From Pyrobaculum oguniense TE7 (GTDB lineage: Archaea; Thermoproteota; Thermoprotei; Thermoproteales; Thermoproteaceae): DNA of 64,000 nt. Positions 1 through 64,000 of this stretch are shown here, piece by piece. How positions within the stretch are numbered: position 1 is the first letter of the stretch; the number at the start of each line of letters is the position of its first letter. The notes under the pieces are model-generated. The model was given only the letters and a program-made list of their open reading frames with translations. It made no database searches and had not been told where the DNA came from. Both the position numbers and the translations under genes were made by a program. Where the stretch lies: the NCBI GenBank assembly GCA_000247545.1, contig CP003316.1, positions 777,233-841,232 of the forward strand, in the 5' to 3' direction.

Positions 1-1167
1 TACTACGTAGATAAGCACTACGCGCCTGTGGAGAAGGCCGAATTTCTAAGAGAAATTTTAAGAAAAAAATATACCATTTCTGGCAGATTAGCTGGACGGC
101 TTGTGGGGGCGAAGTTGCCAAAGAGCGAAGAGGATTTTAAAAAACTTATGGTATTTGCATATCGGTGTGCCAACTGCGGCCGTTGCTACACAACCTGCCC
201 ATATGGCATTGACAGCGGCGCCATGGTGAATAGGCTACGCCAAGTTTTGTCCAGCGCAGGTTATGCCCCCACTTTGCTGAGACAGCTAAGCGCCATGGAG
301 AAAGAAGGCGGCTATGTCGCTGCGGCAAGGAAAATTTGGGAAGATTTCCTCAATACAGCACAGGCGCCGGTTGAAAAGAAGAGCGCTCGCGTCCTCCTTA
401 TGGTTTCTCTTGGCGACATTTTAATATCAAGACAAGCAGTCTTAGACGCAGTCACCGTACTTAAAAGCGTTGGGGAGGACTTCACGTTGCCGGGAAGACC
501 GCTTGGCGTCTTCCCGCCTGTAGGCTACACACTGGGGGATCTGGAAGCGGCAAGAGCCGTCGTAGCAGAGATCGTCAAGTACGTGGAGAGCCTAAGCCCG
601 CAGATTGTGGTGATATTAAACGGCTGTTATACCTACTCCTATTTCAGGTTTGAGGCCACAAATATTCTTAGAAGGAAGTTTGGCTTCAAGTTACTTCATA
701 TATCAGAGCTTCTGGCTGAGTACCTAAAGAGTGGTAGACTGAAGTTAAAGAAGCTTGGGATAAAAGTAGTATTGCAGGACTCTTGCCAGCTGGCTAGGCG
801 TGGAGGTGTAGTTGAGGAGCCTCGTAGGGTGCTCGAGGCATGTGCTGATGTCCTTGACGTCAAGCACAGCGGCAGGGATGTGGAGTGTCTAGGCGGGGGG
901 GCTGGCATTGGCATATTGTCAAGACAAATCAGCGATGAGCTCGTCAAGGCTCTCGGCGCAACTGTAGCGTCTTCCGACTGGGAGAGACAATTTCTAGAAA
1001 AATTGGAGAGGGACTACGAAAAGGCTACTGCAAAGAGGATAAAAATTTTAAAGGATGTAGATGCCGATGTAGTAGTCGCTCTGTGCCCCTTTGCATTAGA
1101 GGCTTTGAAGAGAGGCGGCGTTGAGGCAGAGCACTTCGTCTCTTTTGTAGCTAAGGCCCTTTGGTGA
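1..1167 (+). CDS. Isp2/HdrD-like Fe-S protein of hydrogenase operon (5' partial)
   Basis: Iron-sulfur protein of the HdrD/GlpC/DsrK type, expected to pass electrons between the hydrogenase and a membrane quinone module. The frame is open from base 1 through the GTG at 28, so the gene probably begins outside the window. A [4Fe-4S] motif CANCGRCYTTCP is seen near residues 47-58 counted from the GTG. The C-terminal half carries a CCG-like region with a DSCQ element and an ECLGGG element where the family usually has CCGGG. The hydrogenase large subunit starts 54 bases downstream on the same strand, which fits the Isp2 proteins known from crenarchaeal hydrogenase operons. The family call is firm. 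The exact electron partner is inferred from context. Confidence 0.8.
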   Translation, partial: YYVDKHYAPVEKAEFLREILRKKYTISGRLAGRLVGAKLPKSEEDFKKLMVFAYRCANCGRCYTTCPYGIDSGAMVNRLRQVLSSAGYAPTLLRQLSAMEKEGGYVAAARKIWEDFLNTAQAPVEKKSARVLLMVSLGDILISRQAVLDAVTVLKSVGEDFTLPGRPLGVFPPVGYTLGDLEAARAVVAEIVKYVESLSPQIVVILNGCYTYSYFRFEATNILRRKFGFKLLHISELLAEYLKSGRLKLKKLGIKVVLQDSCQLARRGGVVEEPRRVLEACADVLDVKHSGRDVECLGGGAGIGILSRQISDELVKALGATVASSDWERQFLEKLERDYEKATAKRIKILKDVDADVVVALCPFALEALKRGGVEAEHFVSFVAKALW

Positions 1168-1220
1168 ATTTTTCAAGTGATTGGAAACAGGTTTTTAATT
1201 AAACGGGTGTTAGTGTATTT

Positions 1221-3137
1221 ATGTCTACAATAAAGCTCTTGATAGATCCCATAACGCGCATAGAGGGTCACCTAGCGCTTTATGCCGAAGTGGATGCCGC
1301 TACCCGCGCCGTTTCCACGGCGAAGACTACCGCCATGATGTTCCGGGGCTTTGAGGTCTTTTTGAGGGGGAGATCCCCAGAGGACGCCATTGCCATAACC
1401 TCGCGCAGTTGCGGCGTCTGCGGGGCAGCCCACGCCAACGCCTCGACGAGGGCTTGCGACGCCGCGGCTGGTATGACCCCCCTCCCCATGGGCAACGTGC
1501 TGAGGAATTTGGCCTACGCAATGACAGACTACACCTACGACCACCCACTCATCCTCAACATGTTGGAGGGCCCCGACTACAGCGAGCTGATAGTGAGCAA
1601 GCTGACGCCCTCGGTGTGGCAGACCGGCCAGCAGACGCCGGCAAAATACTCCAGCATACACGGTTACCGCACAATAGCTGACATAATGCGCGACCTCAAC
1701 CCCATCCAAGGGCGTATTTGGCAACTGACGGTGAAATACCAGCGCATAGCCAGAGAGGCCGGTGTGTTGATATATGGCCGCCACGCCCACCCAGCGACGT
1801 TAATACCCGGCGGCATATCGACAGACATAACAAACCTGGCATCGTTGCTCCAGGAGTACTACGCGCGCCTATCCCTCTTGACCGCTTGGGTTAAGTTCGT
1901 CTGGGCCATATGGCAAGACCTCTACGAGTTCTTCAGAGACCACGTATCGACGCCGGACGGACAGCCCTACGCCCTAACGCAAGGCAAGACCCACGACCCG
2001 CCTGTGATGCTCGCGGGCGGATGGTCCGACGACCCCGAGGTCTACAGTAATATATACGACGAGGCTGGCGGTGATTGGGTGAAGATGTACTCCCTCCTGG
2101 ATAAGGCCTACAACGCCAGATGGGAAAAGCCCGGCTTCGCGATAGGCCACGAGATCTACAGCCCCAACCCCACCGAGATTCAGCTGGGCTATCTCGAATT
2201 CGCCGACTCCTCCTTCTACGAGGACTGGGTCAAGGCCAACGTGGCTCCGCCATACGGCTGGCTCAAGACGGATCCGTTGGGCAGAGAGCTGGCATACGGC
2301 ACAGACCTCTACAAATACCATATGTGGAACCGTACCACGATCCCGAAGCCCGGCGCCATAAACTTCGCCGAGAAGTACACGTGGGACGCCGAGCCTAGGC
2401 TCCTGCTAAAAGACGGCAAGATTGCCCCAATAGAGACTGGGCCCATATCTCAGCTCTGGCTCAACACGTTGCACGCGACTAAGGTCGAAGTTGATAACCA
2501 CAAGGCTTGGGAGAGCAACGGGAGCCAGCTCAAGGTTTATCTGCCCGGAGGCACCGTAAATCCTGACCTCCCGCCAGGCACCGCCGAGGAGTTGGTGATA
2601 ACGTGGAACTTGCCCAAATACTCTACGACTATGGAGAGGTTGTTAGCAAGAGCTGTGCACTTGGCCCTCGTGGTGTCCCTCGCTTGGGCCAACCTCCTCT
2701 ACGCCTTTAAGCTTATAAACGCCGGGAAGATCCAGACGTCGAGGCCATGGAGCTACGGAAAATGGCCAAGCTTCTCTTACAGCTTCGGCTGGTGGCAGGT
2801 GCCGAGGGGCAACTGCATGCACTGGCTGGTTCAGCAGAATGGTCGCCTGGCCAACTACCAGTACGAGGCGCCCACCACCCCCAACGTGAGCCCGACTAAT
2901 AACAGATGTACCGACCCTTGGAAGGGCCAGTGCGCCGGCCCGTTCGAGATGTCGGTACGCAACAGCAAGGTGACAGAGGAGGTGCCGCCGGATCAGTGGA
3001 CCGGCCTAGACCTCGTGCGCGCCATTCGTAGCTTCGATCCCTGTCTAGCGTGCGCGGTGCACTTTGAGGCTAAGGGCGAGGGTGGCCGCGTGTACAACGT
3101 GATAGAGAAAGTTATATGGAACGCTTGCTCGTTGTAG
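1221..3137 (+). CDS. [NiFe] hydrogenase large subunit
   Basis: Catalytic subunit of an uptake-type [NiFe] hydrogenase (H2 to 2H+ and 2e-). Both nickel ligand motifs are visible: RSCGVCGAAH in the N-terminal part (the RxCGxCxxxH L1 motif) and DPCLACAVH near the C terminus (the DPCxxCxxH L2 motif). After the last His there is a 24-residue tail, which in this family is removed by a maturation protease after Ni insertion. That protease gene overlaps the 3' end by 22 bases. At 638 residues it fits membrane-associated Group 1 enzymes, and the Isp2-like upstream neighbour supports the crenarchaeal Group 1 type. The small subunit is not in the window and probably lies upstream. A fragment resembling the L1 region recurs near 10.3 kb. 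Confidence 0.96.
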   Translation: MSTIKLLIDPITRIEGHLALYAEVDAATRAVSTAKTTAMMFRGFEVFLRGRSPEDAIAITSRSCGVCGAAHANASTRACDAAAGMTPLPMGNVLRNLAYAMTDYTYDHPLILNMLEGPDYSELIVSKLTPSVWQTGQQTPAKYSSIHGYRTIADIMRDLNPIQGRIWQLTVKYQRIAREAGVLIYGRHAHPATLIPGGISTDITNLASLLQEYYARLSLLTAWVKFVWAIWQDLYEFFRDHVSTPDGQPYALTQGKTHDPPVMLAGGWSDDPEVYSNIYDEAGGDWVKMYSLLDKAYNARWEKPGFAIGHEIYSPNPTEIQLGYLEFADSSFYEDWVKANVAPPYGWLKTDPLGRELAYGTDLYKYHMWNRTTIPKPGAINFAEKYTWDAEPRLLLKDGKIAPIETGPISQLWLNTLHATKVEVDNHKAWESNGSQLKVYLPGGTVNPDLPPGTAEELVITWNLPKYSTTMERLLARAVHLALVVSLAWANLLYAFKLINAGKIQTSRPWSYGKWPSFSYSFGWWQVPRGNCMHWLVQQNGRLANYQYEAPTTPNVSPTNNRCTDPWKGQCAGPFEMSVRNSKVTEEVPPDQWTGLDLVRAIRSFDPCLACAVHFEAKGEGGRVYNVIEKVIWNACSL

Positions 3138-3628
3138 GGCTGGGCAACCCTATTTACGGCGACGACGGCTTCGGTTCCTGTCTCGCCCAGTTTTTGTCTC
3201 TCTTTAACTCCTTCATCTTAGACGGCAATGCACACGGCATCGGAGTGCTCGGCAATCTTACGGATTATGACGTATTAGTTTTCTTGGACATTGACACAAG
3301 GTTGCCCCCAGGAGCAGTGGCCGTGGAGAGAATAGAGGGCTCTCTCACAGTTTCGGAGACAAGGCTAGTGGACGCCCATAGAACGCCCCCATCGCTCCTA
3401 GTTGGCTACTTAAGGGCGATGGGTAAGAACCCCAAAGCATATTTAATCGCCGTGGGGCCCAAAAGGGTGGAGCCTCTTTCGCCGCCCTCCGAGGAGGTCC
3501 TCGCGGCGTCTTATACCGTCCTCTCTGAGCTACGGCAGAAGCTTGCCGAGTTCGGATACGAGCTAAAAGTCGAGGGTGATGTTAAAAAGGGGGTGGAAGA
3601 GTGTTATAGACGTGTCCTCCGTGCGTGA
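3116..3628 (+). CDS. hydrogenase maturation protease (HyaD/HupD/HycI family)
   Basis: Endopeptidase that removes the C-terminal extension of the hydrogenase large subunit after nickel insertion. The N terminus reads LLVVGLGNPIYGDDGFG, the classic family start with the GNP and GDDG elements. A second Asp-containing segment (DYDVLVFLDIDTR) follows, and a His lies in VDAHRTPP; these positions match the metal-sensing Asp/His residues of HybD-type enzymes. It overlaps the large-subunit gene by 22 bases, indicating translational coupling. Length of 170 residues is normal for the family. Confidence 0.93.
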   Translation: MERLLVVGLGNPIYGDDGFGSCLAQFLSLFNSFILDGNAHGIGVLGNLTDYDVLVFLDIDTRLPPGAVAVERIEGSLTVSETRLVDAHRTPPSLLVGYLRAMGKNPKAYLIAVGPKRVEPLSPPSEEVLAASYTVLSELRQKLAEFGYELKVEGDVKKGVEECYRRVLRA

Positions 3629-3869
3629 CCTTGCGGAGCTTCTGAGAATTTACCGAGAGTTCAAGAAGTCTGTTGATTCTGTGCTGAAACCCCTGGAGGA
3701 ATTGAGGGCGGAACTCGTGAAGCCGATGGCGCAACCCGTAGAGGAGGAGTTCAAGAAGACGATCAGTTCTATACTCTACTCTTGGTTGACTGACTTGGGC
3801 AACGCCAAGGAGTTGCAGAAGGCGGATATGGAAGAATTGTATAAAAAGGTCAAGGAGCATTTTAAGTAA
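3576..3869 (+). CDS. small alpha-helical protein in hydrogenase operon, unknown
   Basis: Unrecognised protein of up to 97 residues. The predicted product is charged and helical, with heptad-like stretches (RIYREFKKSVDSVLKPLEEL), no Cys and no membrane segment. The start is uncertain: a GTG-ATG pair at 3576 overlaps the protease gene, while a GTG near 3612 would give a shorter protein. Its stop overlaps the next gene by one base (TAATG), so it sits inside the hydrogenase operon. An accessory or chaperone-like role for the hydrogenase is an inference from position only. Confidence 0.6.
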   Translation: MMLKRGWKSVIDVSSVRDLAELLRIYREFKKSVDSVLKPLEELRAELVKPMAQPVEEEFKKTISSILYSWLTDLGNAKELQKADMEELYKKVKEHFK

Positions 3870-4453
3870 TGTACGGCCTTTCCTACTTCTACTGGTTTAT
3901 ATACGGCACCAACTTAGACCTCCCCGCGGTTTTGGGTAAGCTGGTAGGCTTAGGATACGAGATCGGCCGGGCGACTTATAGAGGAGGCCTAGTCCACCTT
4001 GAACCGCTCCCCGACGGGTCGGCAGCCAAGCGCGTCTACGAAGATGGGGTGGTGCAAATATTCGCCGATTTGAATAAAGGCGCGTTGGGAGTATATGCGG
4101 AGAGCTACAATTTAGTTAACAGAGGCGTTGCAGACCTCTCCAGAGCGTTGGCGGAGCTTTCAGCGCCTGAGCCCCCCAGGGCGGAGCTACATATATCCTT
4201 TGGGTTCTCCGGGAACGACTGTAGGAGCGAGAAGCTGGTACTTGCCGGCGAGGATTTCGTCAAGACAGGTCTCGTGTTGGTGAGCGGGAAGCCGCAGGGC
4301 GGTGAAGGCATCTACATATTAATCACGCCAGCGGGTGACGGCCGTTATATAACTTACATAGTTATCGGCGGTGGTTGGCAGTACACGATCTCCCGCTTGA
4401 AAAGAGCGGGCGACCTTATAAACTCCCTTTTAGCGCTCTTCAACTGCAAATAG
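3869..4453 (+). CDS. unknown protein, last gene of hydrogenase operon
   Basis: Protein of 194 residues that I cannot place in a family. It begins LSYFYWFIYGTNLDL, then is mostly beta-strand-like with many Gly and aromatic residues, and ends in a short Cys-containing tail (LFNCK). No signal peptide or clear membrane helix is seen, and no known catalytic motif. The TAATG overlap with the preceding small gene suggests the last cistron of the hydrogenase operon. Its 3' end overlaps the convergent NikO gene by 24 bases. Co-occurrence with Group 1 crenarchaeal hydrogenases would be the test of a dedicated role. Confidence 0.65.
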   Translation: MYGLSYFYWFIYGTNLDLPAVLGKLVGLGYEIGRATYRGGLVHLEPLPDGSAAKRVYEDGVVQIFADLNKGALGVYAESYNLVNRGVADLSRALAELSAPEPPRAELHISFGFSGNDCRSEKLVLAGEDFVKTGLVLVSGKPQGGEGIYILITPAGDGRYITYIVIGGGWQYTISRLKRAGDLINSLLALFNCK

Positions 4454-5077
4454 GGGGCATCTGCATTTGTCGTATTCGTACTCTCTAGCTTTTGCCAAGG
4501 CCTCTTCGCCAGAGTATAGGGTGCCATCTGCCAGAAAGTGGAAGTTCCAGCCCAGCGCGAGAAACTGGTGAGAGGTCATCACCACAGTTTTAGCCGTGGA
4601 TGTAGCCGCTGAGATGGCCGTCTTGAGCGCTCTGGGCGAGAGACCCTCCGGAAGCTCGTCGAGTAGGAGGACGTCGGGCTTCCCCGCAAGCGCGCAGAGG
4701 AGCGCTGACAGCTTCCTCTGGCCCCAGCTTAAATGAAACGGGGAGCGATTAAGGAGATCCGCTATGCCGAGTTCCTTGGCTATCTCCTTGATTTCCCTCT
4801 CGTCGGATCGGTCTCTGCCCCACAAGACGGCGTTTTCCAACACCGTCCCCGCCACGAAGTGTACCTCGGGATCTTGGAACATTATCGACGTGACCCCCTC
4901 CACGTCGATTCTTCCGCGTTTTGGTTTTAATATCCCCGCTATTGCGTGGAGGAGGACAGTCTTTCCCGAGCCGTTGGGGCCTATCAAGATATTCAAGCCC
5001 ATGAGCTCGCCGGTGACCCCCCTCAACACGGCCCTCCCGTCTATATCAAGCCAAACGTCCTCTAGACGAATAGCCAT
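4430..5077 (-). CDS. nickel/cobalt ECF transporter ATPase (NikO/CbiO type)
   Basis: ATP-hydrolysing subunit of an energy-coupling-factor importer for Ni2+ or Co2+. Walker A is GPNGSGKT, the Q-loop lies in MFQDPEVHF, the signature is LSWGQR, Walker B is VLLLDE and the H-loop is MTSHQ. It is the last of four overlapping genes (NikM, NikN, NikQ, NikO). At 215 residues it is slightly short but contains every motif. The nearby hydrogenase makes nickel the more likely substrate, but NikMNQO and CbiMNQO cannot be told apart with certainty by sequence reading. Confidence 0.9.
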   Translation of the reverse strand: MAIRLEDVWLDIDGRAVLRGVTGELMGLNILIGPNGSGKTVLLHAIAGILKPKRGRIDVEGVTSIMFQDPEVHFVAGTVLENAVLWGRDRSDEREIKEIAKELGIADLLNRSPFHLSWGQRKLSALLCALAGKPDVLLLDELPEGLSPRALKTAISAATSTAKTVVMTSHQFLALGWNFHFLADGTLYSGEEALAKAREYEYDKCRCPLFAVEER

Positions 5078-5715
5078 GCCACGATAGCTACGATGAAGGT
5101 TATATCGCTTAAGGAGGGCTTAAGCTTACACAGAGGCGTCAACATAGTCGACACGGTGTAGATCTCTCTATACCTCGTCTCGATCCTCCGCAACATATAT
5201 ACCGCCGCGAAGGCGCCTCCTTGAAGATCTAATCGCCCTCTCAACGCCTTATATGCGCTCACGGCTGTGTCCAGAGCGTTGGGGGCCAGCAATACGGATT
5301 TCAACATAGCGACGATCACAGCGCCGTTGAACCCTAGGCAAGTTAGGGAGAGGATCGCCGGCGTAAAGCCCCTCATTGCGACGAAAGCTCCCAGCAACGC
5401 CGCTGACGAGACGGCGCGGTATAAGGTGTGGAGAGCCTCTTGAGGCAAGAAGCCGCGGGCTAGCAGAAGGCCCAGTGCGTACACAAACGCCGTGAACGCC
5501 GCCGTTGCGGCCGAGATCCTCAACACTATGCCCGCGCGCCTCCAGGCGGCGGCCGCCGAGATGCCGAGGGCGAACATCATGGAGTAGAGATCCGCCTTGA
5601 AGGCATATAGCGCAACGGCCGTTGCGGCTAGGCCTAGAGAAATCGGGGAGGCAGGCTCCCACCTCTCCTTGCTAACCGAGAGCAAAAAGGATTGGATTTC
5701 CGACAGGAAGGTCAT
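5062..5715 (-). CDS. nickel/cobalt ECF transporter T component (NikQ/CbiQ)
   Basis: Membrane coupling subunit of the ECF importer. There are several hydrophobic helices and a C-terminal cytoplasmic helical region containing ALRGRLDLQGG and LRRIETRYREIY, which corresponds to the Ala-Arg-Gly coupling motif area of EcfT/CbiQ. It overlaps the ATPase gene by 16 bases and the NikN-like gene by 4 bases. The assignment rests on position in the M-N-Q-O order plus the topology. Overall sequence similarity to bacterial CbiQ appears weak, as is usual in archaea. Confidence 0.82.
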   Translation of the reverse strand: MTFLSEIQSFLLSVSKERWEPASPISLGLAATAVALYAFKADLYSMMFALGISAAAAWRRAGIVLRISAATAAFTAFVYALGLLLARGFLPQEALHTLYRAVSSAALLGAFVAMRGFTPAILSLTCLGFNGAVIVAMLKSVLLAPNALDTAVSAYKALRGRLDLQGGAFAAVYMLRRIETRYREIYTVSTMLTPLCKLKPSLSDITFIVAIVAWLFV

Positions 5716-5978
5716 CTCCCTCTCTCGAACAACAAAGTGAGCAGTATGAACACGGCCACGCCCATCGCGCCGGCTATTATATAGCCTACAACGTCGGGTA
5801 AGCCTGGCACCGTGTAGTCCTTAAACGGAGTCCAGTTTATCTCGGATTCGTTGAGGTCCAACATATCTGCTACGTTGTCGAGGGGCTCAGCATAGCCGAC
5901 CGCGTTGGCCAGAATAACGCCGAATATCGGCGAGATCAATAGAAGGATCAAGATGAGTGTTAGGTAGCGCTTGCTCAT
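5712..5978 (-). CDS. nickel/cobalt ECF transporter small subunit (NikN/CbiN)
   Basis: Small membrane protein of 88 residues with a helix at each end and an extracytoplasmic loop between (ending PGLPDVVGY), the layout of CbiN/NikN. The ATG at 5978 overlaps the stop of the upstream NikM gene (ATGA), which fixes the start. A longer open frame reaching to 6257 runs antisense-like through NikM and is not real. NikN is required with NikM for metal translocation in the characterised systems. Confidence 0.85.
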   Translation of the reverse strand: MSKRYLTLILILLLISPIFGVILANAVGYAEPLDNVADMLDLNESEINWTPFKDYTVPGLPDVVGYIIAGAMGVAVFILLTLLFERGR

Positions 5979-6610
5979 GGCCTCGGCTTGGCGGCCAGGA
6001 CCGGTATTTGCGCGGGCATCATGCCGTAGCGCCGCAGAGTTGCCACTAGGGCTACGGTTATAGCCCCCTCGACAATTCCCAAGAGGAAGTGGGGTATAGC
6101 CATTGCCGGGATCGTGATCGAGAGCGGATAGCCTATAGTCGGCATTAACCCGATCTCGAGACCAGCGGCAGTTCCCGCTATGAATATGCCGAGCCATCCT
6201 CCCAGGAAGGCCCCCGCAAGGGGGTATCTCCTCTCCAATAACTTCCACAGCGCCCATCCGATCCAGACGTACACTACCCCCATGTTCAAGACGTTAGCGC
6301 CGTACGCCGTTATGCCCCCGTCGTGAAAAAGAAGTGTTTGAACTGCCAGGACTATCGCTATGGCTATGCTTGCGGCCCACGGGCTGTTTAAGTACATAGC
6401 AGCGAAGGCCCCGCCGACGAAGTGAAGCGAGGTGCCGCCTGGGATAGGCCAATTGAGCATCTGGGCCACGAAAATGGCGCCGGCTACGGCCGACACTCTA
6501 GGTAGAAGATCCCTAGGCGTTTTCCTCGCGGCAAAATAGAGGTAGATGGCCGCAATCAGCCACGTGGCGCCCGCCATGTAGGGATCTAGGTATCCGTCTG
6601 GTATGTGCAC
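5975..6610 (-). CDS. nickel/cobalt ECF transporter S component (NikM/CbiM)
   Basis: Metal-binding membrane subunit of the importer. I place the start at the GTG at 6610, three codons inside the longer ATG frame at 6619, because this makes the protein begin MHIPDGYLDP. CbiM/NikM proteins start with Met-His-Ile-Pro-Asp-Gly, and structural work on NikM places the N-terminal Met-His segment at the metal site. Other conserved elements are SLHFVGGAFAA and LLFHDGGITAYGANVLNMG. Several membrane helices fill the rest. First gene of a four-gene operon, with an A/T-rich promoter region just upstream (about 6620-6660). Confidence 0.93.
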   Translation of the reverse strand: MHIPDGYLDPYMAGATWLIAAIYLYFAARKTPRDLLPRVSAVAGAIFVAQMLNWPIPGGTSLHFVGGAFAAMYLNSPWAASIAIAIVLAVQTLLFHDGGITAYGANVLNMGVVYVWIGWALWKLLERRYPLAGAFLGGWLGIFIAGTAAGLEIGLMPTIGYPLSITIPAMAIPHFLLGIVEGAITVALVATLRRYGMMPAQIPVLAAKPRP

Positions 6611-6758
6611 ATCTGTCATACTATATTTTATTTAAATTATTACTTCCGCGAAGTTGAAAAACTATCACGGCCAAGCGGCGCGAAAAAGGGCATTACGCCG
6701 CGATCCACGTCAGCGTTCACCGCGCCGCATTGGTGAACTACGATGTTTCTGAATCTGA

Positions 6759-6950
6759 CCACGGATCTATACTTGTCGAACTCCTCTTAGACGCCGCTAC
6801 ATGCGTTGTCCCGGTTGCGGATTAGGAGACAACAGAGGCATTGCCGCCGTTCTGAACATCCGCGCGAAAATGCTCAAGATGGGGGACCTCTGCCTGCCCC
6901 GACTACCCCCTGTTAACCGATTAAGCCCTAGCCGATGGGGGAACCGATGA
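6759..6950 (+). pseudogene. TnpB (IS200/IS605 OrfB) C-terminal remnant
   Basis: A short frame ending at TGA 6948-6950 reads RRRYMRCPGCGLGDNRG followed by IAAVLNIRAKML. This matches the zinc-ribbon plus final RuvC segment of TnpB proteins (C-P-x-C-G, then D-R-D-x-x-A-A-x-N-I). The expected DRD is altered to DNRG, and there is no upstream open frame, so this is a dead 3' remnant. No TnpA or element ends were seen. The remaining bases between 6620 and 6988 show no other gene. Confidence 0.65.
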
Positions 6951-6988
6951 GCCGCCCAAGGGGAAGCCCGGGGCGGAGAGGAGGTCGG

Positions 6989-7333
6989 TCAGAGGAGGTA
7001 AAGGCCAAACTTCTCTATTTTCCCAGTTTTTGGATCCACCACGTAGCCGAGCCTCTCAAGAGCTTGTACGCCTATCAAAACATCGAGGGGGAGGCCCTCT
7101 AAGACTTCCACAAAAGCTTCCGTCTCCTCGCCGCTTATTTTAACCACGGCGACTGCAACATCTACAGAAACAACTCTGCCGTCGGCCAAAACCCTTGTCT
7201 TCTTCCTAAAGGGCCTCAACCCGATTTCCTCCGCCACTTTACTGTTAACTATAATCTCTCCGTTAAAACCGGTGTCCACCAGCCCCTTGTACTTCCTCCC
7301 GCCTATTTCCACGTCCACTACGGTAATGCCCAT
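6989..7333 (-). CDS. retropepsin-like (clan AA) aspartic protease domain protein
   Basis: Single-domain protein of 114 residues. It carries the catalytic motif LVDTGFNGE near residue 17, and later the paired hydrophobic-hydrophobic-Gly element VLIGVQALERLGY, the hallmarks of the small clan-AA aspartyl protease family found in archaea and bacteria. One DTG per chain means it would act as a homodimer. The substrate is unknown. Upstream is an A/T-rich stretch (7334-7380) and then decayed VapBC genes, so no functional partner is evident. The gene is intact amid broken neighbours. Confidence 0.75.
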   Translation of the reverse strand: MGITVVDVEIGGRKYKGLVDTGFNGEIIVNSKVAEEIGLRPFRKKTRVLADGRVVSVDVAVAVVKISGEETEAFVEVLEGLPLDVLIGVQALERLGYVVDPKTGKIEKFGLYLL

Positions 7334-7462
7334 ATGATAAACATCGGTAGTTATCTTAAAATTTTGTTGACACCAACAATGTCGCCGCTAAGGTACAGCG
7401 CCTAAATTTATTTTGACAAAGTGGGGGCGAGCCCTGCCTTCTAAGGCAGGGTGAGGTACTTA

Positions 7463-8328
<866 letters not shown>

Positions 8329-8481
8329 GTATATACGTATTTAATAAACTTTTCTGTCAAGGGCGGCCAGCAGAGGCGTCAATGGAAATTCAGGTTACTC
8401 GCAGACGCGGTATGCCGTGAGCCAGCTGAGCGCGCCTCACCGGAAAGCCGCTTCGCGCGGCAACTCCGCTTGAGCTCCGAA

Positions 8482-8829
8482 TCATGCGAGTTCCTTAATG
8501 GCCTCCCTCCTTCCGCTCTTGGCCTCCTCGGCTATCTTCAACACGCGCCACATCTCCTCCTCTATTATCTTGGCGGCGGCCTCAGGATCCTCCCCGGTCG
8601 AGGCAGCGAGTTCCCTTGCCATCTGCTTCCACATCTCCATGCTCTCCTTGAGGGTGGCGAGATCCACCTTGGCTATTATCACGCCGGCGTGCACCATGAC
8701 CAAATCGCCGGGTTGAAGCGCCGACTCGTCGATCCCTATCACAGCGGGCCTTTCTACGCCGTCGCCTGGATCCACCCAAGCTATGCCGCCCTCGATCTTG
8801 GTCACCACGGAGGGGACTGCCCAGCACAT
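8482..8829 (-). CDS. hypC: hydrogenase maturation chaperone HypC
   Basis: HypC/HybG/HupF-family chaperone that carries the Fe(CN)2CO precursor with HypD and delivers it to the hydrogenase large subunit. The start MCWAVPSVV has the invariant Cys2 that binds iron, followed by the small beta-barrel core (GGIAWVDPG, then LVMVHAGVIIAKVD). At 115 residues it is longer than the usual 75-90, with a helical, charged C-terminal extension. It lies 2 bases after the hypD stop, so the two are co-transcribed, as is typical for partners that form a stable complex. Confidence 0.94.
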   Translation of the reverse strand: MCWAVPSVVTKIEGGIAWVDPGDGVERPAVIGIDESALQPGDLVMVHAGVIIAKVDLATLKESMEMWKQMARELAASTGEDPEAAAKIIEEEMWRVLKIAEEAKSGRREAIKELA

Positions 8830-8831
8830 GG

Positions 8832-10112
8832 CTAGAACACACCGATTTCCTTAGCTATTTCCTCGGCCAGCCCTCCTCCGCCGAATCTAGCCCATATGGC
8901 GCAAGTCCCCTCGACGGACACCATGCAAGGGCCTATCGGCCTATCCGGCGTGCAAGCCTTCATGAAGAGCGGGCAGTCGGTGGGCTTCGCCTTGCCCAAG
9001 TTGACCTCGGCGCATTTACAGTTGGCCGGGAGGTCGTAGCGCCAAGTATCCGGCGTTAGGTCCGGTATGCCGAAATGCTCCAACGCGTCATGTTTCTTGA
9101 ATTCATCCCTCAGCGCAAGCCCGCTCTTTGGGATATAGCCTATGCCCCGCCAGGCCGAGTCCACGGTCTCGAACACAGTCCTTATGGACGACTGGGCTTT
9201 TAAGTCCCCCTCCCACGTTACAGCTCTCGTGTATTCTATCACCACCTTGTGCTCGCCTTTGGCTAACTGCCTCAGTATCTCCGCAACGGCGGTCAAGACG
9301 TCGTTGGGCTCGAAGCCCGCCACGACCACTGGTATCTCGAACTGTTCGGCCACGGGCCGCCACGCCTTGCCGCCCACTATGGTCGACACGTGGCCCGGCG
9401 CTATGACGCCCGATATGGGGAAGTCGGTGGGCTTCTCCCTCACGACCTCGAGCGTGTAGAACATGGCGGGCGGGGTGAGCTTGACCAAGGACATGAGCTT
9501 GAGGTGGTCGGGCACCAGCCCCTTCAAGATGGCCTCGGAATAGCCCGGCGCAACCGTCTCGAACCCTATCCCGACGAAGGCCGAGGGCTTGGCGTGTTTC
9601 CGCGCGTCCAAGATCGCGTGCAGGAACGAATGCACTATCCTTACGTCGCCGCCCAGCGCCCTCGCCTCGGCGAGCGAGCGCGCGCCCTTGACGGGGCGCA
9701 GAGCCGGCAACTTGTACACGTCCCCATAGGTGTAGATCACGACGCCTTCAAGGGCCAGCTTGATGGCTTGCTCTATGTAGTAGGAGGGCGTGACGCACAC
9801 GGGGCAGCCCGGCCCCGCGACGAGCTCCACGTTGTCGACCCCGGCCTTCTTCAAAAGGCTCCTCAAGCCGAAGTGGACTATAGTCCACTCGTGCGTGCCG
9901 CAGAAATCCATGATCTTATAGACATAGCCCGGATCCCTTGCCTTGAGCTCCTCGGAGTACTTCTTGATGCTCCGGATAAGGGTCGAGGTCACTGCCGTCT
10001 TGCGCCTAAACGCCTGCTCTATCGCGGCAATCTCGCGTTTCATCACGGGACATTTCCAGCAGTCCAACATGGGCGCCACCGGGAAGTCCGTCGGGAGCGA
10101 AACGCACGACAT
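8832..10112 (-). CDS. hypD: hydrogenase maturation factor HypD
   Basis: Fe-S scaffold on which the Fe(CN)2CO moiety of [NiFe] hydrogenase is assembled with HypC. Visible motifs are DFCGTHEWTI and GPGCPVCVTP (the conserved CGTHE and GPGCPVC), and a C-terminal [4Fe-4S] cysteine set (NCKCAEVN, DCPLF, KACTP, CAIW). An N-terminal extension contains DCWKCP, a CxxC not required in the bacterial protein. Length of 426 residues is a little above the usual 370-380 because of it. Followed immediately by hypC. An ATG inside the extension (about residue 15) is an alternative start. Confidence 0.95.
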   Translation of the reverse strand: MSCVSLPTDFPVAPMLDCWKCPVMKREIAAIEQAFRRKTAVTSTLIRSIKKYSEELKARDPGYVYKIMDFCGTHEWTIVHFGLRSLLKKAGVDNVELVAGPGCPVCVTPSYYIEQAIKLALEGVVIYTYGDVYKLPALRPVKGARSLAEARALGGDVRIVHSFLHAILDARKHAKPSAFVGIGFETVAPGYSEAILKGLVPDHLKLMSLVKLTPPAMFYTLEVVREKPTDFPISGVIAPGHVSTIVGGKAWRPVAEQFEIPVVVAGFEPNDVLTAVAEILRQLAKGEHKVVIEYTRAVTWEGDLKAQSSIRTVFETVDSAWRGIGYIPKSGLALRDEFKKHDALEHFGIPDLTPDTWRYDLPANCKCAEVNLGKAKPTDCPLFMKACTPDRPIGPCMVSVEGTCAIWARFGGGGLAEEIAKEIGVF

Positions 10113-10153
10113 GGAGCACTCGCCGCTTCTTAGCTAAAAACTACAGCTTTCAC

Positions 10154-10372
10154 TTAAATGAAAAATCTCGCCAAAGGGCTGAATTGTTTACAAAGAATTC
10201 CTTTATTGCCCCACCATACGCCGCTGTTTACCGTAGCTATCCAGTCCCAGAAGGGCCCAGATAAGTTGAACTCGCCTTGAACGATCTTGAGTAGCTTCCA
10301 CATGCCGACAGCCGCGACGTCACAAGCACTCATCGAGGCGTTGGCGTGGGCCGCCCCGCAGAGGCCCAAACG
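10154..10372 (-). pseudogene. fragment of a [NiFe] hydrogenase large subunit L1 region
   Basis: A 71-residue open stretch begins RLGLCGAAHANASMSACD, nearly the L1 nickel-binding region of the intact large subunit at 1221 (RSCGVCGAAHANASTRACD) with two residues missing around the first Cys. Beyond it the sequence (KIVQGEFNLSG, FWDWIATVNSG) does not align with the intact subunit. No upstream or downstream hydrogenase sequence continues it. It sits just upstream of hypD in the same direction, so it may be the scar of a second hydrogenase operon that once preceded hypD. Confidence 0.6.
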
Positions 10373-10409
10373 ACGAGAAACGACTTATCGTTTCAGTACG
10401 AAAGAAATC

Positions 10410-11153
10410 CTAGAACAATACCCCTTTATGTTCCCTCAATATCAAGGGCCTTACGCCGTATACCGCCTCCAGGACATCCTCGCTGAAGGTCCCTTCGACG
10501 GGGCCAGCGGCGTGTATTTCGCCGTCTTTCATGAAAATGGCGTAGTCGGCGTATTTATATGCGATATTCAAGTCGTGTAGAACGGCTATTACGGTCGCCG
10601 TCTTCGATAAATCCTTAAGAATGCTCATTATCCGCAGTTGGTTCCTTACGTCGAGGTTGTTGAGAGGCTCGTCGAGGAGGAGGACCCTGGGCTCAACGGC
10701 GAGAGCCCTCGCGATTAACACCAGCTGAAGCTCCCCGCCGCTTAGCTCTTCGAGGAATCTATCCCTTAGGTGGGAAGCCCCCACTAGCTTAAGGGCCTCC
10801 TCGGCCTTCTCGTAATCCCGCGCCGAGGGGTAGAGCATCATGTGAGGCTTCCTAGAGCTGACCACCAAGTCGATAGCTCTCAGCCGGCCTGTGGGAGAGA
10901 TCCTCTGCGGGACGTAGCCCAGCTGCTTGTAGAGTTCCTTGCCAAGCTCCCTCGTGGATCTCCCATTGACGTACACCACGCCCCTCTTGACCCTCAAGAC
11001 GCCGGCTATTACCCGGAGGAGGGTGGTCTTGCCGGAGCCGTTTGGGCCCAAGATGGCGGTGACGGCGTTCGGCGGAATGTCCACGGTAATTCCCTTGAGG
11101 ACGGGGCGGCCTGGGTAGGAGAACTCCACCCCCTCCACCCTCACCCTCACCAT
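10410..11153 (-). CDS. iron/metal-chelate ABC transporter ATPase (FecE/BtuD type)
   Basis: ATPase of a siderophore/cobalamin-type importer. Walker A is GPNGSGKT, the Q-loop is in GYVPQRI, the signature is LSGGELQ, Walker B is VLLLDEP followed by NNLD, and the switch His is in AVLHDLN. The ATG at 11153 overlaps the permease stop by 7 bases and places the protein start at MVRVRVEGVEFSYPG; the longer frame to 11444 lies antisense to nothing useful and is discarded. Last gene of the FecB-C-E set. Confidence 0.93.
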   Translation of the reverse strand: MVRVRVEGVEFSYPGRPVLKGITVDIPPNAVTAILGPNGSGKTTLLRVIAGVLRVKRGVVYVNGRSTRELGKELYKQLGYVPQRISPTGRLRAIDLVVSSRKPHMMLYPSARDYEKAEEALKLVGASHLRDRFLEELSGGELQLVLIARALAVEPRVLLLDEPLNNLDVRNQLRIMSILKDLSKTATVIAVLHDLNIAYKYADYAIFMKDGEIHAAGPVEGTFSEDVLEAVYGVRPLILREHKGVLF

Positions 11154-12163
11154 GCCTCCCCCCTCTTCCTGGCTTGTAGCAGTAGGGCTAGGATGAAGGC
11201 CGCCCCTATGAAGGACATGGTGATCCCCACGGGGATTATCACGGGGGGCTTCACCACTCTGCCCAACACGTCTGCGCCTAGAAGGAGCCAAGCCCCCGTG
11301 AGTGCAGACGCCGGCATGAGCCTTCTGTGCTCCCCGCCTATTATCAGCCTCGCCATGTTGGGAGCCGCCAGCCCGACGAAGCCTATCACGCCGGTGAAGC
11401 TGACGAGGACTGCGACAGATGCGCTTGAGGCCAGCAGAGTCCACAGACGTAGCTTCCTCGGCTCCACCCCCGACGACTTGGCCACCTCGTCGCCAGCCGA
11501 CATGAGGTTGAAGTCCACCGCCCTAAGCCAGAAGTAGGCCAGAGTAGCCACGGAAACTGCCAACAGCAGATAGCTCTCCTCAAGGGAGGGCCTCCCCACG
11601 TCGCCGAAGGTCCAGAAGACCACCGCCGCCGTCTGGAGGTCGTTGAGGAATAGGTATTGAAGGAGGGCCAACAAAGCTTGGTACATGGAGGAGACGGCTA
11701 TCATTGCTAAGATGATTGAGGCCAAGGTGAAGCCGCCCAGCGACGCGAAGAGTAGCACGAGCAAGGCGTTGGCGAAAGCCGCGGCGAAAGCTGAGGCGAT
11801 GACGAAATAGGGGTTCGTGACGGACACAAGCCCCCTAGCCACTGCGCCGGAACCTGCCAGGAATATCGCAAGCGCCACGCCCACGGCGGCCGCTTGGGGG
11901 ATGCCGAGGGTGAAGGGCGAGGCTAGGGGGTTTCTCAACGCCGACTGAAGCGCGGCACCGGCCACGGCCAAGGCCGCGCCGACGGCCACCGCGGTCACGG
12001 CTCTGGCTAGTCTCATACGTGCCACCGCGCCCTCGGGCCCTTGCGAGTTTACGGCGCTGAGGACGTCCAAGGACGACATGTGGAAAACGCCGATGGAGAG
12101 GGAATATAGGAAAAGCGAGATTAACGCGGCGGCTGACGCGGCGATGTAGAGGGCTATCCGCAT
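11147..12163 (-). CDS. iron/metal-chelate ABC transporter permease (FecCD/BtuC type)
   Basis: Membrane permease of 338 residues with about ten hydrophobic helices. Family markers include GAALAVAGAALQSALRNPLA near the N terminus and the cytoplasmic coupling element GVIGFVGLAAPNMAR later, both classic FecCD features. It overlaps the binding-protein gene upstream (10 bases) and the ATPase gene downstream (7 bases). One permease gene implies a homodimer as in BtuC. The substrate would be a metal chelate; which metal cannot be read from the permease. Confidence 0.93.
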   Translation of the reverse strand: MRIALYIAASAAALISLFLYSLSIGVFHMSSLDVLSAVNSQGPEGAVARMRLARAVTAVAVGAALAVAGAALQSALRNPLASPFTLGIPQAAAVGVALAIFLAGSGAVARGLVSVTNPYFVIASAFAAAFANALLVLLFASLGGFTLASIILAMIAVSSMYQALLALLQYLFLNDLQTAAVVFWTFGDVGRPSLEESYLLLAVSVATLAYFWLRAVDFNLMSAGDEVAKSSGVEPRKLRLWTLLASSASVAVLVSFTGVIGFVGLAAPNMARLIIGGEHRRLMPASALTGAWLLLGADVLGRVVKPPVIIPVGITMSFIGAAFILALLLQARKRGEAW

Positions 12164-13383
12164 GGGAAGCTCAGCTTCCTGAACCCCCCGCCGAAGTCCT
12201 TGGCTATTTTTTGATATAAGGGCATTCCTAGGAACACCTCGTAGATCTCATTAGCCTTGGCGATTGGGTCCACGTCGGCGAAGCGGTTTGGGTAGAGCAC
12301 TTTGCCCATGTAGTAGGCGTCGGCGAACATCGTGGCTATGTTGGTCCAATAGTAGTTGAAGGGCAATATGCCGTATACTCTACCCTCCTTGAACGCCTTT
12401 AGGGAGCAGTAGAGATCCCTCGATCTGTTGTAGTCTTGTAAGACGGTCATGTAGTTGCCCAAATCCACGAAGACGACGTCTGGCTGGGCTTGGAGGAGGG
12501 CCTCCCAGCTTATCTGGGCGCCCGGCTTTATGCCGTATTTATCGGCCACGTTGGGCGTGTTGAGGAGGACTAACGGCGGGAATCCAGCTTGGGTGCTGGT
12601 GAAAGGCTGGCCTCCCTTGAAGGATACAGCGCCGACGTATACAGTGGGCCTATTAGTGATGTTGGCTGTGCGCGCTTTTAAGTCTGCTATAAGCGACTTC
12701 ATGTAGGCGATCAACTGCTCAGCTCTCTGCTCCCTGCCCAGAACCTTGCCCAAGACCTTCAGCGAGTAGAAAAGCTCCGTGAAGTTGATGGAGCCCGTCG
12801 TGCCGTAGGACACGACCACCACGGGTATGCCGGTCTTCTGTTGCACCTCGTCCGGCGTATTCGCCAATACAGGCGTCATTATTATGACGTCGGGCTTCAC
12901 GGCCATTATAGCCTCGAAGTTCACGGGGCTGTCGGGGCCTCCCTGGCCTACGATTGGCAGGTTCGTTAAATTCTTGGCCCATATCACGTAGCCGTAATCC
13001 CTCCCTTGAGGAGGCCTTTTCTCCATTGCCTCAATGCCCACCAATATATCCGTGGCGTTGAGGTACACCACCAGGCGCAAGGCGCCGGGGCCCATAGCCA
13101 CTGCTCTTTTCACTGGCACCCTTATCCTGACCTCTCTACCCACTACGTCCTTGATAACGAGGAATTGAGGAGAAGCCACAGACGGCGGAGTAGCGGAAGA
13201 CGTAGTGGATGACGTTGATGAGGGCGTCGCGGTCGCGGAGGACGTCGTGAGCGACGTTAACGAAGGCGCCGACGCCGTCTGCGGGGGAAGCTGGGAGGAG
13301 GGCAGAGCCCGCAGTGTTAGATACAATGCGATTGTCAGGACGGCAGCGATTATTAGGACGGAGGCCCAAAGGACCTTGCCCAT
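12154..13383 (-). CDS. metal-chelate ABC transporter substrate-binding protein (FepB/BtuF type)
   Basis: Extracellular binding protein, 409 residues. An N-terminal membrane anchor (VLIIAAVLTIALYL) is followed by a Ser/Thr/Pro-rich linker of about 40 residues typical of glycosylated archaeal binding proteins, then a type III periplasmic-binding fold (DVVGREVRIRVPVKRAVAMG; IMAVKPDVIIM; LLQAQPDVVFVD). First gene of the FecB-C-E operon. A palindrome lies 26-48 bases upstream of the start. The neighbours (FmdE, DUF364, Hyp genes) suggest a nickel, cobalt or molybdenum/tungsten chelate rather than iron; this is inference. Confidence 0.9.
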   Translation of the reverse strand: MGKVLWASVLIIAAVLTIALYLTLRALPSSQLPPQTASAPSLTSLTTSSATATPSSTSSTTSSATPPSVASPQFLVIKDVVGREVRIRVPVKRAVAMGPGALRLVVYLNATDILVGIEAMEKRPPQGRDYGYVIWAKNLTNLPIVGQGGPDSPVNFEAIMAVKPDVIIMTPVLANTPDEVQQKTGIPVVVVSYGTTGSINFTELFYSLKVLGKVLGREQRAEQLIAYMKSLIADLKARTANITNRPTVYVGAVSFKGGQPFTSTQAGFPPLVLLNTPNVADKYGIKPGAQISWEALLQAQPDVVFVDLGNYMTVLQDYNRSRDLYCSLKAFKEGRVYGILPFNYYWTNIATMFADAYYMGKVLYPNRFADVDPIAKANEIYEVFLGMPLYQKIAKDFGGGFRKLSFPCG

Positions 13384-13408
13384 AGAACCCCCAAGGACTG
13401 GGTTTTTA

Positions 13409-13431
13409 AGTATTACTCATGTAGTAATACT
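13409..13431. promoter_or_regulatory. palindromic operator candidate upstream of the FecB-type gene
   Basis: Perfect inverted repeat AGTATTAC-N7-GTAATACT, located 26-48 bases before the binding-protein start. The inner TTAC/GTAA halves are shared with the palindrome in the DUF364-hypF intergenic region and a half-site before the FmdE gene. Such placement is what a metal-responsive repressor would use. The regulator is not identified. Confidence 0.5.
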
Positions 13432-13524
13432 GTCTTATATGGATCGGTTCCCGAAAGAGATGCCTTCTCGAAGAGCTCCGGATCGCCTGCCTCTACGTGT
13501 TTAACGTGGATCAGTTGCGCGGCC

Positions 13525-14382
13525 TCATCCAAGTGTCTCAACAAGGCGGCGGACATGGCCAGCTTCGAACTTGGGGTGTCCCCCCACCACGCCGGCGATT
13601 TCTCTAGCCTTCTCCCAGTCGAAGGAGATCACGAGAACCTCCTCGCGTCCTCTGTCGTGTATAAACGCTATATATGCGGGATCTCCTCCCAACGATCTCC
13701 TCAGCTCTTGCCGGCGATCTTCCGTTAAGAACTTAACGGAGAAGTTCCTCTTGCCGGGCGTCGCGTCGAGGACTTGTATCAACAAGTCGTCCTTGCACCA
13801 CGGCGGTGCGGAGACGAGTTTTATCTCGACGCCTTGTTTGAGAAGGCCGAGTTCCTCCAGGCGGCGTATGATCAAATAGCCCGATATTAGGCCCGGGCAC
13901 ACGTGATTGTGCAACTCCGCGCCTAGCAACAGCTCATGTGAAGCGCCCGAGAGCCATGCCGCGAGTATCGTCAAATATCGGGCCTTATCGCTCCACCCCT
14001 CAGCTCCTCCCGGCGAGAGGGGCTCCCACTTGATGTAATCCGCAGTCGCCCGGTCGCATGCGGCGATTTTCTCCACGGCGCTTCTAGCGACCCTCGCGTA
14101 TACTCCTTTGGAGGAATCCTTGTTGTAGGCTACCAGATGTAAATCGGCATAATACGGCGAGTGGACCGGCACCACGTTGTAGTAGAGCTCGAGCCCTTTT
14201 TCTAGAAACGCCGTCATGACCGGAGCTACGCTGTATCCTCTAGAGGTCAGAAACTTCGCGTTAGTGGCGACGAAGGCGTTTTCCGGGCCTAAAGCGCCTA
14301 TCTTCTCCTCGATTAGGGCCAGGAGCTTTCTGCCAAGCTCCTTGAAGGCGCAGGCTACGTTATGCGGATTACAGCCTTTCAT
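13525..14382 (-). CDS. FmdE-domain protein of metal-uptake cluster
   Basis: Protein of 285 residues whose C-terminal half has the FmdE signature AELHNHVCPGLISGYL (His and Cys ligands) followed by KLVSAPPWCKDDLLIQVLD, the metal-binding Cys-rich core of the FmdE family. The N-terminal half, about 130 residues, is unassigned. FmdE proteins were first seen next to molybdenum formylmethanofuran dehydrogenase genes and recur beside metal transporters. Here it lies between the FecB-C-E transporter and a DUF364 gene on the same strand. A metal-sensing, chelating or chelate-processing role is inferred. Confidence 0.8.
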   Translation of the reverse strand: MKGCNPHNVACAFKELGRKLLALIEEKIGALGPENAFVATNAKFLTSRGYSVAPVMTAFLEKGLELYYNVVPVHSPYYADLHLVAYNKDSSKGVYARVARSAVEKIAACDRATADYIKWEPLSPGGAEGWSDKARYLTILAAWLSGASHELLLGAELHNHVCPGLISGYLIIRRLEELGLLKQGVEIKLVSAPPWCKDDLLIQVLDATPGKRNFSVKFLTEDRRQELRRSLGGDPAYIAFIHDRGREEVLVISFDWEKAREIAGVVGGHPKFEAGHVRRLVETLG

Positions 14383-14385
14383 GTC

Positions 14386-14394
14386 AGTAATACT
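14386..14394. promoter_or_regulatory. half-site AGTAATACT before the FmdE-domain gene
   Basis: The 9-base sequence AGTAATACT lies 4-12 bases upstream of the FmdE-gene start and matches the right arm of the palindrome at 13409-13431. A partial AGTATT follows at 14408. Arrangement is everted rather than inverted, so binding is less certain than at the two full palindromes. Confidence 0.3.
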
Positions 14395-14404
14395 ATTTCT
14401 GTAT

Positions 14405-15145
14405 TTAAGTATTCCTTAAATCCACAACATAAGGCACGCCGAGGTCCGAGTGTATGGCCAGCGAGATGTATCCACCTCGCTTGAGGTGGTTGACGGCAAC
14501 CTCTATCTTGAACTTCATAGAGGCGAGCACGTGAACCCTCGAGCCCTTGACCAGTGCTGGGTGTACGCCGGCCGTGGGCCCCGTCAGTATGTTGAGACCC
14601 TGGGAGAGCTCCAGCACTCTATCCAAGGTGAAGTTGAGGAGGGTCATCCCAGTGATCACCAAGGTCCTACACCGCGGGAGCAGGAGCTCTTCCTCAACGT
14701 CGGAGTAGGCGCGCCATCTGAGCTCCCTTGACCTCTCGAACACCCAAACCTCTTTCCCCTCTCTTCTGAGCTTCTCCGCCAACGGCCCCATGTTGCCCAC
14801 GAGGCATATGGGCTCCTCCTCGAGGTAAGGGTCGACTAAGCCAGGCGTTGCGTCTAGGTGGTACTGCGAAACGGCGTTCATCATGGCCACTCCTAGCACT
14901 CTGTTGAGCGGGTTTAGGTCCGTCACGAACTCCGGCATCTCCTCCAGCCGGGGTCGCCTCACTTCGCCCAAATCGTGGAGATCCTCGTGGGGTATGTGGG
15001 CGAACCCCAAGGCCTTCCCCTTAGGCCCCTCGACCACGACGTATCCGCCCTTGAGACATAGGCAGTAGTCAACGATCCTCAGACCTTCCGCCAGCGGGAC
15101 GGCCTTCTCTGCGAACGCCTTCACCAGCGGGCGCCTGGAGGCCAT
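14405..15145 (-). CDS. DUF364 (putative heavy-metal chelation) protein
   Basis: Protein of 246 residues of the DUF4213/DUF364 type. Seen: the AMMNAVSQYHLD segment of the N-terminal domain, the Rossmann-like ICLVGNMGPLAEKLRREG, and LVITGMTLLNFTLDRVLE with LTGPTAGVHPALV of the DUF364 domain. The DUF364 family is described as a putative heavy-metal chelation domain and is often found near metal transport and molybdenum enzyme genes. It is the first gene of the minus-strand metal cluster and divergent from hypF, with a palindrome between. The biochemical activity is unknown. Confidence 0.82.
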   Translation of the reverse strand: MASRRPLVKAFAEKAVPLAEGLRIVDYCLCLKGGYVVVEGPKGKALGFAHIPHEDLHDLGEVRRPRLEEMPEFVTDLNPLNRVLGVAMMNAVSQYHLDATPGLVDPYLEEEPICLVGNMGPLAEKLRREGKEVWVFERSRELRWRAYSDVEEELLLPRCRTLVITGMTLLNFTLDRVLELSQGLNILTGPTAGVHPALVKGSRVHVLASMKFKIEVAVNHLKRGGYISLAIHSDLGVPYVVDLRNT

Positions 15146-15183
15146 GACTCTGATGTTTCTCTCTATATTTTATGTTTAAGTCT

Positions 15184-15198
15184 GTGTTACCGTAACAC
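15184..15198. promoter_or_regulatory. palindrome between DUF364 gene and hypF
   Basis: Perfect inverted repeat GTGTTAC-C-GTAACAC in the 89-base divergent promoter region, 39-53 bases from the DUF364 start and 37-51 bases from the hypF start. The arms equal half-sites I recall being predicted for NikR regulons (GTGTTAC/GTAACAC), but those have a 13-15 base spacer, not one base. It could control both directions. Confidence 0.5.
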
Positions 15199-15234
15199 GG
15201 GGACAAATACTTAATACGGGGCCGAGTCATCATC

Positions 15235-17475
15235 GTGAGGGCATTCAAGATATACGCGGTGGGCATAGTGCAAGGGGTGGGCTTTCGCCCTTACGTGAAG
15301 ATGTTGGCGGACTCGCTAGGAGTCGCAGGATACGTCAAGAACATGGGAGGAGGCGAGGTGGAGATCTTCGTGGAGGGCGAGAGGGCCGCGAAGTTCGTCG
15401 AGGCGCTTTGGAACAGCAGGCCTAGGGCCATAGTGCTGGAGGAGCTCATAGTGCAGGAAGCCGAGCCCCAAGGCCGTAGATCGTTCGAGATCTTGAAAAG
15501 CGACGAGGAGGCCCGGACGCCTTCTAACGTGCCCCCGGATCTCGCCATCTGCGAAGAGTGTCTGAGAGAAGTCCTCGAGGGGGATGAGAGGAGGCGCGGG
15601 TACTATTTCAACTCTTGTAGCTTCTGCGGCCCCCGCTTCTCAGTGATGAGACGCCTTCCCTACGATAGGGAAAACACCAGCTGGGTCTCCTTCCCCATGT
15701 GCCCCCAATGCGCGGCCGAGTACTCTTCGCCCCGGCTCGGGGGTGTCAGGAGGTTCTTCTACCAGGGAATATCGTGTAAGCTTGATGGGCCTCGGGTGAG
15801 GCTCCTCGATTCTTCAGGCAAGCCGGTAGAGTCCGACAATCCGGTCTTGAAAGCGGCTGAGCTGGTATCAAGGGGGTACATTGTCGCCGTTAAGGGCATA
15901 GGTGGGTACCACATATTTGCCAGGGCGACTGACGACTCTGTTGTGGCTGAGCTAAGGCGCAGAAAGAGAAGGCCGAGCCAGCCCTTTGCGGTGATGGCCT
16001 TGGACTTGAGAGTCGCGGAGCGCCTAGTCCACATAGACGAGAGGGCTGCCAGCTTGTTAACGTCTCCTCAGAGGCCCATAGTCCTTCTGCCCAAGAAAGA
16101 GGACAGCCCAATCTCGCCGCTTGTGGCGCCCGGCTTGGACAAGGAAGGTGTGTTCCTGCCCTATACGGCTCTGCAGTATCTGCTGTTGGCCCACACCGAT
16201 GACAAATTCGCTGTTGCCACCAGCGGAAACGTGCACGGAGAACCTATGTGTAAGGATCTCAAATGCGCTTTAGAGAAGCTGGGGCGGGTAGTAGACTACT
16301 TGCTGGATCACGACTTGGAGATCGTGCATAGGGTCGACGACAGCGTGTTGAGGTTCACAAACGGCGTGCCGACTTTTCTGAGGAGGTCTAGGGGGTATGC
16401 CCCAGCGTGGATCCGCATACCCAGAAGGCTCAAGAGACCGGTGGTGGCCTTCGGGGCGGATCTCCAGACGGCCGGCGCCGTGGCCTTCGAGGACAAGGTG
16501 GTTTTGACCCAGTACATAGGCGATCTCGACAACTTCGACGCCCTTAAGGATCTCGACCAGGAGCTGAGGTGGTTCTTCAAGGCATATAGGCTTAGGGATC
16601 CTGTGTTGGTCTGTGACAAGAACCCGGCGTATAACAGCACGAGGCTCTGCAAGGAGTGGGCAGAGGAGCTGGGGGCGGAGACGTTCGTAGTTCAACACCA
16701 CCACGCCCACGCACTCGCCGCCGCAGCAGACGCCAAGCTCGACGAGCCCTTCGTGGCCATAGCCATAGACGGCGTAGGGTATGGCGATGACGGCATGGCT
16801 TGGGGTGGCGAGATCCTCTTCGTGGAAGGGGCCAAGTATGTGAGGGAGCGCCATCTGCGCTACGTGCCCATGCCCGGAGGCGATTTGGCCGCTTTGAGAC
16901 CTGCCAGAATGGCCGCGGCGTATTTCCACGAGGCCTTCGGCGAGGTGCCGATGTGGCTGGCGGAGCGTCTCCCCGGAGGCCTTCCGGAGCTGGAGGTGGT
17001 AGAGAGGGAGCTCAAGGCGCCTAAGCTATTCACGTCAAGCACGGGGAGGTTCCTAGACGCCGTGGCGGCGGCGTTGGGCGTGGCTTGGGAGCGCACCTAC
17101 GAGGGCGAGCCTGCCATAAGGCTGGAGGCGGCGGCCGCAGGCGGAAGGCCTCTGCCGCTTGAGGCAGAGGACCAAGTAGAGCTCTTCGCGCAGGCTGTCG
17201 AGGCGTATAGATCCCGCCGACCACTAAAAGACGTGGCGTACTCAGTACAGCTAAAGCTAGGCTCTATCCTTGGGACGTGGGCTTGCGAGAGCGCCCAGAG
17301 GAGAGGTGTCGATACAGTAGCTGTGTCGGGAGGAGCCGCAGTGAACGACTTCATAATAGCCGGCATAGCCCAGGAGATCGTGAGTTGCGGCCTGAGATTT
17401 ATACAACACATCAGGGCACCTCCAGGAGATGAAGGCATCGCCCTTGGTCAGTCATATATGACATCATTTACATGA
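15235..17475 (+). CDS. hypF: carbamoyltransferase HypF
   Basis: Makes the cyanide ligands of [NiFe] hydrogenase from carbamoyl phosphate with HypE. Domains in order: acylphosphatase (GIVQGVGFRPYV), zinc-finger region (CEEC, CSFCGPRF, CPQC), YrdC-like (GYIVAVKGIGGYHIFA; RRKRRPSQPFAVM), and Kae1-like carbamoyltransferase (VVQHHHAHALAAAADA; IDGVGYGDDG). Length of 746 residues is standard. Odd point: the last zinc-finger pair, normally CPxCGP, reads SCKLDGP, so one Cys is replaced by Asp, and the preceding RFH is RFF. The GTG start follows directly on the divergent promoter. Confidence 0.95.
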   Translation: MRAFKIYAVGIVQGVGFRPYVKMLADSLGVAGYVKNMGGGEVEIFVEGERAAKFVEALWNSRPRAIVLEELIVQEAEPQGRRSFEILKSDEEARTPSNVPPDLAICEECLREVLEGDERRRGYYFNSCSFCGPRFSVMRRLPYDRENTSWVSFPMCPQCAAEYSSPRLGGVRRFFYQGISCKLDGPRVRLLDSSGKPVESDNPVLKAAELVSRGYIVAVKGIGGYHIFARATDDSVVAELRRRKRRPSQPFAVMALDLRVAERLVHIDERAASLLTSPQRPIVLLPKKEDSPISPLVAPGLDKEGVFLPYTALQYLLLAHTDDKFAVATSGNVHGEPMCKDLKCALEKLGRVVDYLLDHDLEIVHRVDDSVLRFTNGVPTFLRRSRGYAPAWIRIPRRLKRPVVAFGADLQTAGAVAFEDKVVLTQYIGDLDNFDALKDLDQELRWFFKAYRLRDPVLVCDKNPAYNSTRLCKEWAEELGAETFVVQHHHAHALAAAADAKLDEPFVAIAIDGVGYGDDGMAWGGEILFVEGAKYVRERHLRYVPMPGGDLAALRPARMAAAYFHEAFGEVPMWLAERLPGGLPELEVVERELKAPKLFTSSTGRFLDAVAAALGVAWERTYEGEPAIRLEAAAAGGRPLPLEAEDQVELFAQAVEAYRSRRPLKDVAYSVQLKLGSILGTWACESAQRRGVDTVAVSGGAAVNDFIIAGIAQEIVSCGLRFIQHIRAPPGDEGIALGQSYMTSFT

Positions 17476-17788
17476 AGGCGGATGCGATGAGGAAGCGTAT
17501 CCACCCCCTGTCCCGATGCCATATGAGCCCCAAGCATTAGTGAAAAGCGCGCAGTCGGCCTTGGTCTCAACACTGCCGCTGTGGTTAAGAGGTCGGCTCA
17601 GGATGTTGACCACCTGCTAATCGCCTCTGTCTCGCAAGGGCGATAACTGCTTGGAGGGATGTTCCGAGGAATTGCGAAGTAGACGTCTGGACAGCTAACG
17701 TTGCTAAGGCGATGGATTCTAATTTATGTACCGCCAAATGCTGAAGACTCTTTAATAAAAGTTTTTATATTAGGCGAAGCTTTGCCAT
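17476..17788. other. intergenic stretch after hypF, no supported gene
   Basis: No open frame of useful length. On the minus strand a short reading (SRPLNHSGSVETK) loosely recalls the tail of TnpB proteins, but it is too short to call. A T-rich element (TTAATAAAAGTTTTTATAT) near 17751-17770 is a plausible promoter for the next gene. Confidence 0.4.
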
Positions 17789-18550
17789 GTGGACATAATA
17801 TCGGTCGCCGTGGCTGTTCTTGCGACTTCTGTGGTGGCGCTCGGCTTAGTGGTTTACAGGTTGATAAAGTCGCTGGAGGTGTACCTAATCCCGCTCTACG
17901 CCGAGGTTATAAGAAAGCGGGAGCGTGACTACGTCCTCGTGGAGTTTTTGACCTCGCTCTTGGCATCAAAGGGATACCTAACGCCGGCGGAGGTCGGCGC
18001 GTTGAAGAACATCGCCCTCTCCGGCCCACTGACCGAGGAAGACATGGATAGACTAGACGAGATCCTCGGCAAAGACCCCACTCAGCTCACCCACGACGAG
18101 CTACTAGACCTGAAAAAGATCGCCTACAAGCTCCTAGCAAGACTAGACAAAAAGTCCGTAAGGCTGGGGCTCAAGGTGTTGAGATACGCATCGAGAATTG
18201 AGGAGGCCTTTGCCAGGGGGTTCAAGCCGGTGGGGAGGGTGGAGCGGGTGGAGATGTCGTACGACGACGAGACCTGCACTGTCTACGTCACTACCTACAA
18301 AAAGGACGGAACTGTTGAGAGGAGCCAAGGCCCAGACGCCGAGTGCGTAGCGGAGACACTGGCAGTGCTTAAAGCCCTCGCTAGAAGAAAAGAAGGCGTA
18401 AACCCACAGCTAGCCGAAAAGGTGTTGAATAGATACGCCAGGTGCAAGACAAGCAACGCGGCAGGTTGCCAAGCAATAATACAGTCAATCGGATCCCTAG
18501 AAAAGAAATCTCTAGACATCCTGCTAAAAAAAGAAGGAAGCAACCAGTAA
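17789..18550 (+). CDS. membrane-anchored helical protein, unknown
   Basis: 253-residue protein beginning at a GTG. One N-terminal membrane helix (VAVAVLATSVVALGLVVY) is followed by a long, charged, mostly helical cytoplasmic part with repeated Leu-rich segments (TPAEVGALKNIALSGPLT; LTHDELLDLKKIAYKLL). A small domain with CTVYVTTYKKDG and later Cys residues (ECVAE, ARCKTSNAAGCQ) closes it. No family recognised. An A/T-rich promoter-like sequence lies about 20-40 bases upstream. Confidence 0.7.
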   Translation: MDIISVAVAVLATSVVALGLVVYRLIKSLEVYLIPLYAEVIRKRERDYVLVEFLTSLLASKGYLTPAEVGALKNIALSGPLTEEDMDRLDEILGKDPTQLTHDELLDLKKIAYKLLARLDKKSVRLGLKVLRYASRIEEAFARGFKPVGRVERVEMSYDDETCTVYVTTYKKDGTVERSQGPDAECVAETLAVLKALARRKEGVNPQLAEKVLNRYARCKTSNAAGCQAIIQSIGSLEKKSLDILLKKEGSNQ

Positions 18551-18647
18551 ACCCCCTGGCCTGAGGATCTAGCCAATGGCCCCCCGATGTGAGGAAGGCG
18601 TATGAGGCAGACAAACTTTTTTAACCATCTAAGTTGTAGTGGACTTG

Positions 18648-18732
18648 GCGGGGGTGCCCGAGCCAGGTCAAAGGGGCAGGGTTGAGGTCCCTGTGGCGTA
18701 GGCCTGCGTGGGTTCAAATCCCACCCCCCGCA
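18648..18732 (+). tRNA. tRNA-Leu (GAG)
   Basis: Acceptor GCGGGGG pairs with CCCCCGC, discriminator A, and genomic CCA follows (18733-18735). T arm is GTGGGTTCAAATCCCAC. The anticodon stem-loop CAGGGTTGAGGTCCCTG gives anticodon GAG, and the long variable arm fits a class II leucine tRNA. No intron. A TTTTTTAA box lies about 25-30 bases upstream. Confidence 0.95.
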
Positions 18733-18940
18733 CCACCTTTCTAGATCTCTGTAATGAGAAAGAGCACTTACCCTCATCGCCATTTAGGGTATATGCCGGC
18801 GTCGTTTTTGTCCATCTATGTATATACGACGGGGTTAGGCATATGTGACAAACAACTGAGCTATCTCAGTTCCACAAGATGTGTAATAATGTGCATAGGA
18901 GGAGCTGAAGAGGCTGAGAGGATGTGGCTGGATTCGGAAG

Positions 18941-19013
18941 TAGCCCGGCCGGGATTCGAACCCGGGCCACGGGGTCCAGAGCCCCGCATCCTTGGCCGCT
19001 AGACCACCGGGCT
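18941..19013 (-). tRNA. tRNA-Gln (CTG)
   Basis: Read on the minus strand, the acceptor AGCCCGG pairs with CCGGGCT. The anticodon arm CGGGG-CTCTGGA-CCCCG gives anticodon CTG. The T arm CCCGGGTTCGAATCCCGG is canonical. 73 bases, no intron, CCA not encoded. Confidence 0.93.
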
Positions 19014-19131
19014 GGGCCAGACGAATTTTTTACTGGTGTTTTTAAGTCTTTTCGGCTTTGTATCGAGGCATCGGGTGACTACAATTATGGCGATGTACTC
19101 GGAGACGAGTATTAAGCTAAGTAACGGTCAG

Positions 19132-19222
19132 TGGGGCCGCCGGGATTTGAACCCGGGATCACCGGCGTTCTAGCGGGGTTCGTCCCCAGGCCGGCATCCT
19201 AGCCAGGCTAGACTACGGCCCC
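19132..19222 (-). tRNA. tRNA-Pro (GGG) with 16-nt intron
   Basis: Minus-strand acceptor GGGGCCG pairs with CGGCCCC, discriminator A. The anticodon stem is CCGGC/GCCGG. The loop is extended by a 16-base intron at + coordinates 19168-19183. A bulge-helix-bulge can be drawn: CTGG pairs with CTAG (one G-U), with 3-base bulges GGA and AAC. Splicing gives the loop CTGGGGC, anticodon GGG, intron at the canonical 37/38 position. Mature length 75. Confidence 0.9.
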
Positions 19223-19307
19223 CGGGCTCCTCCCAAAGTTCGGTTAATAAATTTATCGCGCCAGACTGCGCGGTTGAGCCCTTATAAAACTAGGCAGTCT
19301 AGGAGAC

Positions 19308-20084
19308 GTGAGAGTAGCAGTGGCGCAGGTCAGGAGGTTCGAGACGGTGGCTGAGGCTGTGAGGTGGTTGCTGGCGACCGCCCAGCCGGCGGACCTCCTT
19401 GTACTGCCGGAGTACTGGCTTGGGACCAGAGGATTGAGCGAGGCAGATCTCCGCGCCGTCGTGGAAGAGCTGTCCAAAGTGGCCTCCGCTATCGGCGGCT
19501 ACGTTGTGGGAGGCGGGATAGCAGTTGACTTCGGCGGCGTCGTAAAAAATGTCTGCCCCGTAGTCGGCCCCGGGGGGCTGGAGGCGTTGGGGGAGAAGAT
19601 CTTCCCCTCAAACGCCACGGGGGAGCGGATCCGCGTCTCCGGAGGGAGCCGCTTAGCCCTTTTCGAGCTGGGGGGCTGGACTGTAGGCTGCCTCATCTGC
19701 GTCGACCTGCTCTACCCCGAGCTGGCGAGGAGGCTCGCGCTGGAGGGGGCCGACCTAATCGTGAACCCAGCCAGCGTAACCGCGGATAGAGTCGAGCTGT
19801 GGAGGGCAGTGGGGCTGGCGAGGGCCTTCGAGAACTCCCTATACGTCGCGGCGGCGCTAGGCACGGGCTACCGCTACGCCGACGGGAGACCGGCAGAGGG
19901 GGGTTCGTTTATAGCCACGCCCAACGGAGCCCTTGTAGAGTACGGGCGGGGCGAGGGGATCTACGCCATGGAGCTGGACAAGAGGGAGGTCGAATACGCC
20001 AGGTCGAGGCGGCGTTATTTGGAGGACGCCAAGGCCATGCCTACCGTCTTGGTAGAGCGGCGGCACTTACCCAGAGTAAGCTAA
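19308..20084 (+). CDS. carbon-nitrogen hydrolase (nitrilase superfamily)
   Basis: 258-residue amidase-like enzyme. The Glu-Lys-Cys triad is visible: Glu in LLVLPEYWLG, Lys in LGEKIFPSN, Cys in GCLICVDLLYPE. The start MRVAVAQV is the usual beta-strand opening of the family. Length and motif spacing are normal for stand-alone nitrilase-superfamily hydrolases such as omega-amidase or beta-ureidopropionase relatives. The substrate cannot be read from the sequence, and no pathway gene adjoins it. Confidence 0.92.
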   Translation: MRVAVAQVRRFETVAEAVRWLLATAQPADLLVLPEYWLGTRGLSEADLRAVVEELSKVASAIGGYVVGGGIAVDFGGVVKNVCPVVGPGGLEALGEKIFPSNATGERIRVSGGSRLALFELGGWTVGCLICVDLLYPELARRLALEGADLIVNPASVTADRVELWRAVGLARAFENSLYVAAALGTGYRYADGRPAEGGSFIATPNGALVEYGRGEGIYAMELDKREVEYARSRRRYLEDAKAMPTVLVERRHLPRVS

Positions 20085-20115
20085 TATAAAGCCGCCAGCC
20101 CACCGCCCGGCGTGA

Positions 20116-20127
20116 GGGGGGGGGGGG
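20116..20127 (+). repeat. G12 homopolymer tract
   Basis: Twelve consecutive G residues immediately after a GTG-A (20112-20115) and 28 bases before the ATG of a membrane-protein frame. With 12 Gs the GTG reads into a nonsense frame; with 13 (or 10) Gs it would join the membrane-protein frame at 20156. Long G/C runs with length variation have been reported in Pyrobaculum aerophilum. Confidence 0.85.
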
Positions 20128-20155
20128 AATTCTCAGCTGTTTACAGGCTAGATGG

Positions 20156-20592
20156 ATGTATAGGCTCTACGCGGCGTACCCAATCGCCGCTATGGCCTCA
20201 TACGCCGCATGGAGGCTCGCACCCGAGCCCCTGGCTAAGGCCCTGGCTGATGTGGAATACGCCGTATACATGCTGTGGCCTCTGCCGGCTATTGCCTCTG
20301 TTCTTCTCAGCCGCTGGCAGGCGGCTAAGTTCAAAAGCGACAAGGAGGCCGTCTTCGTGCCTATGCAGTTCGTACACGAATATGGGCATCTCTCCACCGC
20401 GGCTCACATTGACAGCGTTGGCGCTTCTCGACTCTAGCCCCTATTCTCTTCGCAATTTTCGCCTCTAGGTCCGTGCACAGCCCCTTCTTTCTCCAAGTCC
20501 TCACGGTGGCGGTGTTAGCTCTCGCTTGTTCAAAGCTCGCCAAGCGAGCGGTCAAAAAGTTGCGGAGGAGCTGGAGCTCGTGGAGAGGCTAA
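20156..20592 (+). pseudogene. small membrane protein, frameshifted
   Basis: The frame from 20156 encodes MYRLYAAYPIAAMASYAAW, further hydrophobic segments and VPMQFVHEYGHLS, then ends at 20437. A different frame continues plausibly with APILFAIFASRS, a membrane helix (FFLQVLTVAVLALACS) and a basic tail ending at TAA 20590-20592. Combining the frames gives one multi-helix membrane protein with a His-containing motif. I do not recognise the family. Expression could also depend on the upstream G12 tract. Confidence 0.5.
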
Positions 20593-20601
20593 GGCGGTCT
20601 T

Positions 20602-20910
20602 ATGAGGAAGTCGGGGCTTAAGCCCGACCTCTACATCCTCTACCGGATCTCGGCGACGTTTAAGGCGCAAGGCCCCATGATGAAGACGGCCCTTGCCACT
20701 GCGGCCAGGCTCAACTACCGGCGAGCCCTCCGCTACGTTGAGTACATGAAGGAGAGAGGGCTCGTGGAGGAAGAAGAGGAGCTGGCATTGACCAAAGCCG
20801 GCACAGAACTCTTAGAAAGAATAGAAGAGATTTTAGAAAAACTCGGCCTATCTGGGTTCGGCCGTGGTCTTGGGATCGAATCCCAAAGCCTTGGGCAGGC
20901 TAACATATAA
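20602..20910 (+). CDS. winged-helix transcriptional regulator
   Basis: 102-residue archaeal wHTH protein. It shows the helix segment SATFKAQGPMMKTALATAAR, the recognition-helix segment NYRRALRYVEYMKERGLVEE, and the wing ending LALTKAGTELLERIEEIL, the LTxxG pattern of ArnR/PadR-like small archaeal regulators. No sensor domain. Its target is unknown; it follows a decayed membrane-protein gene by 10 bases. Confidence 0.8.
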   Translation: MRKSGLKPDLYILYRISATFKAQGPMMKTALATAARLNYRRALRYVEYMKERGLVEEEEELALTKAGTELLERIEEILEKLGLSGFGRGLGIESQSLGQANI

Positions 20911-20951
20911 CTACGGTGCGAAGCAACCACGACCCGGCGTAAACCACTTAT

Positions 20952-21278
20952 TTGCGTAGCAACTTCTATCAAATCCACAGGTATATGCATTTAGATCTTT
21001 GTCAATTGCACACCAGCAACGTGCCTCCGGTCAATGGCAAAGTAGCAGAAGACATCGCGGCATACGCAAGGGGAGATGAGGGGATGCGGCCCATTGCGGT
21101 GTACAACATATCTAGCAGTGGGGAGAGGGCTTACCTAGTGGTGGCGGGCAAGGGGCACGACATAGGATACGCAGTAGTTAAGGAGAAGTCCGGGAGATAT
21201 AGGGCTGAAGGAGGGGGGAGGGCAACGGTTAGGCACCTAGGTGATTTGGAGACGAATATAAAGTACTGTAATGGATGA
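20952..21278 (+). CDS. small protein of unknown function
   Basis: Up to 108 residues from a TTG at 20952; an ATG at 20985 is more likely in view of the composition. Contains a beta-rich stretch (RPIAVYNISSSGERAYLVV; GHDIGYAVVKEKSG). No signal peptide. Its stop overlaps the start of the following broken gene (ATGGATGA), so the two form a couple. No family recognised. Confidence 0.5.
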   Translation: MRSNFYQIHRYMHLDLCQLHTSNVPPVNGKVAEDIAAYARGDEGMRPIAVYNISSSGERAYLVVAGKGHDIGYAVVKEKSGRYRAEGGGRATVRHLGDLETNIKYCNG

Positions 21279-21660
21279 CTTGAGGATTGACTATACCGTA
21301 TCTCTCTCTGTGTACGAGGCAGAGATAAGACATGGAACTCTACAGTGTATCTATACGTGGTAGAGCCGCTGAATATTGAACAAGTTTCCGGTGGCGCGTG
21401 TGTGCACTTTTATGCTGGAGGCGTATTTGTATCAACGGTTTGTGCCCAGGTTACTTGGTATGTGGAAGTTGGCAAACGTGTGTTGAGGGTAGATGATAGA
21501 TCATACGCAAGACAGGCTGATCTATTGTGTGGCTTGTGCGAGTTCCGCTCTTGGTGCGATCTTAATTGCGCTATCCCAACTGATTGGAGTATTAATGACT
21601 CAGAGTAAGCATCCGAAAATTGTGGGTGTTTTTAAAAGTCGTTGCCGGGGACAGGCGAGG
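21271..21660 (+). pseudogene. decayed single-pass membrane protein (two frameshifts)
   Basis: Three frames join into a coherent protein: MDDLRIDYTVSLSVYEAEIR, then VYLYVVEPLNIEQVSGG with VFVSTVCAQVTWYVEVGKR (beta-rich, Ig-like pattern), then a third frame with the membrane helix VACASSALGAILIALSQLIG and a basic tail. Each switch needs a one- or two-base indel (near 21340 and 21500). The layout suggests an extracytoplasmic domain with a C-terminal anchor. Confidence 0.5.
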
Positions 21661-21666
21661 CGGCGC

Positions 21667-22779
21667 CTACCGCCTCTTCAGCCTCAACGCCGCCAACGCG
21701 GCCACGGCCAACGCTATAATGGGGACTGCGTATGAGGCGTAGTTGGCCCTGCCGACGAGGTACTCCACTCCGGTCTTTGGCCAGAACTCAACAACAAGCG
21801 GCTGGGGGCAGAAGCCCGCCAGCTCCACAAACCTCCCGACTAGCCTCTTGGCCGTACCCTCATCGGGAGGAGTGCCGTTGACGTAGGGGAACACCACTAC
21901 GACGGGGCCTAGATCCCCGGCTGATGGGTGAATTATGTGGACTATGCCCTCAACGGCTTTAGTGCGGTTTCCCTCAGTTATTACTCTTACGGTTTTCATT
22001 TCTTTTTCCCACTGCTCAGCCGCTTCTAACAACGCTTGTTCCTTTTCGCCGCTTACCCAGTAGGAGCCGACGCGAATATACACCGGGAGGGGCTTGCCCA
22101 ATTGTCTCTCAAGCTCTTTTACATAGGCAACAGCATCTGTTAGATTTGTCGCACCCACATACACTGTGCGGTCTATATACGATATCTTAAGCACAACATC
22201 TCCAATACGCTTGTATATATTGCGAATGCTTGCTACCTTGGCTATAAGCCCCTGCGTCGTCGTAGTGTTCGCCCCCTTTCTCTTGACCTCCTCCATAAAC
22301 TTATCAGCCTCCGCCGGCCTCTTGTACACCTTTATTCCCAGCTTCTCAGACGCCTTGTTGACCAAGTCTTCGAGGCTCGTGGCGTTGAGCACCAAATCCT
22401 CAGACGACTCTCCCCCCACAATGTCGCCGTTTTTCAGCTTGAAAACGTGGAGTATCGACAAGCCGACCTTGGTTTCACCCGGTAGCCGCACTAATGCGTC
22501 AATGACCTTCTCCACGTCTTCTTCGCTCATCGGCTCTAACCTGGGAGGCACAGGCTCGGGGGAGTTAAGCAACACGGTGGTGTCGTTGAAGGTTCTCGCC
22601 ACGTAGACGTAGACGTCGCAGTTTCCCAGCTTGAATATATATGTCGGCTTTACTTGCGTGGCCCAGGCCGTGTAGTTGATCACCACGTAGTGATCCACCG
22701 TGTAGACCGAAGCGGCGCTGAGGGCCACGGCAAGCGCCAATGCAAGAAGTAGCCCCTTACTACCTGTCATATACCACAA
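21667..22779 (-). CDS. membrane-anchored extracytoplasmic protein, unknown
   Basis: 370 residues with an N-terminal signal or anchor (LLLALALAVALSAASVYTV) and a C-terminal membrane helix (YAVPIIALAVAALAALRL) followed by a basic tail, so both ends are in or near the membrane. The middle is a mixed alpha/beta domain with several N-glycosylation sequons (NYT, NDT, NAT, NTT, NLT, NRT, NGT). A second ATG four codons in is an alternative start. Its start overlaps the frameshifted serine protease gene by 20 bases, implying they were one operon, perhaps protease plus partner. No family recognised. Confidence 0.7.
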   Translation of the reverse strand: MWYMTGSKGLLLALALAVALSAASVYTVDHYVVINYTAWATQVKPTYIFKLGNCDVYVYVARTFNDTTVLLNSPEPVPPRLEPMSEEDVEKVIDALVRLPGETKVGLSILHVFKLKNGDIVGGESSEDLVLNATSLEDLVNKASEKLGIKVYKRPAEADKFMEEVKRKGANTTTTQGLIAKVASIRNIYKRIGDVVLKISYIDRTVYVGATNLTDAVAYVKELERQLGKPLPVYIRVGSYWVSGEKEQALLEAAEQWEKEMKTVRVITEGNRTKAVEGIVHIIHPSAGDLGPVVVVFPYVNGTPPDEGTAKRLVGRFVELAGFCPQPLVVEFWPKTGVEYLVGRANYASYAVPIIALAVAALAALRLKRR

Positions 22780-23553
22780 CGCCGTAGTAGTTTGTGGCGT
22801 TTTCTACAGACTGAAAGAGGGTGTAATAATAAGGCCCCCCGGGCGGTATAGCGCCGATTATAATACCCATCGCCAAAACGCCACACTCTCCGCCATTACA
22901 ACCCGCCCTAAACACCAAGCCGCCACTATCGCCTGGCTCCGCTTTCAACTCATTATATTCAACCATAAACACCTTGCCAGAATAGTAATTCGATTGCGTT
23001 TTCTTTACTAGTGCGTTGTCCGAGCCTGTACAACCGGTTGAAAAGCCTATTTTCCATGCGCCTGTGCTATTCTCTAGTTCTTCATCTTTGAAATATCCTA
23101 TAACTTTGGACCAACTCTCCCTCCATCCGCACATGCTTGTGGGTACCCAATAGCTGACTCCGCGGTTCAAAACCCACCAGACTGTTGCATCTGGTTTTGT
23201 TTTATTGAGCTCTTCATAAGCATCGTTAGTCCCATTATCGACCGTGTAGCCGGCGTAGTTATTATCATTGGCAAACCAGTTAAAGTAAGGCTGAAACACG
23301 AGCTTTTGCCAGTCTCCAGGATCTCTGCAGTGGCTGGCAATTAGAAAACCTAGCGACCCTCCCGACGGGCTGTACATTATAGGAACGCCGCGGAGCAGTA
23401 CGTGCCCGGCAGGAGGGGGTTGGGCTTATTCGACTCGATCTCCACACCCGGATATATGGGGTCAACCCTATCTGTAAGCCCAGCGTAGGCCACTAACACG
23501 GCCAGCGTAATCGCCGCCAACGCCGCTTTTTTGGGGAGTTTTTGAGGTTTCAT
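22760..23553 (-). pseudogene. secreted chymotrypsin-like serine protease, single frameshift
   Basis: The main frame holds GGSLGFLIASHC (His of the triad, as in GHC motifs) and KAEPGDSGGLVF (nucleophile Ser in GDSGG), plus Cys pairs. The ATG at 23553 starts a good signal peptide (LAAITLAVLVAYAGL) in another frame. The frames join if the C5 run (G5 on the + strand at 23415-23419) had one more base, giving PNPPPAGHVLLRGVPIMYSP. So this is one gene with a single-base contraction in a homopolymer, or phase variation, or a sequencing error. About 265 residues when repaired. Confidence 0.75.
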
Positions 23554-23769
23554 GAGCCGACGTTGTGGAGCGGCTAATAAGCCTTGCTTACCCGGAGTAA
23601 ATGACTCAGAGTAAGTTTAAAAGGCTCGCCGCTCCTTCGATTGATCTGCACGCGGCTTCTCCGCGGCGGAGCTCGCCATAGTGAAGAGGGTACAGAAAGT
23701 GGGAGAGGCACTTAGTAGAGGTTGTGTTCAGCCCTGCTTTTAATGGGTGTAGCCAGGTAAGCGAGGACT

Positions 23770-23982
23770 CTATTTAGTAGCGGGTACTAAGATGAAGAGC
23801 CGCGTCTTATTGCCGGTTTTTGCTGTGTGTTCGCATTCAAATCGATATGCGGGCGGTAGGTAGCTCTCCCCACCTGGCAAGTCCGCGTAGTATACCAGTT
23901 TTATCTTCTTTATCACCAGCCCCTCCGGCTCAGCTTTTGGGCCGTAGAGCCATTCCCCCTTTAGGAACTTCTCATACCCCAT
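23770..23982 (-). CDS. small hypothetical protein
   Basis: 70-residue frame, ATG start, with a hydrophilic beta-like pattern (LVIKKIKLVYYADLPGG; YRFECEHTAKTGNK). No signal peptide, no recognised domain. It may be an intact small gene or the tail of a lost larger one; codon use looks normal for the genome. Confidence 0.4.
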   Translation of the reverse strand: MGYEKFLKGEWLYGPKAEPEGLVIKKIKLVYYADLPGGESYLPPAYRFECEHTAKTGNKTRLFILVPATK

Positions 23983-24154
23983 TCAGCTCGGCGAGTCGAT
24001 GGTGCACATCTTGAGGCTCGTTAAGTGGAGCTAAGACCGCCGCATCACAGAAGCCTTAATTGTGTGCCGCTCGGCGTTGCACAATAAATGCGGCGGTAGT
24101 CACGCAAACAGCCGCGGCGACTGTGTTTCTGGCAACACGACAGACTTATCGGCC

Positions 24155-24889
24155 TTAATAGCTGAAAACAAGCACGCCTTTCCCCCTCGCGTATTTCTCT
24201 ACGTCGTCTCCTATCCAGGCGCCGGTTAGGACGGGCACAACCTCCTTGCTGAGGGCGCCTCTCACCACCTCTGCCTTGGCTAAAAGCGCGCCGACGTCCT
24301 CCACCCTAGGCCTAATCTTCACCTCCACCACGTAGACCCGCCTATCAGTCTCAACGAGTAGGTCCACGTCCACGTTATCCACCTTTGCGCTCCTCACACG
24401 GCGGATCACCAACTCGCCCCTCGCCTTAATCTCCTCCCTCAAGTCCTCCCAAACATATCGTGTGTACTGGCTCTCCGCCACTGCTCCAAGCGCCTCCTCT
24501 ATGCGGGAAAACCGCCTGTTAGCATCCTCCCAGCGCCTCTTATAATCCTCCAAAAACTCCCTCCACGCCTTGTACCAAGCCTCCCACCGCTTCCGCTCCT
24601 CCTCCCACCTACGCTCGTTTTCTTGCCACCTCTTTTCGTAGTCCTCTAAAAACTTCTTCCACGTGTCAAACCACTCCTTCCACCTCTTCTCGTTCTCTCT
24701 CCACCGTCTTTCGTTCTGCCTCCACCTCTTCTCGCTTTTTTCGACGTATTTGTTGAAGTCCTCTCTCAGCCTCCTAAGCTCGTTCAGCACTTCGCCCAGC
24801 CCCAGCAAGCCGGCCACCGCGTATCTAAACTCTTGGTCCTCCTCTAGCGCCTTCAAAAACCGCCTCTTCTCCTCTGCGGAGAGGGACAC
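24155..24889 (-). CDS. coiled-coil protein with PD-(D/E)XK nuclease-like domain
   Basis: 244 residues. Residues about 40-130 form a long charged helix built from repeats of the type EKRWRQNERRW and EKRWQENERRWEEERKRW. The C-terminal third has the restriction-endonuclease-fold pattern: VDVDLLVETDRRVYVVEVK (D then E-x-K) followed by a helix with LLAKAEVVRGAL. Such DUF3782-type proteins are common in crenarchaea, and their function is not established. An intact single gene with its own promoter-like region. Confidence 0.75.
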   Translation of the reverse strand: MSLSAEEKRRFLKALEEDQEFRYAVAGLLGLGEVLNELRRLREDFNKYVEKSEKRWRQNERRWRENEKRWKEWFDTWKKFLEDYEKRWQENERRWEEERKRWEAWYKAWREFLEDYKRRWEDANRRFSRIEEALGAVAESQYTRYVWEDLREEIKARGELVIRRVRSAKVDNVDVDLLVETDRRVYVVEVKIRPRVEDVGALLAKAEVVRGALSKEVVPVLTGAWIGDDVEKYARGKGVLVFSY

Positions 24890-25129
24890 GTATAGTTTGG
24901 AAGGTATAAAAATAACTGAAGTGTGGGCCGGTGGGTTGTTTGGGCGCAGTGTGTCACAAAACGCCGGGGCGTGTATACGGTCATAACAGCCACGTATGCT
25001 ATCTGTGGGCTCCGCTATGGCTGGCGTAGCCCCTCGCCGGAGAAGCGGCGTTGTGGACTGCCGCGCTGGTATGAGGCTCTTGGCGGGGGCGGGAGGGTGA
25101 GGCTTTTAAAACTGGGGATTTAACCTGAC

Positions 25130-25612
25130 GTGTCGTGTCCCATTTGCCTAAGGCCGATAGGCGTAGTCGAGGTGGGGCTTCCCAGGTTCGGCAGGGTGGA
25201 CAAGTACAGCTTCGTCTCTGTCATCAGGGTATACGACGAGTACGCTGAGGGGCTAGCCGGGCTTGAGGACTACAGCCACGCCTTCGTGCTGTGGTACTTC
25301 CACGAGACGAGGGGGGTGAAGCTTAGGCTGAGGCCGTGGGGCCGGGAAGACTTCCCTGAGGTGGGCATATTCGCCACTAGGTTTACCCAGAGGCCAAACC
25401 CCTTGGCCCTAACCATTGTCAAGATCGTGGAGGTGGACCCGCCGAGGCTCCGGGTAATGGGCCTAGACGCGTGGAGCGGTAGCCCGGTGCTGGACATAAA
25501 GCCCTACGACCACCTAGACGTCGTTAACGAGTTCAGAACTCCCGACTGGTTCGAGGAGTTTTTCAAGTCGCTGGGAGGACTACCCGAGTGGCTAGGGCCC
25601 AGCAGAAGGTAG
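25130..25612 (+). CDS. TrmO/TsaA-family tRNA methyltransferase
   Basis: 160-residue protein of the UPF0066/TrmO family, which in bacteria methylates N6 of t6A37 in tRNA-Thr using SAM. Markers: RPIGVVEVG at the N terminus, LEDYSHAFVLWYFHE, VGIFATRFTQRPNPLALTIV and GSPVLDIKPYDH. The GTG at 25130 gives a slightly extended N terminus (SCPICLRPIG) with two Cys that are not a standard family feature. Confidence 0.9.
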   Translation: MSCPICLRPIGVVEVGLPRFGRVDKYSFVSVIRVYDEYAEGLAGLEDYSHAFVLWYFHETRGVKLRLRPWGREDFPEVGIFATRFTQRPNPLALTIVKIVEVDPPRLRVMGLDAWSGSPVLDIKPYDHLDVVNEFRTPDWFEEFFKSLGGLPEWLGPSRR

Positions 25613-25669
25613 ACTGCCTAAACGCTGGGCTTGACGTGGGGGTTGGGCGGGGAAAGCGGGGTTTGTGGA

Positions 25670-27274
25670 CTAGAAGAGGAGGTAGATCGCGGTTGCCGTG
25701 GCTAAAGCCGTCGCGGCGGTGGCTGGGATGGAGATTTTTAAGAAGTTTTTGAGGGAGAGGCCGTACTCTCTATACACGATATATATCGCGGGGTGTGCCT
25801 GGGGCAGTAGCGTGGGGATTGTGGCTAGGACGTAGGTCATAAGCGCCTCTTTGGTAGTTAGGTAGGGCCCTATCAGCACGGCCGACGGGATGAGGCCTAG
25901 GGTGTTGGTGAAGAGGAGCCCTATGACGAAGAGGTACTCCTGGACGTGTAAAAGAGGCGTGATGGGTTTCAGCAGGTCAATCTTCGCCGCGGCGTTTCCT
26001 ATAGCGAGGAAGGAGCCGACGTATACAAGAGTTTCCCACGACACGTATTGATAAAGCCGCTCCACAGCTCTCCCGCCGCCGAGAAGCGCTATGAACGTGC
26101 CTATTATAAATGCTTGAGGAGTCGGCATGAACTGGCTTAGCGCAACGGCGGCGAAGAGGCCGCCGAGGCCAGAGGCGGCGAGTCTCGGGTTAAACGCCCT
26201 GACCAACGTCTTTGATCTCTCGAGGCGGTAAAACGCCGCGAGTCTCTCTATCTCCTTCTCGTCGCCCATGACCAAGATTTCGTCTCCTGGCCTAAACGTG
26301 TACGTCTCAAGGCTCTGAATAGGCCCGCTGGGGACTACGCCGATTATCGACACGGGAAAGACTTTGTGGATCTGTTCAAGGGACAGTGTCTTGCCGACAA
26401 GCCTAGACCTAGGGGTTACTATTAAAAACTCGGTGTCCTCTCCTTTGTTGTTGCCCAACGGAGTGAGCCGCAGATCTTTAGACGCCATGAGAGAAGGTAT
26501 GTCGCCAGCCGCGATCTTTATCAACACGACGCTGTATTTTAGCAAAAACCGGTCTTTTGACAGTATCTTCACTCTGTAGGCTTTCTCCACCTCTTTTCTA
26601 CTCTTTCCGTCAAGCGCCTCCCCCACCTCGGCCTGCGCCACGACGAATTTAACGGCGGTGGACAACTGGGGGACGAACCTCCTGGCGTAGAACGATATCA
26701 GCAACAGCAGAGGTATAGAAATCGCAAGGGCCAAAAAAGCGGGTAACGTGAAGGCAAAAATGCTCAGCCCCTCTCCCGTAGTTGACTGGTAAATATCTAG
26801 GAGTATCACATTGCCCGCGTTTCCCACCATGGTGAGCCTGCCGCCCAGAGCTACTGCAAAAGCGAGCGGTATCACGTAAGCCGCTGGCGGAGCCCCAAGG
26901 CGCCTCGCCACGTCGCTTATGAGCACAGCCATGGCGAGCACTATGGCCACGTCTGACACAAAACCCGACGCCACACCGGCGACGAAGTAGAGGAGGAGCG
27001 ACGCGACGGCTATGTGCCGCGCCTTGATAGAGACGTAGCGCGCCAGCCTGTCAAGCAATCCCGAGTCGGCAATAACCCCGCTGAGGACCATAGACCCGAA
27101 AAGCACAATTACGGCGGGGCTAATTAAAAAGCTAAGCGCCTCCCCCATCTCGTACACGCCGGCTAGCACCAGAATCATGAGACTAGTAAACGAGACAATA
27201 TCAGCCCTATACCGAAAGCTCAGCGCAACCGTAGCAACCACGGCGGAAAGCGTGGCGAGAAACCCGATATCCAC
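25670..27274 (-). CDS. DASS/SLC13-type anion permease with RCK_C domain
   Basis: Membrane transporter with two halves of about five or six helices. Between them lies a soluble insert carrying a TrkA-C/RCK_C-like domain (TEFLIVTPRSRLVGKTL; PGDEILVMGDEKEIERL). Conserved membrane elements include GNAGNVILLDIYQS and GFVSDVAIVLAMA. I choose the GTG at 27274 because it puts the first helix at the N terminus; the longer ATG frame at 27367 adds a hydrophilic 31-residue leader. Substrates of the family are dicarboxylates, sulfate or other anions; none can be assigned here. Confidence 0.85.
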   Translation of the reverse strand: MDIGFLATLSAVVATVALSFRYRADIVSFTSLMILVLAGVYEMGEALSFLISPAVIVLFGSMVLSGVIADSGLLDRLARYVSIKARHIAVASLLLYFVAGVASGFVSDVAIVLAMAVLISDVARRLGAPPAAYVIPLAFAVALGGRLTMVGNAGNVILLDIYQSTTGEGLSIFAFTLPAFLALAISIPLLLLISFYARRFVPQLSTAVKFVVAQAEVGEALDGKSRKEVEKAYRVKILSKDRFLLKYSVVLIKIAAGDIPSLMASKDLRLTPLGNNKGEDTEFLIVTPRSRLVGKTLSLEQIHKVFPVSIIGVVPSGPIQSLETYTFRPGDEILVMGDEKEIERLAAFYRLERSKTLVRAFNPRLAASGLGGLFAAVALSQFMPTPQAFIIGTFIALLGGGRAVERLYQYVSWETLVYVGSFLAIGNAAAKIDLLKPITPLLHVQEYLFVIGLLFTNTLGLIPSAVLIGPYLTTKEALMTYVLATIPTLLPQAHPAIYIVYREYGLSLKNFLKISIPATAATALATATAIYLLF

Positions 27275-27499
27275 GCAACCCCTCCCTAGGCCTTTTTTAA
27301 GGATTCCCCCATCGACGGCCACGTGGATGTGCCTTATACGCACAACCACCCTGCCATCGCCCATCACCCCCTATCTGCCGCCAGATGCATGCCAATTGCC
27401 TCATGCTCAGCCCTCAAAGTACAAATGTGTTCAATTGTAACCGGAGTGGGTATGCCTCAGAAAGATGAAAAATTATAAAAAAGATTTTAAAAAATTGAT

Positions 27500-30400
27500 T
27501 TATGATATAATTATATTTATTGTATGATATCTTGTGACAGAGCCGCTAGTAGCTTTTATAATAACACTATATACGCCGGGTGTGGCCGTTGACGGTACCG
27601 TAATTGCTACGGCGGCTGAGAAGTCCGGTATGCCGCTGGTCGGGGTTATGCCAACTGCCCACCCCGTCGGCGCCGAGTTGACGCTTAGGTAGACGCGCCT
27701 CGGAGTACCGCTGACCGTGGTTATGTAGAGCCTGGCATTTACGCTACCTCTCGGCTTCGTGGTTAGGTTGCCGTCTGGCTCTCTCTTAATGACGAAGTCC
27801 CACTGGCTTGCCTCTAATTTTATGCTCAGCTCGGCGCAGATCTTCTCAGGCACAACGCCGGGGACATCGCCGACCAAGAGCCTACCTGGTAGCAGATATG
27901 TGCCCGGACCTGTAGCTGTCAGTAAGAAGTTCAACGTCCTCATCGGCGGCACGGGGTTGGGCACGGGCGAGGATATGGGCGTCACGCTTACGCCGGGCGG
28001 CGGGTGCCAGCGCCAAAGGGCCGCCGGGTATGTCAACACTCCTCCTATATACAAGGTTAGCCCATACGGCGCACCTGGGTCAACCACTATTGAGTAGGTG
28101 TTGCCAGAGGCCCCTACCACCGTCGCGTTCGTGTCCAGCTTTATCTCGGGCTTGCAGATAAGCGCAGTGGCGTTGCGCCTTATTGTGCTCACGCACCGCG
28201 GCCCGTTGGGGGTGAAGTCCGACTCGTACCTCACCTCAACGGAGGACGTGGACGAAGTAGGGGTCACGTAGAACACGTAAGTGCCGCCCAATGGTTGCGC
28301 CGGGCTTGGCGGCGAGATGTCGAAACGCGCCGTGCTGCCACCGCTGGTGGGTGTTACCGACACGGGAGGCGATGTGCTGTAGGCACCCGCCGTGACTGTG
28401 CCGGAGTCTACGCTGAGCGACAGCCTCATGTTGGTGTAGGCCCACGGCACGGCGAGACTCACCGTGAACTCGTACACCTTGCCGGGCTCCATGTAGTACC
28501 TCCCGCCCACATCAGTGGCGTTGGTTCTTATAGAAATCCTCGGCTGGCACGGGGGCTTCCCCACATCTACTACCAGCGACTGATTAAGCCCGCAGTTGCC
28601 TCCCCGTAGCTGGAGCAACGAGAGCCTCAGTTGCGAGGAGCTGCCTTGGGGAGCGCTGGGGGATACCTCGAAGACGTACCTCAGGTCAACCGGCAGAGCC
28701 GAGAAGTCGCGGTATCCGGCTGCGGGGTCAATCCACGATATGTAGCTGTTGAGAGGCGAGCCGGAGACAAGAAACAGTCTGTACACGCCGCTGGGTAACG
28801 AGCCTCCCACCCTAACCAAGACCTCGTATCTGCCGCCCGGCAAAACCTGGTATCTCCCGCCGCCTAGGCTCGTCATGTTCGTCCTAATCGACAGCTCGGG
28901 TCTACATGTAGCCTCCTCCCTCGGCTTCACAGCGGCATCGGCCGCGATACGGGCGTTGCAGTACTCGAAAGGCGCCACGGAGAACACCGTAAACATCAGC
29001 GTGACGCTACCGCTGGACAAGGCGCTAACATTGAAGTAGTAGATGCCATCGCCCGTCACTGTCGGTGCCCCGGGCCAGTCAGGCGTTATCTGAGCCACCG
29101 ACGGGTTAGACGACGATGCCGTCAACCTAGCTGGATAAGGCGCGCCGGAAATCTCTACAGCAACTCTGTAAGTTCTCCCTGCCTCAAGCACCAGAGGCGT
29201 CTGGTTAAGCACCGCGATCTTCCAGTAGCACCTAGTTACGTTGATAAGGGTCAACGCGCGGTCAGCGCACTGCGCGCCTTGCCCGCTGGCCGTGGCGCCG
29301 TAGACCACGTTGTACACGCCTGGGGCGATGCTCTGCGGAATCTGCAGGGCGACTGTCACAGAGAAGTCCGACACGTCGCTATAAGGCGAGCCTGGCGACA
29401 CCAAGTTGATCGGGGACTGCGGCGATATCCGCAAGACGGTGTTCAGCCCGTCTGGAGTCGTGTCAACGCCCACGTCGTAGGTCAACAACAGCGAGCCCGG
29501 CCCTCCGTTGGTCCACACTTGTATGTTCGAGGGGGCGTTGATCTTGACTTGGCAGACGCCGGGTGGCGGCGGCTTTACCACTATAGGCAGATCCGTTGAC
29601 TTGTTGCAAGAGGTTCCCGAGCCGTCGTACATCGACGCGCTCACGGCGAAGTTGCCCGAGCCCGACGTCCTTGCCGTAACTAAGAAGGAGATCTCAGCTT
29701 GGAACAGCCCCGGAGGAAGTGGGCCAAAGACGAAGTAGTCGCTCCCCACGACGGCGCTCACACCGCTGGGAGGCGTTATAAGTCTGAACTCAAACGCCTT
29801 TACCTCGTATATCACAGCCCGCTCGCCCTTGACTTCCAGCGTCCCGTAGGCCGTGGGTGTGTAGACCAAGTACTTGAAGTAGTAGCTCCTACCCTCCTCC
29901 ATCACGTACTGGCCGCCGCTCTGCGTGGCGTTGGTCTCCACCAGCTTGATAACCAGCTCACACGTCTTGTTAGCCACGCGGAATATAGGCCCCTCAATCT
30001 TGGCGACGCACTCCCTAATGCCGGACGCCGTTGCGGCCCATCCCTCCTGTAGCGTGGCAAACTGGTGGCCCGGCGGCGCAGAGGGCGAAACCACGAACTC
30101 AAACCTTGTGTTCTGCGGAGGCGGTATCGGCGTTGACAGCGACCGCGGGTTAGGCGGCACCACGGTAACGTATGTGCCGGGCACCGGGGTGAGTTGGACG
30201 AAGTAGCTGGCGTACGGCGGGTTAGGCACATACCCCCCAACCTGCACCTCTATGTAGTAGGCCCTACCAGGGAATACCTGGTAGATCCCGGGGCCAATCG
30301 CCGTGGCGTTCGTGCCGACGAGGCGTAGGTTCGGCTCACAACGCTTCTGTTGCTGAGACACGGTCAGGTTTTTGCCTACAAGTACACACTGTTCACTGCA

Positions 30401-30949
30401 AACGCCGCCGGGATACGCAATGGTCCTCAGCTCGAAGGCTATGCCGCCCGGCCCTGATGCGGTGAATTCGAAGCGGTAGGGGCCGTGGGTGCCCGCCGTG
30501 CCCGGGACCGTGTAAGGCGCAGTGGGGCTTGTCTTAACGACGGCGCCCGCGGTTATCGCGTCGAGGGCTAGGTCGCAGCCGTTCGCGGTTCTGACCACCT
30601 CTACCTCGATGTAGAAGGGCCCGGATGCGTATACCGTGCTTCCGGAAATTGTGGCGTTTGTACCTACTAAGTTTACGAACACGAAGCAACGGCGCCCGTC
30701 TGTCTGGTTAATGGGCGTTGGCCGTATCGCCGTTGTGGTGACGGTGACGGTCGTAGTGGTTGTCTTGGTCTCGGTTGTGGTAATAGTTGTGGGTTGCGCC
30801 ACAGTCGATGTGGAGACTTCTGTTTTTGTAATCGTGACGGTGTTTGAGGGTAGCCCGATCACCGCCACCATTACGGCTCCTGCTATTATCACCGCTATTA
30901 GTCCCATCATCGTGGCGTAGGACACCGGGTTCATTCCTTTGGTTTTCAT
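27500..30949 (-). CDS. giant repetitive surface glycoprotein
   Basis: 1149-residue surface protein. N-terminal anchor (TMMGLIAVIIAGAVMVAVIG), a Thr-rich stalk (TTTETKTTTTTVTVTTTA), then seven or so Ig-like repeats. Repeats begin with a Cys-containing strand and a sequon-bearing consensus: EPNLRLVGTNAT, ELVIKLVETNAT, RPELSIRTNMT, QPRISIRTNAT, KPEIKLDTNAT, each followed by a segment like GGRYQVLPGGRYEVLV. The conserved TN(A/M)T places an N-glycosylation site at the same point of each repeat. The last domain (STATPGVYSVIIKATSGS) lacks a C-terminal anchor, so the protein is held by its N terminus. Likely an S-layer-associated or adhesion protein; no catalytic motif. Confidence 0.85.
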   Translation of the reverse strand: MKTKGMNPVSYATMMGLIAVIIAGAVMVAVIGLPSNTVTITKTEVSTSTVAQPTTITTTETKTTTTTVTVTTTAIRPTPINQTDGRRCFVFVNLVGTNATISGSTVYASGPFYIEVEVVRTANGCDLALDAITAGAVVKTSPTAPYTVPGTAGTHGPYRFEFTASGPGGIAFELRTIAYPGGVCSEQCVLVGKNLTVSQQQKRCEPNLRLVGTNATAIGPGIYQVFPGRAYYIEVQVGGYVPNPPYASYFVQLTPVPGTYVTVVPPNPRSLSTPIPPPQNTRFEFVVSPSAPPGHQFATLQEGWAATASGIRECVAKIEGPIFRVANKTCELVIKLVETNATQSGGQYVMEEGRSYYFKYLVYTPTAYGTLEVKGERAVIYEVKAFEFRLITPPSGVSAVVGSDYFVFGPLPPGLFQAEISFLVTARTSGSGNFAVSASMYDGSGTSCNKSTDLPIVVKPPPPGVCQVKINAPSNIQVWTNGGPGSLLLTYDVGVDTTPDGLNTVLRISPQSPINLVSPGSPYSDVSDFSVTVALQIPQSIAPGVYNVVYGATASGQGAQCADRALTLINVTRCYWKIAVLNQTPLVLEAGRTYRVAVEISGAPYPARLTASSSNPSVAQITPDWPGAPTVTGDGIYYFNVSALSSGSVTLMFTVFSVAPFEYCNARIAADAAVKPREEATCRPELSIRTNMTSLGGGRYQVLPGGRYEVLVRVGGSLPSGVYRLFLVSGSPLNSYISWIDPAAGYRDFSALPVDLRYVFEVSPSAPQGSSSQLRLSLLQLRGGNCGLNQSLVVDVGKPPCQPRISIRTNATDVGGRYYMEPGKVYEFTVSLAVPWAYTNMRLSLSVDSGTVTAGAYSTSPPVSVTPTSGGSTARFDISPPSPAQPLGGTYVFYVTPTSSTSSVEVRYESDFTPNGPRCVSTIRRNATALICKPEIKLDTNATVVGASGNTYSIVVDPGAPYGLTLYIGGVLTYPAALWRWHPPPGVSVTPISSPVPNPVPPMRTLNFLLTATGPGTYLLPGRLLVGDVPGVVPEKICAELSIKLEASQWDFVIKREPDGNLTTKPRGSVNARLYITTVSGTPRRVYLSVNSAPTGWAVGITPTSGIPDFSAAVAITVPSTATPGVYSVIIKATSGSVTRYHTINIIIS

Positions 30950-31020
30950 GAGTACCGCGCACAGAGGGTTAAAAAGACATTTTAGTTCAAAGTATGTAAA
31001 GAGTGGGATTTTATTAATAT

Positions 31021-31635
31021 TTGAGAATATTTACTCTCATGTATGTGCCGGCGGGCGTTCACGAGGTGTACGTCGGAATCTGGATCCCCGGCTTCGTCCA
31101 CAAGGTGGTGGTCGTGGTGAACGGCGTGGCAGACGTGACGCTTTTCGTTAGAGATTTTTCAATATATGCGCGGATTGCCGCTGATACGCCTGTGGTGGTG
31201 CAGTTTGGCGTAATGTACTTCCCCTTGTTGCCCCTCGCAGTTTTTATATACCTAGTCTTAATGAGGGAAGAGGTTGCTAGGAAACTGGCGGCCCTCTGTG
31301 CGCCCCTCTACAGCAGGTTTATAAGGCCCCTCGACTTTCTCAGCAACAAGCGCCGAAAAGCTATCTACGAGTACATACAACAAAGGGGTTACAGCTGGCC
31401 ACGCGAAATAGAAAAGGTTTTTAACATGGCTTACGGCGAGGTTCAGTGGCATCTCGCCCTACTTGAACGCGGTGGTTTTATTTACAGCTTCCGGGCTCTC
31501 AGAAGAAGATTCTACGTAGACAAGTCCCTGGAGTTCAGAAATGCCCTCGAAAAGATATACCGAGAGCAAGCCGGGAGGGCGCCGACAGAGGATGAAGTAG
31601 CACAAGCCGAAGACAGCCTATCAGCAAGACGGTAG
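31021..31635 (+). CDS. membrane-anchored winged-helix regulator
   Basis: 204 residues. An N-terminal beta-rich extracytoplasmic part (HEVYVGIWIPGFVHKVVVVV) is followed by one membrane helix (FPLLPLAVFIYLVLM) and a C-terminal wHTH (RKAIYEYIQQRGYSWPREIE; YGEVQWHLALLERGGFI; RRRFYV). The start is a TTG at 31021 or ATG at 31039. It is divergent from the giant surface glycoprotein with a 71-base shared promoter region, so it may sense the surface and control that gene; this is inference. Confidence 0.75.
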   Translation: MRIFTLMYVPAGVHEVYVGIWIPGFVHKVVVVVNGVADVTLFVRDFSIYARIAADTPVVVQFGVMYFPLLPLAVFIYLVLMREEVARKLAALCAPLYSRFIRPLDFLSNKRRKAIYEYIQQRGYSWPREIEKVFNMAYGEVQWHLALLERGGFIYSFRALRRRFYVDKSLEFRNALEKIYREQAGRAPTEDEVAQAEDSLSARR

Positions 31636-32265
31636 ACACGTGGCTCGTCCGTGAAAGCGCCGGCATACAGCGGCAGGAAATACGCACTAGTGGAGGAAGC
31701 GTCGGAAGCAATGCGAGGAAGCCTTAAATTGGGAACCAAAGCCGCCTCGGCGCCGGCGCATCACCTCTGCCCTCTGTTTCCGCGCGATGAATATGTCCGC
31801 CACAGCCGGATACTTAACAGTTCGCGGCCCCGCCGACCTTGCCGAATCCCTCCTAAGTACGTACAAGGCAGTCTACCCCCGCCGGTCCCCTTGTCCTAGG
31901 TGGAAAATCGGCGGCTGTATGGGCTAGGGATCACACGACGTATGCCGAAATAGACGCTGGCGGCTACGCCAGCGCTACGTATGTACCTGACCCCATGTTA
32001 TAAGCGTGGTTTCATTTCTCTAATACGAGGAAGGCCTATCCGACTGCTTAGCGCCACGCCGAGGAATGCCACAAGCGTCAATGCTATGTGCACATCACCG
32101 TACCTCACCACTTGACAGGAAGTGGCGTTGCCGCCTTACAGCCGCAACGTCCCACGCTTGAAGGGGCGCAGATCGTAGCTTCCGGTCAGAGCATGGCTTG
32201 TGAACGCTACACGCCGGGGAGCTTAAGGGTTTAGTTAATCCACACACTTGCCCCCATCAACACGT
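31636..32265. other. gene-poor stretch with decayed fragments
   Basis: No intact gene. On the + strand a degraded frame from ATG 31787 (SATAGYLTVRGPADLAESLL) continues in a second frame (KSAAVWARDHTTYAEIDAGG) to TAA at 32001-32003. On the minus strand a fragment of about 45 codons ending near 31998 carries GNATSC and a membrane helix (IALTLVAFLGVAL) with a basic tail, like the C-terminal anchor of a surface protein. Neither is recognisable as a family. Confidence 0.4.
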
Positions 32266-32450
32266 CTAGAAATCCTCTAGCGAGAGGCCGGAGAGCCTCT
32301 GCGCCAACCTCAAGTCGCCAGTCTCTATGAGGAGCTCAACAGCGCCTCTTACGGGCTGGGGAAGGCTCCTTATGTACTCCCAGTTGGCCGCCCTTCGCCA
32401 CTCCTCCCGTAGCTTCCCTCCAATTCTAGAAGCCTGTCCAAGAGGCTCAT
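32266..32450 (-). pseudogene. small helical protein, frameshifted (antitoxin-like)
   Basis: Starts ATG-AGC overlapping the stop of the upstream gene (ATGA). It reads MSLLDRLLELEG, then a one-base shift gives KLREEWRRAANWEYIRSLPQ and GDLRLAQRLSGLSLEDF to a TAG at 32266-32268. The ending resembles the tail of UPF0175/VapB-like antitoxins. With the 110-residue neighbour it may form a toxin-antitoxin pair; low certainty. Confidence 0.4.
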
Positions 32451-32779
32451 AGCCCCAGGTCCTGAAGATCCCTTCTCGAAAACCTGTGCGCCGTCTCTTC
32501 TTGGTACTTCACGACGTCTTGCCTTGTTAAAATCCCTCTCCTCACCAACTCGGCCAACACGTCAAAGGCCCTCCATACCGTTGGCCTCGAGTATAAAAAC
32601 TGGGCCGAGTAAGCGCCGCCGTTTTCTGAAGACGCCACGTAGCCTATCGACTCCGCCACGGCGAGGCAGTACGCCTCGGGGATGTCCAGACTCCTGACCG
32701 GGTAACGCCTGCTTATTGAAACCAAGCGTACCGCAACCTCTCTCAAGTCGGGGAACTCGGGGAGAAGCGCCATAGACAT
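32447..32779 (-). CDS. hypothetical protein, PIN-like (possible toxin)
   Basis: 110 residues, ATG start. It contains RSLDIPEAYCLAVAESIGY, ASSENGGAYSAQFL and FDVLAELVRRGILTRQDV, an order of helices and acidic residues that recalls the second half of PIN/DUF3368-type toxins, but the first catalytic Asp strand is not evident. It overlaps the next small gene by 4 bases. I would treat the toxin idea as tentative. Confidence 0.45.
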   Translation of the reverse strand: MSMALLPEFPDLREVAVRLVSISRRYPVRSLDIPEAYCLAVAESIGYVASSENGGAYSAQFLYSRPTVWRAFDVLAELVRRGILTRQDVVKYQEETAHRFSRRDLQDLGL

Positions 32780-32974
32780 AATTTATTTTTTAAAGGCGGT
32801 AGGAAGGCTTACGTGGTCGAGAGTCGCGACTTCGCATCCCTTCGGCTGTGACTATAAATAGTGACTACACCATTCTCATGTGGGGACCTCGGTTGTCGGG
32901 ATCGTTGCAATTACCAGGGAGAGATGTGGCTTGTCGCAATGGTGTATGGGGGCGGTCTTTTTAGTGGTAGCTAT

Positions 32975-33406
32975 ATGAGCGGCGAATACTCAGCGTTGTT
33001 AAGAAGGCGGGCTCTCTCAATGCTCCAGCTTGCCGATAGGTTGCTGAACGAGGGCGAGTACGACTTAGCCGCCCTCCACGCAGAATACGCTGCCCAGCTG
33101 TATCTCAAAAGCCTCCTCTTTAGGCTAACCGGCGAGGAGTGGCGCGGGCACAGCGTCAGAATGTTAATAGGGCTTTTAGCTTATACGCTTGAGGAGAGGG
33201 GGCTGAGGGCGCTGGCAGATGAGGTGATGGACTTCGCCAAGAGGAACAAGAGGATTCTAGCCGAGCTTGAGGAGGCCCATACGCGGTCGGTGTACGGGCC
33301 CTTTCAGTACTCCAGAGACCAATCAGCCGCTTTGCTACACGCCGCTAGGAGCGTCGTGGAGCTGGCCAAGAGAATCGAGAAAAGCGTCTTCGGCGACCGT
33401 GACTGA
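32975..33406 (+). CDS. HEPN-domain protein (toxin-antitoxin pair)
   Basis: 143 residues from the ATG at 32975 (upstream in-frame starts exist back to 32861 but give an atypical Cys-rich leader). All-helical HEPN pattern: LLRRRALSMLQLADRLLNEG, YDLAALHAEYAAQLYLKSLL, EEAHTRSVYGPFQYSRDQ. It overlaps the nucleotidyltransferase gene by 8 bases, the standard HEPN-MNT arrangement, in which HEPN is the RNase toxin and MNT the antitoxin that modifies it. Confidence 0.85.
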   Translation: MSGEYSALLRRRALSMLQLADRLLNEGEYDLAALHAEYAAQLYLKSLLFRLTGEEWRGHSVRMLIGLLAYTLEERGLRALADEVMDFAKRNKRILAELEEAHTRSVYGPFQYSRDQSAALLHAARSVVELAKRIEKSVFGDRD

Positions 33407-33731
33407 CGTTTTGCTCAAAGCCTTGGCCCAGTGGAGGGAGCTCGCTACGACAGTGGCGAGGGCGGTCAAAGAGGTGAGGCCTGACGCGGAGGTATACGTC
33501 GTTGGAGGGGCCGCCGAGAGCCGCCTAACTGTGTTAAGCGATATCGACATCGCCGTAGTCCTCCCGGAGGAGCCCAGCCGTGAAGAGGCGGTTGGTATAA
33601 TAGAGGAGATATTCCGAAGGGCGGAGGAGCTCGGCCTCCCGCTCTACGTCCCGGTGGAGATACACGTGGTGGGCCCCCAAGGCTTTCAGAAGCTTACGAG
33701 AAGAGGGAAAGCGGTTAAGTTAAGCGGCTGA
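33399..33731 (+). CDS. MNT-type nucleotidyltransferase antitoxin
   Basis: 110 residues from the GTG at 33399. It has the minimal nucleotidyltransferase signature VYVVGGAAESRLTVLSDIDI, that is G-G-x-x-E-S-x-x-x-x-S-D-I-D, then AVVLP and a later Asp/Glu strand (VPVEIHVV). Starts inside the HEPN gene stop. Together they form an intact HEPN/MNT module. The longer frame to 33267 overlaps HEPN out of frame and is discarded. Confidence 0.87.
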   Translation: MTDVLLKALAQWRELATTVARAVKEVRPDAEVYVVGGAAESRLTVLSDIDIAVVLPEEPSREEAVGIIEEIFRRAEELGLPLYVPVEIHVVGPQGFQKLTRRGKAVKLSG

Positions 33732-33782
33732 GCGCCCCGGGCGCTGTAGCCATAGCGCTGGGATAGAGTTATAACCCGACAT

Positions 33783-34277
33783 ATGGGCAACTCTGTGAGG
33801 GCTGAGGTTGTGAGAATTCCGCTAGATGAAATCGCCAGGGCTAGGCTAGAGGAGAGCAAGGCCGAGGTGGAAGTGGCGAAGAAATTTATAGAGGCGGGGC
33901 TTTTAAGAAACGCCGCTGGTAAGGCATTTCAGGCGTGGAAGTCCTACCTCTCCTACCTGGCAATAAAAAACCAAGACCTCTTCCACTTCGAGGGCTATAA
34001 ACAACTGGGCAAGGGCCTAGCTGTTCCGCGCAAAGAGTGGGTACTGGCCGTGGTCCCCACTACGATGCTAGCGGCCATATCCGAAAAGCTGATGGAAAGA
34101 GAGCCTGACGTAGTTGAGCTCACAGCCCTAGCGCATATCCTGCATGAGTACCAGTACAACGGGCCTGACCCCAGCGGCGTGGTGAGCAAAATACCCTCAG
34201 ACGAAGCCGCCAGGGGGCTCATACAACGCCTCATACACAAACTCAAAGAAAAGCTGGCAACGGCAAAGCCGCCATAG
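33783..34277 (+). CDS. PaREP1-family protein
   Basis: 164-residue member of the PaREP1 family, expanded in Pyrobaculum. Typical features: a helical N terminus (ARARLEESKAEVEVAKKFIE), NAAGKAFQAWKSYLSYLA, and HILHEYQYNGPDPSG near the end. The function of the family is unknown; the helical pattern recalls HEPN-type proteins. A broken paralogue lies at 57630-58133. The gene is alone with its own start. Confidence 0.88.
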   Translation: MGNSVRAEVVRIPLDEIARARLEESKAEVEVAKKFIEAGLLRNAAGKAFQAWKSYLSYLAIKNQDLFHFEGYKQLGKGLAVPRKEWVLAVVPTTMLAAISEKLMEREPDVVELTALAHILHEYQYNGPDPSGVVSKIPSDEAARGLIQRLIHKLKEKLATAKPP

Positions 34278-34318
34278 GAGAGCTGCCCGTGGCACCTGCA
34301 GTTTAACTCCAAATCTGA

Positions 34319-34963
34319 TCAGCCCGTCTTGGCCTTTTGCAAAATTTCCCTGTACCTCTCCACGCTGTAGGCGCCGATCTTCGAGGCGTTTATGACTACT
34401 TCTAGCGACATCTTTTTGCCATCAGCAGAAAACATATACACCTCCCGCGCCCACAGCACTAGATCCCCCGCCACGCACAGCTCGCCGCTAACAGTAGCGT
34501 TGAGCTCCACCCCCTGTGACTTCGCCACCTCGGAAAGCATTCCCAAGTCAAAAACTCCTTCGCCTCTGTAGATCTCTCCCTCGTAGCCCAAATGCCTACA
34601 CCTCCCAACAACACCAACGTCTTTAACCTTGATATTTCTCAGATCAACCTCGCCTCGGACTGAGGGGTCTTTCACACAGCGCCCCAAGGCGCAGATAGAC
34701 GAATACTCCTTGCCGCCCTCCGTGGCGTCGAAAACCTCGATCTCAACGCCCGAGTGCCTAATAACGGCCATGGTGTAGTTCTCCCTCCCAAGCCCCACAA
34801 CCATCCACCCGAGGTCAAACTTCTCTACGCCCTCCGGAGAGCGGAATATCACAGAAAGCGTATAGTTTACCTCAAACTCGCGCGGCGAAAGGCTGGAGAA
34901 AAACGCTAGAAGCCCAACCAGCAACGCCACCGCAACTCCGAGGAGGAGATACAATTTGGCCAT
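34319..34963 (-). CDS. secreted or membrane-anchored protein, unknown
   Basis: 214 residues from the ATG at 34963, which puts a signal-like helix (LYLLLGVAVALLVGLLAFF) at the N terminus; the longer frame to 35059 is less likely. The rest is an extracytoplasmic beta-rich domain with Cys pairs (CALGRC, VGRCRHLGYEG, GELCVAGD) and sequons (NYT, NAT). No family recognised. Confidence 0.65.
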   Translation of the reverse strand: MAKLYLLLGVAVALLVGLLAFFSSLSPREFEVNYTLSVIFRSPEGVEKFDLGWMVVGLGRENYTMAVIRHSGVEIEVFDATEGGKEYSSICALGRCVKDPSVRGEVDLRNIKVKDVGVVGRCRHLGYEGEIYRGEGVFDLGMLSEVAKSQGVELNATVSGELCVAGDLVLWAREVYMFSADGKKMSLEVVINASKIGAYSVERYREILQKAKTG

Positions 34964-34982
34964 ACATGTTGGAAAACACATC

Positions 34983-35230
34983 TTAAAAATCCTTATAGAC
35001 TTCCGCTGCGTCGTAGCTTTGCACATCCCAGCACGACAGGCGAAAAGAGGCGTCGGCAACAGCCGTCCCTACTTCGATCACCCTAACGCCGGCCAGCCGC
35101 ACCGCTAAAGGCCCAGCTCCTCGGGCCTTAAATCAGTGACGTGCAACTCGCCGAGATCCCCGCTCAGCAAGCGACTTAGCCAGTGCCGCGCCGGCTATGC
35201 CGGAGGCCGCCATGACGTCCAAGACCCCAA
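34983..35230 (-). pseudogene. remnant with methyltransferase-like motif I
   Basis: Three frames join as VLDVMAASGIAGAALAKSLA, then GELHVTDLRPEELG, then VRLAGVRVIEVGTAVADA and WDVQSYDAAEVYKDF to TAA. VLDVMAASGIAG followed by an acidic strand resembles motif I and II of Rossmann methyltransferases (Trm1-like). At least two frameshifts and a truncated 5' side. Identity is tentative. The rest of 35231-35441 shows no gene. Confidence 0.35.
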
Positions 35231-35441
35231 ATCGCCCCCGGCCACAACAACACCTAGCCTTAAGCTGGCCAGCATTTTCATTATATCGTAAATAGCAACG
35301 AACCTTTTTTCTGACCGGTCGCGTTGCCCAGCCCCAGGCCTCATATAACTAGCTCAGGCCCCTTTGCCTAACTCCTCAGTCGTTAAAACCGCGTTGCCAA
35401 AATCCCAGCAAAGCTTTTAAAAAGGTGCAATTTAGCTCCTA

Positions 35442-35534
35442 GCCCCGGTAGCTCAGCCTGGTGGAGCGCCTCACTGGTAACAGCCTCCGAGCTACCGACT
35501 GAGGAGGTCCCGGGTTCGAATCCCGGCCGGGGCT
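35442..35534 (+). tRNA. tRNA-Thr (GGT) with 19-nt intron
   Basis: Acceptor GCCCCGG pairs with CCGGGGC, discriminator T. Anticodon stem CCTCA/TGAGG. The loop region is expanded to 26 bases; removing 19 bases at 35480-35498 leaves CTGGTAC with anticodon GGT (shifting by one base gives CTGGTAA, equally good). A helix GGTA/TACC can form, but the bulge-helix-bulge is not the strict canonical form. TATA-like CTTTTAAAAAGG lies about 20-28 bases upstream. Confidence 0.9.
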
Positions 35535-35773
35535 CTTTAGGGCTGAGGTAATCTCCCGCCGCTCTATTTGCTTAGGTGCTACGGCAAGTCATTTTGATCT
35601 CTGCACCTCGGGCCACATACCCTATAAATCTTAGTGATAGGTGTGAGCCATGTCGTATACTTCGCCATTCTCTCTTTCACACTTAGCAAACTTTCGTCTA
35701 AAAAAGTTTCCAGTATGGCAGTTTGGGCGTATTTAGCTATAGGGGCTGTAGTGAATGTGGGCGTTTTTAAGTT

Positions 35774-36175
35774 TTAGTAGTCTTTTATGTGCCTTGCCTT
35801 GGGGTGTTTTAACAGTTTTTCGTCTGCTGTGTAGAGTAGGGTGTTGTGTTTTTCGGCTAGGTATACGTACGCGGCGTCGTATGTCGTTACGCCGTGTTTT
35901 AATGCCGTGGCTAATACTTGGCGTGGGTCTACTTCTTCTATCTCCACTTCGGTTTGGTATAGTAGTTCTGCGGCGGTCAAAGCCTTGTCGTTTGGCAATA
36001 CGCCTCTTATGACGTATTCACGTAGGGCGCTGGCCACTTCGAGCCATAGACATGGAGGCGCCACGGCCTTCACTCTGCCAAGTAGGTGGTCGTTGCGTAG
36101 TTTTCTTGCCTCCTGTGAATAGGGCTCAGGGACTGCCCATTTTACTACTACAGAGGCGTCAACTACGACTCTCAC
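35774..36175 (-). CDS. vapC: VapC-type PIN ribonuclease toxin
   Basis: 133 residues. PIN acidic residues are in VVVDASVVVKW (first Asp), LWLEVASAL (Glu), TTYDAAYVYLAE (Asp) and LLYTADEKLL (Asp). Length is normal. It overlaps the antitoxin gene by 17 bases downstream of it, the usual VapBC order. Intact, unlike the VapBC pair at 7.6-8.3 kb. Confidence 0.92.
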   Translation of the reverse strand: MRVVVDASVVVKWAVPEPYSQEARKLRNDHLLGRVKAVAPPCLWLEVASALREYVIRGVLPNDKALTAAELLYQTEVEIEEVDPRQVLATALKHGVTTYDAAYVYLAEKHNTLLYTADEKLLKHPKARHIKDY

Positions 36176-36380
36176 GCTCCTCCCTTATCCACGAGGTGGA
36201 GTAGTCCTTTTCTATTGTCTGTTCTATTAACTTATCTAAGGCCTCTGCCAGCTTTTTGGCTTTTTCTTCTTTTACACGTCGTTGGAGGTATTCTCTTATC
36301 TCCCTGGCGTAGTCTATGCCCAGCTGTTCTAATTCTTCTTTTAGTTTTTTGGGTATTCTGACGCCTATTACAACGCTCAC
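36159..36380 (-). CDS. vapB: VapB-type antitoxin
   Basis: 73 residues. The N terminus VVIGVRIPKKLKEELEQLG is a ribbon-helix-helix-like DNA-binding strand and helix, followed by a charged helix (EEKAKKLAEALDKLIEQT) and an unstructured tail that would wrap the toxin. Its stop overlaps vapC, indicating co-translation. Confidence 0.85.
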   Translation of the reverse strand: MSVVIGVRIPKKLKEELEQLGIDYAREIREYLQRRVKEEKAKKLAEALDKLIEQTIEKDYSTSWIREERESRS

Positions 36381-36395
36381 AGTTTACTAAATTTG

Positions 36396-37001
36396 TTAAC
36401 TTATATAGTTGACGTATGCGTGCGCCCAGCCTCGTTTTACAAGTTTAAAATACGCCTCGTCGAGATTTATGCTTTCTATAACCATAGAGACGTATTCTAC
36501 AATCCACTTGGCCAGCGCCGACTTCTTCTCCGGCGGGAGTTGGTGCCAGCGTTCGTGGGCTAGTTCAATGGGGTTGGGAGGGTAAGTACCGCATATTACT
36601 CCGTCTTCTTGCACTAATGCGCCTATGGCTAACGCAGGCTTGGGGGGAGCCTCTGCGCGTTGAGTAAAATAAGTGTCCCACTCCGCCAGGTCAATCTTTC
36701 CAAAGACTTTGGCCTTTAAAACTAGAGCAACGAGCTTCACCGCGGCTAGCTCTTTACGCCTCAGCTCCGCCACAGATCCGTAGCACCGCCAGTTGGCCTT
36801 CACCTCGTAGTAGAGGGCTAAGAGGGGCTCTAGGTACTTCTCCAAGGGGCCCAGATCTGCCGGTAGCCCCTCGCACAGCTCAACGGGGAGGGGTAGCCAA
36901 AACGCGCCGAGCCGGGGGGCAACAGCCTCTAGGAAGTCCGCGCAGGCCTCCACGCCGGCTCTGGTAAGGGAGGTGGTGGCTATGAACAGAGCTCGCCGCA
37001 T
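36396..37001 (-). CDS. hypothetical protein, unknown pair gene B
   Basis: 201 residues, no signal peptide or membrane helix. It opens RRALFIATTSLTRAGVEA, then is mainly helical (EKYLEPLLALYYEVKANW; RRKELAAVKLVALVLKAK) and ends with Trp/Tyr-rich segments. No catalytic motif recognised. Starts inside the 3' end of the upstream gene (22-base overlap), so the two are co-translated and probably interact. It ends 16 bases before vapB. Confidence 0.6.
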   Translation of the reverse strand: MRRALFIATTSLTRAGVEACADFLEAVAPRLGAFWLPLPVELCEGLPADLGPLEKYLEPLLALYYEVKANWRCYGSVAELRRKELAAVKLVALVLKAKVFGKIDLAEWDTYFTQRAEAPPKPALAIGALVQEDGVICGTYPPNPIELAHERWHQLPPEKKSALAKWIVEYVSMVIESINLDEAYFKLVKRGWAHAYVNYIS

Positions 37002-37294
37002 CTGTATTCAGCGCAGAGGGGGTGGCCGCCCGGCGCCACTACGACGACCTTCTCCCGGGAGAGCCTCGGCAACAAGTCGGCGAATTCGGGAAAGACATAG
37101 ATCCTCTCGGCAACGTCTAGCAACAGCAGGGCGAGGGTCGGGTCCTCTACGTGTGCCTGAATGCCGCCGTTGACTTCCTCAGGTATTACCACGTCATACT
37201 TGTCGATATGGACGGCGTTGCATTGCTTAGCTTTTTCCATAGCGGCGCGCCCCCCTCCGAGGACGAAAAGGGTCGGAACCCGGTTCGTCGTCAC
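36980..37294 (-). CDS. hypothetical protein, unknown pair gene A
   Basis: 104 residues, ATG start. Alternating strands and helices: PTLFVLGGGRAAMEKAKQC, KYDVVIPEEVNGG, DPTLALLLLDVAERIYVF, EKVVVVAPGGHPLCAEYRCG. The glycine loops suggest a small Rossmann-like nucleotide-binding fold with a Cys-containing tail (CAEYRCGELCS). I cannot name the family. Upstream of and overlapping a second unknown gene. Confidence 0.6.
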   Translation of the reverse strand: MTTNRVPTLFVLGGGRAAMEKAKQCNAVHIDKYDVVIPEEVNGGIQAHVEDPTLALLLLDVAERIYVFPEFADLLPRLSREKVVVVAPGGHPLCAEYRCGELCS

Positions 37295-37316
37295 AGATCC
37301 GCGCTGCGAGTCCTCG

Positions 37317-37697
37317 TCAACCCCTAGCCGCTATCACGGCAATTTCTATTAAAACATCTCTCGGCAACCTCGCTGCCTGCACCGTCACTCTAGCAGGCGG
37401 CTTCTCGGGGAAGTACTGCGCATACACCTCGTTGAATGCGGGGAAGTGGTTCATGTCGGCGAGGAAGACAAAGGCCATGACCACGTCGTTCATGGTAAAG
37501 CCCGCCGCCTCCACAACCGCCTTAATGTTTTCGAGCACACGCCTCGTCTGCTCCTTTATGTCGCCACTCACAACCTCGCCCGTCTTGGGGTCGACGGGGA
37601 TCTGCCCAGCGACGAAGAGCATGTTGCCCACCTTGACTGCCTGTGAGTAGGGCCCAATAGGCTTAGGCGCCGCCTCTGTGTACACAACCTCTTTCAT
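37317..37697 (-). CDS. RidA/YjgF/L-PSP family enamine deaminase
   Basis: 126 residues from the ATG at 37697 ([20 protein letters not shown]). RidA hallmarks are the GPYSQAV loop, [11 protein letters not shown], the middle helix [12 protein letters not shown] and the Arg-containing end [20 protein letters not shown]. It hydrolyses reactive enamines and imines from PLP enzymes. The longer frame to 37865 overlaps the divergent hydrolase gene and is rejected. Confidence 0.94.
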
Positions 37698-37749
37698 AAG
37701 CAGAGCTTGAAAAGCGGGTAAAAATCTTTTATCCCAATCCGAATTGTAC

Positions 37750-38355
37750 ATGCTTCCCGAATCTGTAAAAGTCCCCCGAGTCTCGATCGTTGACAAGGTG
37801 TCCCTCCCCGCAAAGAAGAGCGCAGTGGTCGTGGTTGATATGCAGAACGACTTCGCCCACCCCAACGGGAAGCTTTACGGCCCCGCGGCCCGGGAGATAA
37901 TACCGCGCATAGCGTCTCTCCTGGAGAAGGCGAGGAGGGCCGGGGTCAGGGTTGTATACACCCAGGACACCCACTACCCCGACGACCCCGTGGAGTTCCC
38001 CATATGGGGGCCGCACGTGGTTAAGGGGACTTGGGGCTGGCAAATCGTCGACGAGCTCAAGCCGAGGGAGGGGGACATCGTAATAGAGAAGATGAGATAC
38101 GACGCCTTCTTCGGCACGCCCATGGACCACGTATTGAGAATGTACGGCATTCAGCACCTCGTGGTGACGGGCACTGTGGCCAACATATGCGTCCTACACA
38201 CAGTGGCCAGCGCAAGGCTTAGGCTATACGACGTGGTAGTGCCCATAGACGCAATCGCCGCCCTCAACGAGTTCGACTACGCCGCGGCCCTCAGGCAGAT
38301 GGACTTCCTCTACAAAGTGACGCTTACCACCACCGAGGGGGTCGAGTTCGTTTAA
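37750..38355 (+). CDS. isochorismatase/nicotinamidase-family cysteine hydrolase
   Basis: 201 residues. Catalytic triad visible: Asp in [10 protein letters not shown], Lys in [11 protein letters not shown], Cys in [10 protein letters not shown]. Metal-binding residues of nicotinamidases are suggested by DTHYPDDP. Such enzymes convert nicotinamide to nicotinate in NAD salvage, though related hydrolases act on other amides. The ATG at 37750 is preceded in frame by a TTG at 37744. Divergent from ridA. Confidence 0.88.
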
Positions 38356-38367
38356 CCCCAGCTTTTT

Positions 38368-38497
38368 ATGTCGGACTTAGAGCTAGCGGCAGTTTTGGGA
38401 GCTTGGGTGATGTTCGTCACCCTCGTGCTGACTAGGCTTACCTACAAGCCGCTGTCAAGGCTGGGCCACATGAGGGCTGTGTACTTCGGTTGCCATT
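38368..38497 (+). pseudogene. 5' fragment of a lost membrane protein
   Basis: From ATG 38368 a 43-codon stretch encodes a hydrophobic helix (AAVLGAWVMFVTLVLTRL) then RLGHMRAVYFG, which looks like the N terminus of an integral membrane protein. It is cut off where the radical SAM remnant begins (about 38498, different frame). This marks a recombination junction. Confidence 0.45.
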
Positions 38498-39040
38498 TAC
38501 ATGATGTTGAGAGACACGTACAAGGAGCTACCACGCTTCGTGGAGCTAATGGCGGAAGTAGGCGTCGACGAGGTAAGACTGTCCAACTTGTCGTATGTGC
38601 CGCATCCCGACTTCTGGAATTACAAGATCTATGCCAAGATGTTCGAGCCCGAGCCCGCCGATGTGTTAAAAGCCGTAGAAGAGGCCAAGGAGGTAGCCAA
38701 GAAGTGGGGCATAAAGCTCACGCAGGGGCGGTTTTCGCCCTGGGAACAACCCGAATGCCCAGAAGTGCCTACAAAAACTCTCTTCATATCGGTAAACGGC
38801 GACGTATATCCCTGTGTGTACTTAAGCCTAGCCGGATTTCCCAGATGTTTTGAGGGGAAGTGCCACAAAATCCCCGCGCTGTTTTTTGGAAACGCCAGAA
38901 GCGAGAAGCTATGCGACATCGTCAAGAAAAGGGCTTACGTAGAGTTTGTGCAGAAGTTTGAAATGAGAAAAAGAGCTGACCTCTTCCTGCCAGATCCGCC
39001 AGAGGTATGTAAAAAATGTTACAGACTTTACTGGATATAG
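38498..39040 (+). pseudogene. radical SAM/SPASM protein, C-terminal half only
   Basis: 180 codons aligning with residues about 154-331 of the intact paralogue at 62228-63223: YMMLRDTYKELPRF, GVDEVRLSNLSYVPHPDFW, KMFEPEP, FSPWEQPECPE, YPCVYLSLAG and the same ending CKKCYRLYWI. The N-terminal part with the CxxxCxxC cluster is missing, so it cannot bind the radical SAM cluster. An internal ATG at 38501 keeps an open frame, but the product would be inactive as an rSAM enzyme. Confidence 0.85.
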
Positions 39041-39090
39041 CAGTAAACGAGATCGTTGCCAGTCAGCAGACGCAGTTCTGGTGGCCCTCC

Positions 39091-39513
39091 TTAGGTAGTT
39101 GCCCCTAATAATACCAAGGCGATCTCGTGAATTAACGGCACGAGGATGCCCAGAAAGATTATAAAAATTGCAAATCCTTTATTTCTTGTGGCTATTAGCG
39201 GCAGCGCGGCTAAAACACAACTTATAAAAAATAACACTCTCCCAACTGCGAGACATATCTGCAAAATTGCTACGTATACTAAAGGCGCTAAGGCGGCTAT
39301 TATCAACAATGTACATGCAACCACGCCGAGGATGCAGCCCACGCGCAGAAGGCCTTTTGCTCTACACATTGTATAAAACCACAAAGCGAAAAATAAATAA
39401 GAAACTACCATAAATGCGATCCCCAATAGAAAAGATTCTGTAATTATATTTGCACCCAGCAAGATAAATAACAATCCACCCCAAATGAAAATATTACTCC
39501 TAGTAAACTCCAT
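39091..39513 (-). CDS. small multi-helix membrane protein
   Basis: 140 residues with four or five membrane helices (IFIWGGLLFILLGANII; LLGIAFMVVSYLFFALWF; GCILGVVACTLLIIAALA; GFAIFIIFLGILVPLIHE). No motif for transport or catalysis recognised. Same strand and just downstream of a YeiH transporter gene and a 42-residue membrane peptide gene, so possibly part of that unit. Lower GC than the flanks. Confidence 0.65.
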   Translation of the reverse strand: MEFTRSNIFIWGGLLFILLGANIITESFLLGIAFMVVSYLFFALWFYTMCRAKGLLRVGCILGVVACTLLIIAALAPLVYVAILQICLAVGRVLFFISCVLAALPLIATRNKGFAIFIIFLGILVPLIHEIALVLLGATT

Positions 39514-39552
39514 GAGATTTTTAAAAACAAAAAATAAAAATTTTTTAAAAAC

Positions 39553-39681
39553 TTAAACGCCTAGAGTCGCCCAGGCTACTACGTATAATACCCCCATGAG
39601 AATTGCGGCGAGTATCAACGAGATGGCAACTAGCTTCTTCTCCACGGGGAGAATGGGTTCCACCTTCTCCTCGCCGCTCAT
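39553..39681 (-). CDS. 42-residue single-helix membrane peptide
   Basis: Short gene: MSGEEKVEPILPVEKK, then one membrane helix (LVAISLILAAILMGVLYVVA) and a short tail to TAA at 39553-39555. The ATG at 39681 lies 4 bases after the stop of the YeiH-type transporter, on the same strand. The acidic/basic leader and clean helix suggest a real small subunit or regulator of the transporter; the second transporter copy has no equivalent next to it. Confidence 0.6.
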   Translation of the reverse strand: MSGEEKVEPILPVEKKLVAISLILAAILMGVLYVVAWATLGV

Positions 39682-39685
39682 AGCC

Positions 39686-41179
39686 CTACGACGCCAGCGC
39701 TTTTATTAGGTAGTGGTGTACGTCGTGGAAGAACAGCCACGATATCGCAAAGCCTATCCATATAATCACACCGAATAGCAGAATGAGGTATATCGCTATG
39801 ATCTTCCCAAAGCCCTCCCTCTTCAAAGTACCGAAGTCTGTTATGAGGCCTATCGATGTGAAAGTCATCGCGAAGAAGAATTTCCTAAAATCGTCAATGA
39901 GGCTCTGCGCCTCTCTATAAGGCTTTACGGCCTCTCTCTGAGCCGCAACGTCCGCGCCTGCGGCTGCAATCGCCGCGCCTGTCATCGCAGCAAGGATAAT
40001 CATTGTAGCCATGAAGCCGAGGACGAACTTGGGGAACCTAAACCAGATCTCCAGCTTTCTCACCTTCTCGCCGGGTCTTCTCTCAATCCAGTAAACCCAA
40101 ACTACAGCTAGTATAAACGCCCAGACTCCAATAAAGATGTCAATAAACAGCTTTGTCAAGACCGTGGTGTTTAGTATCCAGCCCTTCAGCGGCGCGTATT
40201 CTGGATACCACCCTACCATCAACGCGTCGACTATAGCGCCGCTTGCCGCCGCTGCGCCGTCTGTCTTAATTGCCAGCCCCATCCACGCGCCTGCTACAAG
40301 CGGCTGGTGGGCGAGGAAAATAGCCGCTACGAAGGGCAGTATGACGAGCTCAACCGCGGCGAAGACTACTACCAAAGAGGCGATCACGGCAGGTACATGG
40401 GGTCTTGCTCTTATAACCGCCGCCGTTGCTATGGCTGCGGATACGCCACATATCGAAATACCTGAGGCAAGCGGCGCCGCCCACTCCCGCGTAAGCCCCC
40501 ACTTTCTTGCAATTATATAAGCGAGGCCCCAGTATATCAAATACGCCTCGACTATTGCAGCGACACCTCTGAGGACATAGTTTGCCAACAAGCCGACAGG
40601 CAATCTTACGACGTCTATACCCAGCTTAGCGCCTAGGAGCACTATCGCGATTTTAATATACAGCTCAGGCTTCGCGGCGTCTCTCAGAAAGTTCGCAAAG
40701 CCTCTGAAGAAGTTGCTAATAATAAGGCCAGCAAGTAGAGCAAAGAGGAGGCCAGCCTCTCCCGTCATCCTCAGCGAGAATCCAAGTTGCTCAACTTTTT
40801 TGGGGTCAGTCTCCGCTATATACGCCCAGTGTCCAAACCAGTACGTTATCATCGTAATGATATAGATAAACGTGTAGCCGGCGATGAACCTTTTTAAATT
40901 CCACTTCATAGCAACCACGGCTATCGACAACAGGACTACCGTAACTACATACAGTATCACGTAGGACAGGATTGGATGGAGCCACGCATAGTCTTTTGAT
41001 GCAGGTGTAACGCTTACAGCAGGATCAACCCAAATGCCGATCTTCGGGAACCAGCCAAAGGTGTTTACGCCGGCGATGTACAAAAGCCCAATGAAGAATA
41101 TGAGTAGCCCAAGCCACAGAGCCCACCAATCCTCTTTCTTGTATAGAGAACTCCAGTCTATTCCCTTTCCGCTTGCCAT
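39686..41179 (-). CDS. YeiH-family (UPF0324) putative sulfur-oxyanion transporter, intact copy
   Basis: 497 residues with about ten to twelve membrane helices. Family elements: LYIKIAIVLLGAKLGIDVV, ASGISICGVSAAIATAAVI, MGLAIKTDGAAAASGAIVDAL and FAMTFTSIGLITDFGTL, as in the Cons_hypoth698/YeiH family often annotated as a putative sulfate exporter. An N-terminal DWSSLYKKEDWWALWLGL precedes the core. Followed by a tiny membrane peptide gene. A broken paralogue lies at 60810-62231. Transport of sulfite or sulfate is suggested by family annotation and the surrounding sulfur genes, not proven. Confidence 0.9.
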   Translation of the reverse strand: MASGKGIDWSSLYKKEDWWALWLGLLIFFIGLLYIAGVNTFGWFPKIGIWVDPAVSVTPASKDYAWLHPILSYVILYVVTVVLLSIAVVAMKWNLKRFIAGYTFIYIITMITYWFGHWAYIAETDPKKVEQLGFSLRMTGEAGLLFALLAGLIISNFFRGFANFLRDAAKPELYIKIAIVLLGAKLGIDVVRLPVGLLANYVLRGVAAIVEAYLIYWGLAYIIARKWGLTREWAAPLASGISICGVSAAIATAAVIRARPHVPAVIASLVVVFAAVELVILPFVAAIFLAHQPLVAGAWMGLAIKTDGAAAASGAIVDALMVGWYPEYAPLKGWILNTTVLTKLFIDIFIGVWAFILAVVWVYWIERRPGEKVRKLEIWFRFPKFVLGFMATMIILAAMTGAAIAAAGADVAAQREAVKPYREAQSLIDDFRKFFFAMTFTSIGLITDFGTLKREGFGKIIAIYLILLFGVIIWIGFAISWLFFHDVHHYLIKALAS

Positions 41180-41862
41180 GTATCTTCATATGCCGCAAGT
41201 TATAAAAAGATTATTATAATATTTTGAGTAAGCCCTATATCAAAACCGAAATCTATCATTATTTCTTCGTGATTACATAAACTACATAGAAATAATTTCT
41301 ACATTCTAACCTAGAATAGTGTATCGCTTTAAAACATAGGGGCTTCAGTGCAAAGCATTAAAAATGCAATAGTCTCTCTTAAAAGCTTTCTATTGTTGAG
41401 CATTCTATATTAACTGTAACCTAAGATAGATTAGACTTGCAACAAGTCAATTTGATAAGGTAAGTCAAAGTTAAAATAACATCTATTTATTAAATTTTTT
41501 CGCAAAGAAGATAAGTATCAACATACAAAATGCTACTAAAAACCAGATCAACTATGACATAGATTTTGTTGTTCCTAAGATGTCAACATGAAGCCCAAAG
41601 GCCGAAATCTAAACTAGTTTCTGACCCAGAACAGAAAAAAGTTTGTAAAAATTAATACGCATATAAAAAATTAAAATAGTTAAAAATATTTAAAAAGTTA
41701 AGAAAATATTATAAGAAAGAAATAAGAACAAAAATATAATTTTTGCTTAATACCTTATCATCAAAGGTTAAAGCTATTAGCACACTAATGTACATAACTA
41801 CTCATATAGAAGAATAAATATAAAAATGAAGTCAAAAACAAAAAAGTCAAAATTAAAAATAA
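41180..41862. other. A/T-rich intergenic region, no gene seen
   Basis: About 680 bases of strongly A/T-rich sequence, unlike the GC-rich neighbours. Stops occur in all frames and I recognise no RNA gene, repeat array or IS end. It contains the promoter of the YeiH-type gene (just after 41179). Together with the decayed genes to 44.4 kb it forms a low-GC island. Confidence 0.6.
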
Positions 41863-42421
41863 TTACCTTAAAATATTAACTAATTGATTATATAATTTTA
41901 ATCTACATATATCATAAGCTTTTGAGCAGACAAAATATAGAGATGAATCAAACTTAACTAAACAAATGTGATAATCTATATGAAAAGTTCTTTTATGATC
42001 TATTGAACATTTTTTCAGAAAATTTGCGCATTCTTCTTTATGTACATTATAAATACACCAGCCTATTAATTCATATGTTTCAACAGGATAGTATTTTTTT
42101 GATATTACCAGATTTATCAATTTTTCTGCTAAGATATAGTCTTTTATGTTTAATAAACTAGCAAATATTTAATAGCTATTGGTCTAATAATGTCACAGTT
42201 TTCATACAACACAAGTACTCCTTTTAGCGTTAATTTACAATATTTCTTCCTATTTAACTGCTCACATTTAATATGATTTGAATATTTTAATTTTTTATTG
42301 ATTTATATAAAAATATTTGATAAAAATTTAGTATTTTCATAATTTTATAAGGAGTTATCTTTGAACCATTGAATGAATATTCACCTATTACTTTTAAAAT
42401 CTCGATACTTATAGGATCCAT
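41863..42421 (-). pseudogene. decayed winged-helix regulator in low-GC island
   Basis: From ATG 42421 the reading is MDPISIEILKVIGEYSFNGS, KITPYKIMKIL, then after a frameshift CEQLNRKKYCKLTLKGVLVL (the LTxxG wing of archaeal wHTH proteins), and after another shift a helical C-terminal part (AEKLINLVISKKYYPVETYE; KEECANFLKKCSIDH) to TAA at 41863. Only the last 85 codons remain open. It sits between dsrC and the YeiH gene, so it may once have regulated sulfur genes. Confidence 0.55.
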
Positions 42422-42504
42422 GCACATATTAATAACACTGCCTTAAAAACATTTACCATAATTGTGTGATTTTTCTCTTTGAAAAAATTTAAAATAGTAT
42501 TAGA

Positions 42505-42852
42505 CTATACGCAACCTGTCGGTTTTGGCGCTCCCGCTTCTTTGCAAGCTCCACTTGCAGGACCCGATGGAAATAATTAATATATCTGCTCAAGGGTAAA
42601 ACCAGTCTCTTTTAGCAACATCTTAATAGGTGGACAAACGCCGTAAGTCTCCCAATATTCTCTCAAATACTTGATAACCTTCCAGTGGCTCTCCGTTAGT
42701 TGTTGGATACCCTCTAGTTCTCTTGCTAACCATTCTGCAACTTTTTCATTCCACGCTTCTGGGTTTTGCATAAAGCACTCTTCGTCGAGCTGAACTTGTA
42801 CTCTATCTACCGTGTACTCACCTGGGCACTTTACCGGCATGAAGGTGCCCAT
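42505..42852 (-). pseudogene. dsrC: dsrC (DsrC/TusE family) with nonsense codon
   Basis: DsrC carries sulfite-derived sulfur as a trisulfide on its C-terminal arm. The frame is good from ATG 42852 through the folded domain (YTVDRVQVQLDEECFMQNPE; LTESHWKVIKYLREYWETYG; LLKETGFTLEQIY). A TAA at 42577-42579 then stops it. The normal tail continues in the same frame: LFPSGPASGACKEAGAPKP, then TGCV and TAG at 42505-42507, holding both functional Cys. So the arm is lost by one substitution, probably GAA to TAA. Confidence 0.9.
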
Positions 42853-42975
42853 AATCTCATTGTTTAAAAGTTATTACTTTTATTTGTGTAGTAAATGTAA
42901 TTTAATATAACTTAAATTATTATCAACTTAAAAAATTTATATTCTATTAAAAATTTTTAGTTTTAAAATTTTTTA

Positions 42976-44112
42976 TTAAAGTGAGTCCCTTAGGCATTTA
43001 AAGATTTGCTCGCCACGTGCTCTGTATATCAGGTATGTCTTAGCAATATCAGGTATCCACATGTATTGAGCAGTTGCCTCAGGTATGCCAACAAGTTCCA
43101 AGAAGTTTGACCAGCCTATTCTGTCTACAAAGTCGGCATGTCTTTCACCTGGCTTTGCGTTTTGCCGCCACACTTCTACAACTTTTTTCACAACCGCAAC
43201 TACCTCTTCGTACCGAGGCGGATTAGCCGGAATCCACGCTATTAAGTTCCGTGCAAGTCTGGGGCCACTGCCGGTATTTGACATCCTACCGCCAATTAAT
43301 ATTGCTACTCCTACATCTTTCGGATCGTAGTCAAAGGCATCGCAGTTATCTTTACAACGGCCGCAGTTTATACACTTCTCACCCACAAGAACAAGCTTAA
43401 TCCTCCCATCTTCTCTTCTAAGTGTGAGCGCACCCGTGGGGCACACTTGTACAAGGAATATTTGCGTCTCTGGTACTTTTGCTAGCGCTTTGGGTGGCGG
43501 CAGACATAGTGGAAGGACTTCCTCTCTTATTTTCGGCGGAGCACCCCACATGCCGATGATTGTTATGTCAATGGCAGTACCACCGGCACAACCCGATGGA
43601 CAACCTGAAACGAATATTCTCAATTTCGCTGGCAACGGCACTTCTCCTGTGAAATACGGTTATAGCGCATCGCCTAGCGCCTTACCTATACTAACTGCGT
43701 CCACTACGGCAATTTGGCATGTTAAGAACGCGGTACACGTATTTATGCCCCAGAGCGTTCCGTTCCAGCCTCCTACAGGAAAGCCCATTTTTTCTAGTTC
43801 TTCCTTTATCTTCAGCGCATTTTCAAGAGATGTCGTAATAAACTCAACATTGCCAGCCATTGTAATCCTTAGAGAGCCTACGCCGTATTTGTCCGCAAGA
43901 TCTGCAAATTTCTCAAGCGTATCTACACTAATACGCGCATTAGGTGGCAACGCGGCCTTTACTGTAAATACACTCTCCTCAGTCTCTGAGATGTGTTCTA
44001 TTATACCTGTCCCGTGGAATTTCCTTTCAACCCATTTGCCATAATTTCTCTTAATTATATATGGTAAATACTTCTCAATCTCAGTAGGATAAGATAAAGT
44101 AATTGCGCTCAT
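42976..44112 (-). pseudogene. dsrB: dsrB (sulfite reductase beta subunit) with nonsense codon
   Basis: Beta subunit of siroheme sulfite reductase. The first 150 codons (44112 to 43663) include LTCQIAVVD, with part of the siroheme-cluster Cys set. A TAA at 43660-43662 interrupts, then the same frame continues PYFTGEVPLPAKLRIFVSGC, then PSGCAGG (the rest of that Cys set), a ferredoxin domain (CINCGRCKDNCDAF) and the C-terminal domain. No frameshift is needed: one stop codon separates two otherwise good halves. The start overlaps the dsrA remnant's stop (ATGA). Confidence 0.92.
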
Positions 44113-44362
44113 ATTTTCACCTCTTGTCTAATTTTTTGAGCAACTTCTGCTAGTTTTTCCTTTCTGCTTCAGGTAGCACTCTATAAGGCACGTTATCAGG
44201 TATTTTTTCAATTATTTTTGGCGTATCCTCTAAGTCTATACCTGCTTTTTCTATAAATTTATAAAGACCCTCCATCGATATATAGTCACCAAGTCTGTAT
44301 GCCGCAACTCCCGTCTCAAGAAATCGCGGGTTAACCTGATACTTTTGAAAAAGCCTATGATC
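44109..44362 (-). pseudogene. dsrA: dsrA 3' remnant
   Basis: About 80 codons matching the C-terminal end of the alpha subunit: KYQVNPRFLETGVAAYRLGD, YISMEGLYKFIEKAG, KIIEKIPDNVPYRVLPEAER. A one-base loss in an A-run then breaks the frame; with one more A it reads KKLAEVAQKIRQEVKI and ends in a TGA overlapping dsrB. The 5' four fifths of the gene is gone, replaced at about 44363 by a decayed MFS gene on the other strand. The enzyme cannot be made. Confidence 0.85.
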
Positions 44363-44367
44363 TTATT

Positions 44368-45538
44368 ATGTCGTGGATTAGGCGGGATGTAGCGATACTC
44401 TACAGCGTTGACTACAGCAAAGGTTTTATCAATGGATTCCTATCGTGGTATTTATTGCTTCTGCTGTATAACTGGGGCCTGGCGGTTTTCGCCGCCGTGA
44501 GACTTGTAGCACAGGTGCTTGCCTCCATTGCCAACGTGGCGGGGGCTACCTAGCCGACAGGATAGGCAGAAAGCACACGTTGATAGTCACCGATGTCGTC
44601 TACGTGTCGTCTATCCTCTGTTTGCTGAGGCCAGAACCCGTGCCGCTGGCTGTGGTCTTTTTCTTCGTCGCAGACGGCTTGCCCACATCGGCGTCTTTCG
44701 TCATGCGCATGGAGTCGGTGCCGGAGAACTGGAGGGGAGAAGATCATAACGCTCGGCCCCGCCCTTTCCTACCCGTCGTACGCCGCGGACTCCTTCGTCT
44801 TGGGGCTAACCGCGGCTTCTTACGGAGGGGTGTTTGCCGTTTATCTGATCTTGGCCGTTGCTCTGGCAGGTTTGGCCGCGTGGTTGTTCCTCGTCGAGAC
44901 GCTGAGGAGGGCCTGCGCCTCAACTCCCGTGAGTTACTTCAACGAGCTGAGATATGTCCTCACGGCGGGCGACTACAGAAAAGCGGCTGCGGCCATGTCG
45001 CTTCTCGGCATCTCCTTTACTATCTTGCCGTTTCTAGCGCCGTTTTCAAAAGACGTGGCCGGCGTGGACGAGAAGGGGGTCGCGCTGTTCTTCACGCTGT
45101 ACAACCTAGCGCCTACGCCCTTCTCGCTTATCTTAGGCCATTTATTGGACGTCTATAGGAGCTCCATCCCCAAGTTCTTGGCGGCGCTTTTGGCTCTCAC
45201 CCCCCTTCATTGCAGTGCTTGGGCTGTTGAGCCACATCTCGCCTAAATTTGCATACGTCATGTTGGGAAGCGTATCATTAACGTCAATATACAGAGCGGC
45301 TTTCAACATCTACATGTCAGAGGTCTTCAAAACCCACAGGGGGCTTCTCGTGGCGCTGAACGCCGTTCTTATGGCCAACCTCCCCGGCGCCGCGGCCCCC
45401 TCATAGCCGCCTTGTGGACAACGGTAGGCCCCTTACTGGCATACGCTGGTGGCCACGGCGACGAGCCGCCGCTCTTTTACTACTACGGATGTCCTAAACG
45501 CCTTGTTTCCCTATGCTCCACAACGGCGACCCTTTAAC
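44368..45538 (+). pseudogene. MFS transporter with multiple frameshifts
   Basis: Segments in three frames align as one major-facilitator transporter: SYLLLLLYN-type helices at the start (FINGFLSWYLLLLLYNW), VTDVVYVSSILCLLRPEPV, a middle block (YLILAVALAGLAAWLFLVE; VALFFTLYNLAPTPFSLILG), FAYVMLGSVSLTSIYRAAFN and a last helix near 45410-45470 (PLIAALWTTVGPLLAYAGG). At least three indels. It abuts the dsrA remnant, so the deletion that removed dsrA joined here. Confidence 0.75.
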
Positions 45539-45592
45539 AGAAAATACCCAGCATTCATATACCCAACGCATAGAACCATAACGCCCACGGGC

Positions 45593-46585
45593 TTATTGAC
45601 ATATTTCCCCGGCTATTATGTGGCTGTAGAGGCCGCCTTGGTACACCACTCTTCTAAACAACAACTCTCCCCCCACCTGGCTGATAAAGGTCTTGTGACG
45701 GGGGGTGATGACGACGTAGGTAGCGCAGCCCCGGGCCAGCCTACGCATGGCCTTGCCTAAGAGGCGGTATAGCCTACCCACTCTTTCCGGTATTCTAAAG
45801 CCGTACGGGGGGTTGAAGACGAATTTGTCGCATACGGGGCGGACCGCCCTGTGGAGCTTTGTGGAGTCGAACCAGAGGACGTCGACCTGCGGGAAAGCCG
45901 CCGTGTTCTTCACGGCGCCCTTGACGTGCCTCAGCGATATGTCAACGCAGAGATAGCGGACATGTGGGTAAAGCTCCGCTGCCTCCGCCACTATGGTGCC
46001 GCCGCCGCATGTCAAGTCGCAGACTGTCTCCCCAGGCTTCGGCCTGGCCAGGCGGACCATGGCGTTGGCTATAATGGGGTTGAGGCTGGCGTAGTGCTCG
46101 TAGACCCTCCAAGGCCTGTCCTTGAGGCTCCTCTTGGCCACGGTGATCCACACGGCTACGTAGCGCTCCACCACGTCGACGTTCACCTCGACGTCGGGCT
46201 CCACGAGGCTGATTGTATAGCCACTTTCCTTGAACCACTTCCCCACCTCCCGCTCCACGTCCCGCGACGTGAAGCCGTGTTGCCCTACCCTCTCGCACCT
46301 AACCCCCACGGTGGTGAAGCGGGTTAAGTACCTAAGCGATCCTGCGAGGTGCCGTTGGGCAATCTCCACCACGCCGCGGAGATCCTCCGCGTATCCGTCT
46401 CCGAGAAATATCCCAAAGCGCTCCACGGTCTTCAGCCTAAAAAGCTCCGCCGCCCCTGCCCCCACCTCCGCCACCACTCTGCCAGTCATATAGACCCCCC
46501 AAGCGCGGCTTGTGGGGATCCTCTCCGCCAGCTCCTCGATGACGAAGTCCTCCAGCCCCGGCACGGTGGTGAAGAGGTATTCCAC
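45593..46585 (-). CDS. THUMP-domain tRNA guanine-N2 methyltransferase (Trm14-like)
   Basis: 330 residues: an N-terminal ferredoxin-like plus THUMP region (EYLFTTVPGLEDFVIEELAE; RYLTRFTTVGVRCERVG) and a C-terminal Rossmann methyltransferase. SAM motif I is VCDLTCGGGTIVAEAA, with YLCVDIS after it and the catalytic FNPPYGFRIP. This combination fits archaeal Trm14/TrmN, which makes m2G6 in tRNA. Length and motifs are normal. Confidence 0.9.
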   Translation of the reverse strand: MEYLFTTVPGLEDFVIEELAERIPTSRAWGVYMTGRVVAEVGAGAAELFRLKTVERFGIFLGDGYAEDLRGVVEIAQRHLAGSLRYLTRFTTVGVRCERVGQHGFTSRDVEREVGKWFKESGYTISLVEPDVEVNVDVVERYVAVWITVAKRSLKDRPWRVYEHYASLNPIIANAMVRLARPKPGETVCDLTCGGGTIVAEAAELYPHVRYLCVDISLRHVKGAVKNTAAFPQVDVLWFDSTKLHRAVRPVCDKFVFNPPYGFRIPERVGRLYRLLGKAMRRLARGCATYVVITPRHKTFISQVGGELLFRRVVYQGGLYSHIIAGEICQ

Positions 46586-46659
46586 AGGAGGCTTGACGCA
46601 GTGCTTTATAACAATACGCTGGGGCGGCTTGGAAAAAATAAAAATTAAAATTAATCTAC

Positions 46660-47520
46660 GTGATACCGCCTCTTGAGTTCTTGGGCTTGGTGCTTGGGGT
46701 AAGCGCCTTTTCGGGGTTACTAGGCGCTTTGACTGGGCTCGGTGGTGGGGCCTTCCTTGTCCCCATATATACCTTGTACATGGGCATTCCGTTCCCCTAC
46801 GCCGCGGGGGCCAGCTTAATATCGACTATTGCCACCTCCAGCGGCTCCGCCAGCGTGTACATAAGGAAGGGCATCGTTAATGTGAGGATAGGGGTGGGGC
46901 TGGCTGTGGCCACCACGACGAGCTCCATCATCGGCTCTATCCTTGTGGCGAGGATCTACGCCGCGGGGCTCGAGCACGTCCTATACCTAATTTTCGGCGC
47001 CGTGCTTCTGGCCCAGATCTACGTCCAGTGGTCCCGGTCGAAGAGCGAGCTCCCCCCGCCCAGAGACCCGGACTGGACTACCCGGATGTTCCAGCTCTGG
47101 GGCCGCTACTACGACGAGGCGCTGGGGAGGGAGGTTGAGTACCACGGGGTGAGGTGGTGGCTGGGGGCGCTCATAATGCTGGCGGCGGGCGTCGTCTCAA
47201 GCCTATTGGGCATAGGCGCCGGCGTGCTGAAGGTGTTGGCCATGGACTGGGCCATGAACATCCCCATGAAGGTGAGCACCACCACCAGCAACTACATGAT
47301 AGGCACAACCGCCGCCACCGGCAGCGCCGTGTACTGGGCCCACGGCTACATCCAACCCTTCTTAGCCGCGGGGACGGCCTTAGGCGTCCTCGCAGGATCC
47401 TACGTGGGGACGAGGCTTCTGATGCGGACGACAGGGAGGAAAATCAGATATATCTTCATCGCGATACTGGCGTACCTCGGCGTGAGGATGGTGTTGAGGG
47501 GGCTTGGCTATGGATTTTGA
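46660..47520 (+). CDS. TauE/SafE-family sulfite/anion exporter (copy 1)
   Basis: 286-residue membrane protein with two homologous halves. Family elements: LGALTGLGGGAFLVPIYTLY near the N terminus and SSLLGIGAGVLKVLAMDWAM in the second half. A cytosolic insert between the halves contains MFQLWGRYYDEALGREVEYHG, also present in the second TauE of this window (GLYGRYYEESLKKEVAY). The start is the GTG at 46660. The downstream small membrane gene overlaps its stop. TauE/SafE proteins export sulfite, sulfoacetate and related anions; the exact substrate is unknown. Confidence 0.88.
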   Translation: MIPPLEFLGLVLGVSAFSGLLGALTGLGGGAFLVPIYTLYMGIPFPYAAGASLISTIATSSGSASVYIRKGIVNVRIGVGLAVATTTSSIIGSILVARIYAAGLEHVLYLIFGAVLLAQIYVQWSRSKSELPPPRDPDWTTRMFQLWGRYYDEALGREVEYHGVRWWLGALIMLAAGVVSSLLGIGAGVLKVLAMDWAMNIPMKVSTTTSNYMIGTTAATGSAVYWAHGYIQPFLAAGTALGVLAGSYVGTRLLMRTTGRKIRYIFIAILAYLGVRMVLRGLGYGF

Positions 47521-47893
47521 AAAGGCCCTAGAGATCATCCTCCGCGCCGGGGCCTTAGCCAGCGCTGCGACGATAGGGGTTGGCCTCGTCTTGATCTACG
47601 CCTTCCACGGATCAGGTAACTACACCATTTCCCAAATAGCCTCGCCTACGTCGCCAATAAACAGCTCCCAATTCTCCGTTTGGCGGGTGCTCCGCGGTGT
47701 CGTGGCCATACACGGCCTTGACTACATCTACCTAGGTCTCATAATGCTCATTGCTACACCCCTAGCCGCCGTTGTTTTAAACCTGGCGAACTTTGTGACA
47801 AATAAAAACGCCATCTATACCGCGGTTGTTGCCATTGTACTCCTCAATATGTTGTTCTCACTATTTGTGTTGCCGCTACTCGTGGGGGCCTAG
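47510..47893 (+). CDS. DUF1634 membrane protein, TauE partner
   Basis: 127-residue protein with three membrane helices: ALASAATIGVGLVLIYAF, YIYLGLIMLIATPLAAVVLN and AIYTAVVAIVLLNMLFSLFV. DUF1634 proteins typically sit beside TauE/SafE genes, as here. The ATG at 47510 lies inside the end of the TauE gene (11-base overlap). Presumed accessory subunit of the exporter. Confidence 0.8.
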   Translation: MDFEKALEIILRAGALASAATIGVGLVLIYAFHGSGNYTISQIASPTSPINSSQFSVWRVLRGVVAIHGLDYIYLGLIMLIATPLAAVVLNLANFVTNKNAIYTAVVAIVLLNMLFSLFVLPLLVGA

Positions 47894-48123
47894 GCGTATA
47901 CATCCTTCGCCTTAGTTTCGGGCAGAATAGCAACCGCGATTAATAAGGCAACGGTAGCCACGACGTATGTGTACAGCAACAACCCGGCAAGCGGGTTTTT
48001 GAGGAGGGTGCCTATAAGCTGGACGATAGTGGGGGTGAAGCCGCCGAAAAGCCCCACGCCGAGGTTAAAGACCAGCGACATGCCGCTGTACCTAACCCTG
48101 GCGGGGAAGAGCTCCGCAAGCAT
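47890..48123 (-). pseudogene. 3' fragment of an MFS transporter
   Basis: 77 codons equal to the C-terminal two or three helices of a metabolite:H+ symporter-type MFS protein: ELFPARVRYSGMSLVFNLGV, GLFGGFTPTIVQLIG and an ending like AILPETKAKD. The upstream two thirds is absent, so it is a deletion remnant. Convergent with the DUF1634 gene, 4-base overlap. Confidence 0.75.
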
Positions 48124-48217
48124 TGTGCCTCAGCGCCACCCCTTGTGTTTCGCTAAATTGGGAAAGTATCCAGACAAGTGAGAAGAAATCAAAAATTAAT
48201 GTTAATTATACTTAAAA

Positions 48218-49858
48218 ATGAAAATCGACAGTCTTAACGTGGAGCTCACTATACGGATAAGCGGAGCCCAAGGAGAGGGCGTGGAGACAACGGGACGCAC
48301 CTTGGCCACGGTCTTCGCCAAGTTGGGCTACCACGTCTTTGCCTATAGGCAGTACGGCTCAATAATAAAGGGGAACCCCGCGATGTTCTACCAAATCCGC
48401 ATCTCTGACAGGAAGATCTACAGCCACGGCAGGTGGAGAACCTACGACGTGTTGATAGCGCTTAACGACACGGCGCTGGCCCAGCACAGAGGCGGCGCGA
48501 AATACGTCGTGTCTGAGAAGGAGATCCCCTTGACGGATATAGCCGCCAAACACGGCAACAAGATAATGAAGAACACGGCGGCGCTGGGGGCGCTCGCCGC
48601 TTTGTTAAACCTCAACCCCAAATACGTTGCCGAACAGCTGACAAAGGAGTTCGGCGAGGGTAAAGTGGCGGAGGCAAACATAGCCGTCCTAGAAGATGCG
48701 TGGAGGGCGGCGCTGGCGAAGTACTCGCCCATAGCAGACGTGGAGAGGGTGGGGGAGCCCCGTCTTCTCATGTCGGGGGCAGAGGCGCTGGGTGTGGGGG
48801 CTGTAATGGCCGGGATGAAGTTCTACGCGGCGTACCCCATGACGCCGGCTAGCCCCATGCTCCACTGGCTGGCCCAGTGGGGGCCAAAATTCGGCGTGGC
48901 TGTTGTACAGCCCGAGGACGAAATCGCCGCTATTAACATGGCCATAGGGGCGGCCTACGCCGGCGTCAGGGCCGCCACCGGCACCTCCGGCGGGGGGTTC
49001 GACCTAATGCACGAGGCCTTCGGCCTAGCCGCAATGATTGAGACCCCCGTCGTCGTGTTCCTCGCACAGCGAGGAGGGCCCAGCACAGGGCTTCCCACGG
49101 AGACTGAGCAGTCTGATCTATTAATGGCGCTGTCTCCTGCACACGGCGAGTACCCACACGCCGTGATTGCGCCTAGGCACATCGAGGAAGGGCTCTACGC
49201 CGCGGCCAAGGCCTTCAACATAGCAGAGAAGTACCAAGTCCCCGTAATAGTCCTCACAGACCTATACTTCAACGAGTCCCTCAACACGGTGGAGTTCGAC
49301 CCGGGCAGATTCAAGATTGAGAGGGGCGAGCTCCTCAACGCGCCTGTCCTCTGGGAGGAGTATAAGAGGTATAAAATCACCGAGAACGGGATATCCCCAA
49401 GGGCGATCCCCGGCACGCCCGGAGGCATGCACATAGCCACCAGCGACGAGCATGACGAAAAAGGCGACGTAATAACCGACACCCACAGGCCGGAGATTAG
49501 AAAGGCGATGCACCGCAAGAGGATGGTGAAGCTGGAAAAAATAGCCGAGGAGATGGATCCCCCCGATTTGAGAGGGGGCGGCGAGGTCGTGGCGGCGGCG
49601 TGGGGCTCCACCTCTATGCCGTTGATGGACATAGGGGGAAACGGCGTGGGGCTGGCGCTGTTTAGAGACATCTACCCACTCCCAGACGGGGGATGGAAGG
49701 CCGCCCTTAACGGGGCCAAGGAGGTGGTTGTCGTTGAGGTGAACTACCGCGGCCAGTTTGCAGACTACCTAGCCTCTAAGGGGGTTAAGGTGAGCAGAAA
49801 GGTGCTGAAGTGGTGGGGGGAGCCGTTTAGCATAGACGAGCTGGCGGAGTGGCTATGA
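48218..49858 (+). CDS. 2-oxoacid:ferredoxin oxidoreductase alpha subunit (gamma-alpha fusion)
   Basis: 546 residues. The N-terminal gamma domain (about 1-180) starts LTIRISGAQGEGVETTGRT. The alpha (pyrimidine) domain follows, with LMSGAEALGVGAVMAGMKFY, AYPMTPASPM (the YPITPSS-type motif) and ATGTSGGGFDLM. This gamma-alpha fusion with a separate beta is the standard crenarchaeal two-subunit enzyme, oxidising pyruvate, 2-oxoglutarate or branched 2-oxoacids to acyl-CoA with ferredoxin reduction. Which 2-oxoacid is not readable. Overlaps the beta gene by 4 bases. Confidence 0.95.
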   Translation: MKIDSLNVELTIRISGAQGEGVETTGRTLATVFAKLGYHVFAYRQYGSIIKGNPAMFYQIRISDRKIYSHGRWRTYDVLIALNDTALAQHRGGAKYVVSEKEIPLTDIAAKHGNKIMKNTAALGALAALLNLNPKYVAEQLTKEFGEGKVAEANIAVLEDAWRAALAKYSPIADVERVGEPRLLMSGAEALGVGAVMAGMKFYAAYPMTPASPMLHWLAQWGPKFGVAVVQPEDEIAAINMAIGAAYAGVRAATGTSGGGFDLMHEAFGLAAMIETPVVVFLAQRGGPSTGLPTETEQSDLLMALSPAHGEYPHAVIAPRHIEEGLYAAAKAFNIAEKYQVPVIVLTDLYFNESLNTVEFDPGRFKIERGELLNAPVLWEEYKRYKITENGISPRAIPGTPGGMHIATSDEHDEKGDVITDTHRPEIRKAMHRKRMVKLEKIAEEMDPPDLRGGGEVVAAAWGSTSMPLMDIGGNGVGLALFRDIYPLPDGGWKAALNGAKEVVVVEVNYRGQFADYLASKGVKVSRKVLKWWGEPFSIDELAEWL

Positions 49859-50751
49859 GCGTCAAAATAACCCTCAACAAGACGCCGATGGACTACGCCG
49901 TGAATAGGCCGCCGATTTGGTGCCCCGGATGCGGCGACTACGGGATATTAGAGGCGTTGAAGAGGGCCCTCGCAGGTTTGGGAATTCCCAACGAGGAGGT
50001 CGTCGTCGTGTCGGGCATTGGCTGCTCCTCGCAGTTGCCCCACTTCCTTAAAACCTACGGCATACATGGCATACACGGAAGGGCGATCCCCATAGCCACG
50101 GGGGTGAAGATAGCCAACCCCAGGCTTAAGGTTATTGTCGTGGGCGGAGACGGCGACGGCTACGGCATAGGCCTAAACCACATGATACATGCCGCTCGGC
50201 GCAACGTGGGCATAACCTACATCGTGTCCAACAACCAAGTATACGGCCTCACCACAGGACAGATGTCGCCCACAACGCTGAGGGGCGTCAAGACGAAGAC
50301 CACCCCCTACGGCTCAATCGACGAGCCCGTCAACCCCCTGGCCCTTGCCCTTGCGGCCGGCGCCACGTTCGTGGCGAGAGGCTTCAGCGGCGACGTGGCC
50401 CACCTCACGCAGATAATAGCACAAGCCCTGAGCCACCGCGGCTTTGCGCTTGTAGACGTGCTCAGCCCATGCGTCACCTTCAATAAGGTCAACACCTACG
50501 AATGGTTCAGGGCCCGGGTGTATAAGCTAGAGGAGGCGGGCCACGACCCCTCTGACTACTGGCAAGCCTACAAAAAAGCAGTGGAGTGGCCCAGCCTAGA
50601 TCCCAACGGGAGGATACCCATAGGCGTGTTCTACAAGAACGAGGAAAAGCCGACCTACGAGGAGGAAATTATTAAAATTCTGGGCGTGCCGCCTATAGAA
50701 GCCGGAGTTGCGGTTAACGGCAAAGCGGTGTACGGCATTTTGCAGTACTAG
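49855..50751 (+). CDS. 2-oxoacid:ferredoxin oxidoreductase beta subunit
   Basis: TPP-binding beta subunit, 298 residues. Motifs: PPIWCPGCGDYGILEAL (Fe-S cluster CxxC), VVSGIGCSSQLPHF, the TPP/Mg site VVGGDGDGYGIGLNHMIHAA with YIVSNNQVYGLTTGQ, and a later Cys in VLSPCVTFN. The ATG at 49855 overlaps the alpha stop (ATGA), preferred over the GTG at 49849. The last bases overlap a convergent small membrane gene. Confidence 0.95.
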   Translation: MSVKITLNKTPMDYAVNRPPIWCPGCGDYGILEALKRALAGLGIPNEEVVVVSGIGCSSQLPHFLKTYGIHGIHGRAIPIATGVKIANPRLKVIVVGGDGDGYGIGLNHMIHAARRNVGITYIVSNNQVYGLTTGQMSPTTLRGVKTKTTPYGSIDEPVNPLALALAAGATFVARGFSGDVAHLTQIIAQALSHRGFALVDVLSPCVTFNKVNTYEWFRARVYKLEEAGHDPSDYWQAYKKAVEWPSLDPNGRIPIGVFYKNEEKPTYEEEIIKILGVPPIEAGVAVNGKAVYGILQY

Positions 50752-51002
50752 TGGCCAATTTTTATTAGGCCCAAGGCCGAGATTATTATTACAAGCACCA
50801 CTGCTACGGCAAAAGGCACTATGCTAACTCTCTCCCTCATAATTAGCGGGAGTGTTGCCATAATCGCTACTACTGGAGCGGAGGCAAACACGTAGAGCCC
50901 ATAAATGCCTGGTAGCCCCAGAGCTGAAAGTAGAGCCGCCAATACGACGCCAGCTATGGCCAAGGCTAATAGTACTGCGGCGTAAAGCCTCTGGGCCGTC
51001 AT
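50748..51002 (-). CDS. small three-helix membrane protein (DUF1634-like), TauE partner
   Basis: 84 residues with three membrane helices (YAAVLLALAIAGVVLAALLS; GLYVFASAPVVAIMATLPL; IVPFAVAVVLVIIISALG). It overlaps the upstream TauE gene by 4 bases, repeating the TauE plus small-membrane-gene pairing seen at 46.7-47.9 kb. Shorter than typical DUF1634 proteins, so the family name is tentative. Confidence 0.65.
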   Translation of the reverse strand: MTAQRLYAAVLLALAIAGVVLAALLSALGLPGIYGLYVFASAPVVAIMATLPLIMRERVSIVPFAVAVVLVIIISALGLIKIGH

Positions 51003-51889
51003 ATCAACCCGAGCTGGGAGAGACCCCTCTGTATTAAGCTAATGGCTGAGAGCAACATAACCCCCAGGACAATATAACGCACAACCCTCACCTTAGCCCT
51101 CATTGCCATGTAACTACCTAGTTGCGCACCGATAAATACGCCCCCCATGGCTGCCACGGTGAGGAATATGTCAACAACGCCGCTTCTTAAAAAGGTCCAA
51201 GCAGCCGGTGCGTCACCCACTGCGAGAGTAGCCGAAGAACATGCCACAGAGACCTTAAGCGGCAACCCCATCACTAAGTTGTAGACAGGCACTAACGCCC
51301 ACCCACCCCCAAGCCCAAACATACCTCCTATAAACCCCACCAGGAAGAGGAAAAAAGTTGCTATCAACGTCCTGCGAGCTCCGTACGCAACCTCTTTCTT
51401 TAAGCTCTCCTCGTAGTACCTCCCGTAGAGACCCAGCATCTGTGCAAGCCTATCAGGCCTGGCCTCAGGCCACTCCACTTTTTTCAGAAACATTACGAAA
51501 AACACTCCCAGAACCGTCGCGCCGAGAGTCAGCCTAATCACGGCTTTGCCAAATTCGCCGAAAACCTCAACGATGTATAGCCCGAGCAGAGACCCCACCA
51601 GTGCCCCCAGAGACATCCACGTCGCACCGTATAAAACCACAGGCAAACTGGCAACGCCTTTACGCAGGTAGTAAGAACCGGCTTGCGCCGAGGTGCCCAT
51701 GGCCAGGAAAAGACCGGCCGCCCTCACCGCGTTTATATCAAAAGACGTAAACGCCAGCATAACTGGCGTAAATAGAACTCCGCCGCCCACACCTGCCATG
51801 GCCCCTGCTACCCCTATTACCATCGCCGCGAGGAATACCAAAATGTAAAATACGAAGTCAACCATCATCTCACCCATCAGGGTTGTCAT
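50999..51889 (-). CDS. TauE/SafE-family sulfite/anion exporter (copy 2)
   Basis: 296-residue membrane protein in two halves: GAMAGVGGGVLFTPVMLAF and GGMFGLGGGWALVPVYNLV, the duplicated glycine-rich loops of the TauE/SafE family. The insert between the halves (GLYGRYYEESLKKEV) is shared with copy 1. Paired with a small membrane gene downstream. A/T-rich promoter region upstream. Expected to export a sulfur-containing anion such as sulfite; substrate not proven. Confidence 0.88.
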   Translation of the reverse strand: MTTLMGEMMVDFVFYILVFLAAMVIGVAGAMAGVGGGVLFTPVMLAFTSFDINAVRAAGLFLAMGTSAQAGSYYLRKGVASLPVVLYGATWMSLGALVGSLLGLYIVEVFGEFGKAVIRLTLGATVLGVFFVMFLKKVEWPEARPDRLAQMLGLYGRYYEESLKKEVAYGARRTLIATFFLFLVGFIGGMFGLGGGWALVPVYNLVMGLPLKVSVACSSATLAVGDAPAAWTFLRSGVVDIFLTVAAMGGVFIGAQLGSYMAMRAKVRVVRYIVLGVMLLSAISLIQRGLSQLGLI

Positions 51890-52212
51890 AATAAAGATTT
51901 ATTCTCAAAAACTTGAATTATAAAAAAATGAAAAATACAATATTAACAAATTAAAGAACTATACTAGATATATTATTTAAATAAAAACTTTCATAACTTC
52001 GTAGTGTATTTATCAAAATTACAACACGACATTGAAGAGCATATGAGTAACCCAGGATTTAGCTAAGATACAAGGCAGCCGAAATTGGGCGGCCACACCA
52101 AAACTCGCCAATGTGCATAGGCTTTATGCGCCCTAGCTGACAGACTCCGACTGCGCAGGTCACCCGGATATTGTTGACGACATGATTTTAATAGGCAATA
52201 CGAAAAATCCTC
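51890..52212. other. intergenic region between divergent genes
   Basis: About 320 bases, A/T-rich near the TauE gene (51900-52010) and GC-richer later. It should hold the divergent promoters of the TauE copy 2 and the dehydratase gene. No open frame, repeat or RNA gene was recognised. Confidence 0.5.
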
Positions 52213-52461
52213 ATGGCAGTGGAGGAGTATCTAGTATACCGTCTCAAATTCAAGAGCTTTTCCCACGCCGCCGAGTTCTTGAAGAGGGTGGCGGAGGTGG
52301 CGGATAGGCTTGGCCACCACCCCGACGTGGAGTTGAAGTACGTTAACTTGACGCTCCGGCTCACCACCCACGACGCGGGCAACAAAATAACCGAGAAGGA
52401 TAGGAGGTTGGCCGAGGAGATTGAGAAGATCATTGCTGAGATGCGGGATTATTTTGCTTAA
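52213..52461 (+). CDS. pterin-4a-carbinolamine dehydratase family protein
   Basis: 82 residues matching the PCD/DCoH fold. Conserved motif: RLGHHPDVELKYVNLTLRLT followed by THDAGNKITEKD, the H-x-P-x-V...T-H-D signature of the active site. In archaea that lack tetrahydrobiopterin hydroxylases the role is unclear; links to molybdopterin metabolism have been proposed. 23 bases upstream of a surface protein gene. Confidence 0.93.
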   Translation: MAVEEYLVYRLKFKSFSHAAEFLKRVAEVADRLGHHPDVELKYVNLTLRLTTHDAGNKITEKDRRLAEEIEKIIAEMRDYFA

Positions 52462-52484
52462 AAACGGAATTCGGAATCAGCTTC

Positions 52485-53810
52485 ATGAAAGCCGGACTCG
52501 TCGGGGTGGTCGGACTAATTATAGGAATTGCGCTAGGGGCGCTAATTGGGGGAGGGCTCTCTGCTCCCGAAACCACAACAGTGGTGACCACTTTATACCA
52601 AACCACAACAGTCACCACTACCTACACCACTGAGCGGTTGCAGACGTTAGTTCAGACAGTCACTGTGACCCAGACGGTGACTCAGACCGCGGCTCCGCCA
52701 GCCTTAAGGGCACAGGATATAAGTCTAAGGGAGGCGCTGGGAACCCTCGTGGGGAGGCACTTCCTCGGCGACTTCCCCAGCGTCGCTGTGGTGACGCAGC
52801 CCAACGTCCTGTGCTCCGCGTTGGCGGCCTCTGCCCTCTCGGCGATGCCGCCATACTCCGTGGCTAGGCTAGTGGTATACAACGCAACGGCTCCGGACGC
52901 TTCTGCGTCGGCCGCCGCAGGGGCCTCGGCCGTCTTCCTTGCCTTCGGCGGCGAGGAGCCCCTGCCGGTTGCTGACAAGAGCCTAAGGGACTTCTTGGCG
53001 GCGCTAGCGGCAAGGGGGTACAAGGGCAGTTTGGTAGTCCACGCAAGGGCATGGGCCGCCACGTCGCAGTTCAAAACCGTGCTCAACGATACTAGGATAT
53101 CGGCCTGGGTCAAAGGTCTGCCCATATACGTGGTGTTGCTCAACGCCACGCACGTCACAGTGGCAAGGTACAACGCCACCACGGGAGCTCTCACGCCGGT
53201 GCGGTTTATAGACGTGAAGACGGGCGAGGCAATCAAGCCGTATACAGAGGCCGAGTCGCTGTTTTTGAGATCTACCGTGGGCCGAGTCGCCGGTAGCATA
53301 CTCTTCCAGGGCTACAGCAAGGTGGCCATTGTGACCGGGATGGACCCAGCCTGCGTGGCCCTATCCGCGGCGGCCTACACAGCCTCTAGAGCCAACTCAA
53401 CAAAGATAATCGTGTATACAACACCCCAGCAACTGGTCCAAGAGATAAAGGCCTACTCGCCAGACGCCGTGTTCATAGCCTTCGGTGGCGACATGCCGAG
53501 CTACGCCATTTCAAACGCCACGAGGGGAGTGCTGACTGCGCTTAAAGACGCTGGGTACAGAGGCGACGTCTTGCTCCACGCCTTTGTCCTAAGAGCGACA
53601 AACATGCTCTCCACAGTTCTAGACGCTGAGCTATCCCAGTGGCTTTCCCAGAGAAACGTAAAGGGCATTGCGCCGGACCTCGCAAACAGGCGGGTGAACA
53701 TCGTGGTATTTAGAGTGGCCGACGGCAGACTGCAACCGGCCAACGTAACTACGTTTTTGCCGATGCCCGACGCAATTGCCGACGTATTGAGACGAGTCCT
53801 ATCCTCTTAG
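52485..53810 (+). CDS. surface protein with a duplicated domain
   Basis: 441 residues: an N-terminal anchor (GLVGVVGLIIGIALGALIGG), a Thr/Val-rich stalk (TTTVTTTYTTERLQTLVQTV), then two tandem copies of one domain of about 175 residues. Copies align as GDFPSVAVVTQPNVLCSAL with GYSKVAIVTGMDPACVALS; AVFLAFGGEEP with AVFIAFGGDMP; GYKGSLVVHARAWAATS with GYRGDVLLHAFVLRATN. Each has one Cys in the same place. The alternating beta-alpha order suggests a Rossmann-like or DsrE-like fold, but I recognise no family. Convergent with a small gene by 4 bases. Confidence 0.7.
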   Translation: MKAGLVGVVGLIIGIALGALIGGGLSAPETTTVVTTLYQTTTVTTTYTTERLQTLVQTVTVTQTVTQTAAPPALRAQDISLREALGTLVGRHFLGDFPSVAVVTQPNVLCSALAASALSAMPPYSVARLVVYNATAPDASASAAAGASAVFLAFGGEEPLPVADKSLRDFLAALAARGYKGSLVVHARAWAATSQFKTVLNDTRISAWVKGLPIYVVLLNATHVTVARYNATTGALTPVRFIDVKTGEAIKPYTEAESLFLRSTVGRVAGSILFQGYSKVAIVTGMDPACVALSAAAYTASRANSTKIIVYTTPQQLVQEIKAYSPDAVFIAFGGDMPSYAISNATRGVLTALKDAGYRGDVLLHAFVLRATNMLSTVLDAELSQWLSQRNVKGIAPDLANRRVNIVVFRVADGRLQPANVTTFLPMPDAIADVLRRVLSS

Positions 53811-54031
53811 CGCCCCCGGCAGAGCTCAGAAATAAGCCTAGCTAAATTTTCAACCCCCATTTTCAACGTCCTAAAAACCAATATGTAGCCCCTCTCCACG
53901 TCTCTCACCTCAAGGCAGAGGCCGCACAGCCTCTCCACAACATCCCCCACGGATAGCCCGGCGTAGGCAGGAGGAAGCTTCACCACGCCCCCCTCCCACA
54001 ACACCAATGATTCCAAATTACATGTACACAC
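53807..54031 (-). CDS. small Cys-containing protein, unknown
   Basis: 74 residues from the GTG at 54031 (MCTCNLESLVLWEGGVVKLP). Further features are LCGLCLEVRDVERG and a last helix ending ELCRGR. The CTC and CGLC pairs could bind metal or sulfur. The longer frame runs antisense into the DsrE-like gene and is rejected. Downstream of the DsrE-like gene on the same strand, so perhaps sulfur-related; unproven. Confidence 0.5.
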   Translation of the reverse strand: MCTCNLESLVLWEGGVVKLPPAYAGLSVGDVVERLCGLCLEVRDVERGYILVFRTLKMGVENLARLISELCRGR

Positions 54032-54105
54032 TAACTCGAATACCGAGTCTTCGACACAACGTCGGGAATCGGGGACTAATATAGAGAAAAACCTGGGTGT
54101 TTGCA

Positions 54106-54540
54106 CTATATGAAGAGCGTAACCGCGGCGTCCTTCGCCCTTTCTAAAAAGGTGGCTGCGCCGACGACGTCGTCTACGAAATCGGCTAGGGCCGACTTGT
54201 CCTTTATGCCGAACATCTCCATCGTGGTGGAGCAGGCGTAGACCTTGACGTTCCCCATGGACTTGGCTTGCCTCAAGAGCTCGTGCCACGGCGGGAAGTT
54301 CATCTGTTTTACAGCCTGTGCTACCGCAGGCGCGTACTCCGAGAAGTCAGCCGATATCTTGGGCGGCGCGTTGAGCATCTCCTTCCTAATGGCGTTGAGG
54401 CCCCAGAAGGTGAAGAAGAGCTCCACCTCCCATCCCCCAGCCGCGGCGGCGCTGGAGAGAATAGCCACGGGGTATAGCTTGTCTACGGTTCCCGACCACG
54501 CTATTATCGCCAGCTTGTTCTTCTTTTCAACTTTTTCCAT
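54106..54540 (-). CDS. DsrE2/DsrE-DsrF family protein
   Basis: 144 residues of the DsrE-like fold: KLAIIAWSGTVDKLYPVAIL at the start, GWEVELFFTFWGLNAI, and VKVYACSTTMEMFGIK with the conserved Cys typical of DsrE2 proteins, which bind or relay persulfide sulfur. A small unknown gene follows upstream in the operon (54594-54947). Intact in a region where dsrABC are not. Confidence 0.87.
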   Translation of the reverse strand: MEKVEKKNKLAIIAWSGTVDKLYPVAILSSAAAAGGWEVELFFTFWGLNAIRKEMLNAPPKISADFSEYAPAVAQAVKQMNFPPWHELLRQAKSMGNVKVYACSTTMEMFGIKDKSALADFVDDVVGAATFLERAKDAAVTLFI

Positions 54541-54593
54541 GGAAGAAGATTATTTGGTATTTAATAAAATTATTAACAAGCCGCCGGAAAGCC

Positions 54594-54947
54594 TTACGGC
54601 GGTGGGACGTACTCTTTTTCCTTTTTAGCCGCCTCTTTGATCTGGTCAATTTTTTGAAAGACCTTCTCAAAGGCCTCCTTCCCCACGCTCTTCGTCTCCA
54701 CAACGGCTTCGAAAAGCGCACTCTTAAAAGCCACTGGTAAGTCCTCTAGAAAGCCTCGGGCGTCGACTCTAGCCGAGGGAAAGGCCGCCAGTATTTTCTT
54801 AGCCGTGTCCTCATCCACCTCCACCTCTAGCATCCTTATCTCACCACCGAACATGGACTTCATCTTAGAGGCGAATGGGAGGTTCTTAATAGCCTCGTAG
54901 CGCTTCTCGTCAATAAGCAAGCCTATTTTATACACTCCGCTTGACAT
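54594..54947 (-). CDS. conserved small protein linked to sulfur genes
   Basis: 117 residues, no Cys, no signal peptide. Segments: KIGLLIDEKRYEAIKNLPFA, EIRMLEVEVDEDTAKKILAA, SARVDARGFLEDLPVAFKSA and a charged helical tail. No family recognised. It precedes the DsrE2-like gene by 53 bases on the same strand. A truncated paralogue sits at 60555-60641 in the second sulfur cluster, showing that the gene belonged to both copies of the region. Confidence 0.65.
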   Translation of the reverse strand: MSSGVYKIGLLIDEKRYEAIKNLPFASKMKSMFGGEIRMLEVEVDEDTAKKILAAFPSARVDARGFLEDLPVAFKSALFEAVVETKSVGKEAFEKVFQKIDQIKEAAKKEKEYVPPP

Positions 54948-55070
54948 AGAGGCAACTCAGCTCAGTCTTAAAAAAATTATTAACACGAGACGTCTCATAT
55001 CAGAGGCTTCTGATAAGTGCCTGGACCACAAGCCGAGATCCGAGAAGTACTAGCGAGGATTGGGAAAAAG

Positions 55071-56441
55071 CTACTGGAGCTCCACTTCAAGCTCCTGCTC
55101 TTTTATCTTTAAGTATTTGTCAGTCACGTAGGGGTAGCCGTATACCCTCCACCACTTCACAATTACGTCGTACACCTCCGGCCTCATTACCACCTTAGGC
55201 GGCCTTAACCCCTCTATAATTACTCCGCGGAGAAAGGAGCCGCTTATGCGCTCCGGCGTGTGGCCGCAGAGGGGGGCCTCCTTGTAGTCGCCGTATGAGA
55301 TGCCTAGGTATGTATACTCGCCGCAGACTGGGCAGTAGGCGAATTCTCCCAAATTCACCGGCCTTATCCTCAGCCCCTTGTCAGTCACGTGGGGCGGCTC
55401 GTTTATCCCATAGCTCGGCAAGCCCCTTGTCCAGAGGTACTGAGTGGCGTATGGGTCGTAGTAGTCGCCAGTGGCGGCGTGGTCCCGGCCAAACATGTGG
55501 TGGGTGGCGCCGAGGTTTTGCCGTATGATGCCGTGTAGTATCGACTCCAGCGGGTTTCCGTAGCGCATATCCCAAAGCGTCATGGTCACCACGTGGCGGT
55601 TGGGGTGGAAGTAGCCCGCCTTGTTAAGCGCCTCGTGGCCCTCCAAGATGGCCTCGTCCACGTAGTCCCCCGGCCTCTTTGCCCCTATAATGGCGTTGAC
55701 GAGAACGGCGTCCCCCGGTCTATCGCCCCCAGCCACGAACATGGCCCTCTTCATAAGCATCTCGTGGCCGATATGCGGCACATTCCTAGTCTGGTGAGCC
55801 ACGACGATTTTCCACCCCCTCTGCCTAACGTACTCCCTAGACTTGTGCGGCGGCATCCAAAACCGCGAGTACGGCTCTTTAAAACTCGGCGGGTTGATGA
55901 CAGTAACCTTCCCGGCGAGGGCCACTGGTCTCATCATGCGGTATATGAGCCAGCCGGGGTGCTTCTCGTCGAAGCGCCTCTTCACCACCTCGCCGTTCTT
56001 CTCCGGCGTGCCGAAAACGGCGTCCGCCAACTCTTTGCGGTCCGGCAACTTCCAGACCTCCTCTATTTTCATAACGGCGAAGGGCCTGCCCTTGAGGGTT
56101 AAAAATACGGAATCCCCCTCCTTGACGCCCGCGGCCTTTAGCTTCTCCTCGTCTATGTCGAATATTAGGGGGAAGGGGAATAGCCAGCCCGACAGGAGGC
56201 GCCTCTCCTTCACTATTGATTCTACTTCGTTCCTAGTCATAAAGCCCTCCACTGGGCTGAAGAAGCCGTAGGCAATAGACATAACCTCCCTGTAGGGGTT
56301 CCTAATCGGAGCCCCGTCTGGGCCTAAGGTGGGCTCAACCTCCAGCTTCGTCAAGCCAGCGGCCATGTTAGCCGCCTTGTCTTTATCCTCCACTACATTG
56401 TACACCAGACGACCTCCATGCGGTTCAAGTGGGGCGTACAT
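55071..56441 (-). CDS. sat: sulfate adenylyltransferase (ATP sulfurylase)
   Basis: Activates sulfate to APS (ATP + sulfate), first step of sulfate reduction, or makes ATP from APS in reverse. 456 residues with the family motifs QTRNVPHIGHEMLMKRA (QxRNPxHxxH), GAKRPGDYVDEAILEGHEAL, MRYGNPLESILHGIIRQNLG and HHMFGRDHAATG. A zinc-binding set CPVCGEYTYLG plus CGHTPERISG is present as in archaeal enzymes. Intact, while sulfite reductase genes nearby are dead. APS reductase is not in the window. Confidence 0.96.
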   Translation of the reverse strand: MYAPLEPHGGRLVYNVVEDKDKAANMAAGLTKLEVEPTLGPDGAPIRNPYREVMSIAYGFFSPVEGFMTRNEVESIVKERRLLSGWLFPFPLIFDIDEEKLKAAGVKEGDSVFLTLKGRPFAVMKIEEVWKLPDRKELADAVFGTPEKNGEVVKRRFDEKHPGWLIYRMMRPVALAGKVTVINPPSFKEPYSRFWMPPHKSREYVRQRGWKIVVAHQTRNVPHIGHEMLMKRAMFVAGGDRPGDAVLVNAIIGAKRPGDYVDEAILEGHEALNKAGYFHPNRHVVTMTLWDMRYGNPLESILHGIIRQNLGATHHMFGRDHAATGDYYDPYATQYLWTRGLPSYGINEPPHVTDKGLRIRPVNLGEFAYCPVCGEYTYLGISYGDYKEAPLCGHTPERISGSFLRGVIIEGLRPPKVVMRPEVYDVIVKWWRVYGYPYVTDKYLKIKEQELEVELQ

Positions 56442-56694
56442 AACTGCCTTCTTCCAAGCCTATCAAAAACATTATTATCAATGGCTGTATAATACCCTGT
56501 CTTTGTAGTATGGCGTAGCTTCTCTCGAACTATGAATATAAAACTTATAGCTGTGATGGAAATACTCAAGATAGAGGTGTCAACGATTTGCGATGCTATG
56601 AGTATGTATAGGCGAAGTAATCCCCATCTGCAGAAAGCGCCTCAGCTCACCGCCGGCGCGGCGGCAAGCTATATATCTACTCCAAGGGCGTTTA

Positions 56695-57116
56695 ATGTCC
56701 GGTGTGCTGAATAGAAAGCTGATAAAGGCGGCCAGGGTAGGAGGAGTCGAGAAGGTGATGGAGCTACTGGTAGCTGGAGCCGACCCGATCGCGAGGAATG
56801 AACTCAGCGCGACCCTCTGCATTATGCCGCCCTTTAGGGCCACGCCGACGTGGCGGAGCTACTGATTAAATACGGCGCAAATCCGAACGCGAAGAATAAG
56901 GACGGCTTGATGCCTCTGCACGTAGCCGCCTATCAGGGCCATTTCGACGTGGCAGAGGTTTAGCTTAAATACGGAGCGGATCCAAACGCGGAGAGTAAAG
57001 AGGGCTGGACGCCTCTCAACGTGGCCAAGGGTGAGACGCGCGGCGTGTCAGAGAAGTGGATGAGGCAGAGGTGGCTAGAGAGAGGGGAAGAGATGACACG
57101 CTTAAAGACCTGTTGA
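56695..57116 (+). pseudogene. ankyrin-repeat protein, frameshifted with internal stops
   Basis: From ATG 56695: IKAARVGGVEKVMELLVAGA, then after a one-base shift [40 protein letters not shown], a TAG, then LKYGADPNAESKEGWTPLNV and a tail to TGA 57114-57116. These are three to four ankyrin repeats (x-G-x-T-P-L-H-x-A-A). One frameshift and two stops. Short ankyrin proteins are unusual in Thermoproteales; origin unknown. Confidence 0.8.
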
Positions 57117-57629
57117 TCGAATATTAGTCGAGCTCCCCCACTGCCATCCGCCAAGTCGTTGCGAGGCTTAAAGCCGCCGCCAAACTTCACGCGGTATACG
57201 CAATTGTCCACATCCCCGGCGCCGACGTTAATGAGACGCGCCAATCACGAGTAACGGCTGTGATCGCGACTGCTGCCGACGAGGCGTGTCTAATAAGCTG
57301 CCGCCGCCACTCGGCTGTTCTGACCAGCCCCCAAAGATTGTCGACGCGCCGCCACCGACACATCGCCCTTGACGAGGGGTCGTGAATCCCACCGGCACAT
57401 TCAACCGCCGCCCGTGGGGAACAGCTGGCCAGCGGCGAAGCCGCCATCAGACGTCACTGGCACGTAGCTGGCAAAGGCGACATAACCAAACGACACATCG
57501 CCGACAATCGGCAGGGCTTTGTGCACGGCCTTCTCCCTACCGCCGTCATTAACAGCCGTATTTCCCTCTGAGGGCCGCAACCGGCTTAGCCTACGCAGAA
57601 GCTTAAATACGTCAAAGTGATTAGTAGAC
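57117..57629. other. gene-free stretch
   Basis: About 510 bases with only short frames that look like chance. A minus-strand frame (83 codons, ending FAAGQLFPTGGG) has no recognisable features. Probably degraded DNA between two pseudogenes. Confidence 0.4.
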
Positions 57630-58133
57630 GTGGATTTTCCTCTCCTCGTCAAGCCCTGGCGAGACTTGCAGAGGTATAAAGAGGCTAGGTTGAGGGAGGC
57701 TGAAGTAGAGGCTAGGCTTGCGCTGGATTTTTTAGAAGAGGGGCTTGTGAGTAACGCGGCAGGTAAGGCCTTCCAGGCGTGGTAAGCCTACCTGGTAGCC
57801 CTACTGGCGGAGAGGAGAGAAGAGGTGAAAAAACACATACCCGGCGTCAAGAAGATAAGTGTAGGAGGCGAGGAACTAGAGGTAGAGGAAGCAGACATAA
57901 TCTCGATTGTGCCCATCTCTTCAATGATCCGCCTCGCCGCTTTGATAGGAGGAGAGGCCGTGGAAACCACGGCGCTGGCCCTCCAGCTCCACCGCTATCA
58001 GTACAACGGCCCAGACCCAGAGGGCTACTTCTCCGACATACCCGACGACAAGACGGCCACCACGGCCATATGCAGAATAGTATCAAAAATAGTACAAGAC
58101 AACTACTACAAGAAAAACTGCGGAGCGGCGTAG
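57630..58133 (+). pseudogene. PaREP1-family protein with nonsense codon
   Basis: From the GTG at 57630: RLREAEVEARLALDFLEEGL, VSNAAGKAFQAW, then TAA at 57783-57785 in place of the Lys codon of the paralogue (AWKSYL), then in the same frame AYLVALLAERREEVKKHIPG and QLHRYQYNGPDPEGYFSDIP. A single substitution kills an otherwise complete 167-codon gene. Intact relative at 33783-34277. Confidence 0.85.
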
Positions 58134-58362
58134 GTCAAGGCCACAACGACGAGTCTAGCGGCTACTCGAGCGCCTATTCGACACGCACGGCGCAGAAGCT
58201 GTCAAATAGTCTTTATACAAAAATTATGTCAAACTCTTCGTTATATCATTAAAGCGATAGTAGAAAAATAATTTAAATTTACAACTCTGTTATAGGTTAA
58301 TAAAAAAATTCATAGTGTAAGATCTCGAATTATGTCTAGGGGTTGGAATAAAACCTTGCCAG

Positions 58363-58612
58363 CTACTTTTCACTTACTTGTTTCAAGTTTTCTTCCATGC
58401 AACTTCCCATTGCCTTGAGTACGGTTATCATTATGCCCATTGCTTTTTGAACCTCGGGGTCTCTCATGGCGCTTAGGAGGCCGAAGAGGCCGACCTTCGG
58501 CGCGCCGTTTTCAGCTATTTGCCTCAGCGCCTTGCTTGTGCAAGTCACCCCGCCCTGCATCGCCGCGCCCATAGCGTTGAGATCCGCGGCGTCCATAATA
58601 GACAGCATTGAG
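58363..58612 (-). pseudogene. DUF1641 protein, 3' part only
   Basis: 82 codons: DLNSMLSIMDAADLNAMGAA, KVGLFGLLSAMRDPEVQKAM, GIMITVLKAMGSCMEENL. The KVGLFGLLxAMxDPxVQ pattern is the DUF1641 core, a helical family that occurs beside heterodisulfide reductase-like and formate dehydrogenase-like Fe-S enzymes. Its 5' part is missing; the sequence runs directly into a dsrK remnant in another frame at about 58610. Confidence 0.75.
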
Positions 58613-59001
58613 TTGAGATCTTTTCGAGGTGCTTTTCGTCAAAGGTCCTGGCGCCCACCGCCTTGCCGAAAATCCTCCCGCTGAGAGACTCCGCCTTTAA
58701 CACCGCTATTATCAACTCGGCGCGGCCCACTGGCGAGTTGTAGATATCCTTAGTCCTCACATATGTGGGGCAGTTGTCGAGGCTGACGCTACAGTGGACA
58801 CAGACCTCGAACACCATTTTTGACATTTCTCTTAGAAGTCGTTCCCTCCCTCAGCCTCTTCTTTATATGTTCCAGCGGGTTTGGAGGTAGCTCCAGGCCC
58901 ACCTTAGAGTGGAGCGTCTTTATCTGGTCTTCGCGAGCCTTTAAAGACTTAAAATTTGAGGTGTCCCTTATTTTAAACACAGGAGCGTGTTCAGTAGCCA
59001 C
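58610..59001 (-). pseudogene. dsrK: dsrK N-terminal remnant
   Basis: HdrD-like Fe-S subunit of the DsrMK membrane complex. From the GTG at 59001: TEHAPVFKIRDTSNFKSLKA, KVGLELPPNPLEHIKKRLRE, then an extra A shifts the frame, and FEVCVHCSVSLDNCPTYVRT with SPVGRAELIIAVLKAESLSG follow. The cluster motif is C-x2-C-x2-S-x3-CP: the third Cys is Ser. After FDEKHLEKIST the gene stops being DsrK and meets the DUF1641 fragment. Lost: the second cluster motif and the CCG domains. Confidence 0.8.
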
Positions 59002-59107
59002 GGCGTGCGACGTAGCGTGTCTGGCGTGTAAAAATTAAATTATTAACAACCTTGTGGAAATTTGCGCAATGGCGATAATATTTATAAAATGAGACGTGGC
59101 TATACTT

Positions 59108-60435
59108 GTGATAGCCCGCGTTGTAATTTCCGCCCCGAGGGGCATGTCAGACAAGACCATAGTCACCCTGGCAATTCTCCGACCTTAGAAAGAGAGGGTA
59201 CAACGTAGCCTACTCAAAGTGGGGCATGATCACATAGACCCCTCTTACCATAAATGGGTCTCTGGGTGGCCTAGCAGAGACCTCGACGTGGTGTTAATGG
59301 GAGAGGACGGAGTGGTTGAGAGATTTCTACGCTACTCCGCGGGGGGCTGATGTGGTGGTGGTAGAGGGCGTCTTAGGCCCCTACGACTCGGTAGATGGCG
59401 TGAGCGAGTTGGGGTCAACTGCGCAAGTGGCAAAGTTGTTAAAGGCGCCTGTGGTGCTTGTTTTAAACGGCGACAGGGTTAATAGAACTCTCAGAGCTGT
59501 GGTAAGGAGGCTAAAGGTCTTTGACCCCAGCGTGGCAACACCTGGAGTAATACTCACTAGAGTGGCGCTTGGGCCGGGCGGAGAGGCTTGCCAAGTCCCT
59601 CCCAGAGGAAGGGGGATATACTTGGCGTAGTCCCAAAGTCCAGAGCCGTGACAGAGGCATTTTCCTACCGCCACCTAGGCCTAGTCCCAGTGGACGAAGG
59701 GGGCGTCCCGATGTTAGAAAAAGTGTTAGACAACTACGTAGAGCCTTATATCGACTTAGACCGCCTAGTAGAAATTGCTAAGTTAAGCGACTAGCTAGAC
59801 GCGCGCGTGGAGGGGGGAGACTTGCTTACGCGGGTGGGGTGGCGTTGCGGTAGACAGCGCCTTCAATTTCCACTACCCCGAGCTTCTAGAAGAGGCTGAG
59901 GCCCTAGGCGAGGTGGTTTACCTAAGCGTTGCGAGAGACGGCGCCTTGCCGCCAGTAGATGTGTTAATAGTGGGGCGAGGCTTTCCAGAAGTCTTGGCGG
60001 AGAAATAGGAGAGAAACAAGTGATTTAGAAAAGCCGTGTTAGAATATGTGGAGAGGGGCGGGAGGGTGTATGCAAAATGCGGAGGCTTTACGTACATGAC
60101 CTCATTCAATTGTAATTGACAGCTCGGAGTATGAAATGGCAGGCGCCATAGACGCAGTTACGTACGTGTTAGAGAGGCCGGTAGGTAAGGGCTATGCGTG
60201 GGGAACTGTAGTCGGCGAGACTCCAGCAGCCCCCACAACGCCTTTCTCAAAGGCTACGAGTTCCACTACTCAAGAATGGCATTTAGAGAGAAGGCCCAGC
60301 CTGTAATTGGGCTTGAGAGAGGCGTGGGGATAGGCGGAGGGTGGGACGGGGTGGTGAAGAAAAATCTACACACCCAGTACATACACATACATCCCCACAC
60401 CTACAGCGTGTTGAGAGGCTATGCCAATCTACGTA
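59108..60435 (+). pseudogene. dsrN/cbiA-type amidase, heavily decayed
   Basis: Fragments in several frames follow the order of CbiA/DsrN (cobyrinate or siroheme a,c-diamide synthase): ARVVISAPRGMSDKTIVTLA (P-loop region), GADVVVVEGVLGPYDSVDGV, RHLGLVPVDEGGVPMLEK, then the glutaminase part AVDSAFNFHYPELLEEAEAL, RVYAKCGGFTYMT (catalytic Cys) and KGYEFHYSRMAF. At least five indels or stops. Next to dsrK and before a SUMT remnant, so siroheme amidation (DsrN) is the likely original role. Confidence 0.8.
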
Positions 60436-60554
60436 GTGGGGGGCCGGCCCGGGGGACCCAAGCCTCTTGACGCTCAAGTCGGTGGAACTACAGTCAAAAG
60501 CCGACGTAGTGGCCTTCGGCGACTTAGTGCCAGAGGAAATCCCGCCGAGAAACC
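60421..60554 (+). pseudogene. SUMT (cobA-like) uroporphyrinogen methyltransferase, 5' fragment
   Basis: Starts ATG inside the dsrN remnant: MPIYVVGGRPGGPK, then in a shifted frame SLLTLKSVELQSKADVVAFG and DLVPEEIPPRN. This is the N terminus of SAM-dependent uroporphyrin-III C-methyltransferases (VGxGPGDPxLLTLKxxxxLxxADVV). The rest is missing; at about 60555 the sequence changes to a fragment of another gene. SUMT is the first step toward siroheme. Confidence 0.75.
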
Positions 60555-60641
60555 ACCAAGAAGATACTGACAGAGTTTCCGTCGGCGCGGGTAGACGCCA
60601 GAGGTTTTTTAGAAGATCTCCCCGTGACGTTTAAGATGTAA
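60555..60641 (+). pseudogene. fragment of paralogue of the 117-residue sulfur-linked protein
   Basis: 28 codons reading KKILTEFPSARVDARGFLED and LPVTFKM before TAA, nearly identical to residues about 49-77 of the protein at 54594-54947 (KKILAAFPSARVDARGFLED). Both ends are truncated. It proves that a second copy of that gene existed in this cluster. Bases 60642-60809 show no gene. Confidence 0.8.
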
Positions 60642-60809
60642 AGAAGATGGCGCCGCTTCTTCAAACAACGGCAAAAATCTAGGCCATTTCCCCATAAAAA
60701 CGACGGCTTTTATAAAAACTGTACATAAGTTATATTAAGTGTGCAATGTTTATTATTTCGCGTAGTATGTGTAATAAAGCTTTTTAAATAGCAAATATTA
60801 ACGTATGCC

Positions 60810-62231
60810 ATGGCCCAGCAACAAAAGATTGATTGGAGTTCTTTGTGGAAGAAAGAAGATTGGTGGGCCCTGTGGCTTGGGTTTTTTGTTTTCTTACTGG
60901 CGTGGTTCCTCCTATTGGGCTTACTTCATGAGCGCAACCGCTATGGACAACACCACTAGGGTGAAGAAGTAGAGCAATATGAGGCTCCAGCCGCCGAGGT
61001 ATGCAAATTCCTTGCTCGCTGTTGATATACTTATTGATGGGTCAATCCACACGCGGGTCTTAGGCACCCCGACGTGAAGGCATTTGCAGTGGGCTACACC
61101 GTTATTTTTTGGCTTTCCTACCTCATGTGGTGGTTTGGCCACTATGCCTACATCGCCGTCACTCCTGACGTGTGGCCTAGATATGGAATTAACTGGAGCC
61201 TCAGCCTAACTGGCGAGGCTGGCTACATATTTGCATTAGTTCTCGGCCTTTTAATAGGCAACGCCGTGAGGAAGCTCCCCAAGCCGCTTGAAGTATCAGC
61301 CAGGCCTGAGTGGTATATAAAGACTGCCATAGTCCTACTAGGCGCAGTGGTTGGCGCAAAGGCGCTTCAAAATATGACTGTTGTAGCTGAGGTATTAACA
61401 AGAAGCCTCATAGCAATTATAGCGGCGTATTTAATTTACTGACCAATTTCATACTTAATATCAAGAAAAATTGGCTTAGATAGGCAGTGGGCTGCAACGC
61501 TGGCTTCTGGAGTCAGCATCTGCGGAGTCTCTGCGGCCATAGCCACTGCGGCAGCAATTGGGGCCCCCGCCGTGATTCCAGGCACAATTGCCTCTATCAT
61601 AGTCATATTTGCAGTAATCGAGTTGATAGTTCTCCCCTGGGTGGCGGCTCAGATTTTGACATGGGCCACTTTGGCCGCGGGGGCGTGGATGGGTCTCGCT
61701 GTTAAGACGGACGGAGCCGCGGCAGCCTCAGGCGCTGTTACAGATGCATTAATAAAAGTTAAAGTGCCTGAAGCCGCAGGCTGGGTCACTGCAACGGCGG
61801 TGACTGTTAAAGTATTTATAGACATTTGGATAGGACTATGGGCATTTGTACTAGCCCTGTGGTGGGTTACGAGAGTAGAGAGAAGGCCAGGAGAGAAGGT
61901 TCAAGCCGTAGTCATTTGGTATAGATTTCCAAAAATTGTAATTGGCTATTTCGTTACAAGGTTTGCAATATTAGCCCTGGCCTCTTACATACCTATTAAA
62001 GACGCCATTTCTCTTGCCAGTGCCGTAACGGGACAGTCGGACGTGTTAAGACAGTTCTTCTTCCTCATAACTTTCACCTCCATAGGGCTAACTACTAACT
62101 TTAGAAAGTTTAAAGAAATCGGCGCCGGCAAGGCCGTGGTGGCTTACTTTATATCCTTGCTGGTTATAATATTCATAGCCTTAGGCCTCTCCGTGGCTTT
62201 CTTCGCAGGAGTGCCTCTGCCCAAGTCCTAA
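60810..62231 (+). pseudogene. YeiH-family transporter, second copy: internal inversion plus nonsense codon
   Basis: 474-codon paralogue of the transporter at 39686-41179. It starts QKIDWSSLWKKEDWWALWLG. Codons 39-90 lie in an inverted 156-bp segment (see 60924-61079); flipped back, the frame is continuous and aligns with the intact copy through KTRVWIDPSISISTASKEFA and LVVLSIAVALMK. A TGA at 61440-61442 replaces the conserved Trp of YLIYW. Beyond that the frame is good to TAA 62229-62231 (SGVSICGVSAAIATAAAI; KTDGAAAASGAVTDAL). The last 4 bases overlap the convergent radical SAM gene. Confidence 0.92.
60924..61079. other. 156-bp inverted segment within the YeiH pseudogene
   Basis: The segment begins CTTCA (60924-60928) and ends TGAAG (61075-61079), a perfect 5-bp inverted repeat (7 bp with one mismatch: CTTCATG against CTTCACG). 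Its minus strand encodes exactly the piece missing from the transporter: HVGVPKTRVWIDPSISIS to VALMK. Reversal joins LLLGL to LHVGVP and VALMK to AFAVGYTV with no base gained or lost. No invertase gene is next to it. Confidence 0.93.
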
Positions 62232-63223
62232 ATCCAGTAAAGTCTATAACATTTTTTGCACGGCCCCGGCGGGTCCGTGGGGATAAAATCCGATTTTTTC
62301 CTCGCTTCAAATATACCGACAAATTCTCTACGTCTTTTTAAAATGGCTCTAATTCCCTCCCTAATATTGCCAAAAGAGAGCCGAGGATTTTTCTCGCACT
62401 TTTCTTCAAAACACCTCAGGGCGTAGTCAGGCAGGCTTAGGTAGACACAGGGATACACCTCGCCGTCGGCGTCAATGTATAAAGTTGAAGTTGGTGCCTC
62501 TGGACATTCTAGGTGTTCCCAAGGCGAGAACCGCCTGTGGCTCAGCTTTACGCCGCTCTTCTCAGCCACCTCTTTTGCCTCTCTTATTGTCGCCAATACG
62601 TGGGGAGGCTCTGGTTCGAACATTTTAGAAAAGACTTTCAACCGCCAGAGGCTGGGGTGTGGCAGGTAGGACAAGTTGCTAAGCCTCACTTCGTCTACGC
62701 CGAGCTCGGCTGCCAATTTGACAAAGAAAGGGAGTTCTCTATAGGTATCTCCCAGCATCATATATATCGCCACTATCCTCGTCCCCAAGGCTTTTAACTG
62801 GGGCGACAACCTGCGCAGGTTTTGTAAAATTGTATTAAAGTCATTACCTGGCCTATATCTATTGTGTGTCTCAGCCCTGGCACCTGCAAATGTGACAGCT
62901 AAAATATCAACGCCAGTTTTAACTATCCCATTTGCTAAACTCCCTGCTAATAAAACCCCGTTGGTGGTAAACCCTACAGAAAAGTGGCGACGCGCAAGCA
63001 TTAACATTTCCAAAAACTGGGGATGTAACAAGGGCTCGCCCCAGCCTTGTAGGTGAACATATTTAACCCCCGCACCTACTCCCTCTTCTATCACGCGTTG
63101 AAAAAGAGAGAATTCCATAAACCTCCCCACCCACTTGTCGCGGTAAATAGTAAGCGGACAGTAGACACAACGCCCATTACACGTCGTGGAAACACCCACT
63201 TGGAAGACGTTTATCACAAACAC
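62228..63223 (-). CDS. radical SAM/SPASM-domain protein, intact copy
   Basis: 331 residues. The radical SAM cluster motif STTCNGRCVYCPLTIYR (CxxxCxxC) is at about residues 12-28, followed by VHLQGWGEPLLHP, the GGEP-like SAM element. A C-terminal auxiliary-cluster set is suggested by ECPEAPTSTLYIDADGEVYP, CVYLSLPDYALRCFEEKC and CKKCYRLYWI. SPASM proteins modify peptides or cofactors; the substrate is unknown. Convergent with the YeiH-type pseudogene; the truncated paralogue at 38498 is convergent with the intact YeiH gene, so the pairing is conserved. Confidence 0.88.
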   Translation of the reverse strand: MFVINVFQVGVSTTCNGRCVYCPLTIYRDKWVGRFMEFSLFQRVIEEGVGAGVKYVHLQGWGEPLLHPQFLEMLMLARRHFSVGFTTNGVLLAGSLANGIVKTGVDILAVTFAGARAETHNRYRPGNDFNTILQNLRRLSPQLKALGTRIVAIYMMLGDTYRELPFFVKLAAELGVDEVRLSNLSYLPHPSLWRLKVFSKMFEPEPPHVLATIREAKEVAEKSGVKLSHRRFSPWEHLECPEAPTSTLYIDADGEVYPCVYLSLPDYALRCFEEKCEKNPRLSFGNIREGIRAILKRRREFVGIFEARKKSDFIPTDPPGPCKKCYRLYWI

Positions 63224-63351
63224 GTCGACAGAGTTAATTTATATGTTTTGTGCAGAGGTTTATATTAAAAGTCGGACATGACAAGCCTCTCTTTAATTAG
63301 TACTCTAATTAGAATAATAAAAGCTATATTTAAGCTTGCTTACACACTGCT

Positions 63352-64000
63352 ATGTTCCATTTTATAGTGTTCGGCATCATTGCATGGATCGCGTTGGCGG
63401 TTTTGGTAATGGGCGTTATTTACAGAGTAGTGAGGTGGGTTGCGCCCAGAGATTTGACAGGACTTGCATCTGTGGCAGTCATATCATATAACTGGGGGGC
63501 GAGTAGCCGTATAGGCGAAGTTTTAAAAAGAATTTTAACATTCTACACACTGAGAACTATTGACCCAATGCTGTTCTGGGGAACCTTTCTATTTCACTGG
63601 GGCATTTTCTTAACATTATTCATAGGACACATCGCACTTTTCTTTACACCTGGTCAACTCCAAGCGTTTGGAATATCTCCAGAAACTAGGAAAATAGCCG
63701 CTATATATTTAGGGGCTGCCTTTGGATTTATAACATTAATAGGCCTTGTAATGCTGTGGTATAGGCGGCTTGTTAAAAAAGAAGTACGGACATTTACATA
63801 TTTAGATGATTGGTTTGCACTATCATTAATTACTCTAATTGTTTTACTAGGCGTTATTAATACTGTTGTCATACACCCAGATTATGTAAATACAGTCACG
63901 CCGTGGCTTATTAACTTACTAAGTGGTAATATCGATGTTGCCACAAAGGCTATTTCTACCGCCCACCCGCTACTTCAATTGCACATTTTTCTTGCCGAGG
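63352..64000 (+). CDS. dsrM: DsrM/NarI-like cytochrome b membrane subunit (3' partial)
   Basis: Open to the window end, 216 codons seen. Hydrophobic helices: MFHFIVFGIIAWIALAVLVM, FWGTFLFHWGIFLTLFIGH, IAAIYLGAAFGFITLIGLVM, WFALSLITLIVLLGVIN and the start of a last helix pair with AHPLLQLHIF. His residues at the helix ends (FHWG, IGHI, AHPLLQLH) are the heme b ligands of nitrate reductase gamma-type/DsrM proteins, which pass electrons from quinol to DsrK. Divergent from the radical SAM gene. Whether it is intact beyond the window is unknown. Confidence 0.82.
   Translation, partial: MFHFIVFGIIAWIALAVLVMGVIYRVVRWVAPRDLTGLASVAVISYNWGASSRIGEVLKRILTFYTLRTIDPMLFWGTFLFHWGIFLTLFIGHIALFFTPGQLQAFGISPETRKIAAIYLGAAFGFITLIGLVMLWYRRLVKKEVRTFTYLDDWFALSLITLIVLLGVINTVVIHPDYVNTVTPWLINLLSGNIDVATKAISTAHPLLQLHIFLAE

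Follow-up and report, generated by a model that had tools for sequence, protein, structure and literature searches.

A FecBCD-type importer with FmdE and DUF364 partners as a candidate second nickel module in the hydrogenase island of Pyrobaculum oguniense TE7

Why should a hydrogenase island that holds a NikMNQO importer also hold a complete FecBCD-type ABC importer, together with FmdE and DUF364, two families of obscure role? The question is raised by a 64,000-nt stretch of the genome of the hot-spring archaeon Pyrobaculum oguniense TE7 (hereafter the window), in which the five-gene cassette lies between hypF and hypD/hypC with NikMNQO nearby (Table 1). All genes of this arrangement, as named in the sequence-only reading, were located, by Pfam and TIGRFAM profiles or, for NikQ, by position. 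NikMNQO (ECF-type) imports the free ion and belongs to a different transporter class from the cassette. With a probability of about 0.7 and on the strength of sequence comparison, we regard the cassette as a further unit for importing and handling nickel in the hydrogenase island, beside NikMNQO. If such a nickel route exists, many archaeal and bacterial anaerobes with hydrogenase or CO dehydrogenase would carry a nickel importer under iron/siderophore labels, so that their nickel supply and limitation would be misread, and FmdE and DUF364 would gain a candidate job with named residues.

Table 1. Genes and sequence elements of the cassette and its surroundings (window coordinates).
Feature	Position	Strand	Evidence and remarks
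NiFe hydrogenase large subunit	1221-3137	+	Pfam
Hydrogenase maturation protease	3116-3628	+	
NikO ATPase	4430-5077	-	
NikQ	5062-5715	-	named by position; 42% identity with the NikQ-position gene of genome G002; no match in Pfam search
NikN-like, PDGLE domain	5712-5978	-	start inferred from homologues
NikM (CbiM family)	5975-6619	-	PF01891 E 4e-55
HypC	8482-8829	-	PF01455
HypD	8832-10112	-	TIGR00075 above cut-off
FecE-type ATPase	about 10410-11153	-	PF00005 E 4e-30; start at Met 11153 by homologue comparison (listed ORF begins 11444)
FecCD-type permease	11147-12163	-	PF01032 E 6e-73
Substrate-binding protein (SBP), N-terminal membrane anchor and Ser/Thr/Pro linker	12154-13383	-	PF01497 E 2e-28; 2etv E 5.5e-94
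Perfect palindrome AGTATTACT-N5-AGTAATACT, upstream of SBP gene	13409-13431		NikR-type half-sites (7-nt spacer, 13410-13430)
FmdE-family protein, 285 aa	13525-14382	-	PF02663 E 9e-9, C-terminal part only
DUF364/DUF4213 protein, 246 aa	14405-15145	-	PF04016 E 7e-24 and PF13938
Perfect palindrome GTGTTAC-N1-GTAACAC, divergent DUF364/hypF promoter	15184-15198		
HypF	15235-17475	+	TIGR00143 above cut-off

The cassette is transcribed from the minus strand in the order DUF364, FmdE, SBP, FecCD and FecE. Gaps of 22 nt (DUF364/FmdE) and 141 nt (FmdE/SBP) are followed by overlaps of 10 nt (SBP/FecCD) and 7 nt (FecCD/FecE); HypD and HypC lie downstream on the same strand, and HypF diverges from DUF364 at a distance of 89 nt. 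PF01497, PF01032 and PF00005 thus stand in a single run, the composition of a FecBCD/BtuFCD-type ABC importer. Automatic annotation labels this SBP family, 2etv included, as an iron(III)/siderophore importer.

Within the Thermoproteaceae, the cassette occurs in 5/19 genomes, all of which possess HypD (itself found in 12/19), and in four of the five it adjoins hyp and nik genes. Gene order in another Pyrobaculum (G009) is identical to that of the window, and in two more (G004 and G005) a DUF364-SBP-FecCD-FecE run leads directly into a collinear NikMNQO, with FecE-NikM gaps of 72 and 54 nt. Because the order and its NikMNQO-joined version recur in this way, the layout stands above chance. In the remaining genome (G015), some 60 kb separate the cassette from the hyp genes, and the SBP gene is frameshifted. 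NikR accompanies HypD closely, being present in 11/12 HypD-bearing genomes, P. oguniense TE7 among them, and in 0/7 HypD-less ones.

Beyond this family, the SBP belongs to a wide clade of archaea and bacteria whose loci hold NikR, HypA, CooC-like ATPases, CooS, NikBC and NikMQO. Clade loci were compared with other FecCD loci from the same genomes within a 6 kb reach. Any nickel marker except NikM was found at 18/45 clade loci and 2/51 other FecCD loci (p 2e-5), with marker profiles that were derived from the clade loci themselves and are therefore biased toward detection there. Separately, the counts were 5/45 and 0/51 for NikR, 4/45 and 0/51 for HypA, and 14/45 and 2/51 for CooC-like ATPases, while NikM showed no enrichment (2/45 and 3/51). 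When mapped onto the SBP tree, linkage to nickel genes requires a minimum of 8 changes. In Moorella, one locus (L071) reads NikB-NikC-(NikD-NikE)-TrmO-SBP-FecCD-FecE-NikM-NikQ-NikO and another (L076) likewise has a NikMQO-type importer collinear with the FecBCD cassette. CooS and CooC occur together at two further clade loci (L073 and L099). When 140 of the 358 non-core clade neighbours were scanned with Pfam and NCBIfam, BPD_transp, CooS, CdhD and CbiQ stood out, with no other strong theme in that scan. DUF364 is not enriched (1/80 clade loci and 2/51 controls). An apparent mutual exclusion of FmdE and CooC-like ATPases over 80 clade loci (both 2, FmdE only 39, CooC only 18, neither 21; Fisher 2e-5) was dropped, phylogenetically independent pairs giving a median p of 0.5.

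Nickel import by a FecBCD-type system is established for Helicobacter pylori NiuBDE by 63Ni transport, and niuB (ceuE) is under NikR (PMC5140060). The cassette resembles NiuBDE in FecBCD architecture, in having a second nickel permease alongside, and in its link to nickel enzymes (PMC5140060). It differs in three respects: its nickel role is deduced from linkage, whereas that of NiuBDE was proven by 63Ni transport; the NiuBDE description, in the passages drawn on here, names no FmdE, DUF364 or CooC-like partner (PMC5140060); and the binding proteins are barely related, NiuB/CeuE (4ino/4ls3) being matched by our SBP profile (A1) only at E 0.003-0.005, which does not amount to orthology. Given this precedent, the cassette would represent a new clade with new partners and not a new principle. 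No report linking this FecBCD clade with nickel, or DUF364 with the handling of nickel, was found among open-licence PMC papers.

Other substrates have to be weighed against nickel. The closest solved relative, 2etv, belongs to the same SBP clade, is 48% identical to the window SBP, and is presumably the Thermotoga maritima protein TM0189. In contrast to the cassette, 2etv is known from structure alone, and Thermotogae are reported to be without nickel enzymes or nickel use, yet to use cobalt (PMC2667541). Retention of the set in genomes lacking Ni and Mo/W enzymes had been named in advance as contrary evidence, and this homologue goes part of the way; on the other hand, 2etv sits inside the Thermococci on the SBP tree, which looks like lateral transfer. 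An importer of complexed cobalt, or one that takes complexes of cobalt and nickel without distinction, would suit the cobalt use of Thermotogae, the CbiM-type neighbours, and the transport of both metals by NiuBDE (PMC5140060). We consider it very unlikely, since NikR, HypA, CooC-like proteins and CooS are nickel-specific by established function and the family follows hyp genes across Thermoproteaceae.

Haemophilus MolBCA is a molybdate/tungstate importer of the same transporter class, and the SBP profile matches 3psa (HI_1472), which we take to be its binding protein MolA, at E 2.5e-21, closer than the nickel protein NiuB. The cassette might accordingly import molybdate, tungstate or a Mo/W complex, with FmdE and DUF364 serving Mo or W enzymes; FmdE is named after a molybdenum enzyme operon, and in Moorella a Mo/W riboswitch precedes a paralogous FecBCD operon (L146) that includes FmdE and weak matches to DUF364. 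The latter case indicates that the FmdE and DUF364 families are not nickel-specific. The clade's own loci tell against this reading and make it very unlikely: no Mo/W or pterin family is in the top 25 of 177 families among the 140/358 neighbours scanned, and a Mo/W riboswitch lies directly upstream at 0/14 bacterial clade loci (1/17 control FecCD loci), nickel genes recurring instead.

An iron-siderophore importer placed in the hyp cluster by accident would agree with the automatic annotation and is highly improbable, as nickel linkage recurs over phyla in differing gene orders and no iron gene is among the recurrent partners identified. Least probable of all is a BtuFCD-like system for the uptake of corrinoids (vitamin B12), in favour of which the shared Pfam architecture, permease and ATPase scores against BtuC/BtuD models (far below cut-offs), a gene reading as CobS beside one locus (L041) and the corrinoid protein CdhD beside another (L059) could be adduced, but a cobalamin riboswitch lies directly upstream at 0/14 bacterial clade loci against 7/17 control FecCD loci, the one at L094 preceding an adjoining collinear FecBCD operon and not the clade's own genes.

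The evidence suggests, then, that nickel is the best-supported substrate, most likely taken up as a small-molecule complex. The term "chelate-based" follows from the transporter type and from the binding protein, in which no invariant His, Cys or Met was found. Of the earlier proposal of a second chelate-based nickel system for the hydrogenase, the nickel importer is supported by linkage with NikR, HypA, CooC-like, CooS, NikBC, NikMQO and hyp genes, and its chelate character is an extrapolation from these two features.

FmdE and DUF364 had been proposed as chelators or chelate processors, which we find less favoured. In one solved FmdE protein (B8FYU2), the HxHxC...C site is occupied by mixed Zn/Ni, and the majority of family genes are reported beside metal-ion transporters (PMC2954224). 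The window FmdE (domain 157-232) shares this site with the published structures, as H158, H160, C162 and C196, and differs from them by an extra N-terminal domain and by the absence of a zinc finger (PMC2954224); the optional C-terminal treble-clef finger is missing from the G009 protein as well. These potential metal ligands are conserved: HxHxC is kept in 43/43 FmdE proteins covering the region, the window's included, and the second Cys likewise in 43/43. The window protein has no evident signal peptide, and its AlphaFold model (3-row alignment, pLDDT 64) gave no Foldseek match at E <= 0.001.

A metal-transport context was put forward for DUF364 in 2010 (PMC2954201). The window protein qualifies for the family (PF04016/PF13938) by profile match and by an enolase-like plus Rossmann-like modelled fold (AlphaFold pLDDT 89.8), like that of 3npg (E 2e-25) and 3l5o (E 2e-12). 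It carries Cys28, Cys30, His50, His57 and Cys159 and belongs to a subclade linked to nickel clusters; the Cys-x-Cys plus two-His set is present in 9/51 DUF364 proteins compared, including its nearest relatives, and lacking in 3npg. These nearest relatives adjoin NikMNQO or NiCoT without FecBCD, as in the clusters NikMNQO-DUF364 (G297) and NiCoT/DUF364/NikR/hyp (G141). Together with the Ni/Zn-type site of FmdE, this placement points to intracellular metal handling instead of chelate processing. DUF364, present in 99/398 Thermoproteota genomes, was rejected as a constant FecBCD partner, FecCD lying within 6 kb at only 2/40 loci hand-chosen across many groups. One tentative hypothesis, which we hold to be rather doubtful, is that the nickel-linked subclade forms a dedicated intracellular nickel handler (carrier, store or sensor) with an acquired Cys-x-Cys and His...His site, fed by three unrelated importers (FecBCD, NikMNQO and NiCoT), and that FmdE and CooC-like ATPases also receive nickel where the FecBCD importer opens into the cell.

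For the nickel module, we propose that the membrane-anchored SBP would capture Ni(II), probably as a complex, which FecCD/FecE would carry inward; cytoplasmic FmdE (HxHxC...C) and/or DUF364 (CxC and two His) may then accept the metal and hand it toward HypA/HypB, which would serve the NiFe hydrogenase. At high nickel levels, the cassette might be shut off by a regulator that binds the palindromes, possibly NikR. Both the direction of hand-over and the control by NikR, whose gene lies about 18 kb away, are putative. Half-sites of the two palindromes agree with the NikR operator GTGTTAC-N13/14-GTAACAC, and their spacers, 1 (15184-15198) and 7 (13410-13430), do not. No such palindrome precedes nikM or nikR in P. 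oguniense TE7, and the exact pattern has no match in G009, G004, G005 or G015. Over 19 genomes it is not commoner (4 sites) than a reversed control (3 sites). Near-matches occur at the homologous place in G009 (12/14) and upstream of NiCoT in G297 (13/14). What is notable about the pattern is only that its sole two matches in the P. oguniense TE7 genome both fall within the cassette.

The cassette in the window comprises genes for DUF364, FmdE, the substrate-binding protein (SBP), the FecCD permease and the FecE ATPase, and its gaps and overlaps are compatible with a single transcript, except for a 141-nt gap before the SBP gene. It is followed by hypD and hypC; hypF is divergent, and further left are nikMNQO and the gene for the hydrogenase large subunit. 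The arrangement claimed by the sequence-only reading, with FecBCD, FmdE and DUF364 grouped between hypD/hypC and hypF and nikMNQO near, was found in place. Just outside the window on the left (locus L220), genes read as HypE, HypB, HypA, NikR and a small subunit of the hydrogenase; Pfam matches confirmed HypA, NikR, HypE (through its AIRS domains) and that small subunit.

Features of the window, in window coordinates
Feature	Position	Strand	Remark
DUF364, FmdE, SBP, FecCD permease, FecE ATPase	15145 to 10410	minus	
Palindrome	13410-13430		before SBP gene; spacer 7
Palindrome	15184-15198		between DUF364 and hypF; spacer 1
TrmO gene	25130-25612		10 kb from cassette
Low-G+C stretch	40001-44000		G+C 0.38-0.40 vs about 0.55 elsewhere
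Genes reading like a split sulfite or nitrite reductase (two pieces)	42976-44112		coincide with the G+C drop

Among 19 Thermoproteaceae genomes, DUF364 scored above the family cut-off in 5, all of which are among the 12 with HypD, while an FmdE protein of the window type was present in 2. NikR occurs in 11/12 of the genomes with HypD vs 0/7 of those lacking it. The gene order of the window is repeated in G009, and the two Pyrobaculum genomes G004 and G005 carry a collinear DUF364-SBP-FecCD-FecE-NikM-NikN-NikQ-NikO run facing hypD-hypC-hypF. G004 also has a classical FmdE with HxHxC and a zinc finger (L022 16793-17506), divergent and about 1.8 kb from DUF364, which G005 matches at the C-terminal end only (26.6 bits). 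In G015, a four-gene version lies about 60 kb from the genome's own hyp and nik genes, and its SBP gene (L024 7953-9130) is frameshifted, through either real decay or sequencing error. A DUF364 fragment alone remains beside hypF-hypC-hypD in G008 (C-terminal residues 176-244, L203 6789-6995), which suggests that an ancestral hyp locus once carried the cassette and lost it.

A scan of bacterial and archaeal genomes yielded 172 relatives of the window SBP (itself 48% identical to PDB structure 2etv), of which 80 were taken as the clade set, with members in Thermococcus, Archaeoglobus, Desulfurococcales, Moorella, Desulfofundulus, Clostridia, Actinomycetota and others. Neighbouring genes at clade loci supplied the profiles, which were then scanned against these loci and against 51 FecCD loci outside the clade; the latter served as controls and come from the 45 clade genomes in which FecCD was searched for. 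Within 6 kb, and with counts biased towards the clade by the origin of the profiles, clade exceeded control loci for FmdE (24/45 vs 1/51), CooC-like ATPase (14/45 vs 2/51), TrmO (13/45 vs 0/51), NikR and flavin reductase (each 5/45 vs 0/51), HypA (4/45 vs 0/51) and nickel markers except NikM (18/45 vs 2/51). Over the same distance, neither NikM (2/45 vs 3/51) nor DUF364 (0/45 vs 2/51) was enriched, and methyltransferases did not differ between the 45 clade and 51 control loci. Genes for TrmO-like proteins, O-methyltransferases or other methyltransferases, and flavin reductases recur beside the clade importer (loci L042-L048, L052, L058, L062, L063, L074, L077 and others), TrmO at 20/80 clade loci.

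Representative neighbours were compared with Pfam, NCBIfam or PDB entries. NikR exceeded its NCBIfam cut-off, CooS, NikB-type and NikC proteins of clade loci also scored above cut-off, and the CooC-like representative had 3kje as its top PDB match (1.7e-16); the C-x-C motif is kept in all 21 CooC-like proteins examined. Linkage to NikR, HypA, NikM or HypD requires at least eight changes on the SBP tree and is therefore not one inherited accident. FecE runs directly into NikM in two distant groups, Pyrobaculum (G004/G005) and Moorella (L071 and L076), and L071 has NikB-NikC and two more Opp/Nik-type ATPase genes upstream.

As for rival metals, no cobalamin or Mo/W riboswitch was found directly upstream of clade genes at 14 bacterial clade loci, whereas 7/17 control loci have a cobalamin and 1/17 a Mo/W riboswitch in that position. 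Riboswitch matches in L045, L047, L061 and L094 are located elsewhere; that in L094 precedes an adjoining collinear FecBCD operon. The single Mo/W case (Moorella, G039; L146 6170-6307) directly precedes genes in the order FmdE-FecCD-FecE-SBP, where DUF364 gives weak matches as well. This run is probably a molybdenum or tungsten counterpart of the nickel system, one in which FmdE and DUF364 are thus present too. The SBP profile is closer to 3psa than to nickel-binding NiuB of Helicobacter. HypD was found in 34/46 clade genomes searched, and HypD or a CO-dehydrogenase-like protein in 43/46, not counting as positive one genome whose match pattern reads as hydroxylamine-reductase-like only; this lends nickel weak support, since such enzymes are common in anaerobes. 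The genomes with neither (G024, G025, G056) are all metagenome-assembled, and clade loci in two of them (L039 in G025, L091 in G056) themselves carry HypA and NikR.

Across the DUF364 family there is no general tie to FecBCD (2/40 Thermoproteota loci). Near relatives of the window type lie in G141 between a NiCoT permease (PF03824, E 5e-100) and NikR within a hypDCFE/hypAB cluster, and in G297 collinearly after NikM...NikO, 92 nt past the NikO match and near NiCoT, NikR, HypA and HypB; FecBCD was not found beside either. G128, also HypD-bearing, has an isolated copy of the window type. Cys28, Cys30, His50, His57 and Cys159 are kept in 9/9 intact subclade members, vs the full set in 0/42 and three of five in 5/42 other DUF364 proteins compared. 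The window protein's predicted model is confident and matches two solved DUF364 structures; it places the four N-terminal residues at the ends of strands 1 and 3 or past the short helix that comes next.

Where this region is covered, HxHxC and the second Cys are kept throughout the clade-linked FmdE proteins (43/43). In one solved FmdE, the HxHxC...C site is reported to have held zinc and nickel, and most FmdE-family genes adjoin metal-ion transporters according to its authors (PMC2954224). The window FmdE has no zinc finger, and its N-terminal half lies outside the FmdE domain. A window-type homologue from Desulfofundulus (L052 6706-8022), adjoining CooC-like and flavin-reductase genes, has a long N-terminal extension that starts like a signal peptide and is apparently exported.

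No His, Cys or Met of the SBP is invariant across 86 clade members, but certain Arg, Tyr, Glu, Asp and Asn residues are invariant or nearly so, and we infer from this pattern that a complexed metal fits better than a bare ion. Nickel taken up by the importer would go to FmdE and/or DUF364, and from these to HypA/HypB. FecBCD-type nickel import is already reported for NiuBDE (PMC5140060). What is new is a separate, widely spread FecBCD clade linked to hyp genes and to NikR, CooS and CooC-like genes, together with a DUF364 subclade that is linked to nickel and marked by a residue set of its own; a search of open-licence PMC papers returned no assignment of this clade to nickel or of DUF364 to nickel handling.

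Candidate NikR control of the cassette has a lead, not proof, in the two palindromes, the sole GTRTTAC-N0..16-GTAAYAC sites in the window genome (2.45 Mb, two contigs), where none was found before nikM or nikR. Their half-sites equal the reported delta-proteobacterial NikR consensus with R/Y allowed, and their spacers differ from its 13/14 (PMC545781).

What the first reader, a model, noticed from the sequence alone, without database searches (positions are those of the whole stretch)
60924..61079. Precise 156-bp inversion inside a transporter gene, bounded by CTTCA/TGAAG
A block of exactly 52 codons inside the second YeiH-family gene lies backwards. Reading its minus strand gives the missing transmembrane segment, and flipping the block back restores the frame at both ends without a single indel and aligns with the intact paralogue at 39686-41179. 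The ends are 5-bp perfect inverted repeats. Such a clean, frame-preserving inversion is either very recent or an active phase-variation switch, which would be notable in a hyperthermophilic archaeon. The downstream TGA at 61440 means that flipping alone would not restore the full protein.
Basis: seen in the sequence. Interest (0 to 1): 0.88.

Follow-up and report, generated by a model that had tools for sequence, protein, structure and literature searches.

The report
Small inversion in a dead transporter gene
In the hot-spring archaeon Pyrobaculum oguniense, about 148 bases inside a spare copy of a sulfite/sulfate-exporter-like gene have been flipped once, killing a gene that also carries a premature stop; the flip is real, but it looks like ordinary gene decay and not a genetic switch.

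Summary
The inversion is real; the switch reading is not supported. The gene at 60810-62231 is a YeiH-family (PF03601) transporter. An orthologue in another Pyrobaculum genome (G010) has the same block in the coding orientation and intact flanks, so the inversion arose on the P. oguniense side. TGAAG at 61075-61079 is part of a conserved D-V-K motif that never moved. The 5-bp inverted repeat is therefore a by-product: two nearby TGAAG words were direct repeats before the breakpoint fell between them. The inferred ancestral ends have no inverted repeat above chance. "Frame restored without an indel" holds for any balanced inversion. A second lesion (W to TGA, 61440), a decayed third copy, an intact first copy, a broken cbiA-like gene upstream and no nearby invertase all point to a pseudogene with a one-off microinversion. 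Sequencing reads and P. arsenaticum could not be checked.

The parts
60810..62231 (+). YeiH-family (PF03601, putative sulfate/sulfite exporter) transporter pseudogene, second copy in the window
   Evidence: 48% identity over 488 aa to the intact paralogue; PF03601 match to its C-terminal part; 82% aa identity to orthologue G010
60922..61069 (-). inverted block, best-supported boundaries (148 bp; uncertainty of a few bases)
   Evidence: minus-strand BLASTN block to G010; rank 1 of 328 open candidate intervals against family profiles
60924..60928 (+). CTTCA, reverse complement of the native ATGAAG (M-K) end of the block; not a recombination site
61071..61079 (+).
   Evidence: 11 of 11 bases from 61071 identical to G010 in plus orientation; motif present in relatives
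61440..61442 (+). premature TGA where G010 and the paralogue have W: a second inactivating lesion
39686..41179 (-). intact YeiH-family paralogue (497 aa)
   Evidence: PF03601 E 5.5e-24
59108..60640 (+). upstream CobB/CbiA-like pseudogene, split by frameshifts
   Evidence: tblastn of the intact paralogue from G000:C1:862.5-864 kb in two frames; GATase_3 fragment
62228..63223 (-). convergent radical SAM/SPASM gene, also downstream of the G010 orthologue
   Evidence: PF04055, PF13186; the G010 alignment runs on through it

Best explanation
A single, length-conserving microinversion of about 148 bp (60922-61069) disrupted a redundant YeiH-family transporter gene on the lineage to P. oguniense, and the gene is now a pseudogene with at least one further lesion (W to TGA at 61440). 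Shown here: the inversion, its derived polarity, its best boundaries, absence of an inverted repeat above chance at those boundaries, the second lesion, and redundancy. Inferred: it arose by a rare, non-site-specific event (template switching at a fork, or repair of a break with the fragment rejoined backwards), persisted because the gene was dispensable, and does not flip back at a meaningful rate.
For: Orthologue G010, homologues in the same family (G011, G013) and the paralogue all have the uninverted arrangement. No inverted repeat over 4 bp lies within 12 bp of the inferred ancestral ends, and with one mismatch the best within 40 bp is 7 bp against 6-12 for random pairs of sites. A second nonsense lesion is present. 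The third copy at G000:C1:849.9-850.8 kb has several stops and a frameshift, and the cbiA-like gene upstream is broken. No recombinase is nearby. The junction sequence is found only in this genome among 19 of the family.
Against: No reads were available, so a minority of cells with the other orientation cannot be excluded. P. arsenaticum (about 96% identical) was not among the genomes found, so the inversion cannot be dated. The ancestral junction codons are inferred from relatives about 72% identical in DNA or less. The remaining frame is otherwise open, so residual function of the C-terminal part is not excluded.
Confidence: 0.9

Rival explanations
1. Active intragenic phase-variation switch (inverton): a recombinase flips the block between CTTCA/TGAAG repeats to turn the transporter on and off.
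For: Clean inversion inside a membrane-protein gene; 5-bp repeats in the present sequence; other, large inversions do segregate in the TE7 culture (PMC3558965).
Against: The repeats are not at the supported breakpoints; 5 bp is at chance level; no local invertase; the TGA at 61440 leaves the gene off either way; G010 has no CTTCA at the left end; the published population inversions are elsewhere, two of them bounded by duplicated genes.
Confidence: 0.03
2. Assembly or sequencing artefact: the block is not inverted in the organism.
For: Single published assembly; reads not examined.
Against: 59x 454 Titanium coverage with reads long enough, by general knowledge of the platform, to cross 148 bp, and no long repeat to mislead the assembler. 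The independent TGA shows the gene is decaying anyway.
Confidence: 0.05
3. The inversion was guided by short inverted repeats (template switching or microhomology-mediated repair), as described for primate microinversions. This concerns its origin and is compatible with the best explanation.
For: Primate microinversions are flanked by inverted repeats as short as 3 bp (PMC8755829); weak matches such as TGCCT lie near the breakpoints.
Against: Matches of this length are expected by chance here, none over 4 bp lies within 12 bp of the ends, and the primate cases are 17-33 bp long.
Confidence: 0.3

Closest known systems
Microinversions described between close genomes (human-chimpanzee set, PMC8755829)
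   Same: Short, in-place, length-conserving flip with clean copying of the segment
   Different: 148 bp rather than 17-33 bp, in an archaeon, inside a coding gene, and without a significant flanking inverted repeat
Intragenic invertons (Chanin et al. 2024, cited in PMC11868660)
   Same: Flip of a block within a coding sequence
   Different: No repeats above chance at the true ends, no evidence of both orientations, no invertase nearby, and the gene is dead either way
Large population inversions of P. oguniense TE7 (GluDH, RAMP/paREP, C8; PMC3558965)
   Same: Inversions in the same strain
   Different: Those are 22-173 kb and found in 17-35% of cells, two of them reported to be bounded by duplicated genes; this one is 148 bp at another place with no repeats

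Membership tests
Inverton / site-specific invertible phase switch | Inverted repeats at the ends of the invertible block, longer than chance | tested here: not met
   Best boundaries 60922-61069 have no inverted repeat over 4 bp within 12 bp; a 5-bp repeat is expected in 29% of random pairs
Inverton / site-specific invertible phase switch | Both orientations present in a population or among strains | not testable with these tools
   No reads held and no second strain of the species found; only this genome of 19 in the family has the junction
Inverton / site-specific invertible phase switch | A cognate recombinase, often nearby | tested here: not met
   Only a resolvase at C1:137.7 kb and a sub-threshold integrase match on the extrachromosomal element; other recombinase families were not searched
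Inverton / site-specific invertible phase switch | One orientation gives a functional product | tested here: not met
   TGA at 61440 interrupts the frame in both orientations
Pseudogene by microinversion | Derived inversion relative to orthologues, with loss of the frame | tested here: met
Pseudogene by microinversion | Further inactivating lesions or relaxed constraint | tested here: met
   W to TGA at 61440; redundant intact paralogue. Past purifying selection is visible in codon positions (17%, 8.5% and 58% differences)
YeiH / PF03601 transporter family | PF03601 match over the curated cut-off | tested here: met
   81.9 bits for the C-terminal open part, 85.1 for the intact paralogue (cut-off 24.5)

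The most novel reading that the evidence does not exclude
The block still flips at low frequency without long repeats, giving a rare intragenic switch in a hyperthermophilic archaeon whose present sequence also carries a culture-acquired stop.
Probability: 0.03. Interest if true: 0.75.

Novelty: new member of a known kind. Interest (0 to 1): 0.2.

Why it matters
As a switch it would be notable in a hyperthermophilic archaeon, but the evidence points to ordinary decay of a spare gene. Its modest value is as a clean, well-delimited intragenic microinversion in an archaeon, with breakpoints inferable to a few bases and no repeat above chance, and as a caution: short inverted repeats at an inversion's apparent ends can be made by the inversion itself.

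Tried and rejected
Repeat-mediated site-specific inversion (rejected). Identity with one of the published TE7 population inversions (rejected by coordinates; the locus is at C1:838.15 kb). Looking for the same junction in other genomes of the family (none) and for the gene on plasmids (no match). P. arsenaticum did not appear among the genomes held. The literature searches found no study of microinversions in archaea.

Full report
Identity of the window. The window lies at 777233-841232 of contig 1 of a genome of 2,452,920 bases in two contigs. That equals the sum of the chromosome (2,436,033) and extrachromosomal element (16,887) of Pyrobaculum oguniense TE7 (PMC3558965), and contig 1 has the chromosome's length exactly. 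The naming is an inference from these sizes.

The inversion is real. The gene at 60810-62231, when the block is flipped, aligns to the intact paralogue at 39686-41179 with 48% identity over 488 residues. Its closest relative among the genomes searched, in G010 of the same genus, aligns in three pieces: plus, minus (window 60925-61069 to G010 813556-813700), plus. G010 reads as one open frame there. Homologues in other genomes and the paralogue also read straight through, so the inverted state is derived in the P. oguniense lineage.

Where the ends are. The right-hand piece begins at 61071 with GACGTGAAGGC, identical to G010 in the plus direction over 11 bases. This encodes D-V-K, which precedes A-F-A-V-G-Y-T in the unflipped frame as in relatives (K-F-D-V-K-A-Y, K-Y-N-V-K-K-F and the like). 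I flipped every interval with its left end in 60902-60944 and right end in 61050-61094, kept the 328 that leave an open frame, and scored each against family profiles built without this gene. The interval 60922-61069 came first in both profiles (262.8 and 297.1 bits). This interval restores L-G-W-V-P-K and M-K-Y-D-V-K-A-F, as in relatives, with no indel and no substitution needed.

The repeat is a by-product. In the inferred ancestor the right end reads ATGAAGTA|CGACGTGAAGG, with TGAAG twice in the same direction, 12 bases apart, because M-K and V-K are encoded by ATG-AAG and GTG-AAG. The breakpoint fell between them, so after the flip they face each other. A repeat of 5 or more bases occurs within 12 bp of random pairs of points at this spacing in 29% of trials. 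The inferred ancestral ends have none over 4, and with one mismatch the best within 40 bp is 7, at the low end of random values. Any balanced inversion restores length and frame when reversed, so the clean frame is not evidence for a switch; 148 is not a multiple of three.

A pseudogene among pseudogenes. TGG in G010 is TGA at 61440 in the window, so the protein is truncated in either orientation. A third copy at C1:849.9-850.8 kb has several stops and a frameshift. The gene upstream is a broken copy of a CobB/CbiA-like gene whose intact paralogue lies at C1:862.5-864 kb. The first YeiH-family copy is intact. Differences from G010 are 17%, 8.5% and 58% at the three codon positions, the mark of long past selection for function, so the loss is comparatively late. 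In Salmonella YeiH acts in sulfite resistance (PMC12880088, title and abstract); that function for the archaeal copies is an inference from the family.

No switch machinery seen. Of the two recombinase families searched, the genome has one resolvase, at C1:137.7 kb, and one sub-threshold integrase match on the extrachromosomal element. The three inversions known to segregate in TE7 are 22-173 kb long and elsewhere. The junction is in no other genome of the family held.

How unusual. A scan of 1.2 Mb of this genome against 1.2 Mb of G010, about 364 kb alignable, found seven distinct local inversions under about 1.1 kb including this one. The other six coincide with whole small genes or gene pairs; this is the only one inside a gene. 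At this divergence flips well under 100 bp would be missed.

Mechanism. The likeliest origin is a one-off replication or repair error. Primate microinversions are explained by template switching or microhomology-mediated repair at short inverted repeats (PMC8755829); such short matches exist here but at chance level, so the route is not determined. Not shown: the absence of the other orientation in living cells, and the date of the event.

Noticed in passing
window 38501-39040: SPASM protein beside the intact YeiH copy matches only residues 151-331 of the radical SAM/SPASM gene at 62228-63223; its N-terminal half is not found in the adjacent kilobase.
   Followed up: partly
window 59108-60640: Frameshifted CobB/CbiA-like pseudogene with an intact paralogue at G000:C1:862.5-864 kb.
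   Followed up: partly
G000:C1:849883-850793 (outside the window): Third YeiH-family copy, decayed with several stops and a frameshift.
   Followed up: partly
G000:C1:59667-60613, 116617-117667, 290220-290551, 294441-294581, 608103-608967, 1149533-1149847: Local inversions relative to G010 that coincide with whole small genes or gene pairs.
   Followed up: partly
window 57630-58080 and 58360-58620: Stretches with many diverged copies across this and other Pyrobaculum genomes, perhaps the repeat families (paREP) named in PMC3558965.
   Followed up: no
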